64,000 nucleotides of DNA, taken from contig NZ_FOFF01000005.1 of NCBI RefSeq assembly GCF_900110755.1, positions 186,001 to 250,000 of the forward strand, given 5' to 3'. This DNA is from Streptomyces sp. yr375. Lineage in GTDB: Bacteria; Actinomycetota; Actinomycetes; Streptomycetales; Streptomycetaceae. Of the stretch, positions 1 to 64,000 are shown piece after piece. Both the position numbers and the translations under genes were made by a program. Within the stretch, counting starts at the first letter, position 1; every line of letters starts with the position of its first letter. A model generated the notes under the pieces. That model was given only the letters and a program-made list of their open reading frames with translations. It ran no database searches and had not been told where the DNA came from.

Positions 1-874
1 TGCCGCCGATCTCCACCGGCTCCTTGGCGTAGCGGAACGCCGTCGTCTCCACCGGCCCCTCGTAGCGGAGCATCTCCTCCACCGCGTTCTCCAGCAGCGA
101 CCAGTCGCCGCGCAGCGCCGCCAACTGGTCCGGGTGGCGCAGCAGGGCGAGGGTGCCGCCGGACAGCAGGTTGGCGGCCGTCTCGTAGCCGGCCACCAGC
201 AGCAGGAAGGCCATGCCGAGCATCTCCTCGGCGGCGAGCCCGTCCTCTTCCCCGTCGAGGTGACCGGCGAGCGCGCTCAGCAGGTCCTCGCCGGGCGCGC
301 GCCGCTTGGCCGCGACGAGGTCGGCGAGGTATCCCGTCATGGCCTGGGCCGCGGCTCCGGCGACCTCGGGCCGGGTGAAGTCGGTGCTCTCCAGGTACCA
401 GTCGTGGAACGTCTTGCGATCGCTCGCCGGCACACCGAGCAGCTCGCAGATCACGGCCAGCGGCAACGGCAGCGCGAACGACTCGACCAGGTCCGCGCGG
501 CCCGACGGCAACATGGCGTCCACCAGTTCGTCCGCGATCCGCTGCACCTCGGGGCGCAGCGCCTCGATGCGCCGGGACGTGAACTCCCGCGCCACCAGCC
601 CCCGCAGCCGGGTGTGCTGCGGCGGGTCCGTCTGCACCATGTTCAGGCCGATCGAGTTGCCGCCGTCGTCCTGCCACCCGGCCGAGTGCCTGATGTCGTT
701 GGACAGCCGCGCGTCGGCCAGCGCCGACCGCGCCTCCGAGTGCCCGACGACGAGCCAGAACTCCCCCGACGCCGCCGTCCGCACCCGGTGCACCGGCCCC
801 TGCGCGCGCATCCGCCCGTACACCGGATACGGATCGTCGACGAAGGTCCGGCCGAGCGCCGACAGATCTTGCAT
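1..874 (-). CDS. Cytochrome P450, C-terminus cut off by the window edge
   Basis: Reading the minus strand from the ATG at 874 gives an open frame that runs off the left edge (about 291 residues visible). It begins MQDLSALGRTFVDDPYPVYG. It has the I-helix oxygen-binding motif AGYETAAN and the K-helix ExxR motif (EMLR, in EEMLRYEGP). The heme-thiolate loop would lie beyond position 1. The soluble class I bacterial P450 layout suggests a tailoring hydroxylase needing ferredoxin; the substrate is unknown. The gene is divergent from the TetR regulator at 1018, and two palindromes in the shared intergenic region suggest repression by it. No strong Shine-Dalgarno is visible before the chosen start. 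Confidence 0.9.
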   Translation of the reverse strand, partial: MQDLSALGRTFVDDPYPVYGRMRAQGPVHRVRTAASGEFWLVVGHSEARSALADARLSNDIRHSAGWQDDGGNSIGLNMVQTDPPQHTRLRGLVAREFTSRRIEALRPEVQRIADELVDAMLPSGRADLVESFALPLPLAVICELLGVPASDRKTFHDWYLESTDFTRPEVAGAAAQAMTGYLADLVAAKRRAPGEDLLSALAGHLDGEEDGLAAEEMLGMAFLLLVAGYETAANLLSGGTLALLRHPDQLAALRGDWSLLENAVEEMLRYEGPVETTAFRYAKEPVEIGG

Positions 875-935
875 GCCATCAAATCCCGTTACGGACAACG
901 GTGTTCCTCGCTTCGAATGCGCCGGGGCGGATGAG

Positions 936-951
936 CGGGGAGTACTCCCCG
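936..951. promoter_or_regulatory. Candidate TetR operator 1 (perfect palindrome)
   Basis: CGGGGAGTACTCCCCG is a perfect 16-bp inverted repeat in the P450/TetR intergenic region. A near-identical second copy lies 43 bp away centre to centre, about four helical turns, so two dimers could bind one DNA face. TetR-family repressors usually bind such palindromes next to their own gene. Confidence 0.6.
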
Positions 952-978
952 GTTGACGGCGCGACCCTAGCAATGAAA

Positions 979-994
979 CGGGGAGCTGTCCCCG
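979..994. promoter_or_regulatory. Candidate TetR operator 2 (imperfect palindrome)
   Basis: CGGGGAGCTGTCCCCG repeats the GGGGA-n4-TCCCC architecture of the site at 936. It lies just upstream of a TAGGGT -10-like box at 1005-1010, seven bases before the TetR start codon, so occupancy would block the regulator's promoter. Confidence 0.55.
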
Positions 995-1017
995 GTTTTG
1001 GTGTTAGGGTGCCGCCC

Positions 1018-1728
1018 ATGGCCGGCGGAGAAGCACCACTAGCACCCCAGCGCAGGCGCAGCGACGCGCGCCGCAACCGCGAGACGCTGCTCGCCGCCGC
1101 CCGGGAGATCTACGCCGAACGCGGTGTGGACGCCCCGCTGGACGACATCGCCCGCCGGGCCGGCGTCGGCAACGCCACGCTGTACCGGCACTTCACCGAC
1201 CGGGCCGAACTGATCGAGACCGTCTTCCACGACGTACTGGCCCCGATCGTGGCCGCGGCCCGCGAGACCCGCGACCGGGCGGACGCCTGGCACGGCCTCA
1301 CCGCCTACCTGGACCACGTCTTCACCCTGCTGGCCGCCGACCGGGGCGCCGGCGACCTGATGACCACCGGCATCCGGGGCGTGCCCACGCTCGACACCCT
1401 GCGCGAGGAGAACCGGCGCACGCTGGAGACGCTGCTGCTGCGCGGCCAGGAACAGCGCACGATCCGCCCCGACCTCACCGTCGAGGACCTGCTGTTCCTG
1501 CTGGCGGCGCTGGGCCGGGCCACGCCCGCCGCCCCCGGGTCCTGGCGCCGCCATCTGGCCCTGATGCTGGACGGCCTGCGCCCCGAAGCCGCCCACCCGC
1601 TGCCCGAACCGCCGCTCGGCCCGGAGCAGTTCGAGGCCGCCCTGCACCGCCTCGGCACCGCTCCGCAGGCGTCGGACCGGCCGGAGAAGTCCCCTCGTCC
1701 ACCGAGATCGGAGACCCCCGCTTCATGA
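1018..1728 (+). CDS. TetR/AcrR family transcriptional regulator
   Basis: A 236-residue protein. The N-terminal TetR helix-turn-helix covers about residues 20-66, with the signature ARRAGVGNATLYRHF, followed by a helical ligand-binding domain. The ATG at 1018 is preferred: there is no Shine-Dalgarno but a TAGGGT box sits seven bases upstream, consistent with a leaderless transcript. The frame stays open upstream, but that extension would run through the operators. The stop overlaps the next ATG by four bases (ATGA), so it is translationally coupled to the acyltransferase. It probably represses itself, the acyltransferase and the divergent P450; the ligand is unknown. Confidence 0.92.
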   Translation: MAGGEAPLAPQRRRSDARRNRETLLAAAREIYAERGVDAPLDDIARRAGVGNATLYRHFTDRAELIETVFHDVLAPIVAAARETRDRADAWHGLTAYLDHVFTLLAADRGAGDLMTTGIRGVPTLDTLREENRRTLETLLLRGQEQRTIRPDLTVEDLLFLLAALGRATPAAPGSWRRHLALMLDGLRPEAAHPLPEPPLGPEQFEAALHRLGTAPQASDRPEKSPRPPRSETPAS

Positions 1729-3023
1729 CCCACCAGCGCCCCATATCGCCGTTCGAGAGCGTCTACTTCGTGGACCTGGGAGCCGCGGGCCTCCCCCTGT
1801 ACGACATGGCCGTGTTCGTGGACTGCCTGGTGCGCGGCCGGCTGGACCCGGCGCTGCTGCGGCGGGCGCTCGGCCTGCTGACCGAGCGCCATCCGATGCT
1901 GCGCTCCGAGGTGGCGGACGGCGACACAGGGCTCCTGCTGCGGGTCCGGGACCGGGTCGAACCGCCGCTCACCGTGCTCGACGGCATCGAGGACACCTAC
2001 GCCGAACTGATCAACACGCGGCCCGACTGGACCGAGAGCCTGCTGCACGCCTGGCTGCTGACCGACGGCGAGCGCAGTCAGGTCGTGCTCGGCGTCCACC
2101 ACGGGGTGATCGACGGCCGCTCGGTCTTCCCCCTGCTCGACGAGTTCTGGCGGTACTACAGCGCCCTGGCGGCCGGCGCGAGCCCGTCCGTGGAGCGGCG
2201 CGAGGCGCTGCCCGAGGCCATCGACACCCGGCTGGCCGGCACGCTGCCGGACGCGGAGATCGACGCGCTGGTCGACGCGATCGCGCAGGGCGCGGGGGCC
2301 GACGTCAAGCCCGCCGCCCTGCCCACCGAAGGGGTGGGCCGCCCCGACCGGCCCGACGCGGCGCGCCGTTTCGTGGTCGACCGGCTGGAGTTCTCCGAGG
2401 AGACCACCGACGCCGTGGCGGCCGCCGCCCGGAGTCGCGGGGTGAGCGTCAACAGCCTCGTCACGGAGCTGCTCCTGACCGCCGTACGCGCCCAACTCGC
2501 GCCGGAACACGGCCCGTTGACGATGACCTGCGGGCACGCGGTCGACCTGCGCACCCGGCTGACGCCCGAGCTGCCGCGCGCCACCACGCTCAACTGCGTC
2601 ACCGGCCTGCAGACCACGCTGACCGTCGGCCACGACGACCCGCCGGGGGCGGTGGGCCGGGAGGTGGCCGGCCAGATGACCGGCGCGCTGGCCCGGCGCG
2701 ACCCCGAGCGGTCCCTCCTTGCCGCGCTGCGGGCCGGCGCGCGGGGCATCCCGGTGCCCGTGCCGGTCGTCAGCTACGGCATCTCCAACCTCGGCCGGAT
2801 CCCCGCGCCACCCGTCCCGCAGGACGTACGGCTGCTGCGCTTCGGCGCGACGGGCAACGCGCCGGGCATGCCGCCCAAGATCCTGGTCGCGGGCCTCGGC
2901 GGCCGACTGCTCGTGCAGAACGAGTACGACGCCTGGACCTACGCCCCCGAACAGATGCGGCGCGTGCGCGAGGCGCTGCGCGGATCGCTGTCCGCCTTTG
3001 GTGAGCCACGGCTCACGTCATAG
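1725..3023 (+). CDS. Condensation-domain-like acyltransferase (PapA family fold)
   Basis: 432 residues. The HHxxxDG catalytic motif (HHGVIDG, residues 125-131) places it in the superfamily of nonribosomal condensation domains, PapA5 and alcohol acyltransferases. It is stand-alone, with no carrier or adenylation domain, so esterification of a hydroxyl by an acyl-CoA or acyl-carrier thioester is expected. The DFGWG structural motif was not recognised. It is co-transcribed with the TetR gene through an ATGA overlap. A second protein of the same type lies in the terpenoid cluster at 26601, with only limited visible sequence similarity. Substrates are unknown; a partner role with the P450 at 1-874 is inference. 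Confidence 0.85.
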   Translation: MTHQRPISPFESVYFVDLGAAGLPLYDMAVFVDCLVRGRLDPALLRRALGLLTERHPMLRSEVADGDTGLLLRVRDRVEPPLTVLDGIEDTYAELINTRPDWTESLLHAWLLTDGERSQVVLGVHHGVIDGRSVFPLLDEFWRYYSALAAGASPSVERREALPEAIDTRLAGTLPDAEIDALVDAIAQGAGADVKPAALPTEGVGRPDRPDAARRFVVDRLEFSEETTDAVAAAARSRGVSVNSLVTELLLTAVRAQLAPEHGPLTMTCGHAVDLRTRLTPELPRATTLNCVTGLQTTLTVGHDDPPGAVGREVAGQMTGALARRDPERSLLAALRAGARGIPVPVPVVSYGISNLGRIPAPPVPQDVRLLRFGATGNAPGMPPKILVAGLGGRLLVQNEYDAWTYAPEQMRRVREALRGSLSAFGEPRLTS

Positions 3024-3068
3024 AGTGAGGCCCGCCCAGCTCCGGCCCCCCGAGGGAGAGAACCAGCC

Positions 3069-3350
3069 GTGATCACCGCGATCGTCCTCATCAAGACCAG
3101 CGTGGACCGGATCCCCGAGATCGCCGAACGGATCGCCTCCCTGGAGTCCGTGAGCGAGGTCTTCTCCGTCACCGGGACCTACGACCTGATCGCCATGGTC
3201 CGGGTCAAGCAGCACGAGGACCTGGCGGAGGTCATCCCGGGCAGCATCAGCAAGATCCCCGGGGTGGAGGGGACGGACACGCACGTCGCCTTCCGCACGT
3301 ACTCGCAGCACGACCTGGAGGCGGCGTTCGCGATCGGGCTGGACTCCTGA
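3069..3350 (+). CDS. Stand-alone Lrp/AsnC ligand-binding (RAM) domain protein
   Basis: 93 residues matching only the C-terminal RAM domain of Lrp/AsnC regulators: the beta-alpha-beta pattern with VSEVFSVTGTYDLIAMVRV and a conserved TYDL core. The DNA-binding helix-turn-helix is absent, so this is not a transcription factor by itself. Such stand-alone domains form ring oligomers and sense amino acids or partner with full Lrp proteins. It is preceded by a purine-rich GAGGGAGAG Shine-Dalgarno. It is convergent with the cysteine desulfurase-like gene and widely conserved in Streptomyces at this locus. Confidence 0.9.
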   Translation: MITAIVLIKTSVDRIPEIAERIASLESVSEVFSVTGTYDLIAMVRVKQHEDLAEVIPGSISKIPGVEGTDTHVAFRTYSQHDLEAAFAIGLDS

Positions 3351-3392
3351 CCGCCTGACCACGCCCGAACACCGCCCCCGGCGGCCGGTCTG

Positions 3393-4766
3393 CTACACCG
3401 CCGGGACGCAGCGGCCGCCTTCCGTCCGGTACTGCCACCGCGCGCCGTCGGCGACCAGTTCGCGCACCGCGTCGACGAAGCGCTCCACGTGCTCGTCGGG
3501 GGTGCCGGCGCCGAAGCTGACCCGGATCGCGTTGAGGGACTTCTCGCCCGGTGCCGCCTCGGGGGCCCCGCACTCGCCCTGGGTCTGCGGGTCGCTGCCC
3601 AGCAGGGTGCGGACCAGCGGGTGGGCGCAGAACAGGCCGTCGCGGACGCCGATGCCGTACTCGGCGGAGAGCGCGGCGGCGAAGTGGGAGCTGTTCCAGC
3701 CCTCGACGACGAACGAGAGCACGCCGACCCGGGGGGCGTCGTCGCCGAACAGGGACAACACCCTGACCTGCGGCACCTCGGCCAGGCCCGCCCGCACCTT
3801 CGCGATCAGGTACTCCTCGCGGGCCACCAGCGCGTCGAAGCCGGCCTCGGTGAGCGCCGTGCACGCCGAGGCGATGGAGTACGCGCCGATCACGTTCGGC
3901 GAGCCGGCCTCGTGGCGGGCGGCGCTCTCGTGCCACTCCACGTCCACGCCCCCGTCCGCGCGCCGCGTCACCTTGCGGCTCGCGCCGCCGCCCGCGAGGT
4001 AGGGGTCGGCCGCGACCAGCCAGTCGGCCCGCCCGGCCAGGACACCGGAGCCGAACGGGGCGTACAGCTTGTGCCCGGAGAAGGCGACCCAGTCAACGTC
4101 GAGGTCACGGACGGAGACCGGGTGGTGGGGCGCCAACTGGGCGGCGTCCAGGACGATCCGGGCGCCGTGCGCGTGGGCGGCGGCGGCCAGTTCACGCACC
4201 GGCCACAGCTCGCCGGTGACGTTCGACGCGCCGGTGACGCAGACCAGGGCCGGGCCCTGCGGCTCGCGGTCGGCGAGGGCCCGCTCCAGGGTCTCGACGG
4301 CCTGGCGCGGGGTGCGCGGGGCGTCGAGGTAGGTCACCCGGGCGTCCTGCCAGGGCAGCAGCGAGGCGTGGTGCTCGGTCTCGAAGACGAAGACCTGGCA
4401 GTCGGCGGGCAGCGCCCGCGCCAGCAGGTTGAGGGAGTCCGTCGTCGAGCGGGTGAAGACCAACTGGTCGTCGGGGCGGCAGTCGAGGAACTCCTCGACC
4501 GTGCGGCGGGCGTTCTCGAAGAGGTCCGTGGAGAGCTGGGAGAGGTAGCCGGCACCCCGGTGGACACTGCCGTAGTACGGGGCGTAGGCCGCCACGTCGT
4601 CCCAGACGCGCTGGAGGGCGGGGGCGCTGGCCGCGTAGTCGAGCGCCGCGTAGGTGACCTCGCCGCCCGTCACGAGCGGGACGGTGACATCCCGTCCCAG
4701 AACGGGCAGCGGGGCACAAAGGGGCTGGGCCGAGACAGCGGTGGAGGCAGCACTGGAGACAGACAT
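3393..4766 (-). CDS. Class V aminotransferase / SufS-like cysteine desulfurase
   Basis: 457 residues. It has the PLP-enzyme class V fold with the Schiff-base lysine in SGHKLYAP (about K233), an upstream ETEHHASLLPW segment, and a cysteine in the C-terminal GLFCAHPLV loop where SufS-type enzymes keep the catalytic cysteine. The ATG at 4766 has a GGGAG ribosome site about 9 bases upstream. The 5' leader carries a SAM-IV riboswitch, so expression should fall when S-adenosylmethionine is abundant, which ties the enzyme to sulfur amino-acid metabolism. It may mobilise sulfur from cysteine or act on a related amino acid; the exact substrate cannot be read from the sequence. Confidence 0.88.
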   Translation of the reverse strand: MSVSSAASTAVSAQPLCAPLPVLGRDVTVPLVTGGEVTYAALDYAASAPALQRVWDDVAAYAPYYGSVHRGAGYLSQLSTDLFENARRTVEEFLDCRPDDQLVFTRSTTDSLNLLARALPADCQVFVFETEHHASLLPWQDARVTYLDAPRTPRQAVETLERALADREPQGPALVCVTGASNVTGELWPVRELAAAAHAHGARIVLDAAQLAPHHPVSVRDLDVDWVAFSGHKLYAPFGSGVLAGRADWLVAADPYLAGGGASRKVTRRADGGVDVEWHESAARHEAGSPNVIGAYSIASACTALTEAGFDALVAREEYLIAKVRAGLAEVPQVRVLSLFGDDAPRVGVLSFVVEGWNSSHFAAALSAEYGIGVRDGLFCAHPLVRTLLGSDPQTQGECGAPEAAPGEKSLNAIRVSFGAGTPDEHVERFVDAVRELVADGARWQYRTEGGRCVPAV

Positions 4767-4944
4767 GACGGGGCTCCCGTGAGAGGAAAGAGGAACGGCG
4801 CGGCGGACGGAGCGCGGCGGCCGGAAAAAAGGGGTGTGCGGAGGCGGGGCGGTAGCCCTATCGCATTCGCTTGCTCACGGAAGACTCCCTCGAGACCCAG
4901 GACCCCTGGACTGCGTTCGCTCGACGAGCGGGAGGGGTCCGCGC

Positions 4945-5055
4945 TTGCCGTAGACCTCACTGCCTACGACCTGGTCTTCACCCGGGGCACCCCGCCACGG
5001 ACGGAGGGTTGCCGGACAGTCGGCCGGGGCCTCATGACTGTCACTCATGACCTGA
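4945..5055 (-). promoter_or_regulatory. SAM-IV riboswitch
   Basis: On the minus strand the leader contains, in order, GGTCATGAGTG, GCCCCGGCCGACTG, CCGGCAACCCTCC, GGCGGGGTGCCCCGGGTGA and AAGACCAGG. This order and spacing match the SAM-IV aptamer as I remember it. The outer helix forms from GGTC and GACC, and CCCCGG-type segments provide the core helices and pseudoknot. It lies about 180 bases upstream of the desulfurase start. No clear intrinsic terminator follows, so control may act by ribosome-site sequestration; that last point is inference. Confidence 0.85.
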
Positions 5056-5078
5056 TACAGGAACGTACGTGAAGTGAT

Positions 5079-5116
5079 CGCGGTCCCGCAACCCGTGTCC
5101 GGATCGCGGGACCGCG
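5079..5116 (-). terminator. Intrinsic terminator hairpin after trpD
   Basis: An 11-bp inverted repeat, CGCGGTCCCGC and GCGGGACCGCG, with a 16-base loop lies 11 bases beyond the trpD stop. It separates trpD from the riboswitch leader on the same strand. There is no U-tract, as is usual in Streptomyces. Confidence 0.6.
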
Positions 5117-5126
5117 CCACCACCGG

Positions 5127-6191
5127 CTACGCGTTGCTGGCGGCCACCCAGCGCTCCAGGGACCGCTTGGCCGCGCCGGAGTCGATCGACTCCGCCGCCT
5201 TGGCCATACCGTCCCGCAACTGCCCCGCCAGCGGCCCGCCGCCCGGTTCGAGCGCCACGAGCGCCGCCGCCGAGTTCAGCAGCACGGCGTCGCGCACCGG
5301 GCCCGGGTCGCCCTCCAGGAGGCGGCGGGCCACCTCCGCGTTGTACGACGGGTCGCCGCCGCGCAGGGCCTCCACCGGGACCAGGTCGAGGCCGACGTCC
5401 CGCGGGTCGAAGGCCTCCTCGGCGACCTTGCCGTCGCGGACCACCCACACCCGGGAGGTGGCCGTCGTGGTCAGCTCGTCCAGACCGTCGTCGCCCCGGA
5501 AGACCAGCGACGAGTTGCCGCGCTCGGCGAAGACGCCCGCGACGACCGGCGCCATCCGCGGGTCCGCGACCCCGACCGCCTGGCTGCGCACCTTCGCCGG
5601 GTTGGTCAGCGGGCCGAGCACGTTGAACACCGTACGGATGCCCAACTGGCCGCGCGCCGCGCCCACATGACGCAGCGCCGGATGGAACTTGATCGCGAAG
5701 CAGAAGGTGATCCCGGCCTCCTGTGCCACCTCCGCCACCCGCCCCGGCGTCAACTCCAGATTGACGCCGAGCCTCTCCAGGACGTCCGAGGCACCGGACG
5801 CGGAGGACGCGGCCCGGTTGCCGTGCTTGACGACCGTGGCGCCCGTGCCGGCCACGACGATCGACGACATCGTGGAGATGTTGACCGTCTTCGCGCCGTC
5901 GCCGCCGGTGCCGACGATGTCGACGGTCGGCCCCGGCACCTCGATCAGGTTGGCGTGCTCGTACATCGCCCGGACCAGCCCGTTGATCTCCTCGACGGTC
6001 TCGCCCTTGGCGCGCAGCGCCACCACGAACCCGGCGATCTGCGCGTCGCTCGCCTCACCGCGCATGATCCGGTCCAGCGCCCAGAACGTGGCGTCCGCGC
6101 CCAGGTCACGGCCGGACAGCAGGCCGTTCAGCACCTCGGGCCAGGAACGGCCCGCCGCGGTGTCGCCTCCAGCGGGGGTCACAGCGCTCAT
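5127..6191 (-). CDS. trpD: Anthranilate phosphoribosyltransferase
   Basis: 354 residues from the ATG at 6191. It transfers phosphoribose from PRPP to anthranilate in tryptophan biosynthesis. The PRPP-binding [14 protein letters not shown] motif and the KHGNRAASS loop are both intact, and the length is normal. The frame remains open about 26 codons further upstream; the start at MSAVTPAGG matches the usual family N-terminus better. No other trp genes are adjacent. It follows the qcr operon on the same strand but is separated from it by a strong terminator. In Streptomyces this gene sits beside qcrB, as here. Confidence 0.95.
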
Positions 6192-6272
6192 AGCCGCTCC
6201 TGTGTCTGTCGTCGTGTGTCGTACGTCGTGAGAACGATGCGAACCCCACCCTATCCAGCCCATGGGCACGGC

Positions 6273-6307
6273 AAAGGGCCCCGTCCGAAGACCGGACGGG
6301 GCCCTTT
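6273..6307 (-). terminator. Strong intrinsic terminator after qcrB
   Basis: A perfect 15-bp stem, AAAGGGCCCCGTCCG and CGGACGGGGCCCTTT, with a five-base loop. It sits between the qcrB stop (6341) and trpD, and should end the ctaE-qcrCAB transcript. The A- and T-ended arms make it potentially bidirectional. Confidence 0.85.
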
Positions 6308-6340
6308 GGGCCGGCGTGGCGACGCCTGGTGATCAGGTGA

Positions 6341-7978
6341 TCAGTGGTGGCCGTGGCCGCTCGTGATCTCCTTGTACTCCTCGACAGTCGGCTTCGGGAT
6401 CTGCTGGTCCTCGCCGAAGTACGCGCCGCTGATCTTGGCGCGGAGCCGCTCCTTGCCCGTCACCTTGCGCGCGACGCCGTTCTCGTCGACCGAGGGGCCG
6501 ATCGCGGCCGGCGCGTACTGCTCGTGCGCGGTGAGGGTGTGCAACTGCTCCTGGCTGAGCGGCTCGTGGATCTCGATGAACTCACCGTGCGGCAGGCGCT
6601 TGATGGTGCCGGTCTCCCGACCGTGCAGCACCTTCTCCCGGTCCCGGCGCTGCAGGCCGAGGCAGATCCGCTTGGTGAAGACGTACGCGATGACCGGTCC
6701 GACGAAGAAGAAGATCCGGACGAACCAGGTGATCGCGTTGATCGACAGGTGGAAGTGGGTGGCCCACAGGTCGTTGCCACCGCCGACCAGCGTGATCATG
6801 TACATCGTGACCCAGGCGACGCCCAGCGCCGTACGGGTCGGCGCGTTGCGCGGGCGGTCCAGGATGTGGTGCTCGCGCTTGTCGCCGGTGATCCAGGACT
6901 CGATGAACGGGTAGGCCGCCAGCGCGCCGAGGACCACACCGAACAGGACCAGCGGGATGAACACGCCCAGCACGAGCGTGTGACCCCAGAGGTTGATCTC
7001 CCAGCCCGGCATGAAGCGGATCAGACCCTCGGCGAAGCCCATGTACCAGTCGGGCTGGGCGCCGGTCGACACCTGGTCCGGACGGTAGGGGCCCATGGCC
7101 CAGATCGGGTTGATCTGCGCGACGGCCGCGATGACCGCGATGACACCGAAGACCAGGAAGAAGAAGCCTCCGGCCTTCGCCATGTACACCGGCAGCAGCG
7201 GCATGCCGACGACGTTCTTGTTGCTCTTGCCGGGGCCCGCGAACTGCGTGTGCTTGTGGTAGAAGACCAGGATCAGGTGGCCCACCATCAGGCCGAGCAT
7301 GATGCCCGGCAGCAGCAGGATGTGGATCGAGTAGAACCGCGCCACGAAGTCGTGGCCCGGGAACTCCCCGCCGAACAGGAACATCGAGATGTACGTGCCG
7401 ACGATCGGCATCGACAGGATGGCGCCCTGGGTGAAGCGGACACCGGTGCCGGAGAGCAGGTCGTCCGGGAGCGAGTAACCGGTGAAACCGGTGAACATGC
7501 CCAGGACGAACAGCAGGAAGCCGAACAGCCAGTTGATCTCACGCGGCTTGCGGAACGCGCCCGTGAAGAACACGCGCATCATGTGCACGAACATGCCGGC
7601 GAGGAAGATCAGCGCCGCCCAGTGGTGGATCTGCCGGATGAGCAGACCGCCGCGCACGTCGAACGAGATGTGCAGGGTCGAGCTGAACGCCTCGGACATC
7701 AACTGTCCCTGGAGCGGGACGTAACTGCCGTGGTACTCCACCTCGTTCATCGACGGGTGGAAGAACAGCGTCAGATACACACCCGTCAGGATGATGATGA
7801 TGAAGCTGTACATGCACACTTCGCCCAGCATGAACGACCAGTGGTCGGGGAAGATCTTGCGCATGTTGGCCTTGGCCAGGGAGTAGATCCCGAGCCGGCC
7901 GTCGGCCCAGTCGGCGACACGTTCGCCGGCCGGTGCCTTCCCGCGTTCGCGGGGCTCTGTGGTCTCTGTGGTGCTCAT
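6341..7978 (-). CDS. qcrB: Cytochrome bc1 complex cytochrome b subunit
   Basis: 545 residues, an integral membrane protein with multiple hydrophobic helices. It is the di-heme, quinol-oxidising core of the actinobacterial bc1 complex, which couples menaquinol oxidation to the aa3 oxidase. The PDDLLSGTG region and the heme-ligand helices (HHWAALIF, HILLLPGIMLGLMVGHLILV) are visible. The extended C-terminus past the eighth helix is typical of actinobacteria. The ATG at 7978 overlaps the qcrA stop by four bases. The C-terminus ends in a His-rich SGHGHH. Confidence 0.97.
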   Translation of the reverse strand: MSTTETTEPRERGKAPAGERVADWADGRLGIYSLAKANMRKIFPDHWSFMLGEVCMYSFIIIILTGVYLTLFFHPSMNEVEYHGSYVPLQGQLMSEAFSSTLHISFDVRGGLLIRQIHHWAALIFLAGMFVHMMRVFFTGAFRKPREINWLFGFLLFVLGMFTGFTGYSLPDDLLSGTGVRFTQGAILSMPIVGTYISMFLFGGEFPGHDFVARFYSIHILLLPGIMLGLMVGHLILVFYHKHTQFAGPGKSNKNVVGMPLLPVYMAKAGGFFFLVFGVIAVIAAVAQINPIWAMGPYRPDQVSTGAQPDWYMGFAEGLIRFMPGWEINLWGHTLVLGVFIPLVLFGVVLGALAAYPFIESWITGDKREHHILDRPRNAPTRTALGVAWVTMYMITLVGGGNDLWATHFHLSINAITWFVRIFFFVGPVIAYVFTKRICLGLQRRDREKVLHGRETGTIKRLPHGEFIEIHEPLSQEQLHTLTAHEQYAPAAIGPSVDENGVARKVTGKERLRAKISGAYFGEDQQIPKPTVEEYKEITSGHGHH

Positions 7979-9033
7979 CCGCGCTCCCAGAATGCAGGAC
8001 CGACGGGCTCTTCGAAGTCGCCGAGCGCCTCGAGGTAGCCCTCGTCGTTCACACCGATGCGCAACTGCGGCAGGGCGTGACCGGCCGGGCCGAAGATGAC
8101 CTTGGCGCCGTCGGAGAGGTCGAAGGTGGACTGGTGACAGGGGCACAGCACGTGGTGCGTCTGCTGCTCGTACAGGGAGATCGGGCAGCCGACGTGGGTG
8201 CAGATCTTCGAGTACGCGACGATGCCCTGGTAGGACCAGTCGAGTTCCTGCTTGTCCTTGATGTCGTCCGGCTGGATCCGGACGATCATCAGGGCCGCCT
8301 TGGCGATCTCGTTCTGGAACTCCTCGTCGTGCTCCTCCAAGCCCTCGGGCTTGACGAAGGTGAGCGAACCGACGGCGACGTCCGAGGGACGCAGCGGCTC
8401 GTTCGTGTTCATGTTGACGAGCAGCTTGCCCTTGGCCCACAGCGTGTGCCGCAGCTTGTCCTCGGGCAGCGGGCCCAGGTCGCGCAGCAGCACGACACCG
8501 GAGAGCGGCACCAGGGCGACGGCGCCGAACATGGTGTTGCGGATCAGCTTGCGCCGCCCCATGCCCGATTCCTTGGCGCCCTGCCGGAAGTCGGCGTGGA
8601 CCTTGGCACGGACCTCGGGGGACGCGGCGATCGCGTGGCGCTCGTCGGCGACCTCCTCGTCCGACATCAGGGTGCGGGCCCAGTGGACCGCGCCGGCGCC
8701 GATGGTGAACAGCGCCGTGCCCAGCGTCAGACCCAGCGCGAAGTTCAGCGCGCTGAGGTGGCCGATCGGGAACACGAAGATCGACTTGTCGGCGGGGATC
8801 GTCACGTACGCCGCGATGAAGGCGACCGTGGCGAGCATCGACAGCGTGAACAGGAAGGCGACCGCACGCTCGGACCGCTTGGCGGCCCGCTCGTCGATGT
8901 CCTGGACACGGTGCTCGTGGGGCGGCAGCCCCGGGTCGGCGAACGGGTTCTGCTCGTCCGCCACGTCCACTGCGCCGTGCGCGTGGCCCTGCTCAGCGGG
9001 CAGGTTCTCTTCTGGAATGTCTTGGCTACTCAT
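7975..9033 (-). CDS. qcrA: Cytochrome bc1 complex Rieske iron-sulfur subunit
   Basis: 352 residues. Three hydrophobic segments in the N-terminal half precede a Rieske domain with both cluster-binding boxes, CTHVGC and CPCHQS, which ligate the [2Fe-2S] cluster. The long acidic N-terminal extension and extra membrane helices are characteristic of actinobacterial QcrA. It is the middle gene of qcrCAB, with four-base overlaps on both sides. It transfers electrons from menaquinol at QcrB to the c-type hemes of QcrC. Confidence 0.97.
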   Translation of the reverse strand: MSSQDIPEENLPAEQGHAHGAVDVADEQNPFADPGLPPHEHRVQDIDERAAKRSERAVAFLFTLSMLATVAFIAAYVTIPADKSIFVFPIGHLSALNFALGLTLGTALFTIGAGAVHWARTLMSDEEVADERHAIAASPEVRAKVHADFRQGAKESGMGRRKLIRNTMFGAVALVPLSGVVLLRDLGPLPEDKLRHTLWAKGKLLVNMNTNEPLRPSDVAVGSLTFVKPEGLEEHDEEFQNEIAKAALMIVRIQPDDIKDKQELDWSYQGIVAYSKICTHVGCPISLYEQQTHHVLCPCHQSTFDLSDGAKVIFGPAGHALPQLRIGVNDEGYLEALGDFEEPVGPAFWERG

Positions 9034-9842
9034 GACTTCTTGGCCTTTGCGGTCCGAGCGGCGACCCAGACGGCGACCGCGATCATGGCGCCGAGGCCGA
9101 AGATCCAGGAGAACAGGCCCTCGCTGACCGGCCCGATGCCGCCCAGTTCCAGCCCACCGGGGTTGTTCGTCTCGTCGCTGTTGACCGCGTGCAGGTACGC
9201 GATGATGTCCTTCTTGTTCTGCTCCGACAGCGTGGTGTCGGGGAAGGAAGGCATGTTCTGCGGGCCGGTCTGCATGGCCTCGTACATGTGCTTCGGGTCC
9301 ACGTCCTCCAGCGTCGGGGCGTACTTGCCCTTGGTGAGGGCGCCGCCCTTGCCGGTGAAGTTGTGGCACTGCGCGCAGTTGGTGCGGAACAGTTCGCCGC
9401 CCTTGGCGATGTCCGCGCCCTCCGGGCCGTAGTCGGCCTCGGTCGGGACGGAGGGACCGGCGCCGAGGGCGGAGATGTACGCGGCGAGCTGGTCGATCTC
9501 GGCCTGCGTGTAGATGACCTTCTTCGAGGGCACCTGGGCGCCCTGGGAGGTCGCCGCCGGCATACGGCCGGTGCCGACCTGGAAGTCGACGGCTGCGGCG
9601 CCGACGCCGACCAGGCTCGGACCGTCAGAGCTGCCCTGACCGCCGGTGCCGTGGCAGCTTGCGCAGCCTACGGCGTAGAGCTTCTTGCCCTCGTCGATGG
9701 CGAGGGACTGGGCGGTGTCGTCTGCCTGCGCCTTGCTCGCGGGCGCGAACACGGCGTACAGCCCCCCTGTGCATGCCAGCGCGAGGAGTAGGACGACGAG
9801 CGCCGCCAGCGGATGGCGTCGTCGTGCGGAGAGCTTTTTCAC
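9030..9842 (-). CDS. qcrC: Di-heme cytochrome c subunit of the bc1 complex
   Basis: 270 residues starting at a GTG. It has an N-terminal signal/anchor helix (ALVVLLLALACTGGLYAV), two CxxCH heme c motifs (CASCHG and CAQCHN) and a C-terminal membrane anchor. The covalently attached hemes replace a soluble cytochrome c, passing electrons directly to the CtaC CuA centre in a bc1-aa3 supercomplex. Its stop overlaps the qcrA start. It lies 61 bases downstream of ctaE. Confidence 0.97.
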   Translation of the reverse strand: MKKLSARRRHPLAALVVLLLALACTGGLYAVFAPASKAQADDTAQSLAIDEGKKLYAVGCASCHGTGGQGSSDGPSLVGVGAAAVDFQVGTGRMPAATSQGAQVPSKKVIYTQAEIDQLAAYISALGAGPSVPTEADYGPEGADIAKGGELFRTNCAQCHNFTGKGGALTKGKYAPTLEDVDPKHMYEAMQTGPQNMPSFPDTTLSEQNKKDIIAYLHAVNSDETNNPGGLELGGIGPVSEGLFSWIFGLGAMIAVAVWVAARTAKAKKS

Positions 9843-9903
9843 GGATTACCCCGGTGTCAGGATCTTCTGCGTCGATGCGTGGGATGTGCGGGAGCGGGCC
9901 CGG

Positions 9904-10524
9904 CTACTTGATCATGTAGATCGTGGCGAAGAGGCCGATCCAGACGACATCGACGAAGTGCCAGTAGTAGGACACGACGATGGCCGCTGTCGCCTGCTCG
10001 TGGGTGAACCTCTTGGCCGCGTAGGTGCGTCCGAGGACGAACAGGAAGGCGATGAGGCCGCCCGTCACGTGCATGCCGTGGAAGCCGGTCGTCAGGTAGA
10101 ACACCGAGCCGTACGGGTCGGAGGAGAGCGAGAGCCCGTCCTCCTTCACCAGCTCCGTGTACTCGTAGATCTGACCGCCGATGAAGATCGCACCCATGAT
10201 GAAGGTGACGATGAACCACATCCGGAGCTTCTTCACGTCACCGCGCTCGGCGGCGAAGACGCCGAGCTGGCAGGTGAGGGAGGAGAGCACCAGGATCGTG
10301 GTGTTCGTCGCCGAGAACGGGAAGTTCAGATGGGAGGCCATCTCCTTCCAGTGCTCGGGACCTGTCACCGATCGCAGGGTGAAGTACATCGCGAAGAGGG
10401 CCGCGAAGAACATCAGCTCGGAGCTCAGCCAGATGATGGTTCCGACGCTGGTGAGGTTCGGCCGATTGACCGACGGGTGCGCGTGCCCGGTTTCTACTGT
10501 CGTTGCTGTCGCCACGACCGACAT
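9904..10524 (-). CDS. ctaE: Cytochrome c oxidase subunit III
   Basis: 206 residues with about five membrane helices, matching heme-copper oxidase subunit III ([25 protein letters not shown]). It stabilises the aa3 oxidase core. It heads the ctaE-qcrCAB operon, as in other actinobacteria, physically apart from ctaCDF. The 178-base region to its right is a divergent promoter region shared with the receiver-like gene at 10703. Confidence 0.96.
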
Positions 10525-10702
10525 TATGTCGGTCCCTTATCCCGCCCTCACTCCCGGGGGTGCCGTTCGGAGTGTTCACACCGTGTGTACTGCCCGGATG
10601 GCCCATCGAAGTGGTGTTCCAAGCGGTGTTGACGAGGTGGCCGAGGGAGTAGCATCCGCGGCATCGGTTCTGTCCGTACGACGCTGATGTCACGGAGGAA
10701 GC

Positions 10703-11107
10703 ATGCAGGCGACCGCCACGGTGCTGGTCTACAGCGACGACTCCAACACCCGCGAGCAGGTACGGCTCGCGGCCGGGCGCAGGCCCGCGCCGGACGCCCC
10801 GCTCGTGGAGTTCGTGGAGTGCGCGACGCAGGCCGCGGCCGTCAAGGAACTGGACAAGGGCGGGATCGACGTCTGCGTCTTCGACGGGGAGTCCGCGCCG
10901 CTGGGCGGCATGGGGCTGTGCCGGCAGATCAAGGACGAGGTGTTCCAGTGCCCGCCGGTGCTGGTCCTCATCGGGCGGCCCCAGGACGCGTGGCTGGCCA
11001 CGTGGAGCCGGGCTGACGCGGCTGTGACGTTGCCTGTGGAGCCGGTGGAGTTCGCGGGAGCGCTGGCCGCGTTGCTGCGTACGCGGGGGCTTCAGCAGAG
11101 CGCCTGA
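10703..11107 (+). CDS. Receiver-like (response-regulator fold) protein, no output domain
   Basis: 134 residues with a flavodoxin-like receiver pattern: VLVYSDDSNTREQVRLA at the N-terminus, VCVFDGESAPLGGMGLCRQIKD around the position of a phospho-acceptor, then PVLVLIGRPQDAWLATWSRADAAVTLPVEP. A stand-alone receiver-like protein conserved next to the cytochrome genes in Streptomyces. Whether the aspartate in VFDGES is phosphorylated is unknown. The ATG has a GGAGG-like site upstream (cggaggaagc). Confidence 0.85.
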   Translation: MQATATVLVYSDDSNTREQVRLAAGRRPAPDAPLVEFVECATQAAAVKELDKGGIDVCVFDGESAPLGGMGLCRQIKDEVFQCPPVLVLIGRPQDAWLATWSRADAAVTLPVEPVEFAGALAALLRTRGLQQSA

Positions 11108-11135
11108 GGGGCGGGGGCGTAGGGTTTCGTGGCGG

Positions 11136-11205
11136 CTGCGGGCCGTCCGTGGCTGGTCGCGCCCACGCCGCGGAGCCGCACATCGATACAGCCCCGCGCC
11201 CCTTA
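11136..11205. repeat. Dispersed streptomycete intergenic repeat, copy A
   Basis: The segment contains TGCGGGCCGTCCGTGGCTGG, then TCGCGCCCACGCCGCGGAGC, CGCACATCGATACAGC and CCCGCGCCCCTTAAAAG. Related copies occur at 15908, 47653 (inverted) and 51290. I recognise the family as very common in Streptomyces intergenic DNA. Here it fills the gap between two convergent genes. Confidence 0.65.
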
Positions 11206-11212
11206 AAAGCTC

Positions 11213-12466
11213 CTACACCGCCGCCGGCTGGAGTCTTGACGTTACTTGCTCCGTGTTCTGCTTGGCGGCTGTCAGGGCGCTGCCCTTGGTCCATTTTTGC
11301 CAGTCCAGGTTCCAGTCGCCGAAGCCGTTGCCGAAGGTTTCCATGGTGTCGCCGGCGCTGTTGACGACTTGGACGACGTCGCCGGCGCGGACGTTGTCGA
11401 AGAACCACTCGGCGTTGGACGTGCTCATGCCGGTGCAGCCGTGGCTGACGTTCGCGTACCCCTGGGAGCCCACGGACCAGGGGGCGGCGTGGACGTACTC
11501 GCCGCTCCAGGTGACGCGGGTGGCGTAGTAGACGGGCAGGTCGTAGGACTCCGAGGAGCCTTCCGAGATGCCTACGGTGGTGCTGCGCATCCGTACGAAG
11601 TACTCCTTGCCCAGGACGACCTTGATGCCGTTGCGGGTGTCGAAGCCGGGCTTTCCGGTGGTGACGGGGATCTGGTTGATCACCTCGTTGTTCTTGAAGA
11701 CCTTCATGGAGTGCGACGAGGCGTCCGTCACGGCGATGACCCGGTCGCCGATCGTGAGCTTGAGGTCCTTCGCGGGGCCGCCCCACAGCCGGTCGCCGAT
11801 CTTGATGCCGTCCAGGTTGCTGTGGACGCGGAGGGTGGCGTGGGCGGGCCAGTAGTCCTTGGGGCGGTAGTGGAGTTCCTTGTCGTCCACCCAGTACCAG
11901 GCGCCCTGCGCCGAGGGCGTGGAGTCGACCTTGAGGGCGCGTTCGACGACGGCCCGCTGGGCGGGGTCCTTGACCGGCTGGTCCAGTTTGGCGGTGACGG
12001 GCTGGCCGACGCCGTACTCGCCTGCGTCGGGGCCGAAGGTGACCGTCAGGCGCTTCTTCGTGGTGGGCTTGCCGGTGTCGAAGGTGAGGACCCGGCGACC
12101 GGGGGCGCCGTCGCCGTCCTCGGTGCTCACCCGGACCGTGTAGCGGACGCCTGCGGCCAGCGGCTCGGTGCTGTGCCAGCGGCTGCCGTCGGCGGCGAGT
12201 TCGCCCGCGAGGTAGCGGCCTGAGGCGTCGACGGCGGTGACGTCCGTGATGCGGTCGTCGTCGTCGGCGGTGACTTCGAGCGGCTTGTCCGGGTCGGCCT
12301 TCTTGCCGTCGTCCTTGGGGCCGTTGAAGGAGATCTGGTCCGTCGCGTCGTAGGGGCGCTCGGCGAGGGGGTTGCCGTCCGAGCCGCAGGCGCTTGCGAC
12401 CGCGCCCAGGGCGATCACCAGCAGGGTGCAGCCGACGACGGTGCGGGGGCGGGGTTCGTGGCTCAT
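11213..12466 (-). CDS. L,D-transpeptidase lipoprotein (YkuD domain)
   Basis: 417 residues from the ATG at 12466. A lipoprotein signal with lipobox around ASAC (Cys near residue 27) is followed by Ig-like beta-rich regions and a C-terminal YkuD catalytic domain holding the active-site SHGCTGM motif. It should be exported, lipid-anchored, and form 3-3 peptidoglycan cross-links or attach proteins to peptidoglycan. An in-frame upstream start 16 codons earlier would place charged residues before the signal peptide, so the internal ATG is preferred. Conserved position between ctaE and ctaF. Confidence 0.93.
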   Translation of the reverse strand: MSHEPRPRTVVGCTLLVIALGAVASACGSDGNPLAERPYDATDQISFNGPKDDGKKADPDKPLEVTADDDDRITDVTAVDASGRYLAGELAADGSRWHSTEPLAAGVRYTVRVSTEDGDGAPGRRVLTFDTGKPTTKKRLTVTFGPDAGEYGVGQPVTAKLDQPVKDPAQRAVVERALKVDSTPSAQGAWYWVDDKELHYRPKDYWPAHATLRVHSNLDGIKIGDRLWGGPAKDLKLTIGDRVIAVTDASSHSMKVFKNNEVINQIPVTTGKPGFDTRNGIKVVLGKEYFVRMRSTTVGISEGSSESYDLPVYYATRVTWSGEYVHAAPWSVGSQGYANVSHGCTGMSTSNAEWFFDNVRAGDVVQVVNSAGDTMETFGNGFGDWNLDWQKWTKGSALTAAKQNTEQVTSRLQPAAV

Positions 12467-12543
12467 GGACTTCACGCTAGGGAGCCGCGTCAACCGTGGC
12501 GCGCTGAGTGACACGGACGGAGCACGTCCGTTACGGCAAAAGC

Positions 12544-12581
12544 GTGAGCCCGGACGCTCCTGACGGAGTGTCCGGGCTCAC
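12544..12581 (-). terminator. Terminator after the ctaCDF operon
   Basis: A 12-bp perfect stem, GTGAGCCCGGAC and GTCCGGGCTCAC, with an inner CTCC/GGAG stem in the loop. It lies 18 bases downstream of the ctaF stop on the minus strand. Confidence 0.8.
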
Positions 12582-12598
12582 GGCATGCTCTGCGCGTG

Positions 12599-12997
12599 CT
12601 ACTGGGTGCGGCTTTCACCGTGGTAGTACTCGAAGACCCAGCCCCACAGGCCGATGAGGATCAGCGGGACGGAGAAGTACAGCAGCCACCAGCCCACCGC
12701 GACGCCCAGGAAGGCCAGGGCGCCGCCGATGCCGAGCGACAGGGGCTGCCAACTGTGCGGGCTGAAGAAGCCCAGCTCGCCGGCGCCGTCCGCGACGTCC
12801 GCCTCCTTGTCGTCCTGTGCGCCCGCGTCGACCCGCCGGGCGGTGAAGCCCAGGTAGAAGCCGATCATGATGCACAGGCCGAAGGCCAGGAAGAGGGCCG
12901 TGGTACCGGCCGGCTCCTTCGACCACACGCCATAGACGATCGCCATGGCGAGGACGAAGACGCTCAGCCAGACGAACATCTTGCCCTGGATCTTCAC
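12599..12997 (-). CDS. ctaF: Actinobacterial cytochrome c oxidase subunit IV
   Basis: 132 residues with four predicted membrane segments. The [22 protein letters not shown] start is typical of the small actinobacteria-specific subunit IV of the aa3 oxidase. Its start overlaps the ctaD stop by four bases. It is the last gene of ctaCDF and is followed by a strong hairpin. Confidence 0.94.
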
Positions 12998-14730
12998 TTG
13001 CCGGCCTCCTTGTTGCCCTCGATGGCGCTCGCACCGTGGCCGGCGTGCGCCAACTGCTCGAGAGCGGCGATCTCCGGGTGGTGCAGGTCGAACGCCGGGG
13101 ATTCACTGCGGACCCGCGGCAGGGTGAGGAAGTTGTGGCGCGGCGGCGGGCAGGAGGTCGCCCACTCCAGGGAGCGGCCGTAGCCCCACGGGTCGTCGAC
13201 GCCGACCGGCTTGCCGTACTTGGCGGTCTTCCACACGTTGTAGAAGAACGGCAGGACGGACAGACCGAGGACGAACGAGCTGATCGTCGAGATCGTGTTC
13301 AGGGCGGTGAAGCCGTCGGCCGCCAGGTAGTCGGCGTACCGGCGCGGCATGCCCTCGGCGCCCAGCCAGTGCTGGACCAGGAAGGTGCCGTGGAAGCCGA
13401 CGAACAGCGTCCAGAAGGTGATCTTGCCGAGGCGCTCGTCGAGCATCTTGCCGGTGAACTTCGGCCACCAGAAGTGGAAGCCGGAGAACATCGCGAAGAC
13501 GACGGTGCCGAAGACGACGTAGTGGAAGTGCGCCACCACGAAGTACGAGTCCGAGACGTGGAAGTCCAGCGGCGGTGAGGCCAGGATGACGCCGGTCAGA
13601 CCACCGAAGGTGAAGGTGATGAGGAAGCCGACGGCCCACAGCATGGGCGTCTCGAAGCTCAGCGAACCCTTCCACATGGTGGCGATCCAGTTGAAGATCT
13701 TCACACCGGTCGGGACCGCGATCAGGAAGGTCATGAAGGAGAAGAACGGCAGCAGCACACCGCCGGTGACGTACATGTGGTGGGCCCACACCGTCACCGA
13801 GAGACCGGCGATCGCGATGGTCGCGGCGATCAGGTTCATGTAACCGAAGATCGGGCGCCGGCTGAATACCGGGATGACCTCACTGATGATGCCGAAGAAC
13901 GGCAACGCGATGATGTACACCTCTGGATGGCCGAAGAACCAGAAGAGGTGTTGCCACAGCAGGGCCCCGCCGTTGGCCGGGTCGAAGACGTGGGCGCCGA
14001 ACTTGCGGTCCGCCTCCAGGGCGAACAGCGCGGCGGCCAGCACCGGGAAGGCCAGCAGGACGAGGACACCGGTCAGCAGCACGTTCCACGTGAAGACCGG
14101 CATGCGGAACATGGTCATGCCCGGTGCGCGCATGCAGATGATCGTGGTGATGAAGTTGACCGAGCCGAGGATGGTGCCGAAGCCGGAGAAGGCCAGACCC
14201 ATGATCCACATGTCGGCGCCGATGCCGGGGCTGCGGATCGCGTCCGACAGCGGGGCGTAGGCGAACCAGCCGAAGTCGGCCGCACCCGAGGGGGTGAGGA
14301 AGCCGCCCACCGCGATCAGCGAGCCGAACAGGTACAGCCAGTAGGCGAACATGTTCAGCCGCGGGAACGCGACGTCCGGCGCACCGATCTGGAGCGGCAT
14401 GATCCAGTTCGTGAAACCGGCGAACAGCGGCGTCGCGAACATCAGCAGCATGATCGTGCCGTGCATCGTGAACGCCTGGTTGAACTGCTCGTTCGACATG
14501 ATCTGCAGGCCCGGTCGGGCCAGCTCGGCGCGCATGAAGAGCGCCATCACGCCGCCGATGCAGAAGAACGCGAACGACGTGACCAGGTACAACGTACCGA
14601 TGGTCTTGTGGTCGGTGGTCGTCAGCCACTTGACCACGACGTTGCCGGGCTGCTTGCGCCGGACCGGCAGCTCATTCCCATAGGAGTCTTCCGCTGCCGC
14701 GGCACCCTGGGGTTCGTTGAGGATGCTCAC
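12994..14730 (-). CDS. ctaD: Cytochrome c oxidase subunit I
   Basis: 578 residues from a GTG at 14730. It is a twelve-helix heme-copper oxidase core. The Cu_B/heme a3 region [18 protein letters not shown], the YVTGG loop and the VVAHFHYVV histidines are all visible. It reduces oxygen to water and pumps protons. The GTG start overlaps the ctaC stop by four bases, and the C-terminus overlaps ctaF. Confidence 0.97.
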
Positions 14731-15686
14731 AGGTTGTTCGTCTCCCGGTTCTTCTCGTGGCTCGTCTGCTCGATGCCCGCGGGAACGTAACCGGTCTGCC
14801 CCTTCTTCACGAGGTCCTTGAGGTGCTGCTCGTAGCGCTCCTGGGAGACGACCTTCACGTTGAAGAGCATCCGGGAGTGGTCGACGCCGCAGAGCTCGGC
14901 GCACTTGCCCAGGAAGGTGCCCTCCCTGTTGGGGGTCACCTGGAAGGAGTTGGTGTGGCCCGGGACGACGTCCTGCTTCATGAGGAACGGCACCACCCAG
15001 AAGTCGTGAATGACGTCACGGGAGGTCAGGATGAAGCGGACCGTCTTGCCCTCGGGGAGCCAGAGGGTCGGGCCGGGGTTGTTGGTCTGCGGGTTCCGCT
15101 CGTTGGGGACACCACAGGTGTACGTACCACCCGCGTTGTCCGGGAAGTCCGTCTTGAACCGGTCCGGGATGGCGGACAGGTTCTTGTCGGTCTTCGCGTC
15201 CCCGTCGGAACCCTCGACGTTCGCGATGTAGTTGAAGCACCAGCTCCACTGGAAGCCGACCACGTTCACCGTGACGTCGGGCTTCTTGTCGAGGCTCAGC
15301 AGCTTCGACTCGTCACGGGCCGTGAAGTAGAAAAGGACCGAGACGATGATGATCGGGACCACCGTGTACAGCGCCTCGATGGGCATGTTGTACCGGGTCT
15401 GCGGAGGAACCTCGATCTTCGTGCGGCTGCGCCGGTGGAAGAACACACTCCACAGGATCAGGCCCCACACCAGCACGCCGGTGGCCAGCGCGGCGGCCCA
15501 GGAGCCCTGCCACAGCGAGAGGACGCGTGGCGCCTCTTCTGTGACGGGGGTGGGCATACCAAGGCGGGGGAAGTCCTTGTATGTGCAACCGGTGGCGGTC
15601 GCCAGGACCAGGCCCGCGGTCATTGCCTGCAGCAGCTTCCGCCGCATCGGGCGCCGCGGCGAGCGGTCGGAGCCGTTGGGACTCAC
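14727..15686 (-). CDS. ctaC: Cytochrome c oxidase subunit II
   Basis: 319 residues from the GTG at 15686. A lipoprotein-type signal (ATATGC) and two membrane helices precede the periplasmic CuA cupredoxin domain with the CuA ligands [14 protein letters not shown]. It accepts electrons from the c hemes of QcrC. It is the first gene of ctaCDF. An alternative upstream in-frame start would add about 36 basic residues with no family match, so it was rejected. Confidence 0.96.
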
Positions 15687-15907
15687 GTAGCGCCTTCCCG
15701 AGAGTCTCGCCCGCGCGGTTGGCTGCGGCCTGCCTTCTCGCGGGTCGGTCGCCGCCCTGCGTCGGGCAGGGGTTTGGATGTTTATGCGGACCAAACCCTA
15801 CTGGACGCGATTTAGGGTCGCGCGGGGAGGGTCCCCAACGCGCCGGGGGCTACTTCTGACGGTTCGTTGCATGCGCCCAATAGCTCGAAACGTTCGGTTG
15901 TGTGGCG

Positions 15908-15953
15908 TGTGCAGGCCTGTTGTGGCCGTTCGCGCAGTTCCCCGCGCCCCTTC
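15908..15953. repeat. Dispersed streptomycete intergenic repeat, copy B
   Basis: TGTGCAGGCCTGTTGTGGCC followed by GTTCGCGCAGTTCCCCGCGC and CCCTT, a short copy of the family also seen at 11136, 47653 and 51290. It sits between ctaC and the divergent cysteine desulfurase. Confidence 0.55.
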
Positions 15954-15983
15954 TTTCCCTCACCGGCGATTTAACGTTGCCGT

Positions 15984-17348
15984 GTGTCCTACTTTGATGC
16001 TGCCTCCGCCGCTCCTCTTCATCCCGTTGCCCGGCAGGCGTTGTCGGCCGCCCTCGACGAGGGGTGGGCGGACCCGCAGCGGTTGTACCGGGAAGGGCGT
16101 CGGGCACGCATCCTGCTCGACGCCGCTCGCGAGGCCGCGGCCGAAGCCGTCGGCTGCCGGACGGACGAGCTGACCTTCACGGCATCCGGCACCCAGGCCG
16201 TGCGCACCGGCGTCGGTGGGGTGCTGGTGGGGCGGCGGCGGGTGGGGCGTCACCTGATCGTGTCTGCTGTCGAACACTCCTCGGTCCTCCATTCGGCCGA
16301 GGCGTTCGAGGCGGAGGGCGGGTCGGTGACCCAGGTGCCGGTGACGCGGACGGGGGCGGTGGCCGTCGAGTCGTACGCCGGGGCGCTGCGGGCCGACACC
16401 GCGCTGGCCTGTCTGCAGTCCGCCAACCACGAGGTGGGGACCGAGCAGCCGGTGGCGGCGGTGGCCGAGGCGTGCCGGGCGGCGGGGGTGCCGTTGCTGG
16501 TGGACGCGGCGCAGTCGCTCGGGTGGGGGCGGGTGGCCGGGGACTGGTCGGTGCTGACGGCCGGGGCGCGCAAGTGGGGCGGGCCGGCCGGGGTCGGGCT
16601 GCTCGTCGTCCGCAAGGGCGTGCGGTTCGCGGCGCGGGAGGCGGAGGAGTTCGCCGGGCTGCCCGCGATCGTGGCGGCCGCCGCGTCCCTGCGGGCCGTG
16701 CGGGCCGAGGCCGACCAGGAGGCCGTACGGCTGCGGGAGTTGACCGCGCGGATCCGGGTACGGGTGCCCGAGCTGGTCCCCGATGTGGAGGTCGTCGGGG
16801 ATCCGGAGCGGCGGCTGCCGGGGATCGTCACCTTCTCGTGCCTGTACGTCGACGGGGAGGCGCTGCTGCACGAGTTGGACCGGGCCGGGTTCTCCGTGTC
16901 GTCCGGGTCGTCCTGCACCAGCAGCACGTTGACGCCCAGCCATGTGCTGCGGGCGATGGGGGTGCTGAGTGAGGGAAACGTGCGGGTTTCGCTGCCTGCG
17001 GGGGTCGCCGAGGCGGACGTGGAGCGGTTTCTCGCCGTGCTGCCGGGGGCCGTGGCCGGGGTGCGGGAGCGGCTCGGGGCGCCCGTGTCGCCCGCGTCCG
17101 CGCAGGTGGCGGAGGTGCGGGAGGAGGCGCTGGTCGTGGACGCGCTCGGGCGGCGGTGTCCGATTCCCGTCATCGAGCTGGCGAAGGTCATCGGGGACGT
17201 GCCGGTCGGGGGCATGGTGCGGGTGCTGTCCGACGACGAGGCGGCCCGGCTCGACATCCCCGCGTGGTGCGAGATGCGGGGGCAGGAGTACGTCGGTGAG
17301 GAGCCGGCGGACCGGGGTGCGGCCTATGTGGTCCGCCGGCTCTCCTGA
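15984..17348 (+). CDS. Cysteine desulfurase fused to a TusA/SirA-like sulfur-carrier domain
   Basis: 454 residues. Residues 1-365 form an IscS/NifS-type class V PLP enzyme with Schiff-base K197 (ARKWGG) and catalytic Cys311 in the SSGSSCTSS loop. Residues 382-450 form a TusA-like domain with the sulfur-accepting Cys392 in RCPIPVIEL. The fusion suggests persulfide passed from Cys311 to Cys392 within one polypeptide and then to a thiolation target. GTG start; no Shine-Dalgarno, but TAACGT at 15972-15977 sits six bases upstream, suggesting a leaderless mRNA. Divergent from ctaCDF, conserved in Streptomyces. Confidence 0.93.
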   Translation: MSYFDAASAAPLHPVARQALSAALDEGWADPQRLYREGRRARILLDAAREAAAEAVGCRTDELTFTASGTQAVRTGVGGVLVGRRRVGRHLIVSAVEHSSVLHSAEAFEAEGGSVTQVPVTRTGAVAVESYAGALRADTALACLQSANHEVGTEQPVAAVAEACRAAGVPLLVDAAQSLGWGRVAGDWSVLTAGARKWGGPAGVGLLVVRKGVRFAAREAEEFAGLPAIVAAAASLRAVRAEADQEAVRLRELTARIRVRVPELVPDVEVVGDPERRLPGIVTFSCLYVDGEALLHELDRAGFSVSSGSSCTSSTLTPSHVLRAMGVLSEGNVRVSLPAGVAEADVERFLAVLPGAVAGVRERLGAPVSPASAQVAEVREEALVVDALGRRCPIPVIELAKVIGDVPVGGMVRVLSDDEAARLDIPAWCEMRGQEYVGEEPADRGAAYVVRRLS

Positions 17349-17349
17349 G

Positions 17350-17421
17350 TCACACCAGGTTCTTACGTCACACCAGGTGCGCGCATCACCCCAGGTGCTT
17401 GTGTCACACCAGGTGCTTGCG
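17350..17421. repeat. 18-bp tandem repeat (4 copies) anchored on the kinase stop codon
   Basis: Four head-to-tail units begin at 17350, 17368, 17386 and 17404, each based on TCACACCAGGTGCTTGCG. The last unit is the real 3' end of the PfkB kinase (stop TCA on this strand, codons R-K-H-L-V-stop); the other three are diverged copies placed downstream. The unit is exactly six codons. The first copies also abut the stop of the upstream desulfurase. Confidence 0.9.
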
Positions 17422-18378
17422 GACCTCGGTCGCGGCCTCGTCGCCGTACGCCTTGGTGAAGCGGTCCATGAAGAGGCCGCGGCGCAGGCGGTACTCCTGG
17501 GTGCCGACCGTCTCGATGACGAGGGTGGCGAGCATGCAGCCGATCTGCGCGGCGCGCTCGTGGGAGACGCCCCAGGCGAGGCCGGAGAGGAAACCGGCGC
17601 GGAAGGCGTCGCCGACGCCCGTCGGCTCGACCTTGGCCTCCTCCTCCGGGCAGCCGACCTCGATCGGGTCCTCGCCGACCCGCTCGATGCGGACGCCGCG
17701 CGAGCCGAGGGTGGTGACGCGGTGGCCGACCTTGGCGAGGATCTCGGCGTCGCTCCAGCCGGTCTTGGACTCGATGAGGCCCTTCTCGTACTCGTTGGAG
17801 AAGAGGTACGTGGCGCCCTCCAGCAGGATCCGGATCTCGTCGCCGTTCATCCGGGCGATCTGCTGGGAGAAGTCGGCGGCGAAGGGGATCGAGCGGGAGC
17901 GGCACTCCTCGGTGTGCCGGAGCATCGCCTCGGGGTCGTCGGCGCCGATCAGGACCAGGTCGAGGCCGCCGACGCGGTCGGCGACGGTCTTCAGCTCGAT
18001 CAGGCGGGCCTCACTCATCGCGCCCGTGTAGAAGGAGCCGATCTGGTTGTGGTCGGAGTCCGTGGTGCAGACGAAGCGGGCCGTGTGCAGGGTCTCGGAG
18101 ATGCGGACCGAGCCGGTGTCGACGCCGTGCCGGTCCAGCCAGGCCCGGTACTCGTCGAAGTCGGCGCCGGCGGCGCCGACCAGGACCGGGCTGGTCCCCA
18201 GTTGGCCCATGCCGAAGGCGATGTTCGCGGCCACGCCGCCCCGGCGCACGTCCAGGTTGTCGACGAGGAAGGACAGCGAGACCGTGTGCAACTGGTCCGC
18301 GACCAACTGGTCGGCGAAGCGGCCGGGGAACGTCATGAGGTGGTCGGTCGCGATGGAGCCGGTGACTGCGATGCGCAC
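17404..18378 (-). CDS. PfkB-family carbohydrate/nucleoside kinase (adenosine kinase-like)
   Basis: 324 residues. The ribokinase fold has the N-terminal glycine-rich substrate motif (RRGGVAANIAFGMGQLG) and the C-terminal ATP/catalytic motif TGVGDAFRAGF with the catalytic aspartate. The overall pattern (AVTGSIATDHLMTFPGRF) resembles actinobacterial adenosine-kinase-like members. It phosphorylates a sugar or nucleoside hydroxyl; the true substrate is not evident. ATG at 18378. The 3' end is triplicated downstream as an 18-bp repeat. Divergent from the small ORF at 18509. Confidence 0.9.
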   Translation of the reverse strand: MRIAVTGSIATDHLMTFPGRFADQLVADQLHTVSLSFLVDNLDVRRGGVAANIAFGMGQLGTSPVLVGAAGADFDEYRAWLDRHGVDTGSVRISETLHTARFVCTTDSDHNQIGSFYTGAMSEARLIELKTVADRVGGLDLVLIGADDPEAMLRHTEECRSRSIPFAADFSQQIARMNGDEIRILLEGATYLFSNEYEKGLIESKTGWSDAEILAKVGHRVTTLGSRGVRIERVGEDPIEVGCPEEEAKVEPTGVGDAFRAGFLSGLAWGVSHERAAQIGCMLATLVIETVGTQEYRLRRGLFMDRFTKAYGDEAATEVRKHLV

Positions 18379-18508
18379 GGCGTGGACACTCCTGTGGGGA
18401 GGGGGATTGACAGTTCACGCTATCTGGTCGCCCGGCGCCACCGAAGCAGTCGAAACTACCCGATAGTAGATCTTTCTTCGCAGGCCCGGGCATGCCTACG
18501 GTTCGGTT

Positions 18509-18718
18509 ATGACGAACCTCAAGGTCCACGCCCCCGTTCCGGCCGACCTCGACGGCGACCTGGCGTCGCTGCGCGGGGACGGCGCCCGGATGGCTCCGCA
18601 CTGGGCAGCCCCGGAGCAGATCGCGTCCCTGCCGGTCTCCCCCTCCCTCATCCACGGCGTGCGGGTCCCGGCGAAGTCGGCGCGGCTGCTGGAGGCGATG
18701 CCCGACTACGGCAACTAG
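18509..18718 (+). CDS. Small conserved hypothetical protein (69 aa)
   Basis: 69 residues, MTNLKVHAPVPADLDGDLAS..., acidic, no membrane segment and no recognised domain. A TACGGT -10-like box at 18497-18502 ends six bases before the ATG, which would make the transcript leaderless. Gene-like codon usage and position in the conserved gene order support it being real. Function unknown. Confidence 0.7.
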   Translation: MTNLKVHAPVPADLDGDLASLRGDGARMAPHWAAPEQIASLPVSPSLIHGVRVPAKSARLLEAMPDYGN

Positions 18719-18775
18719 GGGATTTCCCTCGGTTTTCACCGGTTTTCCTCGGTTCTCATCTGTTTCCCTCGGCGG
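18719..18775. repeat. T/C-rich short direct repeats after a stop codon
   Basis: Directly after the stop of the 69-aa gene, TTCCCTCGGTTTTCACC, TTTTCCTCGGTTCTCATC and TTTCCCTCGG form about three imperfect units of 17-18 bases. It is unusually T-rich for this genome. No gene is seen here. Confidence 0.6.
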
Positions 18776-18877
18776 GGCGCTCGGAAGGGAACCGTGCGCT
18801 CCCCCGGCGCGTCCCATCGCCGTCCCCCGTAAAGGGGATATGAGGTACGACAGCAGGGCAGCCGAAGGAGCGATGCG

Positions 18878-20650
18878 GTGACCACCGAGCGACCCGAGAA
18901 CGACGACGCCGCGCGCAAGCCGGAAGAGACGACAGAAGCGGGCAAGACGCAGGAGACGGCAGAGGCAGCAGAGCCGGTAGAGACGCCAGAGGCGGCAGAG
19001 GCGGGCAAAGAAGAGGCGAAGGCCGCGGAACCCGGTCTTCCGGTGCCGGAAGCCGTGGAGCCGGACGATGATGAGCCGGACGCCGTGGAGCCGGACGCCG
19101 TTGTGGATTCCGGGCCGGACGATGATGAGCCTTCCGTCGCTTCTGTTTCGGACGCGGTCGCGGACGCGGACGAGTCCGGTGGGTCCCGGCGGCGTTCGCC
19201 CGTGCTGATCGCCTCCGTCGCCGCCGCCGTGCTGCTGGTGGGTGGCGGTGGGGCGTACCTCACCTCCAGTGCCGTCAGCGGCGCAGGTGGGGCCGGTTCC
19301 GGGGCACCCTCCGGGGACGGCACGCCCGCCGCGCTCCCCCTGGACGACTACGCCGGGGGTACGGGTGCCCCCGAGGGCGGTACGAACGGCATCGCGCCCG
19401 GTGAGCCGAACCCCTACGGGGTGACGTACAAGGCCGCCGGCACGCTTCCCGACGGGCCCGACTCCGCGTCCGCGTACTGGGCGAAGAGCGAGGTCACGAA
19501 GGACGACGTGGCCCGGCTGGCGAAGGCGCTGGGGGCCACCGGGACGCCGGTCGTCGACGGCGGTGACTGGAAGGTCGGTTCCGGGAAGGACGGGTCGGGG
19601 CCGGTGCTGCGGGTGAACCGGCAGGCGCCGGGCACCTGGACGTTCACCCGGTACGCGCCCGGCACCGACAACTGCAAGGGCGGCACCGTCAAGTGCACCC
19701 CGGGCACCGTGGCCCCGGCCGGCGACCCGGTGAGCGAGGCGGTCGCGAAGAAGGCGGCGGCGCCGGTCCTGAAGGCGGTGGGGCAGGACGACGCCAAGGT
19801 GGACGCGAGCCAGATCATCGGCGCCCAGCGGGTGGTGAACGCCGACCCGGTGATCGGCGGCCTGCCCACCTACGGGTGGACGACCGGGATCAGCGTCAAC
19901 GCGCGGGGCGAGGTCGTCGGCGGGAACGGGCAACTGGAAGCGCCGACGAAGGGCGACACGTACCCCCTGCTGAGCGCGCAGGAGGCGCTGGACGCGCTGA
20001 ACTCGGTGCCGGGGACCCCGGAGACTCCGGAGACCGCGGCGACTCCGACCGACCACCGGATGGGCATCGGCGGGTGTGCCAGCCCGGTGCCGTTGAAGGA
20101 CCGGCTGGAGAGTCCGTGCGGTTCGTCGACGACGGCGCCGCAGCAGGAGACGGTGACGGTCGACGACGCGGTGCTCGGGCTCGCCCCGCACACCTCGGGC
20201 GGCCGGCAGGTGCTCGTACCGTCCTGGCTGTTCGGTGTGAAGGGGGCGGGGGCGGCGGACGGCTACACGGTGACGCAGCCGGCCGTCGAGCCGGTGTACC
20301 TGAAGTCCGCCACGACGCCCACGCCCGCCCCGACGCCGACGTCGACCGGCACCTCGAAGACGCGTGACGTGCAGGTGGACGGCTACACCGTCGAGGGCGA
20401 CACGCTGGTCGTGAGCTTCACCGGCGGGGTGTGCGCCGACTACAAGGCGACGGCGACCGAGAGCGGGGGCGCGGTGAAGGTCACCGTGACCGAGACGCAC
20501 TGGCCGAAAAAGGTCTGCATCATGATCGCCAAGGTGTTCCACCAGACGGTGCGGTTGGACGCGTCGCTGGGCAGCCGGAAGGTGGTCGGCTCGGACGGCG
20601 CGGCGATCCCGCTGGAGAAGCCGGGGGCGCGGCTGCCGCAGGCGCAGTGA
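18878..20650 (+). CDS. Membrane-anchored protein with acidic N-tail and large extracytoplasmic domain
   Basis: 590 residues. Residues 1-105 are highly acidic and repetitive (EAAEPVETPEAAEAG, EPDDDEPDAVEPDA). One membrane helix follows (VLIASVAAAVLLVGGGGAYL, about 107-126), then a Gly/Ser/Pro linker and a folded extracellular region of about 400 residues with a PTPAPTPTSTGTS spacer near the C-terminal third. No enzyme motif is recognised. The type II topology and conserved location suggest a cell-envelope role. GTG start with GAAGGAG upstream. A hairpin follows the stop. Confidence 0.85.
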   Translation: MTTERPENDDAARKPEETTEAGKTQETAEAAEPVETPEAAEAGKEEAKAAEPGLPVPEAVEPDDDEPDAVEPDAVVDSGPDDDEPSVASVSDAVADADESGGSRRRSPVLIASVAAAVLLVGGGGAYLTSSAVSGAGGAGSGAPSGDGTPAALPLDDYAGGTGAPEGGTNGIAPGEPNPYGVTYKAAGTLPDGPDSASAYWAKSEVTKDDVARLAKALGATGTPVVDGGDWKVGSGKDGSGPVLRVNRQAPGTWTFTRYAPGTDNCKGGTVKCTPGTVAPAGDPVSEAVAKKAAAPVLKAVGQDDAKVDASQIIGAQRVVNADPVIGGLPTYGWTTGISVNARGEVVGGNGQLEAPTKGDTYPLLSAQEALDALNSVPGTPETPETAATPTDHRMGIGGCASPVPLKDRLESPCGSSTTAPQQETVTVDDAVLGLAPHTSGGRQVLVPSWLFGVKGAGAADGYTVTQPAVEPVYLKSATTPTPAPTPTSTGTSKTRDVQVDGYTVEGDTLVVSFTGGVCADYKATATESGGAVKVTVTETHWPKKVCIMIAKVFHQTVRLDASLGSRKVVGSDGAAIPLEKPGARLPQAQ

Positions 20651-20665
20651 CCCGGTAGCGAACGC

Positions 20666-20706
20666 GCGAAGGCGGCGGCCCCGTTGGAGGGGGTCGCCGC
20701 CTTCGC
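20666..20706. terminator. Bidirectional terminator between convergent genes
   Basis: A 12-bp stem, GCGAAGGCGGCG and CGCCGCCTTCGC, extended by GCCCC and GGGG-rich bases, lies between the stop of the 590-aa membrane protein and the erpA stop. It can serve both converging genes. Confidence 0.8.
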
Positions 20707-20750
20707 GTGTCGTTCGGCCGGATCAGCCCGCCGCAGCGGGCCGGGACGGC

Positions 20751-21107
20751 TTAGCTGAAGGAGTCGCCGCAGGCGCAGGAGCCCGTCGCGTTCGGGTTGT
20801 CGATCGTGAAGCCCTGCTTCTCGATGGTGTCGACGAAGTCGATGGACGCGCCGCCCAGGTACGGGGCGCTCATGCGGTCGGTGACGACCTTGACGCCGTC
20901 GAAGTCCTTGACGACGTCGCCGTCGAGGGAACGCTCGTCGAAGAAGAGCTGGTAGCGCAGGCCGGAGCAGCCGCCGGGCTGAACGGCGACGCGCAGGGCC
21001 AGGTCGTCACGGCCTTCCTGGTCGAGCAGGGCCTTGACCTTCGCCGCGGCGGCGTCGGACAGGATGATGCCGTCGGTGACGGTGCTGGTCTCGTCCGATA
21101 CGGACAT
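20751..21107 (-). CDS. erpA: Iron-sulfur cluster insertion protein (HesB/ErpA family)
   Basis: 118 residues. A-type Fe-S carrier with the three conserved cysteines: one in PGGCSGLRYQ and the C-terminal pair in GSCACGDSFS. It delivers clusters to apo-enzymes. It lies next to the divergently transcribed nadA, whose product needs a [4Fe-4S] cluster, and near two cysteine desulfurase-type genes. Start ATG with a GGGAGA ribosome site. Confidence 0.95.
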   Translation of the reverse strand: MSVSDETSTVTDGIILSDAAAAKVKALLDQEGRDDLALRVAVQPGGCSGLRYQLFFDERSLDGDVVKDFDGVKVVTDRMSAPYLGGASIDFVDTIEKQGFTIDNPNATGSCACGDSFS

Positions 21108-21310
21108 CTACATCTCTCCCGGGTTGTACGGAGACTGCTTGCCGACGGTTGCAACCGTCAGGGCCGCGGATTCATTCCGGGCCGGGCTCTGGTCTTTTCG
21201 TTCCCTTCTCATGCTCGCACATGCGGTTGCGAGCGGAAAACGTCTCCCGGTACGCCGTCAGGGCGTCTTCGGGATTCACGTCACATCGACGCTATGACCA
21301 TCGTCAAAGT

Positions 21311-21340
21311 GACGTTATGCGGGTTATCATAGATAACGTC
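21311..21340. promoter_or_regulatory. Nested inverted repeat, candidate nadA operator
   Basis: Outer arms GACGTTAT (21311-21318) and ATAACGTC (21333-21340) enclose an inner perfect repeat GTTATC-ATA-GATAAC (21323-21337). It lies 36 bases before the nadA start in an AT-rich promoter region. NAD-synthesis genes are often controlled by niacin- or ADP-ribose-responsive repressors; which regulator binds here is not known. Confidence 0.55.
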
Positions 21341-21375
21341 AGTTCGACGAAAAGCAGAAAGAAAGGGTGCGTGTC

Positions 21376-22575
21376 GTGACCACCGCCCAGACCACGGAGC
21401 TCGACGTACAGCCGTCTCCGCTCGCCCTGTTGCTGCTCGGCCGGGACGCCGACCCGAAGAGCGAGCGGGGTGTCGAGTGTCCCGGCGACCTGCCCTCCCC
21501 GTCCGACCCGGACCTGGTGGAGCGGGCGCGCGCGGCCAAGGAGAAGCTCGGAGACAAGGTCTTCGTGCTCGGCCACCACTACCAGCGCGACGAGGTCATC
21601 CAGTTCGCCGACGTCACGGGCGACTCCTTCAAGCTGGCGCGGGACGCGGCGGCCCGCCCGGAGGCCGAGTACATCGTCTTCTGCGGTGTGCACTTCATGG
21701 CCGAGTCCGCCGACATCCTGACGTCGGACGACCAGAAGGTGGTCCTCCCCGACCTCGCCGCCGGCTGCTCGATGGCCGACATGGCGACGGCCGAGCAGGT
21801 CGCCGAGTGCTGGGACGTGCTGACCGAGGCCGGCATAGCCGAGCAGGTCGTGCCCGTCTCGTACATGAACTCGTCCGCCGACATCAAGGCGTTCACGGGG
21901 AAGCACGGCGGCACGATCTGCACCTCGTCGAACGCCCAGCGGGCGCTGGAGTGGGCCTTCGAGCAGGGGGACGGCCCCGCGGCGACGAAGGTGCTGTTCC
22001 TGCCCGACCAGCACCTCGGCCGCAACACCGCCGTCCGCGACCTGGGGATGTCCCTGGAGGACTGCGTCCTGTACAACCCGCACAAGCCGAACGGCGGGCT
22101 GACCGTCGAGCAGTTGCGGGACGCGAAGATGATCCTGTGGCGGGGCCACTGCTCGGTGCACGGCCGCTTCAGCCTGGAGTCGGTGGCGGACGTACGCGCC
22201 CGGATCCCCGGTGTCAACGTGCTCGTGCACCCCGAGTGCCGGCACGAGGTCGTGGCGGCGGCGGACTACGTCGGCTCGACCGAGTACATCATCAAGGCGC
22301 TGGAGGCGGCCCCGGCCGGCTCGAAGTGGGCCATCGGGACGGAGCTGAATCTCGTACGACGGCTCGCGAACCGTTTCGCGTCCGAGGGCAAGGAGATCGT
22401 CTTCCTCGACAAGACGGTCTGCTTCTGCTCGACCATGAACCGCATCGACCTCCCCCACCTGGTCTGGACCCTGGAGTCGCTGGCGGCGGGCAAGCTGGTC
22501 AACCGGATCCAGGTCGACGAGGAGACCGAGAAGTTCGCGAAGCTGGCGCTGGAGCGGATGCTGGCGCTGCCGTAG
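21376..22575 (+). CDS. nadA: Quinolinate synthase A
   Basis: 399 residues from the GTG at 21376, chosen because AAAGG lies 9 bases upstream; an in-frame GTG three codons earlier is too close to it. It condenses iminoaspartate with dihydroxyacetone phosphate to quinolinate for NAD. Conserved features include GHHYQRDEV, the SAD motif, and the [4Fe-4S] ligands around FCGVHFM, VHPEC and VCFCSTMNR. Length and motifs are typical of the longer actinobacterial type. No nadB or nadC follows directly. The last codons plus stop are duplicated as a 19-bp repeat. Confidence 0.95.
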   Translation: MTTAQTTELDVQPSPLALLLLGRDADPKSERGVECPGDLPSPSDPDLVERARAAKEKLGDKVFVLGHHYQRDEVIQFADVTGDSFKLARDAAARPEAEYIVFCGVHFMAESADILTSDDQKVVLPDLAAGCSMADMATAEQVAECWDVLTEAGIAEQVVPVSYMNSSADIKAFTGKHGGTICTSSNAQRALEWAFEQGDGPAATKVLFLPDQHLGRNTAVRDLGMSLEDCVLYNPHKPNGGLTVEQLRDAKMILWRGHCSVHGRFSLESVADVRARIPGVNVLVHPECRHEVVAAADYVGSTEYIIKALEAAPAGSKWAIGTELNLVRRLANRFASEGKEIVFLDKTVCFCSTMNRIDLPHLVWTLESLAAGKLVNRIQVDEETEKFAKLALERMLALP

Positions 22576-22603
22576 TCCGTGGCCGCTGCCGTAGTCGTGG
22601 CTG
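22566..22603. repeat. 19-bp direct repeat spanning the nadA stop codon
   Basis: GCTGCCGTAGTCCGTGGCC (22566-22584), which contains the final nadA codons and TAG, is followed at once by a near copy, GCTGCCGTAGTCGTGGCTG (22585-22603). Same type of stop-anchored duplication as at 17350. Confidence 0.8.
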
Positions 22604-22613
22604 TGGTGTGAGT

Positions 22614-22640
22614 GCCGGTCCGGGGCGGACCCGGACCGGC
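22614..22640. terminator. Bidirectional terminator at the left border of the terpenoid cluster
   Basis: A perfect 11-bp stem, GCCGGTCCGGG and CCCGGACCGGC, with loop GCGGA. It separates convergent nadA from the enoyl reductase gene and marks the boundary of the inserted cluster. Confidence 0.75.
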
Positions 22641-22642
22641 GG

Positions 22643-23431
22643 TCAGCCGGGGTGTGCGCAGAACGGTGCGGTGATGCTCAGTCCGCCGTCGACGACGAGG
22701 TTCTGGCCGGTGATGTACGCGGCGGCGGGCGACAGCAGGAAGTCCACCGCGTCGGCGATCTCCTGCGGGGATCCCGGGCGGCCCTGCGGGATGTGGGACA
22801 CGACGTCCGCGTGGGTGAGGCCCGTGGCCCGCAGATAGTGCTCCAGCGAGTCGGTCGTGACCATCCCTCCGGTCACCGTGTTCACGTTGATCCCGCGCGG
22901 CGCCAGCTCGGCCGCGAAGTAGCGGACCCACGACTCCAGGGCCGCCTTCTGCGCCCCGATGGCCGCGTATCCGGGGACGGCCCGGCCCGCGGCGAGCGAG
23001 GAGACGGCCACGATCCTGCCTCCGTTTCCCATGAGCCGGACCGCGTGCTGGGCGGCCAGTACGAAGGACTGCGAGTTCATGGCGTGGCTGCGCGCGAGAT
23101 GCCGCAGTTCGACCTGCTCGACGCTCTTGGCGGGGCCCGCGGCGGCGTTGGCGACCAGGTGGTCGAGGTGCCCGTGCCGGCGGCGCACCGTCTCGAACAG
23201 CTCCGCGAGCTCGTCGGGGTCCTCCACGTCGGCACGGCAGAGGCTGCCCCGGCCGCCGGCCGCCTCGACCTCGGCCAGCGTCTTCGCCGCCGCCTCCGCG
23301 TCCTGCTTGTAGTTGATCACCACCTGGCAGCCGCGCCGGGCGAGGGTGAGCGCCACGGCGCGCCCGATGCCCCGGGAGGAGCCGGTGACCAGGCCGACCT
23401 CGTCGCGGCCTGCGTGCTCCCGCCCGGTCAT
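22643..23431 (-). CDS. FabL-type (ENR III) enoyl-[ACP/CoA] reductase, SDR family
   Basis: 262 residues. N-terminal cofactor motif TGSSRGIG (16-23) and NAAAG near residue 95. The active site has Tyr155 and Lys162 as Y-x6-K (YAAIGAQK), the spacing of enoyl-ACP reductases, instead of the usual SDR Y-x3-K. Segments such as VNTVTGGMVTTDSLEHYL and FLLSPAAAYITGQNLVVDGG resemble Bacillus FabL as I remember it. It should reduce an enoyl thioester with NAD(P)H. The start overlaps the ketosynthase stop (ATGA), so the two are coupled. Streptomyces primary metabolism normally uses other enoyl reductases, so this is probably cluster-dedicated. Confidence 0.82.
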   Translation of the reverse strand: MTGREHAGRDEVGLVTGSSRGIGRAVALTLARRGCQVVINYKQDAEAAAKTLAEVEAAGGRGSLCRADVEDPDELAELFETVRRRHGHLDHLVANAAAGPAKSVEQVELRHLARSHAMNSQSFVLAAQHAVRLMGNGGRIVAVSSLAAGRAVPGYAAIGAQKAALESWVRYFAAELAPRGINVNTVTGGMVTTDSLEHYLRATGLTHADVVSHIPQGRPGSPQEIADAVDFLLSPAAAYITGQNLVVDGGLSITAPFCAHPG

Positions 23432-24462
23432 CCGCGCCGTCCCGGCTCGCCGCCGAAGTCCTCCGGGCCGCACCAGCGCACCACTGTCCCGCCGTAGCTC
23501 ATGCCGGAGCCGAAGGAGACCACGAGGACGTCGTCGCCCGGATTCAGCCGGCCGTGGTCCACGGCGTCGGCCAGGGCCAGGACCACGCTGGAGCCGCTGG
23601 TGTTGCCCAGCCGGTCGGCCACCACGACGGTCTTCGTCTCCGGCTGGCCCAGCTCCGCCATCAGCCGGCGCAGCAGCGTGGGATTGGCCTGGTGGGAGAC
23701 GATCAGGTCGACCTCGTCCAGGGTGGTCCCGGCCGCCTTGACGACCTGTTCGGCGAAGTCGGGGATGACGTCGAGGGCGAAGTCCCGCACGCCGCCGCCG
23801 TCCATCCGCATGTAGTTGGGGCCGCTGAAGCGGTTGGGGAAGCCGCCCGGCGGATCGAGGCGCTCGGTGAAGGCCGTGTAGTACAGCTCGGGCCGGGTGC
23901 GCATCAGGGTGGGGCCGATGCCGCGCCCGGGGCGGCAGGCCTCCAGCAGGTAGCAGGCGGCGCCGTCGCCGAAGATGGCGTGGGCCGTGCGGTCCTCTGG
24001 GTCCAGGCACTGGGCGACGGTGTCGGCGATGACGACCGCGACCCGGTGGTACTCCCCGGAGCGGATGTACTTGACGCCGACGTCCAGCGCGAAGACGCCG
24101 CCCGCGCAGCCGCCGGCGTTGACGTCGAAACCGCGGATGTCCAGCAGGTTCGCCTTGCGCAGGACGGCCGCGGCCATCGCGGGCAGCATGTGGTCCGGCG
24201 TTCCGGTGCAGCAGATCACCAGGTCGAGGGAGTCGGGGGCGACGCCGGCGCGGGCGCAGGCGTCGTACAGGGCGCCGACGGCGAGATCCGAGGTCGACTG
24301 GTCGGGTGCGGCCACCCGGCGCGTGTGAATTCCCAGTTTTCTGCGAATCCATTCGTCGGTCGTGTCGAAACGCTCGACGAGTTGTTCGTTGCTTATTTCC
24401 GTATCGGGCACGAAACGCCCTACCGACCGGATCCCGACAGACTCCGGAGCCGAATCAATCAT
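23428..24462 (-). CDS. 3-oxoacyl-ACP synthase III (FabH-like ketosynthase)
   Basis: 344 residues from MIDSAPESVG; a GTG four codons upstream (24474) is also possible. The thiolase fold has an intact Cys-His-Asn triad: Cys119 (NAGGCAGG), His257 (SHQANPTLL) and Asn287 (RLGNTSGS). FabH-type enzymes condense a starter acyl-CoA with malonyl-ACP; cluster relatives of the CerJ type instead transfer acyl groups to hydroxyls. Coupled to the FabL-type reductase and divergent from an HSD10-like dehydrogenase, which favours building or modifying a short acyl chain. No cognate ACP, malonyl transferase or dehydratase is nearby. Confidence 0.88.
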   Translation of the reverse strand: MIDSAPESVGIRSVGRFVPDTEISNEQLVERFDTTDEWIRRKLGIHTRRVAAPDQSTSDLAVGALYDACARAGVAPDSLDLVICCTGTPDHMLPAMAAAVLRKANLLDIRGFDVNAGGCAGGVFALDVGVKYIRSGEYHRVAVVIADTVAQCLDPEDRTAHAIFGDGAACYLLEACRPGRGIGPTLMRTRPELYYTAFTERLDPPGGFPNRFSGPNYMRMDGGGVRDFALDVIPDFAEQVVKAAGTTLDEVDLIVSHQANPTLLRRLMAELGQPETKTVVVADRLGNTSGSSVVLALADAVDHGRLNPGDDVLVVSFGSGMSYGGTVVRWCGPEDFGGEPGRRG

Positions 24463-24515
24463 GGCTCGCCACACTCCCTCACCGCTCCGTGCGACAAAAA
24501 ATTACGAGACATCAC

Positions 24516-24544
24516 TTGCTGCGGATTGTGCATTCCAGCAGAAT
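24516..24544 (+). promoter_or_regulatory. Candidate promoter of the HSD10-like gene
   Basis: TTGCTG (24516-24521) and CAGAAT (24539-24544) are separated by exactly 17 bases, 46 bases before the start codon. The divergent region 24463-24589 is noticeably AT-rich for this genome and also holds the promoter of the ketosynthase-reductase pair. Confidence 0.5.
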
Positions 24545-24589
24545 CAAGCTTCGGTTGTATTCTTTTCCGCTGTCTTCGAAAGGGTCCTC

Positions 24590-25357
24590 ATGTCTCGGCA
24601 CCAGAACCGTCCCGTGGCACTCGTCACCGGGGGCACCTCGGGGCTCGGTCTCACGACCGCCGAACGGCTCCTCGCGGACGGTATGCGGCCGGTGCTGTTC
24701 GGGCGGTCCCGTGAGCGGGGCAAGTCGGCCGTGCGGCAGTTGGGGGGCGAGGCCGTCTTCGTGGCCGGTGACGTCGCCGTGGAGGGCGATGTGGAGCGGG
24801 CCGTGGCGGTCGCGGCCGAGCGCGGGGAGCTGCGGGCCGTGGTGAACTGCGCCGGGCGGGCGCACGCGGCGCGGGTCGTGGGCCGGTCGGGGCCGCACTC
24901 CCTGAAGGAGTTCGCCGAGGTGGTGACGGCGAATCTCACGGGCACCTTCAACGTCGTACGGCTGGGCGCCGAGTCGATGGCGCGCAACGAGCCGGTGGCC
25001 GGGGAGCGGGGAGTCGTGGTCAACACGGCCTCCATCGCCGCCTTCGACGGTCAGATCGGCCAGGCCGCGTACGCCGCCTCCAAGGCCGGTGTCGCCGGTA
25101 TGACGCTGCCGCTCGCGCGGGAGCTGGCCGGCCTGCTGATCCGGGTGGTGACCGTGGCGCCGGGGCTGTTCGACACCCCGGCCGCCGAGGTGCTGCCGCC
25201 CGCCAAGCGGGCCGCGTTGGCCGGTCTGGTCCCGCATCCGCGCAGGTGGGGGCAGGCGCACGAGTTCGCGCACCTGGTGGCCCACGTGATCGGCAACCCG
25301 ATGCTCAACGGCGAGACCATCCGGCTGGACGGCGGGCTGCGGCTGCCTGCCTCGTGA
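24590..25357 (+). CDS. HSD10-like type II 3-hydroxyacyl-CoA dehydrogenase (SDR)
   Basis: 255 residues from the ATG at 24590, which has AAAGGG upstream. Cofactor motif TGGTSGLG (13-20), NCAG, catalytic Ser148 and Y161-x3-K165. The flanking text (NLTGTFNVVRL, NTASIAAFDGQIGQAAYAASK, VAPGLFDTPA, NGETIRLDGG) closely follows the 17-beta-HSD10 / type II 3-hydroxyacyl-CoA dehydrogenase family. It interconverts 3-hydroxyacyl- and 3-ketoacyl-thioesters; family members also oxidise steroid-like alcohols, so a terpenoid alcohol is an alternative substrate. Divergent from the ketosynthase-reductase pair. Confidence 0.85.
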   Translation: MSRHQNRPVALVTGGTSGLGLTTAERLLADGMRPVLFGRSRERGKSAVRQLGGEAVFVAGDVAVEGDVERAVAVAAERGELRAVVNCAGRAHAARVVGRSGPHSLKEFAEVVTANLTGTFNVVRLGAESMARNEPVAGERGVVVNTASIAAFDGQIGQAAYAASKAGVAGMTLPLARELAGLLIRVVTVAPGLFDTPAAEVLPPAKRAALAGLVPHPRRWGQAHEFAHLVAHVIGNPMLNGETIRLDGGLRLPAS

Positions 25358-25363
25358 GCCCGG

Positions 25364-25394
25364 CCGGGGCCCCGGGCGGCGCCCGGGGCCGGAT
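25364..25394. terminator. Terminator between convergent dehydrogenase and P450 genes
   Basis: GGCCCCGGGC (25368-25377) and GCCCGGGGCC (25381-25390) form a perfect 10-bp stem with a GGC loop, with further flanking pairing. It fills the 41-base gap between two convergent stop codons. Confidence 0.7.
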
Positions 25395-25398
25395 CCGG

Positions 25399-26604
25399 CT
25401 ACCAAGTCACCGGGAGCTCCCGGCACCCGTAGACGATGGCCCCCTCGCGCATCGCCACCTCCTCGGCGGGCACCGCGAGGCGCAGTTCCGGCAGCCGGTC
25501 GAACAGCACCTGGAAGCCGATGCGCATCTCGGCCCGGGCCAGTTGCTGGGCCACGCACTGGTGCACGCCGAAGCCGAAGGCCAGGTTGCCCGAGGGCACG
25601 CGGGTGATGTCGAACCGGTCCGGGTCCGCGAACCGCTCGGGGTCGCGGTTGGCGGCGGGCAGCGACACGGTGACGGTCTGCCCGGCCCGTACGGTCGCCC
25701 CGCCCAGCTCCACGTCCGCGGCGGCGCCCCGCGAGATGCCGAACTGGATGACGGTGAGATAGCGCAGCATTTCCTCGACGGCGCCGCTCGTCATGTCCGG
25801 GGACTCGCGCAACGCGGCGAGCTGCTCCGGGTGGGTCAGCAGGGTGTAGGTGCCCAGGGAGAACATGTTCGCGGTGGTCTCGTGGCCCGCCGTGAAAAGC
25901 TGGAAGGCGACGCTCGTCAATTCGACATCGCTGAGTTCGGCGGAATGCGCGAGGCCGCTCAGCAGGTCGTCGGCGGGTGCTTTCCGCTTCAGTTCGACGA
26001 CGCCTCCGAGGAATTCGAAGATGATGCGGTAGCACTCTTTGACCTCTTCGGCGGTCGAGTCGATGCGCAGCATCTTCTCGGAGACCGGCTGGATCTCCCG
26101 CCAGTCCTCGTACTCGATTCCCAGGAGGTCGCAGATGACCCGGGACGGCAGCGGGATGGCGAAGGCGGTGACGAGGTCCGCGCCGGTCGCGCCGTCGGCC
26201 CGCATCCGGTCGACCAGTTCGTGCGCGACCGCCGCGATCTTGGGTTCCATCTCGCGCATCCGGCGGGTGCTCAGCTCGCCGGTGAGCAGCCTGCGGTAGG
26301 TGGTGTGCTCCGGCGGGTCCATGCCCACGAACATGCCGGGCACGTCCTCCTCGGGCGGCTGTCCGTCGCCCAGGACGTCGTGCACCGCCGAGTGCCGCAG
26401 CCGCGGGTCGGAGCTGAAGCGCGGGTCGGACAGCACCTGCCGGGCGTACTCCTGGTTCGTCACGATCCAGCCCTCGTGCCCGTCCGCGTAGGTGAGCGGG
26501 GCCACCGGGCAGCGCGCCCGCCACTCGGCCAGCTCCGGCGGCGGGTCCAGGGGGTGGGCGCGGTCGACGGGGATCCTGGGAGGCGTGGTCTCTCGCTGGG
26601 TCAT
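25399..26604 (-). CDS. Cytochrome P450 (soluble bacterial class I)
   Basis: 401 residues. I-helix AGHETT (239-244), ExxR motif EMLR (278-281), and heme loop FGFGVHQCVAQQLAR with the thiolate Cys350. The residue two after Cys is Ala instead of the usual Gly. It is a single-domain bacterial enzyme needing a ferredoxin such as the one at 28945. The start overlaps the acyltransferase stop by four bases (ATGA), so the two are translated together and may act one after the other on one scaffold. Substrate unknown; probably a terpenoid or acyl-terpenoid hydroxylation. Confidence 0.93.
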   Translation of the reverse strand: MTQRETTPPRIPVDRAHPLDPPPELAEWRARCPVAPLTYADGHEGWIVTNQEYARQVLSDPRFSSDPRLRHSAVHDVLGDGQPPEEDVPGMFVGMDPPEHTTYRRLLTGELSTRRMREMEPKIAAVAHELVDRMRADGATGADLVTAFAIPLPSRVICDLLGIEYEDWREIQPVSEKMLRIDSTAEEVKECYRIIFEFLGGVVELKRKAPADDLLSGLAHSAELSDVELTSVAFQLFTAGHETTANMFSLGTYTLLTHPEQLAALRESPDMTSGAVEEMLRYLTVIQFGISRGAAADVELGGATVRAGQTVTVSLPAANRDPERFADPDRFDITRVPSGNLAFGFGVHQCVAQQLARAEMRIGFQVLFDRLPELRLAVPAEEVAMREGAIVYGCRELPVTW

Positions 26605-27842
26605 GCGTGCTCCTGGTTCGCGTTGCGGGCGCTGAGCAGCTCTGCGGCGCGCCGTTTCAGGGCCTCGCGCTCCGGGCCTGAGAGCAGGTCGTGGGGCGAG
26701 GTGAGCTCGACGCTGAGCCTGCCGTCGTAGGAGGTGACGACGAACAGCAGCAGTCCGGGCATGGTGGTCGTGGTGTAGCCGCGGAAGTCCGTGACGCGCA
26801 GTCCGTCCGGTGTGGTGAACGGGGGGATGGGGCCCAGGTTCGTCACGACGAGGTCGACCGAGACCGGGGTGGCGGCCGTGAACTGGCCGGCCTGGAGGAT
26901 CGCGTGTTCGGCCTCGCCGCTGTCGATGGCCTTGTCCAGCCGCTCCTTGACGACCCGGCCGATCTCCATCGGGTCGGCGTGCCGGGGGACGGCGACGGAC
27001 GCCTCGACGCCGCTGACGAAGTTGGTGGACTCCTCGACCGTCACCGGTGGTTCGACCCGGTTGCGCAGATCCACCGGGCAGCCGCACACCATGTCGAGTG
27101 CGCCGCCTTGCGGCCGGCCCTCGCGCAGGGCGACCGTCGCGACGCCGGCCACGAAGCCGTGCACGGAGAAGCCCTCCGCGCGCAGCGACTCGATCAGCCC
27201 GGCCGTGTGCCGCTGGTCGAGCCGGACGCGTTCGGGTACGACGGTGAGGTGGGCCGGGGACGGGGCCGCGGCGAGCGCGGCGCGCAGGGCCGCCCGGTCC
27301 ACGGCGGGCTCGGCCCCGCGCGCCGCGCCGCGCTCCTTCAGCAGCGTCTCGGCGGACGCCTGGGGCACGGCCGGGGGCGTGGCGTACGGGGGCTGTTCGC
27401 CCCTGCTGAGCGCGGTGTAGTTGCGGCACAGCTTCTCCAGCAGGGTGACGCCGCCGCGGCCGTCGATCATGCTGTGGTGCAGTACCAGGATGAGGTGGCC
27501 GCGCCGGTCGCCGCGTACCAGGACGAGCCGGCACAGCTCCCGGGTGGAGTCCAGGGGGCTGCCCATTTCCTCCAGGTAGACGGCTTCCTGATGCTGGGCG
27601 GTGCCGTCCGTGTCGCGGACGCGGATCTCCGGCCGGCGTCCCGGGGGGATCCGGAAGAAGAAGCCGTGCTCGTCGCGTCCGAGGCTCCCGCTCAGCAACG
27701 GGACGGCGTCACAGAGTGCCTCGAATGCCCCGACGAGTAAATCCGAATCAATCGATCCGGCCACTTCGATCGAATAGGAGCCGGACCAGTCGACAAAGGC
27801 GTGATATGCCTCGCTGGGGTCCAGATGGCGCTGCCACGGCAT
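26601..27842 (-). CDS. Condensation-domain-like acyltransferase (PapA family fold)
   Basis: 413 residues with the HHxxxDG catalytic motif HHSMIDG (122-128). The C-terminal half contains the AATPVSVDLVVTNLGPIPPF region typical of PapA/alcohol acyltransferase-like stand-alone condensation proteins. It most likely esterifies a hydroxyl on the oxidised terpene with a CoA- or ACP-bound acyl group. Coupled to the downstream P450. A palindrome-like site at 27879-27890, also found upstream of the cluster LuxR gene, lies 37 bases before its start. It parallels the acyltransferase at 1725. Confidence 0.85.
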   Translation of the reverse strand: MPWQRHLDPSEAYHAFVDWSGSYSIEVAGSIDSDLLVGAFEALCDAVPLLSGSLGRDEHGFFFRIPPGRRPEIRVRDTDGTAQHQEAVYLEEMGSPLDSTRELCRLVLVRGDRRGHLILVLHHSMIDGRGGVTLLEKLCRNYTALSRGEQPPYATPPAVPQASAETLLKERGAARGAEPAVDRAALRAALAAAPSPAHLTVVPERVRLDQRHTAGLIESLRAEGFSVHGFVAGVATVALREGRPQGGALDMVCGCPVDLRNRVEPPVTVEESTNFVSGVEASVAVPRHADPMEIGRVVKERLDKAIDSGEAEHAILQAGQFTAATPVSVDLVVTNLGPIPPFTTPDGLRVTDFRGYTTTTMPGLLLFVVTSYDGRLSVELTSPHDLLSGPEREALKRRAAELLSARNANQEHA

Positions 27843-27878
27843 GAAAGACTCTTCCCGGTCGAGCTGAAAAAGAAATCC

Positions 27879-27890
27879 GGAACAGATTCC
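27879..27890. promoter_or_regulatory. Candidate LuxR-box, acyltransferase promoter
   Basis: GGAACAGATTCC resembles the perfect palindrome GGAATCGATTCC upstream of the LuxR gene (28809), differing at three inner positions. It lies in the 217-base gap upstream of the acyltransferase-P450 pair. A shared operator for the cluster regulator is inference. Confidence 0.4.
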
Positions 27891-28059
27891 AGTATTCCCG
27901 GGAGCCGTCAGGACTGTCTTCCGCCCAAGAGCCAGGCACGGAAACCGGACTCCCGACCGGCCGGCCGACTCCGGCCCGGGCGAACGACCGGGGAAAAAGC
28001 CCGCCCGACCTGGCAGAAGGGCCGGGGTGGTCGTGGGTGGCGTGGTCGCCGAGGCGTGG

Positions 28060-28800
28060 TCAGGCGCTGAAGCGGTGCAGGGCGGCGCGCTGCGCCGGGG
28101 TACCGAAGGGCCCCACGGCGGCGATGAGCTGGGTGCGGGTGCTCACCCCGGACTTGGCCAGCACGTTCGAGACATGGAATTTGACCGTCTTCTCGCTGAC
28201 CGAGAGCGCCGCTGCGATGGCCTTGTTCGACAGGCCCTGGCAGAGCAGGCCCAGCACGCCGTTCTCCCGGTCGGTGAGCCGGTCCTTGAAGCGGTGGTCG
28301 ACACCGGGGCGGGCGACGCCGGCCCGCACGGCCTGGAGCAGACACCCCGTCAGCTCCTGCGAGGCGAACCCGTCTCCGGAGGTCACCGCACGCACCGCGC
28401 GGACCAGTTCGTCATGGCGCGCATCACGGTGGACGATCGCCCGCACATTACCTCTGACCAGGGCGGCGAGCTTCTCCGGCGCCATGCACTCGATGCCGTA
28501 GACCAGCCCGTACGGGGGCGCCGGGGCCGACTTGGCGAGGTCCTGGATCGTCTCGGCAAGGCCGGCTTCCAGCAGGACGACGTCGGCCCGGCACTCGGCG
28601 ATCCGCCGCAGCGCCTCCCGCTCGTCCGCCGCCTCCGCGACCACGGAGATTCCGGGGTCCCTGGAGAGGATCGTCTTCAAGCCGAAGCGGGCGTGTGGAT
28701 TCTCATCACAAATAATGACATCGATCGCATCTTCTTTGATCGAGAGTAGCAACGAACCCCCTATGTCGCACCCGAGTACGCAGACGTCACGCGGGAACAT
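28060..28800 (-). CDS. Orphan LuxR/NarL-type regulator with atypical receiver
   Basis: 246 residues. The N-terminal receiver-like domain starts IDVIICDENPHARFGLKTIL, but the expected phospho-aspartate is Glu78 in DVVLLEAG, so classic phosphorylation is unlikely. The C-terminal LuxR helix-turn-helix (LTDRENGVLGLLCQGLSNKA ... SVSEKTVKFHVSNVLAKSGV) is intact. No kinase is adjacent. The first 30 codons are AT-rich compared with the neighbours, hinting at recent transfer. ATG at 28800 lacks a good ribosome site; an in-frame TTG behind GGGGGT, 16 codons in, is an alternative. It is probably the pathway-specific activator. Confidence 0.85.
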   Translation of the reverse strand: MFPRDVCVLGCDIGGSLLLSIKEDAIDVIICDENPHARFGLKTILSRDPGISVVAEAADEREALRRIAECRADVVLLEAGLAETIQDLAKSAPAPPYGLVYGIECMAPEKLAALVRGNVRAIVHRDARHDELVRAVRAVTSGDGFASQELTGCLLQAVRAGVARPGVDHRFKDRLTDRENGVLGLLCQGLSNKAIAAALSVSEKTVKFHVSNVLAKSGVSTRTQLIAAVGPFGTPAQRAALHRFSA

Positions 28801-28808
28801 AGGAATTC

Positions 28809-28820
28809 GGAATCGATTCC
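28809..28820. promoter_or_regulatory. Candidate LuxR-box, regulator's own promoter
   Basis: GGAATCGATTCC is a perfect 12-bp palindrome starting nine bases upstream of the LuxR ATG. A close relative occurs at 27879. Its overlap with the likely transcription start suggests autoregulation. Confidence 0.45.
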
Positions 28821-28944
28821 ACAGACGGCCCCCGCCGCGCCCCGAAATCTAGATCAGGCTAATCGAACACGGGCGCGCGGCACAAGGGTTCAGCCAATCA
28901 CAAGGGGGCTCGCGGCCATCTCTTACCCGGCCCATGAGGCTTTT

Positions 28945-29172
28945 TCAACCCAGACCGTTCAATTTCGCGTCAGAATTCTCCATCCTGATGGCGGTGCAGG
29001 GACAGTTCTCCACGGCGGTTCTGACCGTCGATTCCTGGCCAGGTGGCGGAAATTGCGTCAGGAGGACGACGGTTCCGTCGTCGTCCCGCTGGTCGAACAC
29101 ACCGGGCGCGCTCAGGGCGCACATGCCCGAGCCGCAGCAGCGGTCGTAGTCGATGACGATGCGACCGGTCAC
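28945..29172 (-). CDS. [3Fe-4S] ferredoxin, P450 redox partner
   Basis: 75 residues from a GTG at 29172. Cysteines C12-x5-C18 (CCGSGMC) and C57-P (NCPC) give the three-cysteine pattern of Streptomyces SoyB/SuaB-type [3Fe-4S] ferredoxins that feed P450s. Its GTG start overlaps the stop of the preceding P450 (GTGA), so stoichiometric production is likely. It is the last gene of the operon starting at 35427 and the only ferredoxin in the cluster. No ferredoxin reductase is present, so a housekeeping one must be used. Confidence 0.92.
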   Translation of the reverse strand: MTGRIVIDYDRCCGSGMCALSAPGVFDQRDDDGTVVLLTQFPPPGQESTVRTAVENCPCTAIRMENSDAKLNGLG

Positions 29173-30563
29173 GGACAAGATGCGGCCCCCTCGCCCGGGA
29201 CGTCTTCACCCGGGGCGTCCTCGGCGAGGACGGGCTCGGCACGCATCGGCATGTGGTTCGGGTTGACCGTCGCCCAGGGCATCTCCCGGACCGTGACCCC
29301 GTCGGGCAGCGTCAGCCGCCAGCGGCGGACGACCGTGCCGAGCACCACGTGCATCATCGCCCAGGCGAACTGCTCCCCGATGCAGTGCCGCGGGCCCGCC
29401 CCGAACGGGGTGTACGCGCCCTTGGGCAGGCTCGCGGCCGGCCGCTCCAGCCAGCGGTCCGGGTCGAAGCGCAGCGGGTCGGGGAAGAACTCGGGGTCCC
29501 GGTGCACCGCGTAGGGGCTGTAGAACAGCTCGGTGCCGGCCTTCACGGAGCCGGTGCCCAGCGGGAAGTCGCGGACGGCGCGCCGGGAGATGACGAGGAT
29601 CGGCTGCCGGACCCGCATGACCTCCTGGAGCACCCGGCGGCTGTACGGCAGGTTCCCCACGTCGGCCATGGTGAAGTCCCGCTCCCCCACCACCTCTTGG
29701 ACCTCCTCGCGCACCCGGCGTTCGATCTCCGGATGACGGGCGAGTTCGTAGAACAGCCAGGCCATCGCCGTGGCCGCGGTCTCGGAGCCGGCCATGGTGA
29801 CCGAGACGATCTGGTTGCACAGCTCCTCGTCGGTCATGCCGAGGCCCGTCTCCTCGTCGCGGGCCTCCAGGAGCATGGCGAGCATGCCGGCCCGGCCGGG
29901 TTCCGCGGCTCCCTGGCGGTAGGCCAGCATGACGCGGCTGATCGTGTCGCGGAGCTGGGCGAAGGCGCGGTCGAAGCGGCGGTTCATGGGCAGCGGCAGC
30001 TTCTCCATCAGGTCGCCCGGCGAGACCGTGCGCCACATGATGGCCTCCAGGACCGTGGGCAGGATCCCGGCGAGTTCCTCGTGGGCGTCCCGTCCGACCA
30101 CCGAGCCGAACATGGTGCGGGCCAGGATGTTGAAGGTGATGTCCCGCATCGCCCGGTCCACGGGGATCTCCGCCCCGGCCCGCCAGCCCGCCGACTTCTC
30201 CTCGGTGACCTCCCGCATGACCTCGACGTAGCGGGTGATCTCGTCCCGGTGGAAGGACGGCTTGATCATGGCCTGCTGACGGCGGTGCTCGTCGCCGTAG
30301 GCGTGGATCACCCCGTTGCCGGTGAGCGGCCGCACCTTGTCGTAGAACCGCCCCTTGTCCAGGAGGTCCTTGCGGTCGGTGAGCAGGGTGTGGATCAGCG
30401 GCGGCGACGTCACGAACAGCGACGGCATCGGGCCCAGGTCGACCCGGACCAGGTCGCCGTGGTCGCGCAGCGAGGTGAGGAAGCGCAGCGGGCTGCGCAT
30501 CAGCGCCGCGGCGTGGCCGACGCCGGGCAGCCGCCCGGGGGCGGTCGCGTACGAGGTGTTCAC
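29169..30563 (-). CDS. Cytochrome P450 (CYP4/CYP102-like sequence type)
   Basis: 464 residues from a GTG at 30563 that overlaps the terpene cyclase stop. I-helix AGSETA (258-263), K-helix EVMR (314-317), PERF-like DPDRW, and heme loop FGAGPRHCIGEQFAW with Cys394. The RxCIG heme loop and the N-terminal LPGVGHAAALMRSPL segment resemble the terpene-oxidising P450s (CYP183/PtlI-like) seen in streptomycete sesquiterpene clusters. It probably performs an oxidation of the cyclised hydrocarbon. The C-terminus ends in an acidic EDAPGEDVPGEG tail. Confidence 0.93.
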   Translation of the reverse strand: MNTSYATAPGRLPGVGHAAALMRSPLRFLTSLRDHGDLVRVDLGPMPSLFVTSPPLIHTLLTDRKDLLDKGRFYDKVRPLTGNGVIHAYGDEHRRQQAMIKPSFHRDEITRYVEVMREVTEEKSAGWRAGAEIPVDRAMRDITFNILARTMFGSVVGRDAHEELAGILPTVLEAIMWRTVSPGDLMEKLPLPMNRRFDRAFAQLRDTISRVMLAYRQGAAEPGRAGMLAMLLEARDEETGLGMTDEELCNQIVSVTMAGSETAATAMAWLFYELARHPEIERRVREEVQEVVGERDFTMADVGNLPYSRRVLQEVMRVRQPILVISRRAVRDFPLGTGSVKAGTELFYSPYAVHRDPEFFPDPLRFDPDRWLERPAASLPKGAYTPFGAGPRHCIGEQFAWAMMHVVLGTVVRRWRLTLPDGVTVREMPWATVNPNHMPMRAEPVLAEDAPGEDVPGEGAASCP

Positions 30564-31666
30564 CCACGCACCTCCGTACGCGCCGCCGTCCACGCCGGGG
30601 GCAGCGTGCAGTAGGCGTCGTCGCTGAACACCGTGCGCTCGCGGTGCAGGGTCAGCACCCCGGAGCGGGCCCCGCTCCAGGTGTGCCCGGGGCCGTTGTA
30701 GCGGGACGTGAGGTACGACCACTGGAGGTTGCCGGCCATCATGTGCCAGAGGGCGTCCAGGTAGGCGCGGATGTCCTCGCGCCCGCCCAGTTCGCCCGCC
30801 TCGATGGCCGCGCGGGCCGCCATGAACTCGGCCCGCTTGCCGTCGATGAACGCGAACAGCCGGTCCACGGCGGCCTGGAGACCGAGTCCCTCGCGCAGGT
30901 GCAGCACCGAGAGGGCGTTGACGTAGTCGTCCATCATCGCCTCGGCGCGGAACGAGAACAGGTCGTTGGTCAGCATGATGTGCACGAGGGCCGTGTCGAC
31001 GATGTCGCGCAGCTCCGGGTGGCGCCGGAGGTCCTCGGTGAGGTCGATGCCGAGGCCGTACTCGCCGAGCACGAAGTACATGCCCATGCCCACGCTGTCC
31101 TTGCGGACCTCGAGGTACGTGTCGTAGTCGAAGACCCGGTCCTCGGTGCGGGAGGTGATCTCGCGGACGCAGCCGCCGAGGAAGCGGCGGACCTCGCCCA
31201 TGAACCGGTCCCAGACGGCCGGCGGCATCCCCGCCCGCATCTCCTTCCACAGCCCCTGGAGGACGGAGCCCCAGGCGAAGTCGGCGCCGTCCGCGCGGTC
31301 GTCGAGGATGTTCGCCACCCGGCCGAACATCTCGCGCGCCGCGTCGGGATCGCTGCCGATCTTGGTGCGGTCCACCATGGCGTTGTCGAAGACCGAGAGG
31401 TACTCGGTGTACTTGCACAGGTGGCGCAGCCGGTCCTCGCGGGCCGTCGGCAGCACCAGGCAGGTCCACAGGGACGCGGTCTCCTCCAGGAGGAGTTCCA
31501 TCTCGCGCGGGTCGGCCATCGCGAAGCCCATGGTCTCGCGCACCCAGGCGTCCGACTCCCGGCGGATGTCCTCGGTCCTCGGGTGGCTGCAGGCGGGCAG
31601 CAGGTAGGGGAATTCCGGAAGGTATATCTGCATGCCGTCCGAGAACGGCTTCGGGATCGTCGACAT
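30560..31666 (-). CDS. Class I terpene cyclase
   Basis: 368 residues from the ATG at 31666, which has AGGTGAG seven bases upstream; a GTG at 31678 overlapping the previous stop is an alternative. All-alpha terpene synthase fold. The Asp-rich motif is non-canonical, FDNAMVD (D94, N95, D99). The NSE triad is complete (N234, S238, E242 in NDLFSFRAE). The pyrophosphate sensor R188 is 46 residues before N234 and the C-terminal R322-Y323 pair is present, both as in active bacterial cyclases. It probably cyclises the diphosphate made by the adjacent prenyl synthase. The product cannot be predicted. Confidence 0.9.
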   Translation of the reverse strand: MSTIPKPFSDGMQIYLPEFPYLLPACSHPRTEDIRRESDAWVRETMGFAMADPREMELLLEETASLWTCLVLPTAREDRLRHLCKYTEYLSVFDNAMVDRTKIGSDPDAAREMFGRVANILDDRADGADFAWGSVLQGLWKEMRAGMPPAVWDRFMGEVRRFLGGCVREITSRTEDRVFDYDTYLEVRKDSVGMGMYFVLGEYGLGIDLTEDLRRHPELRDIVDTALVHIMLTNDLFSFRAEAMMDDYVNALSVLHLREGLGLQAAVDRLFAFIDGKRAEFMAARAAIEAGELGGREDIRAYLDALWHMMAGNLQWSYLTSRYNGPGHTWSGARSGVLTLHRERTVFSDDAYCTLPPAWTAARTEVRG

Positions 31667-31674
31667 CGGGTAAC

Positions 31675-32760
31675 TCACCTTTCGCGATGGACGGCGGCGG
31701 CCGCCAGCGACTCCAGCTCGGCCAGCGCGGACCGTTCGACGCCGGCCTCGCGCAGCGCCCGGACGGCGTCGGTGTGCCGGTCCTCGATCATCCGCTCGAT
31801 GGCTTCGGGGGCTCCGGTGGCCGTGACCACGTCCCGCAGTGCGCCCATGTCGTCGGCGCGGAACTCCGGCGCGCCGTAGAGCAGGTCCAGGCGGGCGCTC
31901 TGGCGCGGGTCGGCCAGTTCGCGGGCCAGCGCGATGAGCGCCGTGGGCTTTCCCTGGCGGACGTCGTCCGTGCCGTCCTTGCCGGTGACCTCCGGGGCGC
32001 CGAAGAGGCCGATGAGGTCGTCGCGGAGCTGGAACGCCTCGCCGAGGAGCAGTCCGAAGGTGTCGTACGCCTTCATCAGCGTGTCGTCCGCGCCCGCGAG
32101 CGCGCCGCCGATCTGCAGGGGGTAACGGACCGTGTAGCTCGCCGTCTTGTGCCGGATGATCTTCAGCGCGTCGTTGAGCCGGCCGCCGCGCGCCTCGCCG
32201 ACGAGGTCGAGGAACTCCCCGTACACCGCGGACGTGCGCAGCCGGGCGAACAGCCGGCGAGCCCGGTCGTCGCGCGCGACCAGCGGGTTGGCGTGGAACA
32301 GCTCCTCCGACCAGACCAGGCAGGCGTTCCCGGCGAGCAGCGCGCCGCTCTGGCCGAAGGCTCCGCTCTCGCCCCGCCAGCCGTGGCCGGCGTGCCAGGT
32401 GCCGAGCGCCCGGTGGATCGTGGGCCGGCCGCGCCGTACGTCGCTGTTGTCGATGATGTCGTCGTGGATGAGGGCCGCGGTGTGGAACAGCTCCAGCGCG
32501 GCGGCCACGGCGACGACGTCGGCACAGGCATCGGTGTCGGCGTAGGCGTCCGGGTCGGCCGCGCCGCGCCAGCCCCAGTAGCAGAACAGCGGGCGGATCC
32601 GTTTGCCGCCGTTCAGCGTGAAGGTGCGGAGCGTCTCCAGGACGTCCCGGGTCTCCGGGTGGGTCTCCCGGGTCGTCCGCTCCCGGAGGAAGTCGTCGAG
32701 GAGACCGTTGACCCGCGCCGCGACCGCCGAGCTCTCCGTGAACTCGTCGATGAGCGTCAC
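31675..32760 (-). CDS. Polyprenyl (probably geranylgeranyl) diphosphate synthase
   Basis: 361 residues, GTG start overlapping the P450 stop. First Asp-rich motif DDIID (100-104), second DDLIG (247-251, last Asp replaced by Gly, as in many streptomycete GGPP synthases), GGKRIRP substrate loop at 51-57. The residues five and four before the first motif are Ala95 and Ala96; absence of aromatic gatekeepers there argues for C20 or longer rather than C15. Its location directly before the cyclase makes it the dedicated precursor supplier. Chain length needs biochemical proof. Confidence 0.9.
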   Translation of the reverse strand: MTLIDEFTESSAVAARVNGLLDDFLRERTTRETHPETRDVLETLRTFTLNGGKRIRPLFCYWGWRGAADPDAYADTDACADVVAVAAALELFHTAALIHDDIIDNSDVRRGRPTIHRALGTWHAGHGWRGESGAFGQSGALLAGNACLVWSEELFHANPLVARDDRARRLFARLRTSAVYGEFLDLVGEARGGRLNDALKIIRHKTASYTVRYPLQIGGALAGADDTLMKAYDTFGLLLGEAFQLRDDLIGLFGAPEVTGKDGTDDVRQGKPTALIALARELADPRQSARLDLLYGAPEFRADDMGALRDVVTATGAPEAIERMIEDRHTDAVRALREAGVERSALAELESLAAAAVHRER

Positions 32761-34115
32761 TTGCCGCGCCTGACGACCTTCATGGACAGCTCCCCCGGGA
32801 CCAGGGCGCCCATCGCGATCGGCTTGACCGGCTCACCGGTGATGGGCTGCACGGACCAGTTCTGGAACAGGGTCGCGAGCACGGTCTGCGTCTCGAACCA
32901 GGAGAAGGACTCGCCGATGCAGTTGCGCACGCCCGCGCCGAACGGCATGAACGCGCTGCGCGGAACCTGCTTGGCCCGCTCGGGCAGCCAGCGGTCGGGG
33001 TCGAACGCCTCGGGGTTGTCGTAGACCTTGGGGTCGTGGTGGACGGCGTAGATGGAGTACAGCACCTCGGAGCCGGCCGGGATGCGGTGGCCGCCCAGCT
33101 CGGTGTCCGTCACGCACTTGCGGCCGAGCGCCCACACCGGCGGATACAGCCGCAGGGCCTCCTGGATGACCCGCCGGGTGTAGTCCAGCGCGCGCAGGTC
33201 GGTGGCCTGGACGGGGCGGTCGCCGACCACCTCGTCGACCTCCTCCTGGAGCCGGCGCTGCACCTCGGGGTGGCGGCCGAGCAGCATGCAGCTCCAGCTC
33301 ATGGCGCTCGGCGTGGTCTCGGAACCCGCCGTCAGGAGCGTCATGAACTCGTCCTGGATCTGCTTGTCCGTCATCGACTTGTTGCCCTCGTCACGCGCGG
33401 TGAAGAGGAGGTTCATCAGGTCGTCGGGGCGCTCGCCGCCGGGGCCCTTGGCACGGTAGTCGGCGATGATGCGCCGGCCCATCGAGTACAGCCGGCCGAC
33501 GGCGCTGTGGAACTCGCGGCTGGAGCGGCTGGGAATGCGGTCCAGGAGCGCGGGCGGGATCGCCGCCCGCTTCTCGACCCCGGAGATCACGATGGGCATG
33601 GACCGGAAGACCTCGGCCACGTCCTGCTCGACCATGTCGGTGGAGAACAGCGCCTTGATGACGACGCGCACGGCGAGCTCGTAGAACATGCTGTACATGC
33701 CGACGCGTTGACCGTCGCGCCAGGTGTCGAAGACCTCGGTCGCCGACTCCCGCATGACGTCGACGTAGCTGCCGATCTTCTCGTGGTGGAAGGCGGGCTG
33801 CATCAGCAGCCGCTGCCTGCGGTGGAAGTCGCCCTCGGACAGCAGGATGCCGTTGCCGAGCAGCGGGCGCGCCTGGTCGAACTGCATGCCCTTCTCGAAG
33901 GACTTGGCCTTGCGCACGAGGATGTCGTAGAGCATGTCGTGGTCGCTGACCACGTACGCCGGCTTGGTGCCGAGCCAGATCCGCACCAGACCGCCCTGCT
34001 CGCTCGCGGTCTGGAAGAACTTGAGGGGGTTACGGAACATCTGCACGGCGTGGCCCGCGAGCGGAACGCGTCCCGGCATGGGCGGGACGTTCGGTGCGGC
34101 AGTCGCCAAAGCCAT
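32757..34115 (-). CDS. Cytochrome P450 (PtlI/CYP183-like sequence type)
   Basis: 452 residues. N-terminal VPLAGHAVQMFRNPLKFFQT, I-helix AGSETT (263-268), ExxR motif EALR (319-322) and heme loop FGAGVRNCIGESFSW with Cys399. This layout is typical of terpene-hydrocarbon oxidising P450s of Streptomyces. It precedes the prenyl synthase with a four-base GTGA overlap, so it is an integral part of the operon. It may catalyse multi-step allylic oxidation of the cyclised product. It resembles the P450 at 29169 more than those at 25399 or 34192. Confidence 0.93.
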   Translation of the reverse strand: MALATAAPNVPPMPGRVPLAGHAVQMFRNPLKFFQTASEQGGLVRIWLGTKPAYVVSDHDMLYDILVRKAKSFEKGMQFDQARPLLGNGILLSEGDFHRRQRLLMQPAFHHEKIGSYVDVMRESATEVFDTWRDGQRVGMYSMFYELAVRVVIKALFSTDMVEQDVAEVFRSMPIVISGVEKRAAIPPALLDRIPSRSSREFHSAVGRLYSMGRRIIADYRAKGPGGERPDDLMNLLFTARDEGNKSMTDKQIQDEFMTLLTAGSETTPSAMSWSCMLLGRHPEVQRRLQEEVDEVVGDRPVQATDLRALDYTRRVIQEALRLYPPVWALGRKCVTDTELGGHRIPAGSEVLYSIYAVHHDPKVYDNPEAFDPDRWLPERAKQVPRSAFMPFGAGVRNCIGESFSWFETQTVLATLFQNWSVQPITGEPVKPIAMGALVPGELSMKVVRRGK

Positions 34116-34191
34116 GATCTTTTCCTCCGTGGAGTGGCTTGCTGCGAGGGGGGAGGCAGATGGAGAAGGGGAAAGGGGCGTCGGCGGGCGG

Positions 34192-35427
34192 TCAGGAGCA
34201 GGTGACCGGCAGTCCGGCCAGGCCCCGGAAGACGAAGCCGCCGGGCAGGTACTGCGGGGTGAAACCGTCGGCGAGCCGCAGTCCCGGCAGGGCGTCCGCG
34301 AGGGTCTCCAGGGCGATACGGGACTCCAGGCGGGCGAGCGCGGCCCCCACGCAGAAGTGGATGCCGAGGCCGAAGCCGAGGTGGCGCGGCGGGCCCTGCC
34401 GGTCGAGCCGGAACGTCTCGGGGTCGTCGACCTCCCCCGGATCGCGGCCCGCCGCCGCGAACATCACCCGCAGCCGGGCGCCCTCGGGCACCTCGGTGTC
34501 GCCGACGCGCAGCGCCCGGGTCGCGACGCGCGGCGCGCCCTGCACGGAGGAGTCGAAGCGCAGGGTCTCCTCGACCGCCGGGCCGATCAGCTCCCGGTCC
34601 TTGACGACGGCCTCCCACCGGGCGCGGTCCAGGAGCAGTTGGTGGACGGCGTTGGAGATCAGGTTGCTGGTGGTCTCGTGCCCCGCCGCGATCATCACCC
34701 GGAGGGCGACGACGGCGTCCTCGACGGTGCACACCGGGTCCGCGGCCTCGGACGCCCGCACCAGCTCGGTGAGCAGGTCGTCGGCGGGCTCCCGGCGCCG
34801 CTGCTCCAGCAGGTCGAGTACGTACTTCTCGTACGTGACGACGTTGGTGGCGCAGTGCACCTGCTGCTCGGGCGGCAGCGGGACGACCTGGAGGGCGAGC
34901 CACTCGTTGTTCCAGCCCTTGACCATCGCCCGGTCCGCCTCCGGGATGCCGATGATGTCGCAGATCACCGTCATCGGCAGCGGGTAGGCGAACTCCTGGA
35001 GCAGGTCGCCGCCGCCCTTGGCCGCGAGGTCGGCGACGAGCCGGCGGGCGATCTCCCGGATCGCGCCCTCGCGGCGGCGCAGCGCGCGGGGCGAGAAGTA
35101 CTCGCTGATGAGGGTGCGGAAGCGGGTGTGGGCCGGCGGCTCCACGTTGTAGAGGGCGACCCGGAAGAACAGCGAGCCGTCCAGGATCTCCTTCGCCTCG
35201 GGGCAGAAGGGATAGGAACCGTCGAGGTTGTAGCGGCTCGTGAAGTGCTCGTGGTCGCGCTGCACGGCCTCGATCTCGGCGCGGCCGGTGACGATCCACT
35301 CGTCCAGCGCGCTCTGGTGGGCCACCGGATGCTGCTCACGGGCGCGGGCGAACGCCGCGTACGGGCACGCACGGTAGGCCTCGGATCCGGGATCGAAGAG
35401 TTCTGCCACGGACGTGTCGGACGACAT
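34192..35427 (-). CDS. Cytochrome P450, first gene of the terpenoid operon
   Basis: 411 residues. I-helix AGHETT (248-253), ExxR motif ETLR (287-290) and heme loop GFGLGIHFCVGAALARLE with Cys359, the classical soluble actinobacterial P450 type. Start ATG at 35427; AGGAGG lies 12 bases upstream, a little far. It leads the 35427-28945 minus-strand operon. A 76-base gap separates it from the next P450, the only real gap in the operon apart from overlaps. A late-stage hydroxylation or epoxidation is plausible; the substrate is unknown. Confidence 0.93.
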   Translation of the reverse strand: MSSDTSVAELFDPGSEAYRACPYAAFARAREQHPVAHQSALDEWIVTGRAEIEAVQRDHEHFTSRYNLDGSYPFCPEAKEILDGSLFFRVALYNVEPPAHTRFRTLISEYFSPRALRRREGAIREIARRLVADLAAKGGGDLLQEFAYPLPMTVICDIIGIPEADRAMVKGWNNEWLALQVVPLPPEQQVHCATNVVTYEKYVLDLLEQRRREPADDLLTELVRASEAADPVCTVEDAVVALRVMIAAGHETTSNLISNAVHQLLLDRARWEAVVKDRELIGPAVEETLRFDSSVQGAPRVATRALRVGDTEVPEGARLRVMFAAAGRDPGEVDDPETFRLDRQGPPRHLGFGLGIHFCVGAALARLESRIALETLADALPGLRLADGFTPQYLPGGFVFRGLAGLPVTCS

Positions 35428-35736
35428 CGGTGCGCTGGCCTCCTAACGACGGGGCGGTCCCCGGCCACCGGGAGGGCGGTCGATCCGAACCCGCATGATC
35501 TGCACGTCAGCATCGTCGACGCGATCATCGGATGTCTTCGGCCGAGAGGCCAGGATCCACCGACCCGGCGGAAGGCGGGGCCGGCCCCCACACTGGTCTC
35601 CGGACCAGGCAACGGCAGGGGGGACGGCGGGGGGCGGGAGGCCGGTTCGTCGGCTGGGCACAGGGGCGTTGTGCGTCGTGGTGGTGAGCGGCGCTCGGGG
35701 GCGGCGGGCGGGGGCTTCGCCGGTCTCGCCGGGTGC
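35428..35736. other. Right border of the terpenoid cluster, 309 bp without a gene
   Basis: Holds the promoter region of the terpenoid operon (reading left) and the 3' flank of the response regulator. I see the AGGAGG site of the first P450 and a CGTCGACG palindrome near 35515, but no convincing -10/-35 pair, no tRNA, no attachment-site repeat and no transposon end. Short open frames here lack coding signs. Confidence 0.5.
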
Positions 35737-36420
35737 TTACTCTGCCCTCGGGCGTACCAGGCCCGATTCGTAGGCGATCACCACGAGTTGGGCGCGGTCG
35801 CGGGCGCCCAGTTTGGCCATGGCCCGGTTGACGTGCGTCTTCACGGTCAGCGGGCTGACCTCCAGGCGCTCGGCGATCTCGTCGTTGGAGTGCCCGCCTG
35901 CGACCTGGACGAGGACCTCGCGCTCGCGCACGGTGAGGGTGCCGAGGCGGGCGGAGCGGGCCGGGTCGTGGTCGTCGTCCGCCGTGCCGCCCTGGGCGAG
36001 GAAGCGGGCGATGAGGCCCTTGGTGGCGGTCGGCGACAGCAGCGCCTCGCCGCCCGCGGCGACCCGGATCGCGCTGAGCAGTTCCTCGGGCTCGCTGCCC
36101 TTGCCGAGGAACCCGGAGGCGCCGGCCCGCAGCGACTGCACCACGTAGTCGTCGACCTCGAACGTCGTCAGGATGACCACCCGGACGGCCGCGAGAGCGG
36201 GATCGGCGCTGATCATCCGGGTCGCGGCGAGACCGTCCGTGCCGGGCATGCGGATGTCCATCAGGACGACGTCGGCGCGCTCCTCCTTCGCCAGCCGGAC
36301 CGCCTGCGCGCCGTCGGACGCCTCGCCGACCACCTCCATGTCGGGCTCGGAGTCGACGAGCACCCGGAACGCGCTGCGCAGCAGTGCCTGGTCGTCGGCG
36401 AGCAGGACACGGATGGTCAT
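35737..36420 (-). CDS. NarL/LuxR-family response regulator
   Basis: 227 residues. Receiver domain with D9/D10, phospho-acceptor D55 (VVLMDIRMPG), conserved Thr and Lys positions (ILTT, FLGKGSE). C-terminal LuxR helix-turn-helix (LTVREREVLVQVAGGHSNDE ... SPLTVKTHVNRAMAKL). Start ATG overlaps the kinase stop by four bases, so the two form a cognate pair. This pair is part of the conserved chromosomal order (equivalent to SCO2165/2166 as I remember), so it is probably not specific to the terpenoid cluster. Confidence 0.94.
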   Translation of the reverse strand: MTIRVLLADDQALLRSAFRVLVDSEPDMEVVGEASDGAQAVRLAKEERADVVLMDIRMPGTDGLAATRMISADPALAAVRVVILTTFEVDDYVVQSLRAGASGFLGKGSEPEELLSAIRVAAGGEALLSPTATKGLIARFLAQGGTADDDHDPARSARLGTLTVREREVLVQVAGGHSNDEIAERLEVSPLTVKTHVNRAMAKLGARDRAQLVVIAYESGLVRPRAE

Positions 36421-37640
36421 ACGGTCTCCCCCGTGGTGGCCGTGCGGGTCTTGACCGGCAGGATCGCATGGACGCGGAAGCCGCCTCCGTAGCGGGGACC
36501 GGTGGTGAGGGTGCCGCGCAGGGCGGTGACGCGTTCGCGCATGCCGAGCAGGCCGTGGCCGCCGCCGACCGCGGGCGCCTCGTCGCCCGCGGGGTGGCCG
36601 TTGTCGAGGACCGTGACCTCGATGTTCGGTCCCACGCGGACGACGCTGACCTCGGCCTTCGCCGCCGCGCCCGCGTGCTTCTGGACGTTGGTGAGGGCCT
36701 CCTGGATGACCCGGTAGGCGGCCAGGCCGACGGCGGCCGGGAGGGTGGTGCCGTGGTCGGTGCGGGCCACGTCGACCTGGAGTCCGGCGTTGCGGAAGGT
36801 GCCGGCGAGTTCGTCGAGGCGGTCCAGACCCGGGGCGGGTTCGGTGGGGGCCTCGGGGTCGCCGGACTGGCGCAGCAGGCCGACGGTGGCCCGCAGTTCG
36901 TTGAGCGCGGAGCGGCTGGCCTCGCGGACGTGCGCGAGGGCCTCCTTGGCCTGGTCGGGCCGCTTGTCCATGACGTGCGCGGCGACCCCGGCCTGCACGT
37001 TGACCAGAGCGATGTGGTGGGCGACGACGTCGTGCAGGTCGCGGGCGATGCGCAGGCGCTCCTCGGCGACGCGGCGGCGGGCCTCCTCCTCGCGGGTGCG
37101 TTCGGCGCGCTCGGCGCGGTCGCGGATGGCCTGGACGACGGCCTTGCGGCTGCGGACCGCGTCCCCGGCGGTGGCGCCGATGCCGGTCCAGGCGAGGATC
37201 CCCAGGTTCTCCTGCGCGTACCAGGGCAGTGGTCCGGCGAGCATGGCGGCGCCGGTGAGGACCGTCATGGTGAGCAGGCCTGCCCGCAGGGTGGTGGCGC
37301 GGTCGGTGGTGGCGGCGACGGTGAACAGGGCGACGACGGCGCACATGGCGACGGGGGCGCGGGGGTCGCCGGTGAGGCACTCGACGAAGGAGACGGTGCC
37401 GGTGACGGCCAGCACCCTCATGGGGGCGCTGCGGCGGAAGACGAGGGCGACGGCGCCGAGGGTCATCAGGAGCAGGCTGAGGGGGTCGGGGGTGTGGATG
37501 CTCCAGCTCACGCCGCGGTCGCCGTGCGGGTTGATGAAGGAGCCGGCGAGCATGCAGAGGAGTACGGCGGCGGCGAGGGTGGCGTCCAGGGCGAGGGGGT
37601 GGGCTTGCAGCCGGCACTGGGCTCTGGCGAAGGGGGTCAC
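36417..37640 (-). CDS. Sensor histidine kinase (HisKA_3 type)
   Basis: 407 residues. N-terminal region with about five membrane helices (LAAAVLLCMLAGSFI, LLLMTLGAVALVF and others), then a HisKA_3 dimerisation domain with phospho-accepting His203 in IARDLHDVVAHH, and an HATPase domain with TVLDNGHPAGDEAPAVGGGHGLLGMRERV. There is no large extracellular loop, so the signal is probably sensed in or at the membrane. It phosphorylates the response regulator whose gene it overlaps. Confidence 0.94.
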   Translation of the reverse strand: MTPFARAQCRLQAHPLALDATLAAAVLLCMLAGSFINPHGDRGVSWSIHTPDPLSLLLMTLGAVALVFRRSAPMRVLAVTGTVSFVECLTGDPRAPVAMCAVVALFTVAATTDRATTLRAGLLTMTVLTGAAMLAGPLPWYAQENLGILAWTGIGATAGDAVRSRKAVVQAIRDRAERAERTREEEARRRVAEERLRIARDLHDVVAHHIALVNVQAGVAAHVMDKRPDQAKEALAHVREASRSALNELRATVGLLRQSGDPEAPTEPAPGLDRLDELAGTFRNAGLQVDVARTDHGTTLPAAVGLAAYRVIQEALTNVQKHAGAAAKAEVSVVRVGPNIEVTVLDNGHPAGDEAPAVGGGHGLLGMRERVTALRGTLTTGPRYGGGFRVHAILPVKTRTATTGETV

Positions 37641-37659
37641 TGGTTGGTCACCGTCGCTT

Positions 37660-37790
37660 TCCGTACCGTCACCGGGGGCTGCCGCCCCCAGCCCCCCACT
37701 GTCGGCCCTGAAGGGCCCGGGCCCTCGTCCTCAAACGCCGGACGGGCTGATTATGCGGGCCCCCACCTGAAAAGCACCCACCCTCAGACC
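37660..37790. repeat. Dispersed streptomycete motif around CCTCAAACGCCGGACGGGC
   Basis: GGGGGCTGCCGCCCCCAGCC forms a small hairpin, followed about 35 bases on by CGTCCTCAAACGCCGGACGG and GCTGATTATG. I recognise this combination as a very frequent intergenic element of Streptomyces genomes. It sits upstream of the kinase gene. Confidence 0.55.
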
Positions 37791-37869
37791 ACCCGAACAC
37801 TGCCCCCGGCACTGAAAAGTAGCCGCCACATCCCCGAAGACCCGCTCCCCCCCCTCAACACCGAAGACC

Positions 37870-38593
37870 CGCCCGGCCCCGGATGAGCCGCCCAGTCCTG
37901 AACGCGCCCTCGGCCCCGGATGAGCCGCCTTGCGCTGGAGGCACCCTCATCCCCGGATGAGGCGCCAGCCGGGGATGAGCCGGCCAACCCTGGATGCGCC
38001 CTCGGCCCCGGATGCACCGACCCGGTCCTGGATGCACTTTCAGCCCTGAATGAGCCGCCTAGCCCTGGACGCACCCTCAGCTCCGGATGAGCCACCCAGC
38101 CCCGGATAACCGGATAAGGCGTCAGCCGGGGATGCGCCCTCAGCCCTGGACAAGCCGCCCAGGGACGCGCCCTCCGCCCTGGATGCACCCTCGGCCCTGG
38201 ATGAGCCGCCAGCCCTGGACGCACCCTCAACCCCAGACACGCCGCCAGCCCTGGACACACTCTCTCTCAGCCCCAGATGAGCCACCCAACCCTGGATCCG
38301 CTCTCCGCCCCGGATGCGCCGCCCAGCCATAGATCAGGCGTCAGCCGGAGAGATGAGGCGTCAGCCCCGGATGAGCCCCCCCCAGCCCCGGATAAGGCGT
38401 CAGTCGGGGATGAGGAGTCAGCCCCGGCCGAGCTGCCCGGACCTGCGGCCGAGCTGCCCGGACCTGCGGCCGAGCTGCCCGGACCTGCGGCTGAGCCGGC
38501 CGGACCCGCGGCTGAGCTGTCCGGCCCTGGATGAGGTCTCAGTCGGGGATGAGTCGCCTGGCCCCAGATGAGGCTTCAGCCGGGGATCAGGCC
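37870..38593. repeat. Degenerate 18-19 bp tandem-repeat tract ending in the pspAA stop codon
   Basis: Roughly 30-40 diverged units alternate between CAGCCCCGGATGAGCCGC-like and CAGCCCTGGATGCACCCT-like halves across about 720 bases. The rightmost unit, TCAGCCGGGGATCAGGCC at 38576-38593, is the 3' end of pspAA on the minus strand (G-L-I-P-G-stop). Open frames in the tract, on both strands, simply translate the repeats into Pro/Trp/Arg- or Gly/Ala-rich strings and are not called as genes. There are no constant repeats with unique spacers, so it is not a CRISPR array. Confidence 0.85.
38429..38530. repeat. 21-bp tandem repeat, about five copies
   Basis: GCCGAGCTGCCCGGACCTGCG occurs three times almost perfectly, followed by two diverged units (GCTGAGCCGGCCGGACCCGC, GCTGAGCTGTCCGGCCCTGG). 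It is embedded in the older 18-19 bp tract but has a different period and far higher identity, so it is a younger expansion. Confidence 0.85.
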
Positions 38594-38854
38594 GTCGTCG
38601 CTCAGCATTTCTCGGACCTGCTCCAGGCTGGCGTCCGGGGACGGGAGGATGAGTTCCGAGGGTTCCAGGGCGTCGTCCGGGAGGGGGGTGCCCAGGCGGC
38701 GGACTGCGGAAAGGAGGGCGGCGAGGGTTTGGCGGAAGCCCTCCTCGTCGCCGCTTTCCATCGTGGCCAGCAGTTCGTCGTCCAGCTTGTTCAGTTCGAC
38801 GAAGTGGGAGTCGGCCAGCTTCCACTGGCCCTCCCCCATGATCCGTACGATCAT
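38576..38854 (-). CDS. pspAA: PspA-associated protein PspAA
   Basis: 92 residues. MIVRIMGEGQWKLADSHFVE at the start and ELILPSPDASLEQVREMLSDDGLIPG at the end match the PspAA domain family of actinobacteria. It lies 33 bases downstream of pspA on the same strand and probably assists PspA in the membrane-stress response. Its terminal codons and stop form the last unit of the large tandem-repeat tract. Confidence 0.9.
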   Translation of the reverse strand: MIVRIMGEGQWKLADSHFVELNKLDDELLATMESGDEEGFRQTLAALLSAVRRLGTPLPDDALEPSELILPSPDASLEQVREMLSDDGLIPG

Positions 38855-38887
38855 GTCGCTCTCCTCGGCTCCGGGCCCCGGCGCGGG

Positions 38888-39697
38888 CTACTGCTTGTCG
38901 AAGCGCGGGGTGTCCTGCGGCTGCTGCTGGGACTGAGACTGGGACTGCGACTGGCTCGTGCCACCTTCGATGGCCTGCTGCCCGGCGGAGCTGCCGCCGG
39001 CCAGCTCTGCCTTCATGCGTTGCAGTTCCAGCTCTACATCCGTACCACCGGAGAGGCGGTCCAGCTCGGCCTGGAGGTCGTCCTTCGCGATGCCCGTGGG
39101 GTCGTCGAGGGCGCCGGAGGCCATCAGCTCGTCGAGGGCGCCGGCCCTCGCCTGGAGCTGGGCGGTCTTGTCCTCGGCGCGCTGGATGGCCAGGCCGACG
39201 TCGCCCATCTCCTCGGAGATGCCGGAGAAGGCCTCGCCGATGCGGGTCTGGGCCTGGGCGGCGGTGTAGGTGGCCTTGATGGTCTCCTTCTTGGTGCGGA
39301 AGGCGTCCACCTTGGCCTGGAGGCGCTGGGCCGCGAGGGTGAGCTTCTCCTCCTCGCCCTGGAGCGTGGAGTGCTGCGTCTCGAGGTCGGTGACCTGCTG
39401 CTGGAGGGCGGCGCGGCGCGACAGCGCCTCGCGGGCGAGGTCCTCACGGCCGAGCGCGAGCGCCTTGCGGCCCTGGTCCTCCAGCTTGGTGGACTGCGAC
39501 TGCAACTGGTTGAGCTGGAGCTCCAGCCGCTTGCGCGAGGTGGCCACGTCGGCGACGCCGCGACGGACCTTCTGGAGCAGCTCCAGTTGCTTCTGGTACG
39601 AGTAGTCGAGGGTCTCGCGCGGGTCCTCGGCCCGGTCAAGGGCCTTGTTCGCCTTCGCGCGGAAGATCATCCCCATACGCTTCATGACACCGCTCAT
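38888..39697 (-). CDS. pspA: Phage shock protein A / IM30 family membrane-stress protein
   Basis: 269 residues from the ATG at 39697. MKRMGMIFRAKANKALDRAE, then a long coiled coil (about residues 25-210), typical of PspA/Vipp1, which forms ESCRT-III-like assemblies on stressed membranes. The C-terminus is a low-complexity QSQSQSQSQQQPQD tail not needed for the fold. The upstream in-frame extension to 39841 was rejected because it has no family similarity. Pairs with pspAA. Confidence 0.94.
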   Translation of the reverse strand: MSGVMKRMGMIFRAKANKALDRAEDPRETLDYSYQKQLELLQKVRRGVADVATSRKRLELQLNQLQSQSTKLEDQGRKALALGREDLAREALSRRAALQQQVTDLETQHSTLQGEEEKLTLAAQRLQAKVDAFRTKKETIKATYTAAQAQTRIGEAFSGISEEMGDVGLAIQRAEDKTAQLQARAGALDELMASGALDDPTGIAKDDLQAELDRLSGGTDVELELQRMKAELAGGSSAGQQAIEGGTSQSQSQSQSQQQPQDTPRFDKQ

Positions 39698-39939
39698 GGG
39701 CTTCGCGCGCCCCCTTCTGACGGACAAGCTCACAGGTCTGCGACAGAACCCACAGTACGGGCCCTGCATCCATTGACGCACTGTTCGGGGACGGATGCGC
39801 TCATCCCCAAGGACGACTGACCAGGCTCTTACTCCGGCCAAAGGAGTAGGTGACCCTCAGGGTGTAAGACGTCCAGTGTTGCCGGATCGTTCCCCTCCGG
39901 GCTGGGGTCCATGCCCGGGAGCGCTTACCCTTGGGTTTT

Positions 39940-40533
39940 GTGTTCCGTAGCCGTGCCAAGGAAGAGAAGGCCCCCGCCGACGCGGTGGTGACCGACTCCA
40001 AGCAGACCCGCGACCCGCAGGCCCCGAAGGGCAGGCCCACGCCCAAGCGCAATGAGGCCCAGTCCCAGCGCCGCAGCGTCGCCAACACGTCGATGTCGCG
40101 CAAGGACGCCTCCAAGCGTCAGCGCGAGGAGCGCCGTGCCCAGCTCGACCGGCAGCGCCAGGCGCTGGCGGGCGGTGACGAGCGTTATCTGCCGGTCCGT
40201 GACAAGGGGCCGGTGCGCAAGTTCGCCCGCGACTTCATCGACTCGCGGTTCAACGTGGCGGAGTTCTTCCTGCCGATGGCCGTGATCATCCTCGTGCTGA
40301 GCATGGTGCGGGTGGGCTCGTTGCAGACCATCGCGCTGCTGCTGTGGCTGGTCGTGATCGTGCTGATCGTGCTGGACTCGCTCGTCACCGGCTTCCGGCT
40401 GCGCAAGCAGCTCGCCGAGCGCTTCCCCGACCAGAACCGGCGGGGCGCGGTGGCCTACGCGCTGATGCGCTCGCTCCAGATGCGCCGGCTCCGGCTGCCG
40501 AAGCCGCAGCTCAAGCGCGGAGCGCGGCCCTGA
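39940..40533 (+). CDS. DUF3043 integral membrane protein
   Basis: 197 residues from the GTG at 39940 (VFRSRAKEEK). A charged cytoplasmic N-terminal half rich in Lys/Arg (KRNEAQSQRRS, KDASKRQREERRAQLDRQ) is followed by two membrane helices (LPMAVIILVLSMVRV, IALLLWLVVIVLIVLDSL) and a basic tail. Matches the actinobacterial DUF3043 family of unknown function. A TACCCT box eight bases before the GTG and no Shine-Dalgarno suggest a leaderless mRNA. Divergent from pspA. Confidence 0.9.
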   Translation: MFRSRAKEEKAPADAVVTDSKQTRDPQAPKGRPTPKRNEAQSQRRSVANTSMSRKDASKRQREERRAQLDRQRQALAGGDERYLPVRDKGPVRKFARDFIDSRFNVAEFFLPMAVIILVLSMVRVGSLQTIALLLWLVVIVLIVLDSLVTGFRLRKQLAERFPDQNRRGAVAYALMRSLQMRRLRLPKPQLKRGARP

Positions 40534-41318
40534 GCACTGCGGCTTTCTCCGGGGGAGCGGCCGAGGCCTGGCTGAGCAGGCTGGGCGGGCTGCGGGATGT
40601 CGTACGACAGGAGCTGGTGGCCCGGCAGCTCGACGAGCAGATGGCGGGCCGCTACCCGGTCGGGCAGCGGCTGCGGGTCCTCGACGTCGGGATGGGCCAG
40701 GGCACGCAGGCGCTGCGGCTGGCCCGGCTCGGTCATCAGGTGACCGGTCTGGAGCAGGACGCGACGATGGTCGCCGCGGCCCGCGAGGCGCTGTGCGGCG
40801 AGCCCGAGGGCATCCGGGAGCGGATGCGGATCATCGAGGGCGACGGCCGGGACACAGGGGTGCACTTCCTGCCCGGCAGTTTCGACGTGGTGCTGTGCCA
40901 CGGCGTGCTCATGTACGTCGAGGAGCCGGACCCGCTGCTCGCCGGGCTCGCGCGGATGCTGGCCCCGGGCGGACTGCTGTCGCTGCTGGTCAGGAACGCG
41001 GACGCGCTCGCCATGCGGCCCGGGCTGGCCGGCGACTGGGCGGCCACGCTGGGCGCCTTCGACACGGCCGCCTACCGCAACCGGCTCGGTCTGGACGTAC
41101 GGGCGGACCGGCTGTCGACGCTGACCGGCACGCTCGCCGGGATCGGGGCGCCGCTCCAGGCCTGGTTCGGCGTGCGGGTCTTCACGGACACGGCGGCGGA
41201 CGACACGGAGATCCCGGGCGACGTCGACGCTCTGCTGGCCGCCGAGGAGCGGGCCGGGCGGACCGACCCCTACCGGCAGGTCGCGGCGCTGCTGCACCTG
41301 TGCGGTGTGCGCGGCTGA
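40530..41318 (+). CDS. SAM-dependent methyltransferase with a probable CTG start
   Basis: 262 residues if translation begins at CTG 40530. Motif I is LDVGMGQGTQALRLA, followed by an acidic loop EQD and DVVLCHGVLMYVEEPD, as in class I methyltransferases. No ATG, GTG or TTG lies in a sensible place near the N-terminus, whereas CTG 40530 has GGAG seven bases upstream and overlaps the DUF3043 stop as CTGA, mimicking ATGA coupling. A later GTG (40617) would remove about 29 residues ahead of the fold. Substrate unknown. A tandem 11-bp repeat follows the stop. Confidence 0.82.
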   Translation: MSTAAFSGGAAEAWLSRLGGLRDVVRQELVARQLDEQMAGRYPVGQRLRVLDVGMGQGTQALRLARLGHQVTGLEQDATMVAAAREALCGEPEGIRERMRIIEGDGRDTGVHFLPGSFDVVLCHGVLMYVEEPDPLLAGLARMLAPGGLLSLLVRNADALAMRPGLAGDWAATLGAFDTAAYRNRLGLDVRADRLSTLTGTLAGIGAPLQAWFGVRVFTDTAADDTEIPGDVDALLAAEERAGRTDPYRQVAALLHLCGVRG

Positions 41319-41323
41319 GCGGA

Positions 41324-41345
41324 CGTACTCCGCTCGTACTCCGCT
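41324..41345. repeat. 11-bp perfect tandem duplication after a stop codon
   Basis: CGTACTCCGCT occurs twice head to tail, starting six bases after the methyltransferase stop. Same 3'-flank position as several other short repeats in this window. Confidence 0.8.
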
Positions 41346-41417
41346 CTTAAGAGTGAACGGCGGTCGGGGTGGCCGTGGTGCGCCGGCCACCCCGACTCGT
41401 ACGCGTGGTGCGCGCGG

Positions 41418-41630
41418 TCAGGCCTCGTTCGCCCGCAGGCTCATCGGGCCGTAGATCTCGGTGGAGTCCTCGAACAGCCGCACCTGCTCCGCGCCGCCTT
41501 CGAGGAGGTCCTTCCACACTTCCCCGATCCAGGACTCGGCGTCCCCCTGCGTGGTGAACTCCTCGGGCTCCACCGCGGGTGGGACCTCCGTCCCGTCGGC
41601 CTTCTCGAACCGCCACGTCCATGCCGCCAT
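41418..41630 (-). CDS. Small conserved hypothetical protein (70 aa)
   Basis: 70 residues, MAAWTWRFEKADGTEVPPAV..., acidic, with no membrane helix. GGGAGG six bases before the ATG is a strong ribosome site. The pattern of alternating aromatic and acidic residues and the conserved position between the methyltransferase and cobU support a real gene. Function unknown. Confidence 0.82.
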   Translation of the reverse strand: MAAWTWRFEKADGTEVPPAVEPEEFTTQGDAESWIGEVWKDLLEGGAEQVRLFEDSTEIYGPMSLRANEA

Positions 41631-41744
41631 GTACGCCTCCCAGCTATGACCACGTGCAGAGCAGAAGCCGGATCTTGGTCCGGTCTTTGCCGAGCAGCCT
41701 AGTCGGATGCGCAAGACCAGGTCAGACACGCGAAAATCAGCTCT

Positions 41745-42953
41745 GTGGACGTCACTCTGCTCGGTACCGGTGCCCCGGCGGGCCTGCCCCGCCCCGACTG
41801 CCCCTGCGCCGTGTGCGCGACCTCGCTCGGCGCACACGCGCGTGCGGCGACCGCGTTGCTCGTGGACGGCTCCCTGCTGCTCGACCTGACGCCGGGCGCG
41901 GCGTTCGCCGCCGCGCGCGCCGGCCGGTCGCTGGGCGGGGTGCGGCAGGTGCTGCTGACCCACCCGCACGACGGCCCCCCGGTGGAGGTGCCGGCCGGGC
42001 TGCCGCAGCCCGGCCGGGTGCCCGACTGGCGGGAGTTGGCGCTGCTGACGGGGCATCGGGTGCGGGCGGTGGCGATGGACGCGCCGGGCACCGGGTACGC
42101 GGTCACCGGCCCGGACGGGCAGCGGCTGCTGTATCTGCCGCCCGGGGGCGCGCCGGCCGGTCTGGAGGAGGGGCCCGGGCCCGTCGAGCGGTACGACATG
42201 GTCCTCGCGGATCTGGTGGGGCGGCCGGACGCGCTGGCGAAGCTGCGGGCGGTGGGCGCGGTGGGGCCGACGACCGACGTGGTCGCCGTCCATCTCGACC
42301 ACGGCGTGCCGCCGGGCGCGGAGCTGGCGCGGCGGCTCGCGGCGGCGGGCGCGCGGACGGTGCCGGACGGGTCGACGCTGACGGTGGGCGTGTACGACGA
42401 GGTGCCGGACGTGCCGCGGCGGACGCTGGTGCTGGGCGGCGCCCGGTCGGGGAAGTCGGTGGAGGCCGAACGGCGGCTGGAGTCCTTCCCGGACGTGCTG
42501 TACGTGGCGACCGGCGGCACCCGGGGCGGGGACACCGAGTGGGCGTCGCGGGTCTCGGTGCACCGGGAGCGGCGGCCCGGGTCCTGGCGTACGACGGAGA
42601 CCTGCGACCTCGTCCCCCTGCTGGGCAAGGACGGGGCGCCGCTGCTGATCGACTGTCTGTCGCTGTGGCTGACGGACGTCATGGACACGGTCGGGGCGTG
42701 GGACGACGCGATGTGGGCGGACGGCGGCGAACGCGCCCTGCGCGCACGGGTGGTGGAGCTGGCGCAGGCCGTGCGCGCGGCGCGGCGGACGGTCGTCCTG
42801 GTGTCCAACGAGGTCGGCTCGGGGATCGTGCCGGCCACCGCGTCCGGGCGGCGCTACCGCGACGAGCTGGGACGGCTCAACGCGGCGGTCGCCGCCGAGT
42901 GCGAGGAGGTCGTGCTGGTGGTGGCGGGGCAGGCGCTGGTGCTCCGGGGCTGA
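41745..42953 (+). CDS. cobU: Metallo-beta-lactamase-like domain fused to CobU
   Basis: 402 residues, GTG start. Residues 1-215 look like a degenerate metallo-beta-lactamase-fold domain (LLGTGAPAGLPRPDCPCAVC, THPHDG, HLDHG). Residues 225-402 are adenosylcobinamide kinase/guanylyltransferase with the P-loop LGGARSGKS and the IDCLSLWLTD and VSNEVGSGIVP motifs. CobU activates adenosylcobinamide to its GDP form for lower-loop assembly with CobT and CobS, both encoded downstream in this window. The N-terminal domain lacks a complete HxHxDH, so hydrolase activity is doubtful. Confidence 0.9.
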   Translation: MDVTLLGTGAPAGLPRPDCPCAVCATSLGAHARAATALLVDGSLLLDLTPGAAFAAARAGRSLGGVRQVLLTHPHDGPPVEVPAGLPQPGRVPDWRELALLTGHRVRAVAMDAPGTGYAVTGPDGQRLLYLPPGGAPAGLEEGPGPVERYDMVLADLVGRPDALAKLRAVGAVGPTTDVVAVHLDHGVPPGAELARRLAAAGARTVPDGSTLTVGVYDEVPDVPRRTLVLGGARSGKSVEAERRLESFPDVLYVATGGTRGGDTEWASRVSVHRERRPGSWRTTETCDLVPLLGKDGAPLLIDCLSLWLTDVMDTVGAWDDAMWADGGERALRARVVELAQAVRAARRTVVLVSNEVGSGIVPATASGRRYRDELGRLNAAVAAECEEVVLVVAGQALVLRG

Positions 42954-42972
42954 ACCGGCCGGTCCCGGTGGC

Positions 42973-43872
42973 TCAGTTCTTCCGCGCGACGATCCGGTAG
43001 GCGTTGGAGAAGCGGGTGCGGCGCAGGGCCGGGGCCAGGAGGTGGTCGAGTACGGCGGCCAGGGCGGTCAGGGGTCCGGCGGTGCGGTGCAGGCGGGTCC
43101 GGTCGAGGTAGCGCGAGGCGGCCGTCGCCAGGTCGCGGGGGGTGTGGGGGGCCTTGCGGTCCGTCACGACGATCTCGCAGCCCTGGGCCTCCAGTTCGGT
43201 GCGGAGGTTGGCCAGCGGGATCAGGTGGAGGTGGCGGGGCTGGTCGTGGGAGGGCCACCACTTGCCGAGGAGCGCGGCGGAGGCGCTGGCGGGGTCCGGG
43301 AGTTCCAGGAGGAGGTGGCCGCCGGGCCGCAGGGCGGTCAGCGCCGCCGTGAGTTCCCGGCGCGGGTCGCGGGTGTGTTCGAGGTGGTGGAGCATGCTGA
43401 CGACGTCGTAGCGGCCGCGCAGCCGCGACAGGATCTCCGGGGTGGTGAGCTGGCCCATGTGGGCCTCGTCGAGGCGGCCCTCGGCCTGCGCCCGCTCGAC
43501 CCTGGGGGTCGGGTCCACCCCGTCGAACGCCGTGTAGGCGAACAGTTCCCTGGCCGCCGCCGGGAAGGGCGCGTCGCCCGTGCCGACGTCGAGCCAGCTC
43601 TCCGGTTCGGGGAAGGGCAGCATCGCCCGGGCCGTCGCCCGCAGTTGCCCGCGGCCGGCCGGTTCGTCGGCCTCGGCGGCGTACAGCGCGAGCCCCTCGG
43701 TGGTCAGGCGCGGGTTCTGGAAGGCGTGGGCGCAGTCCCGGCACTGGTCGACCACGAACGTGCCGGGCCTGCGGTGGCGCAGGTCGGGTGCGCGCAGCCG
43801 GGTGCGCAGGCGCTTCGAGCCGCACCAGGGGCAGTCGTCGCGGCGCGGCTCGTGGACGGGCCTGGGGGGCAT
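42973..43872 (-). CDS. Class I SAM-dependent methyltransferase with N-terminal zinc knuckle
   Basis: 299 residues from the ATG at 43872. Two Cys pairs near the N-terminus (CPWCGSKRL, CRDCAHAF) form a likely zinc knuckle. Then a methyltransferase domain with WLDVGTGDAPFPAAA (motif I) and YDVVSMLHHLEHTRDP, plus a hydrophobic C-terminal region. Similar proteins methylate small molecules or sugars; the substrate is not evident. It is opposite in strand to the cob genes on either side. Confidence 0.87.
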   Translation of the reverse strand: MPPRPVHEPRRDDCPWCGSKRLRTRLRAPDLRHRRPGTFVVDQCRDCAHAFQNPRLTTEGLALYAAEADEPAGRGQLRATARAMLPFPEPESWLDVGTGDAPFPAAARELFAYTAFDGVDPTPRVERAQAEGRLDEAHMGQLTTPEILSRLRGRYDVVSMLHHLEHTRDPRRELTAALTALRPGGHLLLELPDPASASAALLGKWWPSHDQPRHLHLIPLANLRTELEAQGCEIVVTDRKAPHTPRDLATAASRYLDRTRLHRTAGPLTALAAVLDHLLAPALRRTRFSNAYRIVARKN

Positions 43873-44058
43873 GAGCGGCTCCGGAGTGCGACGGGAGAAG
43901 TGCGACGGGAAGAGCGGGGGACAAGCATCGGGCGGGCGAACGACAATTTGCGGCAAAACGGAACGTATGGGATCCCGATGTCGGGTGCAATGACGTCACG
44001 CGGGTGTGGTGGCGACGGAGCGCGGAACTGTTCGACCGGTGCCGGTACTGTTCGGCGA

Positions 44059-45192
44059 ATGAGCTCGCTTAATCTCGACGACTTCACCGATCTGATCGAG
44101 CGCCCCGACGGCGGGGTGCGCCGCGACGCGGAGGCGCGCCGGGAACGTCAGATCGTGCCGCCCGGCTCGCTGGGGCGCCTGGACGAACTGGGTGAGTGGC
44201 TGGCGGCGGCGCAGGGCTCGGCGCCCGTGCGTCCGGTCGAGCGGCCGCGGGTGGTGCTGTTCGCCGGCGACCACGGGATCGCCGAGCTCGGCGTCTCGGC
44301 CCGACCGGCGGGCAGCGCGGCGGAGTTGGTGCGGGAGGTGCTGGCGGGCGGCCGTCCGGTGTCCGTGCTCGCCCGCCGTCTCGGCGTGCCGGTGCGGGTC
44401 GTGGACATGGCCCTGGACTGCGACCCGGACATGTTCCCCGAGGACGTCGTACGGCACCGGGTGCGGCGCGGCAGCGGCCGGATCGACATCGAGGACGCGC
44501 TGACGGTCGAGCAGGCCGAGGCCGCGTTCCGGGCGGGCATGGCCGTCGCCGACGAGGAGGCCGACTCCGGTACGGACCTGGTCGTACTCGGCGACGTCAG
44601 CGTCGGCGGGACGACGGCCGCGGGCGTGCTGGTCGCCGCGCTGTGCGGGACGGACGCGTCGGTGGTGACCGGGCGGGGCGGCGAGGCGATCGACGACCTG
44701 GCGTGGATGCGCAAGTGCGCCGCCATCCGGGACGCGTTGCGCCGGGCGCGGCCGGTGCTCGGCGAGCAGGTGCAGTTGCTGGCGACGGTGGGCGGGGCCG
44801 ACCTCGCCGCCATGACGGGCTTTCTGCTCCAGTGCGCGGTACGGAAGTTGCCGGTCGTCCTGGACGGCGTCGTCGCGGCTGCCTGCGCGCTCGTCGGGCA
44901 GCGGATCGCGTTCCGGGCGCCGGACTGGTGGCTGGCCGCGCACACGAGCGGCGAACCGGGGCAGGCGAAGGCACTCGACCGGATGGCCCTGGAACCGCTC
45001 CTCGACCAGGGCGTGAAGGTCGGCGAGGGCGCCGGCGCCCTGCTCGCCCTCCCCCTGGTCCAGGCCGCGGCGGCACTGGCCGCGGAACTCCCCGAGAAGC
45101 CCGAGGCATCCGACGTATCCGCGGTCTCCGACGAGAAGGCCGAGGATTCCGGGGCTGCCGGGGCTGCCGAGGAGGAAGTGGCGGCGGAGTAG
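44059..45192 (+). CDS. cobT: Nicotinate-nucleotide-dimethylbenzimidazole phosphoribosyltransferase
   Basis: 377 residues. Typical segments are PGSLGRLDELGEWLA, FAGDHGIAELGVSA, GDVSVGGTT, VTGRGG and AHTSGEPGQAKALDRM, followed by the KVGEGAGALLALPLVQAA catalytic region. It makes alpha-ribazole phosphate, the lower ligand of cobalamin. TACTGT at 44046-44051 lies seven bases before the ATG, consistent with a leaderless mRNA. The C-terminus carries a non-conserved acidic Ala-rich tail. A G/A-rich repeat follows the stop. Confidence 0.94.
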   Translation: MSSLNLDDFTDLIERPDGGVRRDAEARRERQIVPPGSLGRLDELGEWLAAAQGSAPVRPVERPRVVLFAGDHGIAELGVSARPAGSAAELVREVLAGGRPVSVLARRLGVPVRVVDMALDCDPDMFPEDVVRHRVRRGSGRIDIEDALTVEQAEAAFRAGMAVADEEADSGTDLVVLGDVSVGGTTAAGVLVAALCGTDASVVTGRGGEAIDDLAWMRKCAAIRDALRRARPVLGEQVQLLATVGGADLAAMTGFLLQCAVRKLPVVLDGVVAAACALVGQRIAFRAPDWWLAAHTSGEPGQAKALDRMALEPLLDQGVKVGEGAGALLALPLVQAAAALAAELPEKPEASDVSAVSDEKAEDSGAAGAAEEEVAAE

Positions 45193-45240
45193 CGGGCAGG
45201 GAGCGGGAAGTAGGGAGCAGGGAGCAGGGCGGGGAAATGG
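45193..45240. repeat. Purine-rich short tandem repeat after the cobT stop
   Basis: GCAGGGAGCGGGAAGTAGGG then AGCAGGGAGCAGGGCGGGG contains several AGGGAGC units directly behind the cobT stop codon. It lies upstream of the MprF-like gene. Confidence 0.6.
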
Positions 45241-45296
45241 GACAGGCGGCAGCAAAAGAGCCGTTTCCCGGAAGTGCAGCCATATGATCACCGCTC

Positions 45297-47015
45297 ATGG
45301 GCAACACCCGGGGCGCCGCCGCCTTCGCCGTCTGGTATCTGCGGGCCGTCGCGTTCGTCAACTTCCTCAGTGCGGTGTGGGTCTCCCTGGGGCAGGACGT
45401 GCGACGGCACAACCAGGAGAACCTGTTCACGCCGTACCTCCTGACGGCCGGTTTCGCGTCCGGCGTCTTCACCGCGTTCCTGGCCGTCACCATGCGGCGG
45501 CGCAAACGGGCCGCGTGGATCCTCAACCTCGGCCTCAGCGGGGCGTTCCTGGTGCTGTTCGCGCTGGCCATGGCGTTCCCGGAGATCCGGCGGCACCCGC
45601 AGAACTGGGTCTCGCTCGCACTGACCGCCGCCTTCGTGGCCGCGCTGCTCGCCGGGCGGCGGGAGTTCTACGCGAAGGGCGACCGGTCCAACCCGAGGCT
45701 CGCCGCGGTCGTCGGCGTCGGCGGGCTGCTGGCCGCCTCGCTGCTGGCCGCCCTGCTGGTGACGGTCACCAACCGGGCGGCCGCCGCCTCCACGTTCCTC
45801 GAACGCTGGCGCTACGGCACGCTGCGGCTGGTGTCGGTCGCCGCCGACGACTACCGCGTCCCCGGGATCGCCCCGCCCACCTGGGTGGACGTCGCCGTCA
45901 ACGTCATGAGCACGGTGCTCGTCCTGGCCGTCCTGTACGCCGCGTTCCGCTCCCGGCGGGCCGTCGACCCACTCACCGAGGACGACGAGAAACGGCTGCG
46001 GGAACTCCTCGACCGGCACGGTGAGCGGGACTCGCTCGGCTACTTCGCGCTGCGCCGCGAGAAGAGCGTGTGCTTCTCGCCGACCGGCAAGGCGGCCGTC
46101 GCCTACCGTGTCGTCGGCGGGGTGTCACTGGCGTCCGGGGACCCGCTCGGGGACCCGGAGGCGTGGCCGGGGGCGATCGAGCCGTGGCTCGCCGAGGCGC
46201 GGGCGCACGGCTGGATCCCGGCGGTGATGGGGGCGGGCGAGGAGGCCGGGACGGTGTACGCGCGGCACGGTCTGGACGCCCTGGAGCTGGGCGACGAGGC
46301 GCTCGTGGAGGTCGCCGAGTTCACCCTCGAGGGGCGCGCCATGCGGACCGTCCGGCAGGCCTGCAACCGGGTCCGGCGGGCCGGGTACACGGTGCGGGTA
46401 CGGCGGCACGAGGACATCCCCGCCGACGAGATGACGTACCTCCTGCGCCGCGCCGACGACTGGCGCGACGGGGCCACCGAGCGCGGGTTCAGCATGGCGC
46501 TGGGGCGGCTCGGGGACCCGGCGGACGGCCGCTGCGTGCTGCTGGAGTGCCACGACGCGCACGGCGAGCTGCGCGCGCTGCTGTCCTTCGTGCCGTGGGG
46601 CCCGCACGGTCTGTCCCTGGACCTGATGCGCCGGGACCGGGACTCCGACAACGGCCTGATGGAGTTCATGGTCATCGAACTGCTGCTGGGCGCCCGGGAC
46701 TTGGGCGTCACCGCGGTCTCGCTCAACTTCGCCGTGTTCCGCTCGGTCTTCGAGCGGGGCGCGCGCCTCGGCGCGGGGCCGGTGCTGCGGCTGTGGCGGT
46801 CGCTGCTCGGGTTCTTCTCGCGCTGGTGGCAGATCGAGTCGCTGTACCGCGCCAACGCCAAGTACCGGCCCATCTGGGAGCCCCGCTTCGTGCTCTTCGA
46901 GAAGAGCGCCGACCTGCCCCGCATCGCCGTCGCGGCGGCCCGCGCGGAAGGGTTCCTGGAAGCGCCGGGACTGCCGAAGTGGCTGCACCGCAAGCACCTG
47001 GAGACCCACCGGTGA
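45297..47015 (+). CDS. MprF-like DUF2156 phospholipid aminoacyltransferase family protein
   Basis: 572 residues. Residues 1-225 contain six or seven membrane helices; residues 240-555 form a cytoplasmic DUF2156 (dual GNAT-fold) domain with VAYRVVGGVSLASGDPLGDP, QACNRVRRAGYTV and ISLNFAVFRSVFERG-type motifs (here VSLNFAVFRSVFERG). The family includes lysyl- and alanyl-phosphatidylglycerol synthases, which neutralise membrane charge; the amino acid used here is unknown. The stop overlaps the next GTG by four bases, coupling it to the rhomboid-like gene. Confidence 0.9.
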   Translation: MGNTRGAAAFAVWYLRAVAFVNFLSAVWVSLGQDVRRHNQENLFTPYLLTAGFASGVFTAFLAVTMRRRKRAAWILNLGLSGAFLVLFALAMAFPEIRRHPQNWVSLALTAAFVAALLAGRREFYAKGDRSNPRLAAVVGVGGLLAASLLAALLVTVTNRAAAASTFLERWRYGTLRLVSVAADDYRVPGIAPPTWVDVAVNVMSTVLVLAVLYAAFRSRRAVDPLTEDDEKRLRELLDRHGERDSLGYFALRREKSVCFSPTGKAAVAYRVVGGVSLASGDPLGDPEAWPGAIEPWLAEARAHGWIPAVMGAGEEAGTVYARHGLDALELGDEALVEVAEFTLEGRAMRTVRQACNRVRRAGYTVRVRRHEDIPADEMTYLLRRADDWRDGATERGFSMALGRLGDPADGRCVLLECHDAHGELRALLSFVPWGPHGLSLDLMRRDRDSDNGLMEFMVIELLLGARDLGVTAVSLNFAVFRSVFERGARLGAGPVLRLWRSLLGFFSRWWQIESLYRANAKYRPIWEPRFVLFEKSADLPRIAVAAARAEGFLEAPGLPKWLHRKHLETHR

Positions 47016-47758
47016 ACCGGACCGTCCGGTGGGCGCGCGCCGAATGGGGGCCGCTGTACGAGGCCGTACGCGACCCCCTGGCGGCGCGGCGGTGGCGGGC
47101 GGCGCCGATGACGCTGGGGGCGGTGTGCCTGACGTCGGTGACGCAGCTCGTGCAGAACCAGTCGTGGGGCTGGCAGCCGGTCCAGGACATCGGGGCGGTA
47201 CGGGCCGAGGACCCGTTGTGGCTCGCCCTGCTGCGCACCCCGTTCTCGCTCTTCGTGCCCGCGCTGGACCTGCCGGTCTGGGGCGCGCTCGCGCAGATCC
47301 TGCTGGTGTTCGGGATCGCGGAACTCTGCCTGGGCTGGTGGCGCACCCTCGTCATCGCCTACGCCGCCACCCTCGCCGGCACGCTGTACGCCCGCGTGGC
47401 CGTCGCCCTCGGCCCCGACAGCCCCTTCGGCGTACCCGCCACCGACGCCCACATCGTCGACACCGGCCCGTCGGCAGCGGTCGTCGGCCTCGCGGTGTTT
47501 CTGGGCTGGCGCTATCGCGCGTACGCGACGGCAACGGCGGTCACCGTCGCCATAGTCGTAGAGGTCCTGCTGAAGAACAACCTGGCGGGGAAGGAACATC
47601 TGGCGGCGATCGCGGCGGTGGTGGTCGTTCTGTGCGCCGGTGGACGGAGGTCGGGGCAGCTCCGCCGCGGGGCGCGACCAGCCACAGCGGACCCGCACAC
47701 GCCAGACGAGATGCGCCCCCACCCCCATAGGCGCCCTCACTTGCGCTCCCCCGACTGA
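47012..47758 (+). CDS. Rhomboid-like membrane protein with a C-terminal tail derived from an intergenic repeat
   Basis: 248 residues, GTG start overlapping the MprF-like stop. About six membrane helices (CLTSVTQLVQNQ, ALAQILLVFGIAELCLGWW, ALVTAT-like helices). The fold is rhomboid-like but a GxSx-type catalytic serine was not certain (TGPSAAVVGL is the best candidate), so protease activity is doubtful. Residues after about 213 (GGRRSGQLRRGARPATADPH) are basic, non-hydrophobic and correspond to an inverted copy of the dispersed repeat also found at 11136. The 3' end overlaps the convergent gene by 22 bases. Confidence 0.85.
   Translation: MNRTVRWARAEWGPLYEAVRDPLAARRWRAAPMTLGAVCLTSVTQLVQNQSWGWQPVQDIGAVRAEDPLWLALLRTPFSLFVPALDLPVWGALAQILLVFGIAELCLGWWRTLVIAYAATLAGTLYARVAVALGPDSPFGVPATDAHIVDTGPSAAVVGLAVFLGWRYRAYATATAVTVAIVVEVLLKNNLAGKEHLAAIAAVVVVLCAGGRRSGQLRRGARPATADPHTPDEMRPHPHRRPHLRSPD
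47653..47699 (-). repeat. Dispersed streptomycete repeat, copy C (inverted, inside a coding end)
   Basis: The reverse complement reads GTGCGGGTCCGCTGTGGCTG then GTCGCGCCCCGCGGCGGAGC, matching copies at 11136, 15908 and 51290. Here it is translated as the C-terminal tail of the rhomboid-like protein. Confidence 0.65.
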
Positions 47759-48504
47759 GCAAGCTCCGCGTCCGTCTTGCCGCCCAACCAGTCCCCCACC
47801 ACCCGCCGAGGCCCGGCCCACCGCCGGTCGTGGTGAAAAGCACGCAGCACCGCCCGCGCCCGGGCACGGGGTCGCCGCCGATAGAACCTCCGGGCCCACG
47901 GCGACCCGGGCCGGGCCACCCGGATCAGCCCCACCAGCCCCACGAACGGCACGAACACACTGAAGACCGCCATCTTGGCCTTGCCCTTCGCCAACACGGC
48001 CAGCGAGAACAGGAAGTTGACGACGACGGTGGAGATGACGCCGCCCCGGTCCTGAAGCTCCGCGTCGCTCATGTCGTTGACGCCGAACGGCGAGAAGCCG
48101 ACCAGCAGCAGTCCGACCAGGGCGGCGGTCAGCACCACGGCCTCCACGCTCTTGCGGCCCGCCTCCGTCCAGTACACGTCGTCGAGGTGCAGGATCAGCG
48201 CGAACTCGTCGAGGACGAGGCCCGTGCCGATGCCGAAGACGACCGCGAACGCGCCCGCGCCGAAGCCGTGCCGGCCGCTGGCCACCGCGCCGAAGCCGCC
48301 CGTGACGGTCAGGACGACGCCCGGCACCACATGGTGGATGTGCACCCCGCCGGAACTGCTGATGTTGCCGAAGGGCCCCTTGCCGGCCCGGATGAGACGC
48401 GTGATGACCCGGGTGATCAGGAAGGTGAGCACGAACGCGGTCAGGGCGAGCAGCAGCGGCAGCTTGCCCGGTTCGACGATGTTGCGCTGCAGCCAGTGGC
48501 CCAT
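47737..48504 (-). CDS. Integral membrane protein of unknown function
   Basis: 255 residues with about five membrane helices (LLLALTAFVLTFLITRVITR, VVPGVVLTVTGGFGAVASG, VVLTAALVGLLLVGF and others). A conserved-looking GGVHIHHVVPGV His-rich turn and FALILHLDDVYWTE segment stand out. The C-terminal 50 residues are strongly basic (RRRPRARARAVLRAFHHDRR). No family assigned with confidence. It converges on the rhomboid-like gene and overlaps its last codons. Confidence 0.85.
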   Translation of the reverse strand: MGHWLQRNIVEPGKLPLLLALTAFVLTFLITRVITRLIRAGKGPFGNISSSGGVHIHHVVPGVVLTVTGGFGAVASGRHGFGAGAFAVVFGIGTGLVLDEFALILHLDDVYWTEAGRKSVEAVVLTAALVGLLLVGFSPFGVNDMSDAELQDRGGVISTVVVNFLFSLAVLAKGKAKMAVFSVFVPFVGLVGLIRVARPGSPWARRFYRRRPRARARAVLRAFHHDRRWAGPRRVVGDWLGGKTDAELAQSGERK

Positions 48505-48571
48505 GGCGTCAGTCTCACCGGGCAGGAGGTCGGCTGCCTCGCGGGTGCGGCGTCCGGGCTACTCTGCCGCG

Positions 48572-49372
48572 ATGTCCCCGACCTCGCCTCTCGACGGCCT
48601 CCGCTTCGGCCTCCGTTTCGCCTTCGGCACCCTCACCGTGTTCCCCGTCGAGGTGACCCGCTGGGACCGGCAGGCGGCGCGCGGCGGCATGCTGGCCGCG
48701 CCCGTGGTCGGGCTGGCCGTCGGCGGCTGCGCGGCCGGGCTCGGGCTGCTGCTGCTCCGGCTGGGCGCGAGCCCGCCGCTGGCCGCCGTCGCCTCCGCCG
48801 CCGTACCCGCCGTCCTGACGCGTGGTCTGCACCTCGACGGGCTGGCCGACACCGCGGACGGCCTCGGCAGCGGCAAGCCCGCCGAGGACGCGCTGCGGAT
48901 CATGAAGCAGTCGGACATCGGCCCGTTCGGCGTCCTCACGCTCGTCCTCGTGCTGCTCGCCCAGGTGGCCGCGCTGACGCAGCTCTACGACGCCTCTTGG
49001 GCACGGGGCGCGGCGGCCGCCGTCGGCTCGGCGACCGCCGCCCGGCTCGCGCTGACCCTGGCGGCCCGCGCCGGGGTGCCGCCCGCCCGGCCGGAGGGGC
49101 TGGGCGCGGCGGTCGCCGGCGTGGTCCCGGTGCGGGGCGCGGTCCTGGCCGCCGTCGCCGTCACCCTGGCGGCGGCGGGCGCGGGAGCGTGGTGGTCCGG
49201 GCCGTACGACGCCGTCCGGGCGGGGTGCGCGGTGCTCGCCGCCCTCGCCGCCGCCGAACTGCTCCTGCGGCACTGCACGCGCCGCTTCGGCGGGGTCACC
49301 GGGGACGTGTTCGGCGGCCTCGCGGAGACGGCGGCGACCACCGCGCTGGTGGTGTGCTGTCTGGGCGGTTAG
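48572..49372 (+). CDS. cobS: Adenosylcobinamide-GDP ribazoletransferase (cobalamin synthase)
   Basis: 266 residues, polytopic membrane protein. Diagnostic motifs are LTVFPVEVTRWDRQAARGGM, the active DGLADTADGLGSG loop, and IMKQSDIGPFGV. It joins adenosylcobinamide-GDP (from CobU) and alpha-ribazole (from CobT) to cobalamin at the membrane. TACTCT at 48560-48565 lies six bases before the ATG, suggesting a leaderless transcript. It is separated from cobU and cobT by unrelated membrane genes but on the same strand. Confidence 0.95.
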   Translation: MSPTSPLDGLRFGLRFAFGTLTVFPVEVTRWDRQAARGGMLAAPVVGLAVGGCAAGLGLLLLRLGASPPLAAVASAAVPAVLTRGLHLDGLADTADGLGSGKPAEDALRIMKQSDIGPFGVLTLVLVLLAQVAALTQLYDASWARGAAAAVGSATAARLALTLAARAGVPPARPEGLGAAVAGVVPVRGAVLAAVAVTLAAAGAGAWWSGPYDAVRAGCAVLAALAAAELLLRHCTRRFGGVTGDVFGGLAETAATTALVVCCLGG

Positions 49373-49712
49373 GGCCTACGGCGTCAACAGGCCTGGCGCC
49401 GTACCCCGGTTCGTGCGGCCCCCGAGGGGTGTGGGCCGACGTGTGGAGTGCGAGGATCGAGAGGTGGCTACGACGCCACCGACAGGTGAACACGCGCGTG
49501 CATGGGCCAACGCACACGCACGCGTACGCTCATTGACGGGATTCGCCACGCCGGTCCGCCGCGCCGGTGAGGCAGACCCCGGGTACGACCCCCGGGTACG
49601 ACCACTGGGTACCTCCGCGCCCGCCGACCGGCCCCACGGTCGATCGCCGGGCCTGGTCGACCCGCCCACTCCGGCCACAGCAACTCCACATCGGAAGCGA
49701 GATTTCACCACC
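49373..49712. other. 340-bp pepA upstream region without a gene
   Basis: Between cobS and pepA. It contains an alternating purine/pyrimidine stretch near 49490-49525 (GAACACGCGCGTGCATGG, CGCACACGCACGCGTACG) that is locally palindrome-rich, and TTGACG near 49533 as a possible -35. The open frame that continues upstream of pepA through this DNA shows no family match, so it is left as leader. A CGAGGAT motif near 49450 also appears upstream of lpd. Confidence 0.5.
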
Positions 49713-51239
49713 GTGACTGCTCTCACTCTCAGCACCGCCGCGGCGCCCGGCCTCCGGGCCGACGCGATCGTCATCGGTGTCGCCAAGGGCGCGAAAGGCC
49801 CGATCGTTGCCCCAGGCGCCGAAGCCCTCGACTCGGCCTACGACGGCAGGCTCGCCGCCGTCCTGGAAACCCTCGGCGCCTCCGGGGCCGAGGGCGAGGT
49901 GACGAAGCTGCCCGCCCCGGCCGGCTTCAAGGCACCGCTCGTGCTCGCGGTGGGGCTCGGAGCCGAGCCCGAGAAGGACGCCGGCTACGACGCCGAGGCG
50001 CTGCGCCGGGCGGCCGGCGTGGCCGCCCGCACCCTCACCGGCACCAAGAAGGCCGCGTTCGCGCTGCCGGCGGCCGACGCCGCCGACCTCGGCGCGATCG
50101 CCGAGGGCGTGGTGCTCGGCGCGTACTCCTTCGACGCCTACAAGCACCACGGCGGCGACGCCAAGGCCAAGAGCGCCAAGGCCCCGCTCGCCGAGGCCGC
50201 CCTGCTCGGCGGGAAGCCGCGCGACGCCGCCCACAAGGCCGCGCTGCTGCGTGCCGCCGCCGTCGGCGAGGAGCTCAACCGCGCCCGCGACCTGATCAAC
50301 ATGCCGCCGAACGACCTCCACCCCGAGGCGTTCGCCGCCCTGGCGCAGACCGCGGCCAAGGAGCACGGCATCAAGGTGCAGGTGCTCGACGAGAAGGCCC
50401 TCGCCAAGGGCGGCTACGGCGGCATCCTCGGCGTCGGCGTCGGCTCCGCCGCGGCCCCCCGCCTGGTGAAGCTGTCGTACACGTCCGCCAAGGCGAAGAA
50501 GCACCTGGCGTTCGTCGGCAAGGGCATCACCTACGACTCGGGCGGCATCTCGCTGAAGCCCGCCGGGCACAACGAGACGATGAAGTGCGACATGAGCGGC
50601 GCGGCGGCGGTCTTCGCCGCCGTGGTCGCCGCCGCGCGTCTCGGCCTGGAGGTCAACGTCACCGGCTGGCTGGCGCTCGCCGAGAACATGCCGTCGGGCT
50701 CCGCCACCCGACCGGGTGACGTGCTTCGCATGTACAGCGGCAAGACCGTCGAGGTGCTCAACACCGACGCCGAGGGCCGGCTGGTCCTGGCGGACGCGCT
50801 GTGGGCGGCCTCCGAGGAGAAGCCGGACGCGATCGTCGACGTGGCGACGCTGACCGGGGCGATGGTGCTGGCGCTGGGCAGCCGGACCTTCGGGATCATG
50901 GCCAACGACGAGGCGTTCCGCTCGTCGCTGCACGAGGCCGCCGAGGAGGTCGGGGAGCCGGCGTGGCCGATGCCGCTGCCGGAGCACCTGCGCAAGGGCA
51001 TGGACTCCAGCGTCGCCGACATCGCGAACATGGGTGAGCGGATGGGCGGCGGGCTGGTGGCCGGGCTGTTCCTGCGGGAGTTCGTGGGCGAGGGGATCAC
51101 CTGGGCGCACCTGGACATCGCCGGGCCGGCGTTCAACGAGGGGGGTCCTTTCGGGTACACGCCGAAGGGCGGTACGGGGTCCGCGGTGCGGACGCTGGTT
51201 CGCCTTGCTGAACTGACCGCGGCGGGCGATCTCGGTTAG
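49713..51239 (+). CDS. pepA: Leucyl aminopeptidase (M17 family)
   Basis: 508 residues from the GTG at 49713. C-terminal M17 catalytic domain: KGITYDSGGISLKPAGHNET (metal-binding Lys and Asp) and the signature NTDAEGRLVLADAL with the second-metal Asp/Glu. The N-terminal macro-like domain is Ala-rich. Hexameric cytosolic enzyme releasing N-terminal amino acids; some members also bind DNA. Position beside lpd and sucB is conserved in Streptomyces. Confidence 0.94.
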   Translation: MTALTLSTAAAPGLRADAIVIGVAKGAKGPIVAPGAEALDSAYDGRLAAVLETLGASGAEGEVTKLPAPAGFKAPLVLAVGLGAEPEKDAGYDAEALRRAAGVAARTLTGTKKAAFALPAADAADLGAIAEGVVLGAYSFDAYKHHGGDAKAKSAKAPLAEAALLGGKPRDAAHKAALLRAAAVGEELNRARDLINMPPNDLHPEAFAALAQTAAKEHGIKVQVLDEKALAKGGYGGILGVGVGSAAAPRLVKLSYTSAKAKKHLAFVGKGITYDSGGISLKPAGHNETMKCDMSGAAAVFAAVVAAARLGLEVNVTGWLALAENMPSGSATRPGDVLRMYSGKTVEVLNTDAEGRLVLADALWAASEEKPDAIVDVATLTGAMVLALGSRTFGIMANDEAFRSSLHEAAEEVGEPAWPMPLPEHLRKGMDSSVADIANMGERMGGGLVAGLFLREFVGEGITWAHLDIAGPAFNEGGPFGYTPKGGTGSAVRTLVRLAELTAAGDLG

Positions 51240-51289
51240 TGCTGTCGGTGCGGGGACTGTGCGCCTGATCACTCGGGTCCGTCCGTTTT

Positions 51290-51341
51290 GTGGCGGGTGC
51301 GGGCCGGGTGTGGTCGGTCGCGCAGTTCCCCGCGCCCCTGG
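51290..51341. repeat. Dispersed streptomycete intergenic repeat, copy D
   Basis: TGTGGCGGGTGCGGGCCGGG, then TGTGGTCGGTCGCGCAGTTC and CCCGCGCCCCTGG, a typical short copy of the same family as 11136 and 15908, placed between pepA and lpd. Confidence 0.6.
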
Positions 51342-51518
51342 GTCGGGACAGTGGGCGGTCTCACATAGGTGCCCCGTGTCTCGTTGGGGTGTGACAAGTG
51401 CGAGGATGGGGCCTGGCAGGACAGGGCCCCCACCACAGGGCCGATGAAGAGCGGCCGGACACCAGCCGCCGACCGGTCGCTGGAGACCGGCGTGGCGCAC
51501 ATGCATGGAGGACGTGAC

Positions 51519-52907
51519 GTGGCGAACGACGCCAGCACCGTTTTCGACCTAGTGATCCTCGGCGGTGGCAGTGGCGGTTACGCCGCGGCCCTGCGCGGGG
51601 CGCAGTTGGGTCTGGACGTCGCCCTGATCGAGAAGGACAAGGTCGGCGGCACCTGCCTGCACCGGGGTTGCATCCCCACCAAGGCCCTGCTGCACGCGGG
51701 CGAGATCGCCGACCAGGCCCGCGAGAGCGAGCAGTTCGGCGTCAAGGCCACCTTCGAGGGCATCGACATCGCGGGGGTCCACAAGTACAAGGACGGTGTG
51801 ATCTCCGGCCTGTACAAGGGCCTGCAGGGGCTCGTCGCCTCCCGCAAGGTGACGTACATCGAGGGCGAGGGGCGCCTGTCGTCGCCGACCTCCGTCGACG
51901 TGAACGGGCAGCGGATCCAGGGCCGCCATGTCCTGCTGGCGACCGGCTCCGTGCCGAAGTCGCTGCCGGGCCTGGAGATCGACGGCAACCGGATCATCTC
52001 CTCCGACCACGCCCTCGTCCTGGACCGCGTGCCGAAGTCCGCGATCATCCTGGGCGGCGGCGTCATCGGCGTCGAGTTCGCCTCGGCGTGGAAGTCCTTC
52101 GGCGCGGACGTCACGATCGTCGAGGGCCTCAAGCACCTCGCGCCGCTCGAGGACGAGAACTCCTCCAAGCTGCTCGAGCGCGCGTTCCGCAAGCGCGGCA
52201 TCAAGTTCAACCTGGGCACCTTCTTCTCGAAGGCGGAGTACACCGCCGACGGCGTCAAGGTCACCCTGGCCGACGGCAAGGAGTTCGAGGCCGAGCTGCT
52301 GCTGGTCGCGGTGGGCCGCGGACCCGTCTCGGCCGGTCTGGGTTACGAGGAGCAGGGCGTCGCGATGGACCGCGGCTACGTCCTGGTCGACGAGTACATG
52401 CGGACGAACGTCCCGACCGTCTCCGCCGTCGGCGACCTGGTCCCGACGCTCCAGCTCGCGCACGTCGGCTTCGCCGAGGGCATCCTGGTGGCGGAGCGGC
52501 TGGCCGGCCTGAAGGCCGTCCCGATCGACTACGACGGTGTCCCGCGGGTGACGTACTGCCACCCCGAGGTCGCCTCCGTGGGCATCACCGAGGCCAAGGC
52601 CAAGGAGATCTACGGCGCGGACAAGGTCGTCGCTCTGAAGTACAACCTGGCGGGCAACGGCAAGAGCAAGATCCTCAACACCTCGGGCGAGATCAAGCTC
52701 GTCCAGGTGAAGGACGGTGCGGTGGTCGGCGTCCACATGGTCGGCGACCGCATGGGCGAGCAGGTCGGCGAAGCCCAGCTCATCTACAACTGGGAGGCGC
52801 TGCCGGCCGAGGTCGCGCAGCTCATCCACGCCCACCCGACGCAGAGCGAGGCGCTCGGCGAAGCCCACCTGGCCCTGGCGGGCAAGCCGCTGCACTCGCA
52901 CGACTGA
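51519..52907 (+). CDS. lpdA: Dihydrolipoyl dehydrogenase (E3)
   Basis: 462 residues from a GTG with GGAGG seven bases upstream. FAD motif LVILGGGSGGYAAALRG, redox-active disulfide GGTCLHRGCIPTKA, NAD motif ILGGGVIGVEFASAW, and the C-terminal active-site HAHPTQSEALGEA. It reoxidises dihydrolipoamide on E2 subunits. It lies 59 bases upstream of the sucB E2 gene and near the aceE E1 gene, giving the components of a 2-oxoacid dehydrogenase complex in one neighbourhood. Confidence 0.97.
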   Translation: MANDASTVFDLVILGGGSGGYAAALRGAQLGLDVALIEKDKVGGTCLHRGCIPTKALLHAGEIADQARESEQFGVKATFEGIDIAGVHKYKDGVISGLYKGLQGLVASRKVTYIEGEGRLSSPTSVDVNGQRIQGRHVLLATGSVPKSLPGLEIDGNRIISSDHALVLDRVPKSAIILGGGVIGVEFASAWKSFGADVTIVEGLKHLAPLEDENSSKLLERAFRKRGIKFNLGTFFSKAEYTADGVKVTLADGKEFEAELLLVAVGRGPVSAGLGYEEQGVAMDRGYVLVDEYMRTNVPTVSAVGDLVPTLQLAHVGFAEGILVAERLAGLKAVPIDYDGVPRVTYCHPEVASVGITEAKAKEIYGADKVVALKYNLAGNGKSKILNTSGEIKLVQVKDGAVVGVHMVGDRMGEQVGEAQLIYNWEALPAEVAQLIHAHPTQSEALGEAHLALAGKPLHSHD

Positions 52908-52966
52908 CCCTCGGTCGACGAAGCGACGACTCAGACTTCCGCAATCGTTAAGGAGCAACCGAAACC

Positions 52967-54736
52967 ATGGCGGTTTCCGTAACCCTTCCGGCGCTCGGCG
53001 AGAGCGTCACCGAGGGCACTGTCACCCGCTGGCTGAAGGCCGAGGGTGAGCGCGTCGAGGCCGACGAGCCGCTGCTCGAGGTGTCGACCGACAAGGTCGA
53101 CACCGAGATCCCCTCGCCCGTGTCCGGCATCCTCGCCTCCATCAAGGTGGCCGAGGACGAGACGGTCGAGGTCGGCGCCGAGCTGGCCCTCATCGACGAC
53201 GGCACGGGCGCGCCCGCTGCCGCCCCGGCTCCGGCCGCCGAGCCCGTCGCGGCCCCGGCTCCGGTGGCCGAGGCCCCCGCCGCCCCCGCGCCGGCCCCCG
53301 AGGCTCCGGCCGCGCCCGCTCCCGCCGGTGCTGCCACCGGCACGGACGTCGTGCTGCCCGCGCTCGGTGAGTCCGTCACCGAGGGCACCGTCACCCGCTG
53401 GCTGAAGTCGGTCGGCGACAGCGTCGAGGCCGACGAGCCGCTGCTCGAGGTCTCGACCGACAAGGTCGACACCGAGATCCCGGCGCCCACCTCCGGTGTG
53501 CTGCTCGAGATCACTGTCGCCGAGGACGAGACCGCCGAGGTCGGCGCCAAGCTCGCCGTCATCGGCGCCCCGGGCGCCGCCCCGGCGGCTGCCCCGGCCG
53601 CCCCGGCCCCGGCGCCCGTCGCCGCCGCCCCGGCCCCCGCGCCGGTCGCACCGGCTCCGGCTCCGGCCGCTCCGGCGCCCGCCCCGGTCGCCGCCGCTCC
53701 GGCTCCGGCCCCCGTGGCCGCCGCCCCGGCTCCCGCGCCGGTCGCCCCCGCTCCGGTCGCCCCGGCCGCCCCCGCCCCCGCGGCTCCCGCCGCCGGGGAC
53801 GACGGTGCCTACGTGACCCCGCTGGTGCGCAAGCTCGCCGCCGAGAACGGCGTCGACCTGGCCGCCGTCAAGGGCACCGGTGTCGGTGGCCGGATCCGCA
53901 AGCAGGACGTCATCGCAGCCGCCGAGGCCGCGAAGGCCGCCGCCGCCGCTGCCCCGGCTCCGGTCGCCGCCGCGCCGGCCGCCAAGAAGGCCGCCCCGGC
54001 CCTGGAGGTCTCTCCCCTCCGTGGCCAGACCGTCAAGATGCCGCGCATCCGCAAGGTCATCGGCGACAACATGGTCAAGGCGCTGCACGAGCAGGCGCAG
54101 TTGTCGTCGGTCGTCGAGGTCGACGTCACGCGTCTGATGCGGCTGCGTGCCAAGGCGAAGGACTCCTTCGCGGCGCGCGAGGGCGTCAAGCTCTCCCCGA
54201 TGCCGTTCTTCGTGAAGGCGGCGGCCCAGGCGCTGAAGGCCCACCCGGTCATCAACGCCAAGATCAACGAGGCCGACGGCACGATCACCTACTTCGGCAC
54301 CGAGAACATCAACATCGCGGTGGACTCGGAGAAGGGCCTGATGACCCCGGTCATCAAGGGCGCCGGTGACCTCAACATCGCCGGTATCTCGAAGGCCACG
54401 GCCGAGCTGGCCGGCAAGGTCCGTGGCAACAAGATCACCCCGGACGAGCTGTCCGGCGGCACCTTCACCATCTCCAACACCGGTTCGCGCGGTGCGCTCT
54501 TCGACACGATCATCGTGCCGCCGGGCCAGGTCGCGATCCTCGGCATCGGTGCCACGGTCAAGCGTCCGGCCGTCATCGAGACGGAGGAGGGCACGGTCAT
54601 CGGCGTCCGCGACATGACGTACCTGACCCTGTCCTACGACCACCGCCTGGTCGACGGCGCCGACGCGGCCCGTTACCTGACGTCGGTCAAGGCGATCCTG
54701 GAAGCCGGCGAGTTCGAGGTCGAGCTCGGCCTGTAA
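52967..54736 (+). CDS. sucB: Dihydrolipoamide acyltransferase E2 with two lipoyl domains
   Basis: 589 residues. Two lipoyl domains, each with the modified lysine in [12 protein letters not shown] (about residues 42 and 165), joined by long Ala/Pro linkers ([18 protein letters not shown]). A peripheral-subunit-binding domain follows ([20 protein letters not shown], about 283-320), then the acyltransferase core with catalytic [15 protein letters not shown]. Annotated as succinyltransferase in Streptomyces; as in mycobacterial DlaT it may also serve as acetyltransferase for AceE. ATG with AAGGAG upstream; a strong terminator follows. Confidence 0.93.
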
Positions 54737-54762
54737 CCCAGTCCCACCAGCACAACAACCCC

Positions 54763-54802
54763 CGAACGCCCCCGCCCGGAACCTTCCGGCCGGGGGCGTT
54801 CG
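54763..54802 (+). terminator. Terminator after the lpdA-sucB operon
   Basis: CGAACGCCCCCG (54763-54774) pairs with CGGGGGCGTTCG (54791-54802), with extra CCGG pairing towards the loop. It lies 27 bases after the sucB stop. Confidence 0.85.
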
Positions 54803-54860
54803 TCTGCCGCTTTCGGCAACCGCCGCCACCGACGGCACCTTTGCCACTACATCTGGTGTC

Positions 54861-55046
54861 ATGAGTGCCATCACCTTGCGCATCCCGGACTCCATGGACA
54901 AGGCGCTGCGGGACGCCGCCGCCGACGCCCCCTCCCTCAACGACTACATCCTGAAGGCCGTACGTCGGCAGATGACGCTGGACGCCGCTCGCAAACTCGC
55001 CGCGCTCGGGCAGCTCGACCTGGAGGGGGAGGGCGACGCACTGTGA
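54861..55046 (+). CDS. Ribbon-helix-helix-like antitoxin of a toxin-antitoxin pair
   Basis: 61 residues, MSAITLRIPDSMDKALRDAA. The short N-terminal strand ITLRIPDSM followed by two helices fits the ribbon-helix-helix DNA-binding fold of antitoxins; the C-terminal LAALGQLDLEGEGDAL would bind the toxin. It overlaps the following gene by four bases. It lies between a sucB terminator and the gntR gene. No close family member is named with certainty. Confidence 0.75.
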   Translation: MSAITLRIPDSMDKALRDAAADAPSLNDYILKAVRRQMTLDAARKLAALGQLDLEGEGDAL

Positions 55047-55354
55047 GCATCCAGAGGGGGGACGTGTGGGACGTCGACACCGGCAAAGGCGTCCGCACGG
55101 TACTCGTCGTCAGTCTTGACGGGCTGGCCGACACGTACGGGGTGGTCGTCGCCCTTGTCCTGCACGCGCCGGCCGCACACCCCGACACGGCGATGAGCGT
55201 CCGCCTCACGTCACCCATCGACGCCTCGGTCGTCGCCGTCGATCTCCTCCAGCTCGCCTCGGCCCGCTTCGACACCGGGACCCGGCACGGCACCATCGGC
55301 CCGGGTCCGCTGGCGCAGGTGGACAACGCGCTCCGCGCGGTCCTCGACCTCTAG
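55043..55354 (+). CDS. MazF/PemK-like toxin (CcdB-like fold)
   Basis: 103 residues. The N-terminus QRGDVWDVDTGKGVRTVLVVSLDGL follows the RGDVWxVD...RxVLVVS pattern of MazF/PemK endoribonuclease toxins; the rest is more diverged (RLTSPIDASVVAVDLLQLAS). GTG start overlapping the antitoxin stop. The pair would inhibit translation by mRNA cleavage when the antitoxin is lost. Activity is inference from fold and operon structure. Confidence 0.72.
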   Translation: MSIQRGDVWDVDTGKGVRTVLVVSLDGLADTYGVVVALVLHAPAAHPDTAMSVRLTSPIDASVVAVDLLQLASARFDTGTRHGTIGPGPLAQVDNALRAVLDL

Positions 55355-55487
55355 GGCCCGTGGCGGAGGAGACCGGGGTACGCGGTGCCCGGGGCGGCAC
55401 GGCACCCCGGGAACGGCGTGTAAGTCTCATCTCACCTGCGTAAAAGCATCCCCGGACGCCCTTCTGGAAAGCGCTCACGGCCGTATT

Positions 55488-55502
55488 GTCTAAGCGTCAG
55501 AC
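55488..55502. promoter_or_regulatory. Candidate operator upstream of the GntR gene
   Basis: GTCTAAGCGTCAGAC has short inverted arms GTCT and AGAC around a seven-base centre, 43 bases before the GntR start. GntR/FCD regulators usually bind such dyads near their own promoter. Weak evidence. Confidence 0.35.
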
Positions 55503-55544
55503 GTCCCCGGGGCCGAGGGGCGGCCCCTGCTCGAAGGAGCTTTC

Positions 55545-56168
55545 ATGACCGCGCCCGTCGTCCACTCGCTGCGCGAACAGATCCGCGAGCACATCGTGGA
55601 GGGGATCGTCAGCGGGCGCTGGCAGCCGGGCGAGCGGATCGTGGAGCGGCGGATCGCGACCGAGCTGGAGGTCAGCCAGACGCCGGTGCGAGAAGCGCTG
55701 CGCGAGCTGGAGTCGCTGCGGCTGATCGAGTCCGCGCCGAACAAGGGCGTGCGGGTGCGCAACCTCACGGCGGCGGACCTGGAGGAGAGTTACCCCGTAC
55801 GGGCCGGTCTGGAGGCGATCGCGGCGGAACTGGCCGCGCAGCGGCTCGCCGAGGACTGCTCGGCCCTCGAACCCCATGTCGCCGCCCTGTACGAGGCCGA
55901 CCGCGCCGCCGACGGCACCGGCCAGGTGCGGCACACCGTCGGCTTCCACCGCGAGCTGGTGCGGGCGGCCGGGAACTCGGTGCTGCTGCACACCTGGGAG
56001 GGCCTCGGCATCGAGGTGTTCACGGCGCTGTCCATCCGCTGGCTGGGAACCGTGCAGCAGTCGTACGCGGAGGAGCACGAGGAGCTGGTGGCCGCGTTCA
56101 AGCGGCGCGATCCGCGGATCGCCGAGCTGGTGAAGGCGCATGTGCTGGGGTGTGCGCCGAGGGCGTGA
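55545..56168 (+). CDS. GntR-family transcriptional regulator (FCD subfamily)
   Basis: 207 residues. N-terminal winged helix (LREQIREHIVEGIVSGRWQP, RRIATELEVSQTPVREALRE) and C-terminal all-helical FCD ligand domain with the acidic/His metal-binding pattern (HTVGFHRELVRAAGN). FCD regulators sense small organic acids. It is the gene immediately upstream of aceE, whose promoter contains a 17-bp palindrome, so it is the best candidate regulator of pyruvate dehydrogenase; this is inference. ATG with GAAGGAG upstream. Confidence 0.92.
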   Translation: MTAPVVHSLREQIREHIVEGIVSGRWQPGERIVERRIATELEVSQTPVREALRELESLRLIESAPNKGVRVRNLTAADLEESYPVRAGLEAIAAELAAQRLAEDCSALEPHVAALYEADRAADGTGQVRHTVGFHRELVRAAGNSVLLHTWEGLGIEVFTALSIRWLGTVQQSYAEEHEELVAAFKRRDPRIAELVKAHVLGCAPRA

Positions 56169-56172
56169 GCCC

Positions 56173-56253
56173 GTCGGACGGCAGTCGGACAGCGGCCGGA
56201 CGGCGGCTGGTCAGCAGTCGGTGAGCGGTCGGTCAGCAGGTGGGTGCCAGTCG
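56173..56253. repeat. Short degenerate repeats after the gntR stop
   Basis: CGTCGGACGGCAGTCGGACA, GCGGCCGGACGGCGGCTGGT and CAGCAGTCGGTGAGCGGTCG repeat GTCGGACRGC- and GTCRGCAG-like units for about 80 bases, starting a few bases behind the stop codon. Confidence 0.6.
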
Positions 56254-56379
56254 AGCACCCCCGCGCTCACCTGCGGAAACGGCTTGAATTCGCCCTAAAT
56301 AAAGCGGCACCCGGTGCCCGCCCGAAAGGCACCCCGTGCCGACTTTCTCGTAATCGAGAGGTTTTGCCCTTCAACCCTT

Positions 56380-56396
56380 TGATCGATCATCGATCA
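56380..56396. promoter_or_regulatory. Perfect palindrome in the aceE promoter
   Basis: TGATCGATCATCGATCA is a perfect 17-bp inverted repeat. It overlaps a TTGATC -35-like hexamer (56379-56384) and ends six bases before a TACAGT -10-like hexamer (56403-56408; spacing 18), the ideal place for repression. The rest of the 348-bp gap upstream of aceE (56169-56516) holds the post-gntR repeats and a leader of about 105 bases. Confidence 0.65.
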
Positions 56397-56516
56397 GCGC
56401 GTTACAGTCGCCGACGGACTCCCACCAGAGCCCACGCCCTGTCCTGCCAAAGACCAAGGGCACCCCCGGAACACCCACCTCACAGGGAACCCCCTTCGAC
56501 TGAGGAAGGCGGCGAC

Positions 56517-59234
56517 ATGACCGACCCCCAGGCCATCCAGCCGAGCGCGCTCGACCAGCTCCCCGACCGTGACCCGGAGGAGACCGCCGAATGGCAGGCC
56601 TCCCTGGACGCGGTCGCCAAGGCGGCCGGGCCGCACCGCGCCGCGTACCTGATGCGCCGCACGCTGGAGCGTGCCGAGGGCAACGGCATCGCGCTGCCGA
56701 AGCTGCTCGAGACCGACTACGTCAACACCATCCCCACCGCCGCCGAGCCCTCCGCGCCCGGCGACGAGGAGCTGGAGCGGAAGATCACCGCGTGGAACCG
56801 CTGGAACGCGGCCGCGATGGTCAGCCGGGGCAGCAAACACGGCGTCGGCGGCCACATCGCCACCTTCGCCTCCGCCGCCTGGCTCTACGAGACCGGCTTC
56901 AACCACTTCTTCCAGGGCAAGGAGCGGGACGGCTCCGGCGACCAGCTCTACATCCAGGGCCACGCCTCCCCCGGCATCTACGCCCGCGCCTTCCTCGACG
57001 GCCGGCTGACCGAGCGGCACCTCGACAACTTCCGTCAGGAGGCGGGCGGCGACGGCCTCCCGTCGTATCCGCACCCGCGCCGGCTGCCCTGGCTGTGGGA
57101 GTTCCCGACCGTCTCCATGGGTCTCGGTCCGCTCTCCGCCATCTACCAGGCGCGCTTCAACCGGTACCTCACCAACCGCGCCATCAAGGACGTCTCGGCG
57201 TCGCACGTGTGGGCGTTCCTCGGTGACGGCGAGATGGACGAGCCCGAGTCGACGGCGGCCCTCGCGCTCGCCTCCCGCGAGGGCCTGGACAACCTGACCT
57301 TCGTCATCAACTGCAACCTGCAGCGCCTCGACGGCCCGGTCCGCGCCAACTTCAAGATCGTGCAGGAGCTGGAGGCGCAGTTCCGCGGCGCCGGCTGGAA
57401 CGTCGTGAAGTCGCTGTGGGGCTCGGCGTGGGACGAGCTGTTCCAGCTCGACACCACGGGCGCGCTCGTCCGGCGGCTGCGCGAGGTGCCGGACGCCCAG
57501 GTGCAGACGTACCAGACGCGTGACGCCGCCTACATCCGCCAGGACTTCTTCGGCAAGGACGCGGCGCTCGTCGACATGGCGAAGCTGCTGTCCGACGACA
57601 AGATCCTGGAGTGCTTCCACCTCTCGCGCGGTGGTCACGAGGCGCGCAAGGTGTACGCCGCGTACAAGGCGGCCGTCGAGTTCAAGGGCGCGCCGACCGT
57701 CATCCTGGCGCAGACCGTCAAGGGGCACACCCTCGGCGAGGGCTTCGCGTCGAAGAACGCCAACCACCAGATGAAGAAGCTGTCGGTGGACGAGTTCAAG
57801 ACGATGCGCGACCTGCTGGAACTGCCCATCAAGGACAGCGACTTCGTCGACGGGGTCGTGCCCTACGGCCACCCCGGCGCCGACGCCCCCGAGGTGCGCT
57901 ACCTCCAGGAGCGCCGCGCGGCGCTCGGCGGCCCGGCCCCGGCCCGCCGTACGCACGCGATCGCTCCGCTGCCGGCCCCCGCCGACAAGACGTTCGCGTC
58001 CTTCGACAAGGGCTCCGGCTCCCAGAACGTGGCCACCACCATGGCCTTCGTCCGCCTGATCAAGGACCTGGTCCGCGACAAGGAGACGGGCCGGCGCTGG
58101 GTGCCGATCGTCCCCGACGAGGCGCGCACGTTCGGCATGGAGTCGCTCTTCCCGTCCCTCGGGATCTACTCCCCCAAGGGCCAGACGTACGAGCCGGTCG
58201 ACCGTGACCAGCTCATGTACTACAAGGAGGCCCAGAACGGCCAGATCCTCAACGAGGGGATCACCGAGGCCGGTTCGATGGCCGACTTCATCGCCGCGTC
58301 CAGCGCGTACTCCACGCACGGCGAGCCGATGATCCCGTTCTACATCTTCTACTCGATGTTCGGCTGGCAGCGTACGGCCGACCAGATGTGGCAGCTCGGC
58401 GACCAGCTCGGCCGCGGCTTCCTCGTCGGCGCCACGGCGGGCCGTACGACCCTGACGGGCGAGGGCCTCCAGCACGCCGACGGCCACTCCCCGGTCATCG
58501 CCGCGACCAACCCGGCCGCCCTCAGCTACGACCCGGCGTTCGCGTACGAGGTCGCCACGATCGTCAAGGACGGTCTGCGCCGGATGTACGGCGCGGCGGC
58601 CCCGGGCGAGGACCAGAACGTCTTCTACTACCTGACCGTCTACAACGAGCCGATGCCCCAGCCGGCCAAGCCGTCCGCCGTCGGCGGCGCCGCGAGCGTC
58701 GACGAGGGCATCGTCAAGGGCCTGTACCGCTTCAACACGGCGGAGTCGGCGGGCGTGCAGGTGGCGGCGGCCAACGCCCCGCGCATCCAGCTCCTGGCTT
58801 CGGGCACCGCGATCCACTGGGCCCTCACGGCGCAGAAGCTGCTCGCCGAGGAGTGGGGGGTGGCCGCCGACGTGTGGTCCGCGACCTCCTGGACCGAGCT
58901 GCGCCGGGACGCGCTGGAGGCCGACGCGGCCCTGCTGCGCGGCGAGGAGCGCGTGCCGTACGTCCGGCAGGCGCTGCAGGGCGCCGAGGGTCCGGTCCTC
59001 GCGGTCTCCGACTACATGCGCCAGGTCCCGGACCAGATCGCGCAGTGGGTCGAGCAGGACTACTCCTCCCTGGGCGCGGACGGTTTCGGCCTCTCCGACA
59101 CCCGCGACGCGGCCCGCCGCCACTTCGGCGTCGACGCCCAGTCGATCGTCGTAGCGGCCCTGGCCCAACTCGCCCGCCGCGGCGAGACCAAGGCCACCTC
59201 GGTAAAGGAAGCACGCGAGCGCTACGGCCTGTAA
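56517..59234 (+). CDS. aceE: Pyruvate dehydrogenase E1 component (homodimeric type)
   Basis: 905 residues from an ATG with AGGAAGG about 8 bases upstream. The thiamine-diphosphate motif is [20 protein letters not shown] ... INCNLQ, and [16 protein letters not shown] and [19 protein letters not shown] are typical of single-chain AceE rather than alpha/beta E1. It decarboxylates pyruvate and acetylates the lipoyl groups of E2. No dedicated E2 gene follows, so it probably uses the two-lipoyl E2 at 52967. Ended by a strong hairpin. Confidence 0.97.
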
Positions 59235-59249
59235 GCCGACGGCTCGACG

Positions 59250-59285
59250 GGAAGGGGGGTGCGGCGTCTGCCGCACCCCCCTTCC
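59250..59285 (+). terminator. Strong terminator after aceE
   Basis: A perfect 16-bp stem, GGAAGGGGGGTGCGGC and GCCGCACCCCCCTTCC, with a four-base GTCT loop, followed by TTGTT. It starts 16 bases after the aceE stop. Confidence 0.9.
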
Positions 59286-59329
59286 TTGTTGCCGCTCTCG
59301 TTGTCAGTGGGTCCCGGCATCATGGGCGC

Positions 59330-60328
59330 ATGCGTGCTGCCCGCCTCATCAAGATGGTGCTTCTGCTCCAGTCCCGGCCCGCCATGACCGCCGCCGAGCT
59401 GGCGCGGGAGCTGGAAGTGTCGGAGCGCACGGTCACGCGGGACGCGCAGGCGCTGTCGGAGGCCGGTGTGCCCGTGTACGCGGAGCGCGGGCGAGCGGGC
59501 GGTTACCGGCTGGTCGGCGGGTATCGGACGCGGCTGACCGGGCTGGGGCGCGGTGAGGCCGAGGCGCTGTTCCTGAGCGGGGTGCCGGGGGCGCTGCGGG
59601 AGATGGGGTTGGAGGACGTCGCCTCGGCGGCGCGGCTGAAGGTGTCGGCGGCCCTGCTGCCCGCCCTGCGAGACGCTCCGCGGGCGGCGGCGCAGCGGTT
59701 CCATCTGGATGCGCCCGGGTGGTTCCGGGAGCCGAAGACGCCCGAGCTGCTGAGCGTGGTCGCGGACGCGGTGTGGGACGACCGGTGTGTCCGTGCGCGG
59801 TATCGCCGCGGCAACGGGGACGAGGTGGTGCGGGAGCTGGAGCCGTACGGGCTCGTGCTGAAGGCGGGGGTCTGGTACCTGTGCGCCCGGGTGCGGGACG
59901 AGGTTCGGGGCGAGGACCGGGACGGCCGGGCGTTCCGTACGTACCGTATCGACCGGTTCGTCGGTGTCGAGGAGTCACCGGATCGATTCAGCCGGGACGA
60001 CGAGTTCGACCTGCCCGGGTTCTGGGGTGCGCAGGCCGAACGGTTCGCGCGCTCGATCCTGGGGGCCGAAATCGTCGTACGGCTGTCGGCGGCGGGTAGG
60101 CGCGGGCTGGCGCACGCGGTGGATCCGGTGGCCGCCCGGGACGCGCTGGCGACGGCTGGGGCAGCGGACGCGCGGGGGTGGGTGGCCGTCGCCCTGTGGG
60201 TGGAGTCGTTGGAGGTGGCGTGTAGTCAGCTCAGGGTGTTGGGGGCCGAGGCCGAGGTGGTCGGGCCCGAGGCTCTGCGGAGGCGGTTCGCCGAGGACGT
60301 GGGGCGGCTGGCGGAGTTGTACCTGTGA
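59330..60328 (+). CDS. DeoR/YafY-type regulator with WYL domain
   Basis: 332 residues from the ATG at 59330. N-terminal winged helix (MRAARLIKMVLLLQSRPAMT, ELEVSERTVTRDAQALSEAG) and a central WYL domain with the eponymous VWYLCARV around residues 182-189 and a YRIDRFVGV strand, then a WCX-type C-terminal region. WYL domains bind nucleic acid or nucleotide ligands. The target genes are not evident. Not co-transcribed with aceE because of the hairpin between them. Confidence 0.9.
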   Translation: MRAARLIKMVLLLQSRPAMTAAELARELEVSERTVTRDAQALSEAGVPVYAERGRAGGYRLVGGYRTRLTGLGRGEAEALFLSGVPGALREMGLEDVASAARLKVSAALLPALRDAPRAAAQRFHLDAPGWFREPKTPELLSVVADAVWDDRCVRARYRRGNGDEVVRELEPYGLVLKAGVWYLCARVRDEVRGEDRDGRAFRTYRIDRFVGVEESPDRFSRDDEFDLPGFWGAQAERFARSILGAEIVVRLSAAGRRGLAHAVDPVAARDALATAGAADARGWVAVALWVESLEVACSQLRVLGAEAEVVGPEALRRRFAEDVGRLAELYL

Positions 60329-60401
60329 CAGCGGCCGGGTGGTGATAATCCGCGGTACTCCGGGTGCGTCGGGGTCCTTGAGGCACGATGCTGGACGCGT
60401 G

Positions 60402-60923
60402 ATGGACGAGACGGAGTTCTGGGAGCTGGTGGACGCCTCCCGCGAGGCCGCCGAGGGTGATCCCGAGGAGCAGGCCGACCTGCTCGTGGAGCGGCTGGTC
60501 CGGCTGGACCCGGATTCCGTGCTCGACTTCGCCCGGCACTTCGAGTCCCGCTACAACCGCGCCTACACGTGGGACCTGTGGGGCGCCGCCTGGCTGCTGC
60601 TGGACGGGGCGAGCGACGACGCCTTCGACTTCTTCCGGTGCTGGCTGATCGGGCAGGGCCGCGAGGTCTTCGAGGGCGCCCTGCACAACGACCCGGACTC
60701 GCTCGCCGACCTGCTGGACGACTTCGACGAGGAGATCGACGGCGACGGCGAGGAACTCGGTTACGCGGCCGACGAGGCCTACGAGCAGCTCACCGGGACC
60801 GTCGCCCCGGACCTGGGCATCCCGCCCGCGCCCTCCGAACCCGAGGGCACGCCGGTCGACTTCGAGAACGAGAGCGCTCTCGCCGAGCGGTATCCCCGGC
60901 TGTGGCAGCGCTTCAAGGAGTGA
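60402..60923 (+). CDS. DUF4240 protein
   Basis: 173 residues, strongly acidic. MDETEFWELVDASREAAEGD at the start and the LVRLDPDSVLDFARHFE, AYTWDLWGAAWLLLDGASDDAF and FRCWLIGQGREVFEGALHNDP blocks are typical of the DUF4240 family common in actinobacteria. Function unknown; relatives are often near regulators or polymorphic-toxin immunity-like genes. ATG chosen at the family N-terminus. Confidence 0.88.
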   Translation: MDETEFWELVDASREAAEGDPEEQADLLVERLVRLDPDSVLDFARHFESRYNRAYTWDLWGAAWLLLDGASDDAFDFFRCWLIGQGREVFEGALHNDPDSLADLLDDFDEEIDGDGEELGYAADEAYEQLTGTVAPDLGIPPAPSEPEGTPVDFENESALAERYPRLWQRFKE

Positions 60924-60939
60924 GCCTCGGCGGACGTCG

Positions 60940-61185
60940 TCACACGGCGAACTTGCGGCGGGTGCTGTCCGTCGGGAGGTAGGCCTGCGTCTGGTCGATC
61001 CGCACCGCGTGGTGCATCGGCGCCCGGTTGGCCTGCTCCAGCGCGGACGCGGTGGCCGCGGCCGGGCCCAGGACGACCGCGGCGACGGCGCAGAGCACGG
61101 TCCAGGGGCTGCGGGCGGCCCTGGACCAGCCCGACGGCTCCCTGCGCTGCGTGGCCTCCGTGGACCCCGTACGGCTGCTGTTCAT
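60940..61185 (-). CDS. Small secreted or membrane-anchored protein (81 aa)
   Basis: 81 residues from the ATG at 61185, which has GGAGGTGGGG upstream. A basic N-terminus (RREPSGWSRAARS) precedes one hydrophobic segment (WTVLCAVAAVVLGPAAATAS), then a short polar tail ending STRRKFAV. It could be a signal peptide with an AxA-like site or a single-pass anchor. It lies downstream of the amidase gene on the same strand, with a 72-base gap. Function unknown. Confidence 0.65.
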   Translation of the reverse strand: MNSSRTGSTEATQRREPSGWSRAARSPWTVLCAVAAVVLGPAAATASALEQANRAPMHHAVRIDQTQAYLPTDSTRRKFAV

Positions 61186-61257
61186 GATCCCCACCTCCGG
61201 TCGGCTTGTGTTGTGCATGACCGTAGGACGTGGGAATGGGAGAACCCTGAAGGCCGT

Positions 61258-62124
61258 CTAAGGGCTTCCTGTGAGCGCGGGCGCGGCCGTTCTGCCCTGG
61301 AGGCGGGCGGCGGTGGCGCGGATCTCCGGGAGGCGGGCGGTGAGGGCCGCGCCGGGGCAGGTGGTCATGAAGCCGTCCCGGTGGCCGGCCAGCGCCGGGA
61401 GGGTGGCGGTGGTGCCGGCAGCGTACCGGCTGAGGCTGTTGCTGGAGGTGAGCCGGACGCTCGAGCGCGGGTCGGTGCCGGTCAGGCCGAGTTTCCAGGC
61501 GGTCACGGCGGCGATCGCGTCGACCATCGCCTGCGGCACCGGCACCCCGGCGGTGAACGTGCCGAGTGCGGCGATGCCGGCCGTGCGGTGGTTGAAGCCC
61601 TGGGTGTGGGCGCCGGTGACGGCCCGGTCGACGCCGCCGGCCCGGCCCTCGTAGACGGTGCCGCAGCGGTCGACGAGGAAGTTGTAGCCGATGTCGTCCC
61701 AGCCGCGGGCGGCGGTCTGGCCCGTGTACAGGGAGCGGATGATGCGGGGCGCGTCGGCGCAGTCGTAGCCGTTGGGCGAGTCGGTGTGGTGGACGAAGAC
61801 GGCGACGACCTTGTCGTCGTAGCGCGGGGGCGGCTGCGCGTGCCGGGCGAGGGCGTCCAGCCAGGCGGTGCGCGGCACGACCGGCGGGCGGGCCGCCTGG
61901 TGCGCGGTGGCGGGGCGGGCGGCCTGGTGGCCGGCGCGGGCGGCCAGGGCGTCCGTCGCCGCGTGGTCGACACCGCCCGCGCACAGCCCCAGGGCGGCGA
62001 CGGCGGCGAGCCCGGGCACGCAGCCCAGGAGCACGAGGAGCGGGCCCGGTATCCGCGCCGGGCGCCGCCCGCGCGGCCGGCGCGGACCGCGGGGGGTCGG
62101 CCAGAGAGCTCGGCGGGCGCACAT
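61258..62124 (-). CDS. Peptidoglycan-recognition protein / N-acetylmuramoyl-L-alanine amidase
   Basis: 288 residues from the ATG at 62124. An Arg-rich N-terminus leads into one membrane or signal helix (GPLLVLLGCVPGLAAVAALGL). The C-terminal PGRP/amidase_2 domain (about 95-260) has VHHTDSPNGYDCAD with the zinc His, GYNFLVDRCGTVYEGRAGG, and HRDGFMTTCPG with the second His and Cys, so the zinc ligands are present. It should be exported and cleave or bind peptidoglycan stems. The exact start is uncertain; a further 26 in-frame codons lie upstream. Confidence 0.88.
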   Translation of the reverse strand: MCARRALWPTPRGPRRPRGRRPARIPGPLLVLLGCVPGLAAVAALGLCAGGVDHAATDALAARAGHQAARPATAHQAARPPVVPRTAWLDALARHAQPPPRYDDKVVAVFVHHTDSPNGYDCADAPRIIRSLYTGQTAARGWDDIGYNFLVDRCGTVYEGRAGGVDRAVTGAHTQGFNHRTAGIAALGTFTAGVPVPQAMVDAIAAVTAWKLGLTGTDPRSSVRLTSSNSLSRYAAGTTATLPALAGHRDGFMTTCPGAALTARLPEIRATAARLQGRTAAPALTGSP

Positions 62125-62322
62125 GAACCCACTGTCGACCGGTTCCGGTCCGCCCGCGATGTGTGGTGTGCCACCTGGTGGAACCATCCTCCCGGTGCGC
62201 ACCGTTTTACGGGGTACACGCGCACGTGGCCGGTTGTGGACGTCGTGTGCGCGTGATCGACGGGTAGCTGATCACTGGGCCCTTTCCGCACGTACTAGGG
62301 GGTCTGAGAGAAAGGGGGCCGT

Positions 62323-63507
62323 GTGGACCTGCTCGACATCCTGCTGGCGCTGGTGATCCTGGCCTACGCCGGTTCCGGCTACCGGCGTGGGCTGGTGGCC
62401 GGCTGTGTCTCGCTGGCCGGGTTCGTGGGCGGCGCGGTGATCGGTGTGTGGGTCCTGCCGTGGCTGATGGACCTGGTGACGCCGGGGACCACCGAGGCGA
62501 CCGTGACCGCCGTGTTCACGGTGCTCGTCCCGGCGGTGGTCGGGCACGAGCTGGCGGGCCGTCTCGCGCTGCGGCTGCGCCGGGAGCTGGACCGGGGGCC
62601 GCTGCGGGTGGCCGACGGGGTCGGCGGCGCGGTGGCGAACGCGGTGGCGGTGCTGATCGTGGCGTGGGTGGCGGCGAGCGTGCTGGGCGCGTCCTCGTCG
62701 CCGGTGGTCACGTCGTCGATACGGGACTCACGGCTGCTGGGCGCGGTGCAGGACGCCATGCCGGACACCACGCCCACCTGGTTCTCGCGGGCCACGTCGG
62801 CGCTGACCGAGGCGGGCTTCCCGCAGGTCTTCAACCCGTTCGAGAACGAGTCGACGGCCGAGGTCGCCAAGCCCACCGGTGACAGCGTCACGGCTCTCGC
62901 GACCAGCGCGGCCAAGCTGAGCACGGTGAAGATCGAGGGTTCCTCGGGCAACCAGGGCCGCGAGGGCAGCGGTTTCGTGTACGCGCGTGAGCATGTGATG
63001 ACCAACGCGCACGTGGTGGCGGGCATCGACGAGCCGACCGTACGGATCGGCGGCGTGGGGCGGTCGTACGACGCGCGCGTGGTGTTCTTCGACCCGGACA
63101 AGGACGTGGCGGTGCTGTACGTGCCGGGTCTGCGGGCCCCGGTGCTGCGCTTCGACGACGACGCCAAGCGCGGGGACTCGGCGGTCGTCGCCGGTTATCC
63201 GCAGGACGGCGACCTGAACCTCCAGGCGGCGACGGTCGCGAACCGGGTGAAGGCGACCGGCCGGAACATCTACAACGACGAGATCGTCACCCGCGAGATC
63301 TACTCGATCCGCTCCACGGTCCGCCCCGGCAACTCCGGCGGCCCGCTGCTGACCACCGACGGCCGGGTCTTCGGCGTCGTCTTCGCCCGCTCCACCTCGG
63401 ACGACGAGACGGGGTACGTGCTGACGGTGACCGAGGTCGCAGGCGACGCCGAGCGGGCGTCGACGGCGACGAAGCCGGTGGACGTGGGGCACCTGATCAC
63501 GTCATAG
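62323..63507 (+). CDS. MarP-like membrane serine protease (CvpA domain plus trypsin-like domain)
   Basis: 394 residues, GTG start. Residues 1-140 form four membrane helices of the CvpA type. Residues 185-390 are a chymotrypsin-fold protease with His in MTNAHVVAG, Asp in DPDKDVAVLYV and Ser in RPGNSGGPLL, so the triad is complete. It matches the layout of mycobacterial MarP, a periplasmic protease needed under acid and oxidative stress that processes a peptidoglycan hydrolase. Divergent from the peptidoglycan amidase gene, which makes a wall-related role attractive. Confidence 0.92.
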   Translation: MDLLDILLALVILAYAGSGYRRGLVAGCVSLAGFVGGAVIGVWVLPWLMDLVTPGTTEATVTAVFTVLVPAVVGHELAGRLALRLRRELDRGPLRVADGVGGAVANAVAVLIVAWVAASVLGASSSPVVTSSIRDSRLLGAVQDAMPDTTPTWFSRATSALTEAGFPQVFNPFENESTAEVAKPTGDSVTALATSAAKLSTVKIEGSSGNQGREGSGFVYAREHVMTNAHVVAGIDEPTVRIGGVGRSYDARVVFFDPDKDVAVLYVPGLRAPVLRFDDDAKRGDSAVVAGYPQDGDLNLQAATVANRVKATGRNIYNDEIVTREIYSIRSTVRPGNSGGPLLTTDGRVFGVVFARSTSDDETGYVLTVTEVAGDAERASTATKPVDVGHLITS

Positions 63508-63542
63508 CCACCGTCTCGTGGGCCTCATGGATTTCATGGACC

Positions 63543-64000
63543 TCATAGGGGGCGTCCCATGAGCACGTCGTCCACGTACGTGCCGTCCAGCAGGAACTCC
63601 TCCGGCAGCACGCCCTCCACCGCGAACCCCTCGGCGGCGTAGAGCGCCCGCGCCGGGGCGTTGTGGCCGAGGACGCGCAGGGTGATGCGGCGGGCGCCCT
63701 GCCGCCGGGCCTCGTCGACGGCCGCGCGGACCAGCGCCCGCCCGACGCCCCGGCCGCGCGCCTCGTCGAGGACGGCGAGGCCCTGGATCTGCCGGACGTG
63801 CGCGTTGCAGGCGAGCGAAGTGGGGAAGGCGAGGCGGACATAGCCGACCACGCGGTCGTCGAGTACGGCGACCAGGTTGTCCCCGGGCGCGTGCCGCTCG
63901 TCGAAGAAGGGGGCGTACGGCGGCTGCGGCTCGGGCATCACGGCGTGCAGCGGGGACCAGGTGAGGCGGTCGACGAGGCTCAGCGCCGCCTCGTCGGCGA
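63543..64000 (-). CDS. GNAT-family N-acetyltransferase, N-terminus cut off by the window edge
   Basis: The frame remains open to position 64000 on the minus strand (upstream residues include DEAALSLVDRLTWSPLHAVM), so the start lies outside the window; an internal start at 63941 is unlikely. The acetyl-CoA binding motif A is seen as IQGLAVLDEARGRGVGRALV, followed by LRVLGHNAPARALYAAEGF. About 152 residues visible. Substrate unknown. Confidence 0.88.
   Translation of the reverse strand, partial: ADEAALSLVDRLTWSPLHAVMPEPQPPYAPFFDERHAPGDNLVAVLDDRVVGYVRLAFPTSLACNAHVRQIQGLAVLDEARGRGVGRALVRAAVDEARRQGARRITLRVLGHNAPARALYAAEGFAVEGVLPEEFLLDGTYVDDVLMGRPL

Follow-up and report, generated by a model that had tools for sequence, protein, structure and literature searches.

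The closest described relatives of the locus studied here are the benditerpenoid (bnd) pathway of Streptomyces and the aridacin (ari) pathway of A. arida. In S. iakyrus, the cyclase Bnd4 is reported to form benditerpe-2,6,15-triene (PMC12015392), a product that was also ascribed to the A. arida enzyme AriT (PMC10055836), and a study of Bnd4 names F162 and Y197 as residues of the enzyme and assigns Bnd3 to a GGPP-supply system (PMC11250809). As to the later steps, a bicyclic structure is given for benditerpenoic acid (PMC10221052), and AriF, which abstracts a methyl hydrogen in aridacin biosynthesis, is reported to bring about a transannular cyclisation (PMC12927490). When expressed in S. albus, the complete A. 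arida cluster is reported to have given one characterised product, 5a. In the open-licence literature, as far as its text was accessible, we found neither an account of genes for a PapA-type acyltransferase, a ketosynthase III (KSIII) or SDRs in a bnd-type cluster nor an acylated product of any bnd or ari cluster.

We have analysed a 64-kb stretch of Streptomyces DNA, termed the window below, which holds a 12-gene terpenoid cluster at positions 22643-35427 that occupies one chromosomal site and is flanked by nadA and a two-component system (Table 1). The terpene operon on the minus strand comprises P450a, P450b, the prenyl synthase, the terpene synthase, P450c and a ferredoxin. From P450b to the ferredoxin, neighbouring genes overlap by 4-10 nt, and P450a and P450b stand 76 nt apart, so the six-gene overlapping operon of the original prediction is nearly exact, with overlaps among its last five genes and a gap behind the first. 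Further overlaps join the PapA gene to that of P450d and the KSIII gene to that of SDR1. The gene calls and families proposed earlier, including the four P450s, hold in our analysis, except that we count 12 cluster genes instead of 13 and that the supposed 3-hydroxyacyl dehydrogenase is a FabG-like SDR encoded on the plus strand. No Rfam family was detected at 18000-42000 and no tRNA gene in the window, and a consensus scan for promoters and terminators was uninformative, with no promoter and five terminators compared to 3.4 expected. We consider it quite probable that the cluster is of benditerpenoid type, with a cis-eunicellane oxidised by the four P450s and likely esterified by PapA, using a chain that KSIII, ketoreductase and enoyl reductase encoded in the cluster would probably assemble.

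Table 1. Features of the cluster and its flanks, in positions of the window.
Feature	Position	Strand	Assignment and evidence
nadA	21367..22575	+	PF02445; conserved left flank, outside cluster; 92.5-93% identity in L009-L011 and L015, 87% in L012
SDR1	22643..23431	-	FabL-like enoyl-ACP reductase (Y-x6-K); best PDB match B. subtilis FabL 3oic
KSIII	23428..24474	-	FabH-like beta-ketoacyl synthase; NF006829 above cut-off, 275 vs 249 bits
SDR2	24590..25357	+	FabG-like 3-oxoacyl reductase (S-Y-x3-K); PF00106; best NCBIfam models FabG-type, below cut-off
P450d	25399..26604	-	PF00067; CYP105-like; nearest solved structures include CYP105AS1
PapA	26601..27842	-	PapA-type O-acyltransferase; PapA_C, PF16911 9e-46; motif HHSMIDG
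Promoter box copy 2	27915..27936	-	before PapA-P450d operon; 0 mismatches to consensus
Inverted repeat copy 2	27975..27992	.	56 bp before box; degenerate in this genome
LuxR	28060..28800	-	LuxR/NarL-type regulator; PF00196, sub-threshold PF00072; atypical receiver domain
Ferredoxin	28945..29178	-	single-cluster; PF13370/PF13459; five Cys kept in 6/6 Streptomyces, window included
P450c	29169..30563	-	PF00067 5e-81; orthologue of P450 adjoining A. arida cyclase
Terpene synthase	30560..31678	-	class I; PF19086; orthologue of Bnd4/AriE; alternative ATG start 31666
Prenyl synthase	31675..32760	-	polyprenyl (predicted GGPP) synthase; PF00348; Bnd3 position; 60-74% identity in 5 Streptomyces loci
P450b	32757..34115	-	PF00067 3e-95; pentalenene-oxygenase/albaflavenone-monooxygenase-like; best NCBIfam models below cut-off
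P450a	34192..35427	-	PF00067; heme Cys359, AGHET, ExxR; heads terpene operon
Promoter box copy 1	35533..35554	-	22 bp; before P450a (terpene) operon
Inverted repeat copy 1	35592..35609	.	CCTGGTC-N4-GACCAGG type; 55 bp (start to start) before box
Response regulator and histidine kinase	35737..37640	-	RR 35737-36420, HK 36417-37640; conserved right flank, outside cluster

The gene set had initially not been recognised as a described pathway, but its core is of the benditerpenoid (bnd/ari) type, with a cyclase that is orthologous to characterised enzymes and whose F162 and Y197, numbered from MSTIPK, coincide with the residues named for Bnd4. This cyclase shares 88% of its sequence with the benditerpe-2,6,15-triene synthase Bnd4 of S. 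iakyrus, which carries a single gene of this cyclase family, and 72% with the A. arida protein P0008, which is very likely AriE/AriT. It also matches PDB entry 9lpb, an A. arida-type enzyme, with 580 bits. A primer pair given in the methods of PMC12015392 matches both ends of the cyclase gene at locus L011 exactly. The cyclase match at the A. arida locus L013 contains a stop, which fits the natural end of the gene at 9932-11071. Class I terpene synthases bind their metals by an acidic motif and an NDxxSxxxE motif, which correspond here to D98-N-x-x-V-D103 and to N238, D239, S242 and E246, all identical in the seven relatives compared. Given its identity to Bnd4 and to the probable AriE/AriT, a cis-eunicellane diterpene is expected, and the cyclase is predicted to make benditerpe-2,6,15-triene from GGPP.

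Each of the five other Streptomyces loci detected in genomes of GTDB r220 has the complete set of 12 genes, with gene order and chromosomal site unchanged. As the dN/dS values of the genes also range from 0.13 to 0.48 (11 genes, ferredoxin left out, four comparisons of the window with relatives), the assembly is not a product of chance. The cyclase is nevertheless rare, being detected in two of 392 sampled Streptomyces species, including the source of the window, and, at 1e-100, in one of 61 genomes of a sample of relatives, which is again its own. Orthologues of KSIII and PapA occur in the same two of the 392 species, counts that refer to the best four or five first-look candidates scored per genome. 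The locus of the second positive species (L018 in G153, SID5910) is identical to L010 over 4080 bases and thus not independent of the five-locus set. In none of 14 Streptomyces relatives does a cluster gene lie between nadA and pspA (identity and query coverage of at least 40% each); G004, G010 and G016, of the same genus and likewise with a nadA match, were outside this comparison. The proposal of a diterpenoid cluster inside an interval of core genes is thereby supported, whereas conservation of the cluster in all Streptomyces, one of the conditions named as its refutation, is excluded by the scarcity of the cyclase. A recent jump between species was rejected as well, since divergence in the cluster is similar to or greater than that in its flank, with dS values of 0.31-1.04 for the 11 genes (highest in LuxR) against 0.31-0.49 for nadA in the same four comparisons.

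The terpene operon and the PapA-P450d operon are connected by a 22-bp promoter box. At up to two mismatches, the 9.07-Mb genome contains exactly two copies, one before each of them, and this whole-genome count is the only independent test of a consensus that was derived from the loci whose copies it was afterwards used to count. At three mismatches the box reaches chance level, with five further matches in the genome and eight for a reversed-pattern control at up to three. At up to four mismatches it is present at both promoters in all six Streptomyces loci, with a background of five matches in 286,916 bases, where the associated palindrome occurs 78 times at up to three mismatches on both strands. 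In view of these rates, the L012 box, with its four mismatches, is weak evidence on its own, and the palindrome alone is not specific. The PapA-side palindrome shows three mismatches here, one in L009-L011 and L015 and two in L012. The spacing of about 55 bp between palindrome and box holds in five of six loci; in L012 it amounts to 24 bp on the PapA side, and no palindrome was found before P450a. As the box precedes both operons, it ties PapA to the terpene genes, and it would co-regulate the GGPP, cyclase and P450 steps with the PapA-P450d unit. It is probably read by the LuxR protein of the cluster, which carries a Glu at the usual phospho-Asp position of its receiver in five of six loci and an Asp in L012. 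The box is absent from the divergent promoter of KSIII and SDR2 and was not found in the A. arida cluster.

The acyl module, consisting of PapA, KSIII, SDR2 and SDR1, is conserved along with its catalytic residues and is the less understood part of the cluster. PapA contains an HHxxxDG motif in 6/6 Streptomyces loci (HHxxxDA in A. arida). In the same six, KSIII keeps the triad C123-H261-N291, SDR2 the residues S150, Y163 and K167 (numbered from 24584) and SDR1 the pair Y155/K162. We refer to KSIII as FabH-like and to SDR1 as FabL-like because both remain below the respective NCBIfam cut-offs, with 236 vs 292 bits for fabH (TIGR00747) and 247 vs 328 bits for FabL. The 12 genes include none for a dehydratase or a carrier protein. 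KSIII and the SDRs are tied to the cluster by synteny and co-occurrence alone, and it is conceivable, although rather unlikely, that they form a passenger operon resembling fatty acid genes, with PapA drawing on a housekeeping acyl-CoA such as acetyl-CoA to decorate the same cis-eunicellane core. The box-free promoter of KSIII and SDR2 would agree with such a role, as would the pairs of both genes at L081 and L082 (66/69% and 53/57% identity), in genomes where no Bnd4-type cyclase was found. Similarly, no match to KSIII or either SDR at 40% identity, the limit applied in the comparison of loci, lies within 10 kb in A. arida, where LuxR has no match either, or in A. taiwanensis, which within this distance also lacks PapA and P450c. 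Against a passenger role, the three genes accompany the cluster in all six Streptomyces loci, none of them lies at this site in any of the 14 relatives, and KSIII matches above 700 bits are confined to the two cyclase-bearing species of 392. The SDRs could instead oxidise or reduce the terpene itself, by interconversion of alcohol and ketone or by a FabL-like reduction of an enone, with KSIII working as acyltransferase instead of condensing enzyme. SDRs commonly act as terpene dehydrogenases, and the PDB matches of KSIII include distant relatives, for instance ChlB3. We nonetheless regard this assignment as improbable, since KSIII retains its Cys-His-Asn triad and finds its best PDB matches in 3-oxoacyl-ACP synthases III, at 179.5 bits compared to 55.8 bits for ChlB3, and since the closest structure to SDR1 is an enoyl reductase acting on acyl-ACP (174 bits to 3oic vs 133 bits for the next match).

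All four P450s pair one-to-one with A. arida orthologues, and a defunct enzyme among them was rejected, as heme Cys, I-helix and ExxR motifs are present in each. Identities to the A. arida proteins reach 58% for P450a, 69% for P450b and 74% for P450d, and in the five Streptomyces loci 73-87% for P450a and 87-92% for P450b. P450c is 64% identical to the product of L013 11107-12438, with which it shares a clade with support 1.0. Since this A. arida gene directly follows the cyclase and is, judged from the order of the letters, probably AriF, the transannular cyclisation reported for the latter might also proceed here, turning the bicycle into a 6/7/5 tricycle and giving an acylated aridacin-like compound instead of a eunicellane. 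We find this outcome improbable, as the Streptomyces compound described from this type of cyclase, benditerpenoic acid, is bicyclic and the identity of AriF among the A. arida P450s itself follows from letter order. Finally, terpene synthase products can change with few substitutions and the neighbouring VenA-type family makes another skeleton, but that the cyclase forms a different diterpene is very improbable, as the S. iakyrus enzyme and P0008, the likely AriT, are about 71% identical to each other and both reported with the same triene, and as both residues singled out in the study of Bnd4 are unchanged here.

Our preferred reading of an esterified cis-eunicellane translates into a pathway in which the prenyl synthase, by orthology to Bnd3, would supply GGPP and the Bnd4-type cyclase, judged from its close characterised orthologues, would form the 6/10 bicycle. 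Oxidation at methyl or ring positions would fall to P450b, P450c, P450a and P450d together with the ferredoxin, with either P450c or P450b as the counterpart of AriF. As suggested by its motifs, KSIII would join a starter acyl-CoA and malonyl-ACP, after which SDR2 may reduce the keto group, a housekeeping dehydratase act and SDR1 reduce the enoyl-ACP, before PapA would move the acyl group onto a hydroxyl introduced by a P450. Multiple oxidation and an acyl ester can reasonably be inferred, and the product is likely an oxidised, O-acylated cis-eunicellane. While the pathway to the skeleton is already known, the acyl step is a prediction from sequence. Beyond this, we tentatively propose, in full awareness that it may well prove wrong, that the pathway continues beyond benditerpenoic acid and would lead to an O-acylated cis-eunicellane by an in-cluster set of KSIII, ketoreductase and FabL-like reductase feeding PapA under a cluster-specific two-part operator, with A. 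arida using an acyl-CoA ligase instead. If true, the locus would provide a bacterial counterpart of the esterified coral eunicellanes and a simple route to such compounds that is open to engineering, and the final metabolite built on a known antibacterial scaffold would have been overlooked. The shared promoter element could serve to switch the cluster on.

Compared to the bnd cluster of Streptomyces sp. CL12-4 and S. iakyrus, the window contains an orthologous cyclase, with the prenyl synthase third and the cyclase fourth in their operon, matching the names Bnd3 and Bnd4, and all 12 genes are present in S. iakyrus at the corresponding site. Benditerpenoic acid is known as an unacylated C20 acid, whereas the cluster described here also contains PapA, KSIII and two SDRs. 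The ari cluster shares orthologues of the cyclase, the four P450s, PapA (43%) and the ferredoxin (43%), but encodes its prenyl synthase (50%) on the opposite strand, lacks an adjacent nadA match and carries a DXS gene and that of an AMP-binding enzyme, a predicted acyl-CoA ligase whose gene overlaps that of PapA and which is a possible alternative source of the acyl donor. Neither the DXS nor the AMP-binding enzyme has a tblastn match (1e-5) in the window, the five Streptomyces cluster loci or 16 nadA regions. With the cyclooctatin (cotB) system, the cluster has a prenyl synthase, a class I cyclase and P450s in common, although cotB employs a different cyclase family. A cotB-type copy with its own PapA is located about 20 kb away in the same genome and contains no BLAST match to the cyclase of the cluster at 1e-15 and none to KSIII or the SDRs. 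Like mycobacterial PapA5, our PapA combines a PapA_C domain with the HHxxxDG motif, but it scores below the NCBIfam PapA5 cut-offs and its setting is terpenoid instead of phthiocerol. Lastly, SDR1 resembles B. subtilis FabL in its Y-x6-K motif and best PDB match, and KSIII resembles bacterial FabH in its Cys-His-Asn triad and its score as beta-ketoacyl-ACP synthase 3, whereas both differ from these enzymes in their family scores below cut-off and in their location within a secondary-metabolite cluster.

The original prediction of a terpenoid biosynthetic cluster at this site was confirmed by our analysis, with the correction that it comprises 12 genes instead of 13. In the terpene operon, the last five genes are linked by overlaps of 4–10 nt and P450a is separated from P450b by a gap of 76 nt.

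Organization of the terpenoid cluster and its flanks (window positions)
Feature	Position	Strand	Remarks
Terpene operon	35427 down to 28945	minus	Order: P450a, P450b, polyprenyl synthase, class I terpene synthase, P450c, ferredoxin
LuxR-type regulator	28060–28800		After the terpene operon
PapA_C acyltransferase and P450d	27842–25399		Overlapping
SDR2	24590–25357	plus	FabG-like SDR
KSIII and second SDR (SDR1)	24474–22643		Overlapping
Flank, one side			nadA
Flank, other side			Response regulator, histidine kinase, PspA and DUF3043 genes

The identity of the cyclase follows from its closest relatives. A search of solved structures returned the terpene synthase 9lpb as top match (580 bits), with VenA scoring far lower (185 bits), and the aligned part of this chain (PDB 9lpb_A), read by eye, differs in one residue from P0008, the cyclase of Amycolatopsis arida. 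Scanning of GTDB r220 genomes identified seven loci, in S. flaveolus, SID5910, S. iakyrus, S. gossypii, NK08204, A. arida and A. taiwanensis. The window cyclase is 88% identical to the enzyme of S. iakyrus and 72% identical to P0008. According to PMC12015392, S. iakyrus Bnd4, which is 92% identical to the CL12-4 enzyme, produces benditerpe-2,6,15-triene. In the methods of the same source, the primers printed as 'VenA' match the S. iakyrus gene (10001–11095 of its locus L011) exactly at either end and the printed Bnd4 forward primer is absent from the S. iakyrus and A. arida genomes, the two in which it was sought, hence the two labels appear to be swapped. The Bnd4 family has a single member in the S. 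iakyrus genome. AriT of A. arida CGMCC 4.5579 is described in PMC10055836 to yield the same triene and, since our A. arida locus stems from this strain and contains a single family member, P0008 is very likely AriT/AriE. If numbered from MSTIPK, the window cyclase carries F at 162 and Y at 197, as does Bnd4, which in conjunction with the described identities leads to the strong prediction that its product would be a cis-eunicellane.

The correspondence extends to the tailoring enzymes. A FastTree tree built from 14 P450s places every one of the four window proteins with a single A. arida P450 (clade support at least 0.98 each), and A. taiwanensis contains partners for three of them, all but P450c. 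A review (PMC12927490) assigns AriE as cyclase and AriF as a P450 that abstracts a hydrogen from the C-20 methyl group, leading to transannular closure. Judged from gene order, AriF is probably the A. arida P450 following the cyclase, the partner of P450c (64%); the other candidate, preceding the cyclase, pairs with P450b (69%). Near the A. arida cluster, which is of the aridacin type, we also found a gene of the neocarzinostatin family, at 19292–19897 of locus L013.

KSIII, the two SDRs and PapA constitute a predicted acyl module. KSIII contains the triad C123-H261-N291 and scores above the NCBIfam cut-off for beta-ketoacyl-ACP synthase 3 and below that for fabH. Six further KSIII-like sites of the genome share at most 38% identity with it, which makes it unlikely that the protein would serve as housekeeping copy. 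SDR1 carries a Y-x6-K motif and matches B. subtilis FabL best among PDB chains, 41 bits ahead of the next, scoring below the FabL cut-off, and SDR2 carries S-Y-x3-K, with FabG-type models fitting best, yet below their cut-off. The active-site motif of PapA is HHSMIDG. Catalytic residues of all four proteins are conserved in 6/6 Streptomyces loci, including the window. In A. arida, the PapA gene is overlapped by a gene for an AMP-binding enzyme, a predicted acyl-CoA ligase, which has no match in the window. Elsewhere in Streptomyces, in the region L081 8079–14861, a KSIII-SDR2 pair (66% and 69% identical to the window pair) adjoins genes for a zinc dehydrogenase and for an NRPS with condensation, adenylation, carrier and thioesterase domains, which suggests that another pathway draws on the same type of acyl-building unit, and a further pair (L082) adjoins P450, methyltransferase and PKS-type genes. 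We infer that the KSIII and SDR genes form a unit that supplies a condensation-superfamily enzyme with its acyl chain.

A shared promoter element connects the PapA gene of this module with the terpene operon. Alignment of upstream regions revealed the box CCTGGYYCTYNGGCNGAAGACA ahead of both P450a and PapA, whose only two copies with up to two mismatches in the 9,070,480-base genome are located at these promoters; five further copies with three mismatches fall within the level of a reversed-pattern control (eight with up to three). It is found at both promoters in all six Streptomyces loci (up to four mismatches), a count that is not independent because the consensus was derived from these loci, while the genome-wide uniqueness is. 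The box was detected in neither Amycolatopsis locus (up to four mismatches) nor at the KSIII/SDR2 promoter. In five of the six loci, the exception being L012, a palindrome CCTGGTC-N4-GACCAGG lies upstream of the box at both promoters, with 54–58 bp between the starts of the two elements, with the window copy preceding PapA being degenerate. Since the box ends in AAGACA, followed 17–18 nt later by AATACT (PapA) or GATNNT (P450a), a –35/–10 pair appears plausible. The regulator acting on the box is probably the LuxR protein of the cluster, whose receiver domain contains Glu at the usual phospho-accepting Asp position in five of six loci (Asp in L012), suggesting that control may be independent of phosphorylation.

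All 12 genes adjoin nadA in the same order in the five other Streptomyces loci. Of 17 same-genus relatives with a nadA match, the nadA regions of 14 were compared; nadA and pspA bound the interval in each, and in all 14 the cluster genes are absent from it (threshold of 40% for both identity and query coverage). In 12 of these, it is occupied by an AcrB-type RND gene (74–94% to the S. iakyrus copy; Pfam check of the latter and three of the twelve). This gene is kept beside the cluster in L009, SID5910 and S. iakyrus and has no match in the window (35428–35736 at this site), in S. gossypii and NK08204 (L012 and L015), or anywhere in the own genome at 1e-50. In the simplest reading, the cluster was inserted between nadA and the RND gene, which was later lost in some lines. 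In four window-to-relative comparisons, dS of the 11 cluster genes tested (0.31–1.04, LuxR highest) overlaps with or exceeds that of nadA (0.31–0.49), which fits a long residence at the site, and their dN/dS is 0.13–0.48. Of the 392 Streptomyces species sampled, two contain the cyclase, namely the own species and SID5910 (recognised by 100% identity over 4080 bases), while seven more have a match at the distance of VenA, and matches above 700 bits for KSIII and PapA are confined to the same two; the next-best matches reach 531 bits for KSIII, in a species where no cyclase was found, and 168 bits for PapA. In a protein database, five of 55 cyclase matches, all within the first nine, equal one of 18 PapA matches in longest-contig size, which suggests that they reside on one contig.

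A second diterpene cluster is located about 20 kb from the first (window 901–3023 and G000:C39:180191–189023, equivalent to L083 4192–13024), with a polyprenyl synthase, a cyclase, three P450s (two of them identified by Pfam and the third by BLAST), a TetR regulator and its own PapA_C acyltransferase. Its cyclase matches CotB2 (cyclooctat-9-en-7-ol synthase) with 533 bits, and in combination with the acyltransferase this indicates a cluster of the cyclooctatin type whose pathway may include acylation.

The core of the cluster at nadA belongs to the known benditerpenoid type. Benditerpenoic acid, the product of Streptomyces sp. CL12-4, is presumably an unacylated C20 acid. It is reported to act on Gram-positive bacteria with MICs of 100–401 µM (PMC10221052, PMC10301674). 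Since we found no account of acyl genes in a bnd-type cluster in the open-licence literature, we regard as new the conserved acyl module with its rarity and site, the promoter box that links it to the terpene operon, and the prediction that the mature product would be acylated.
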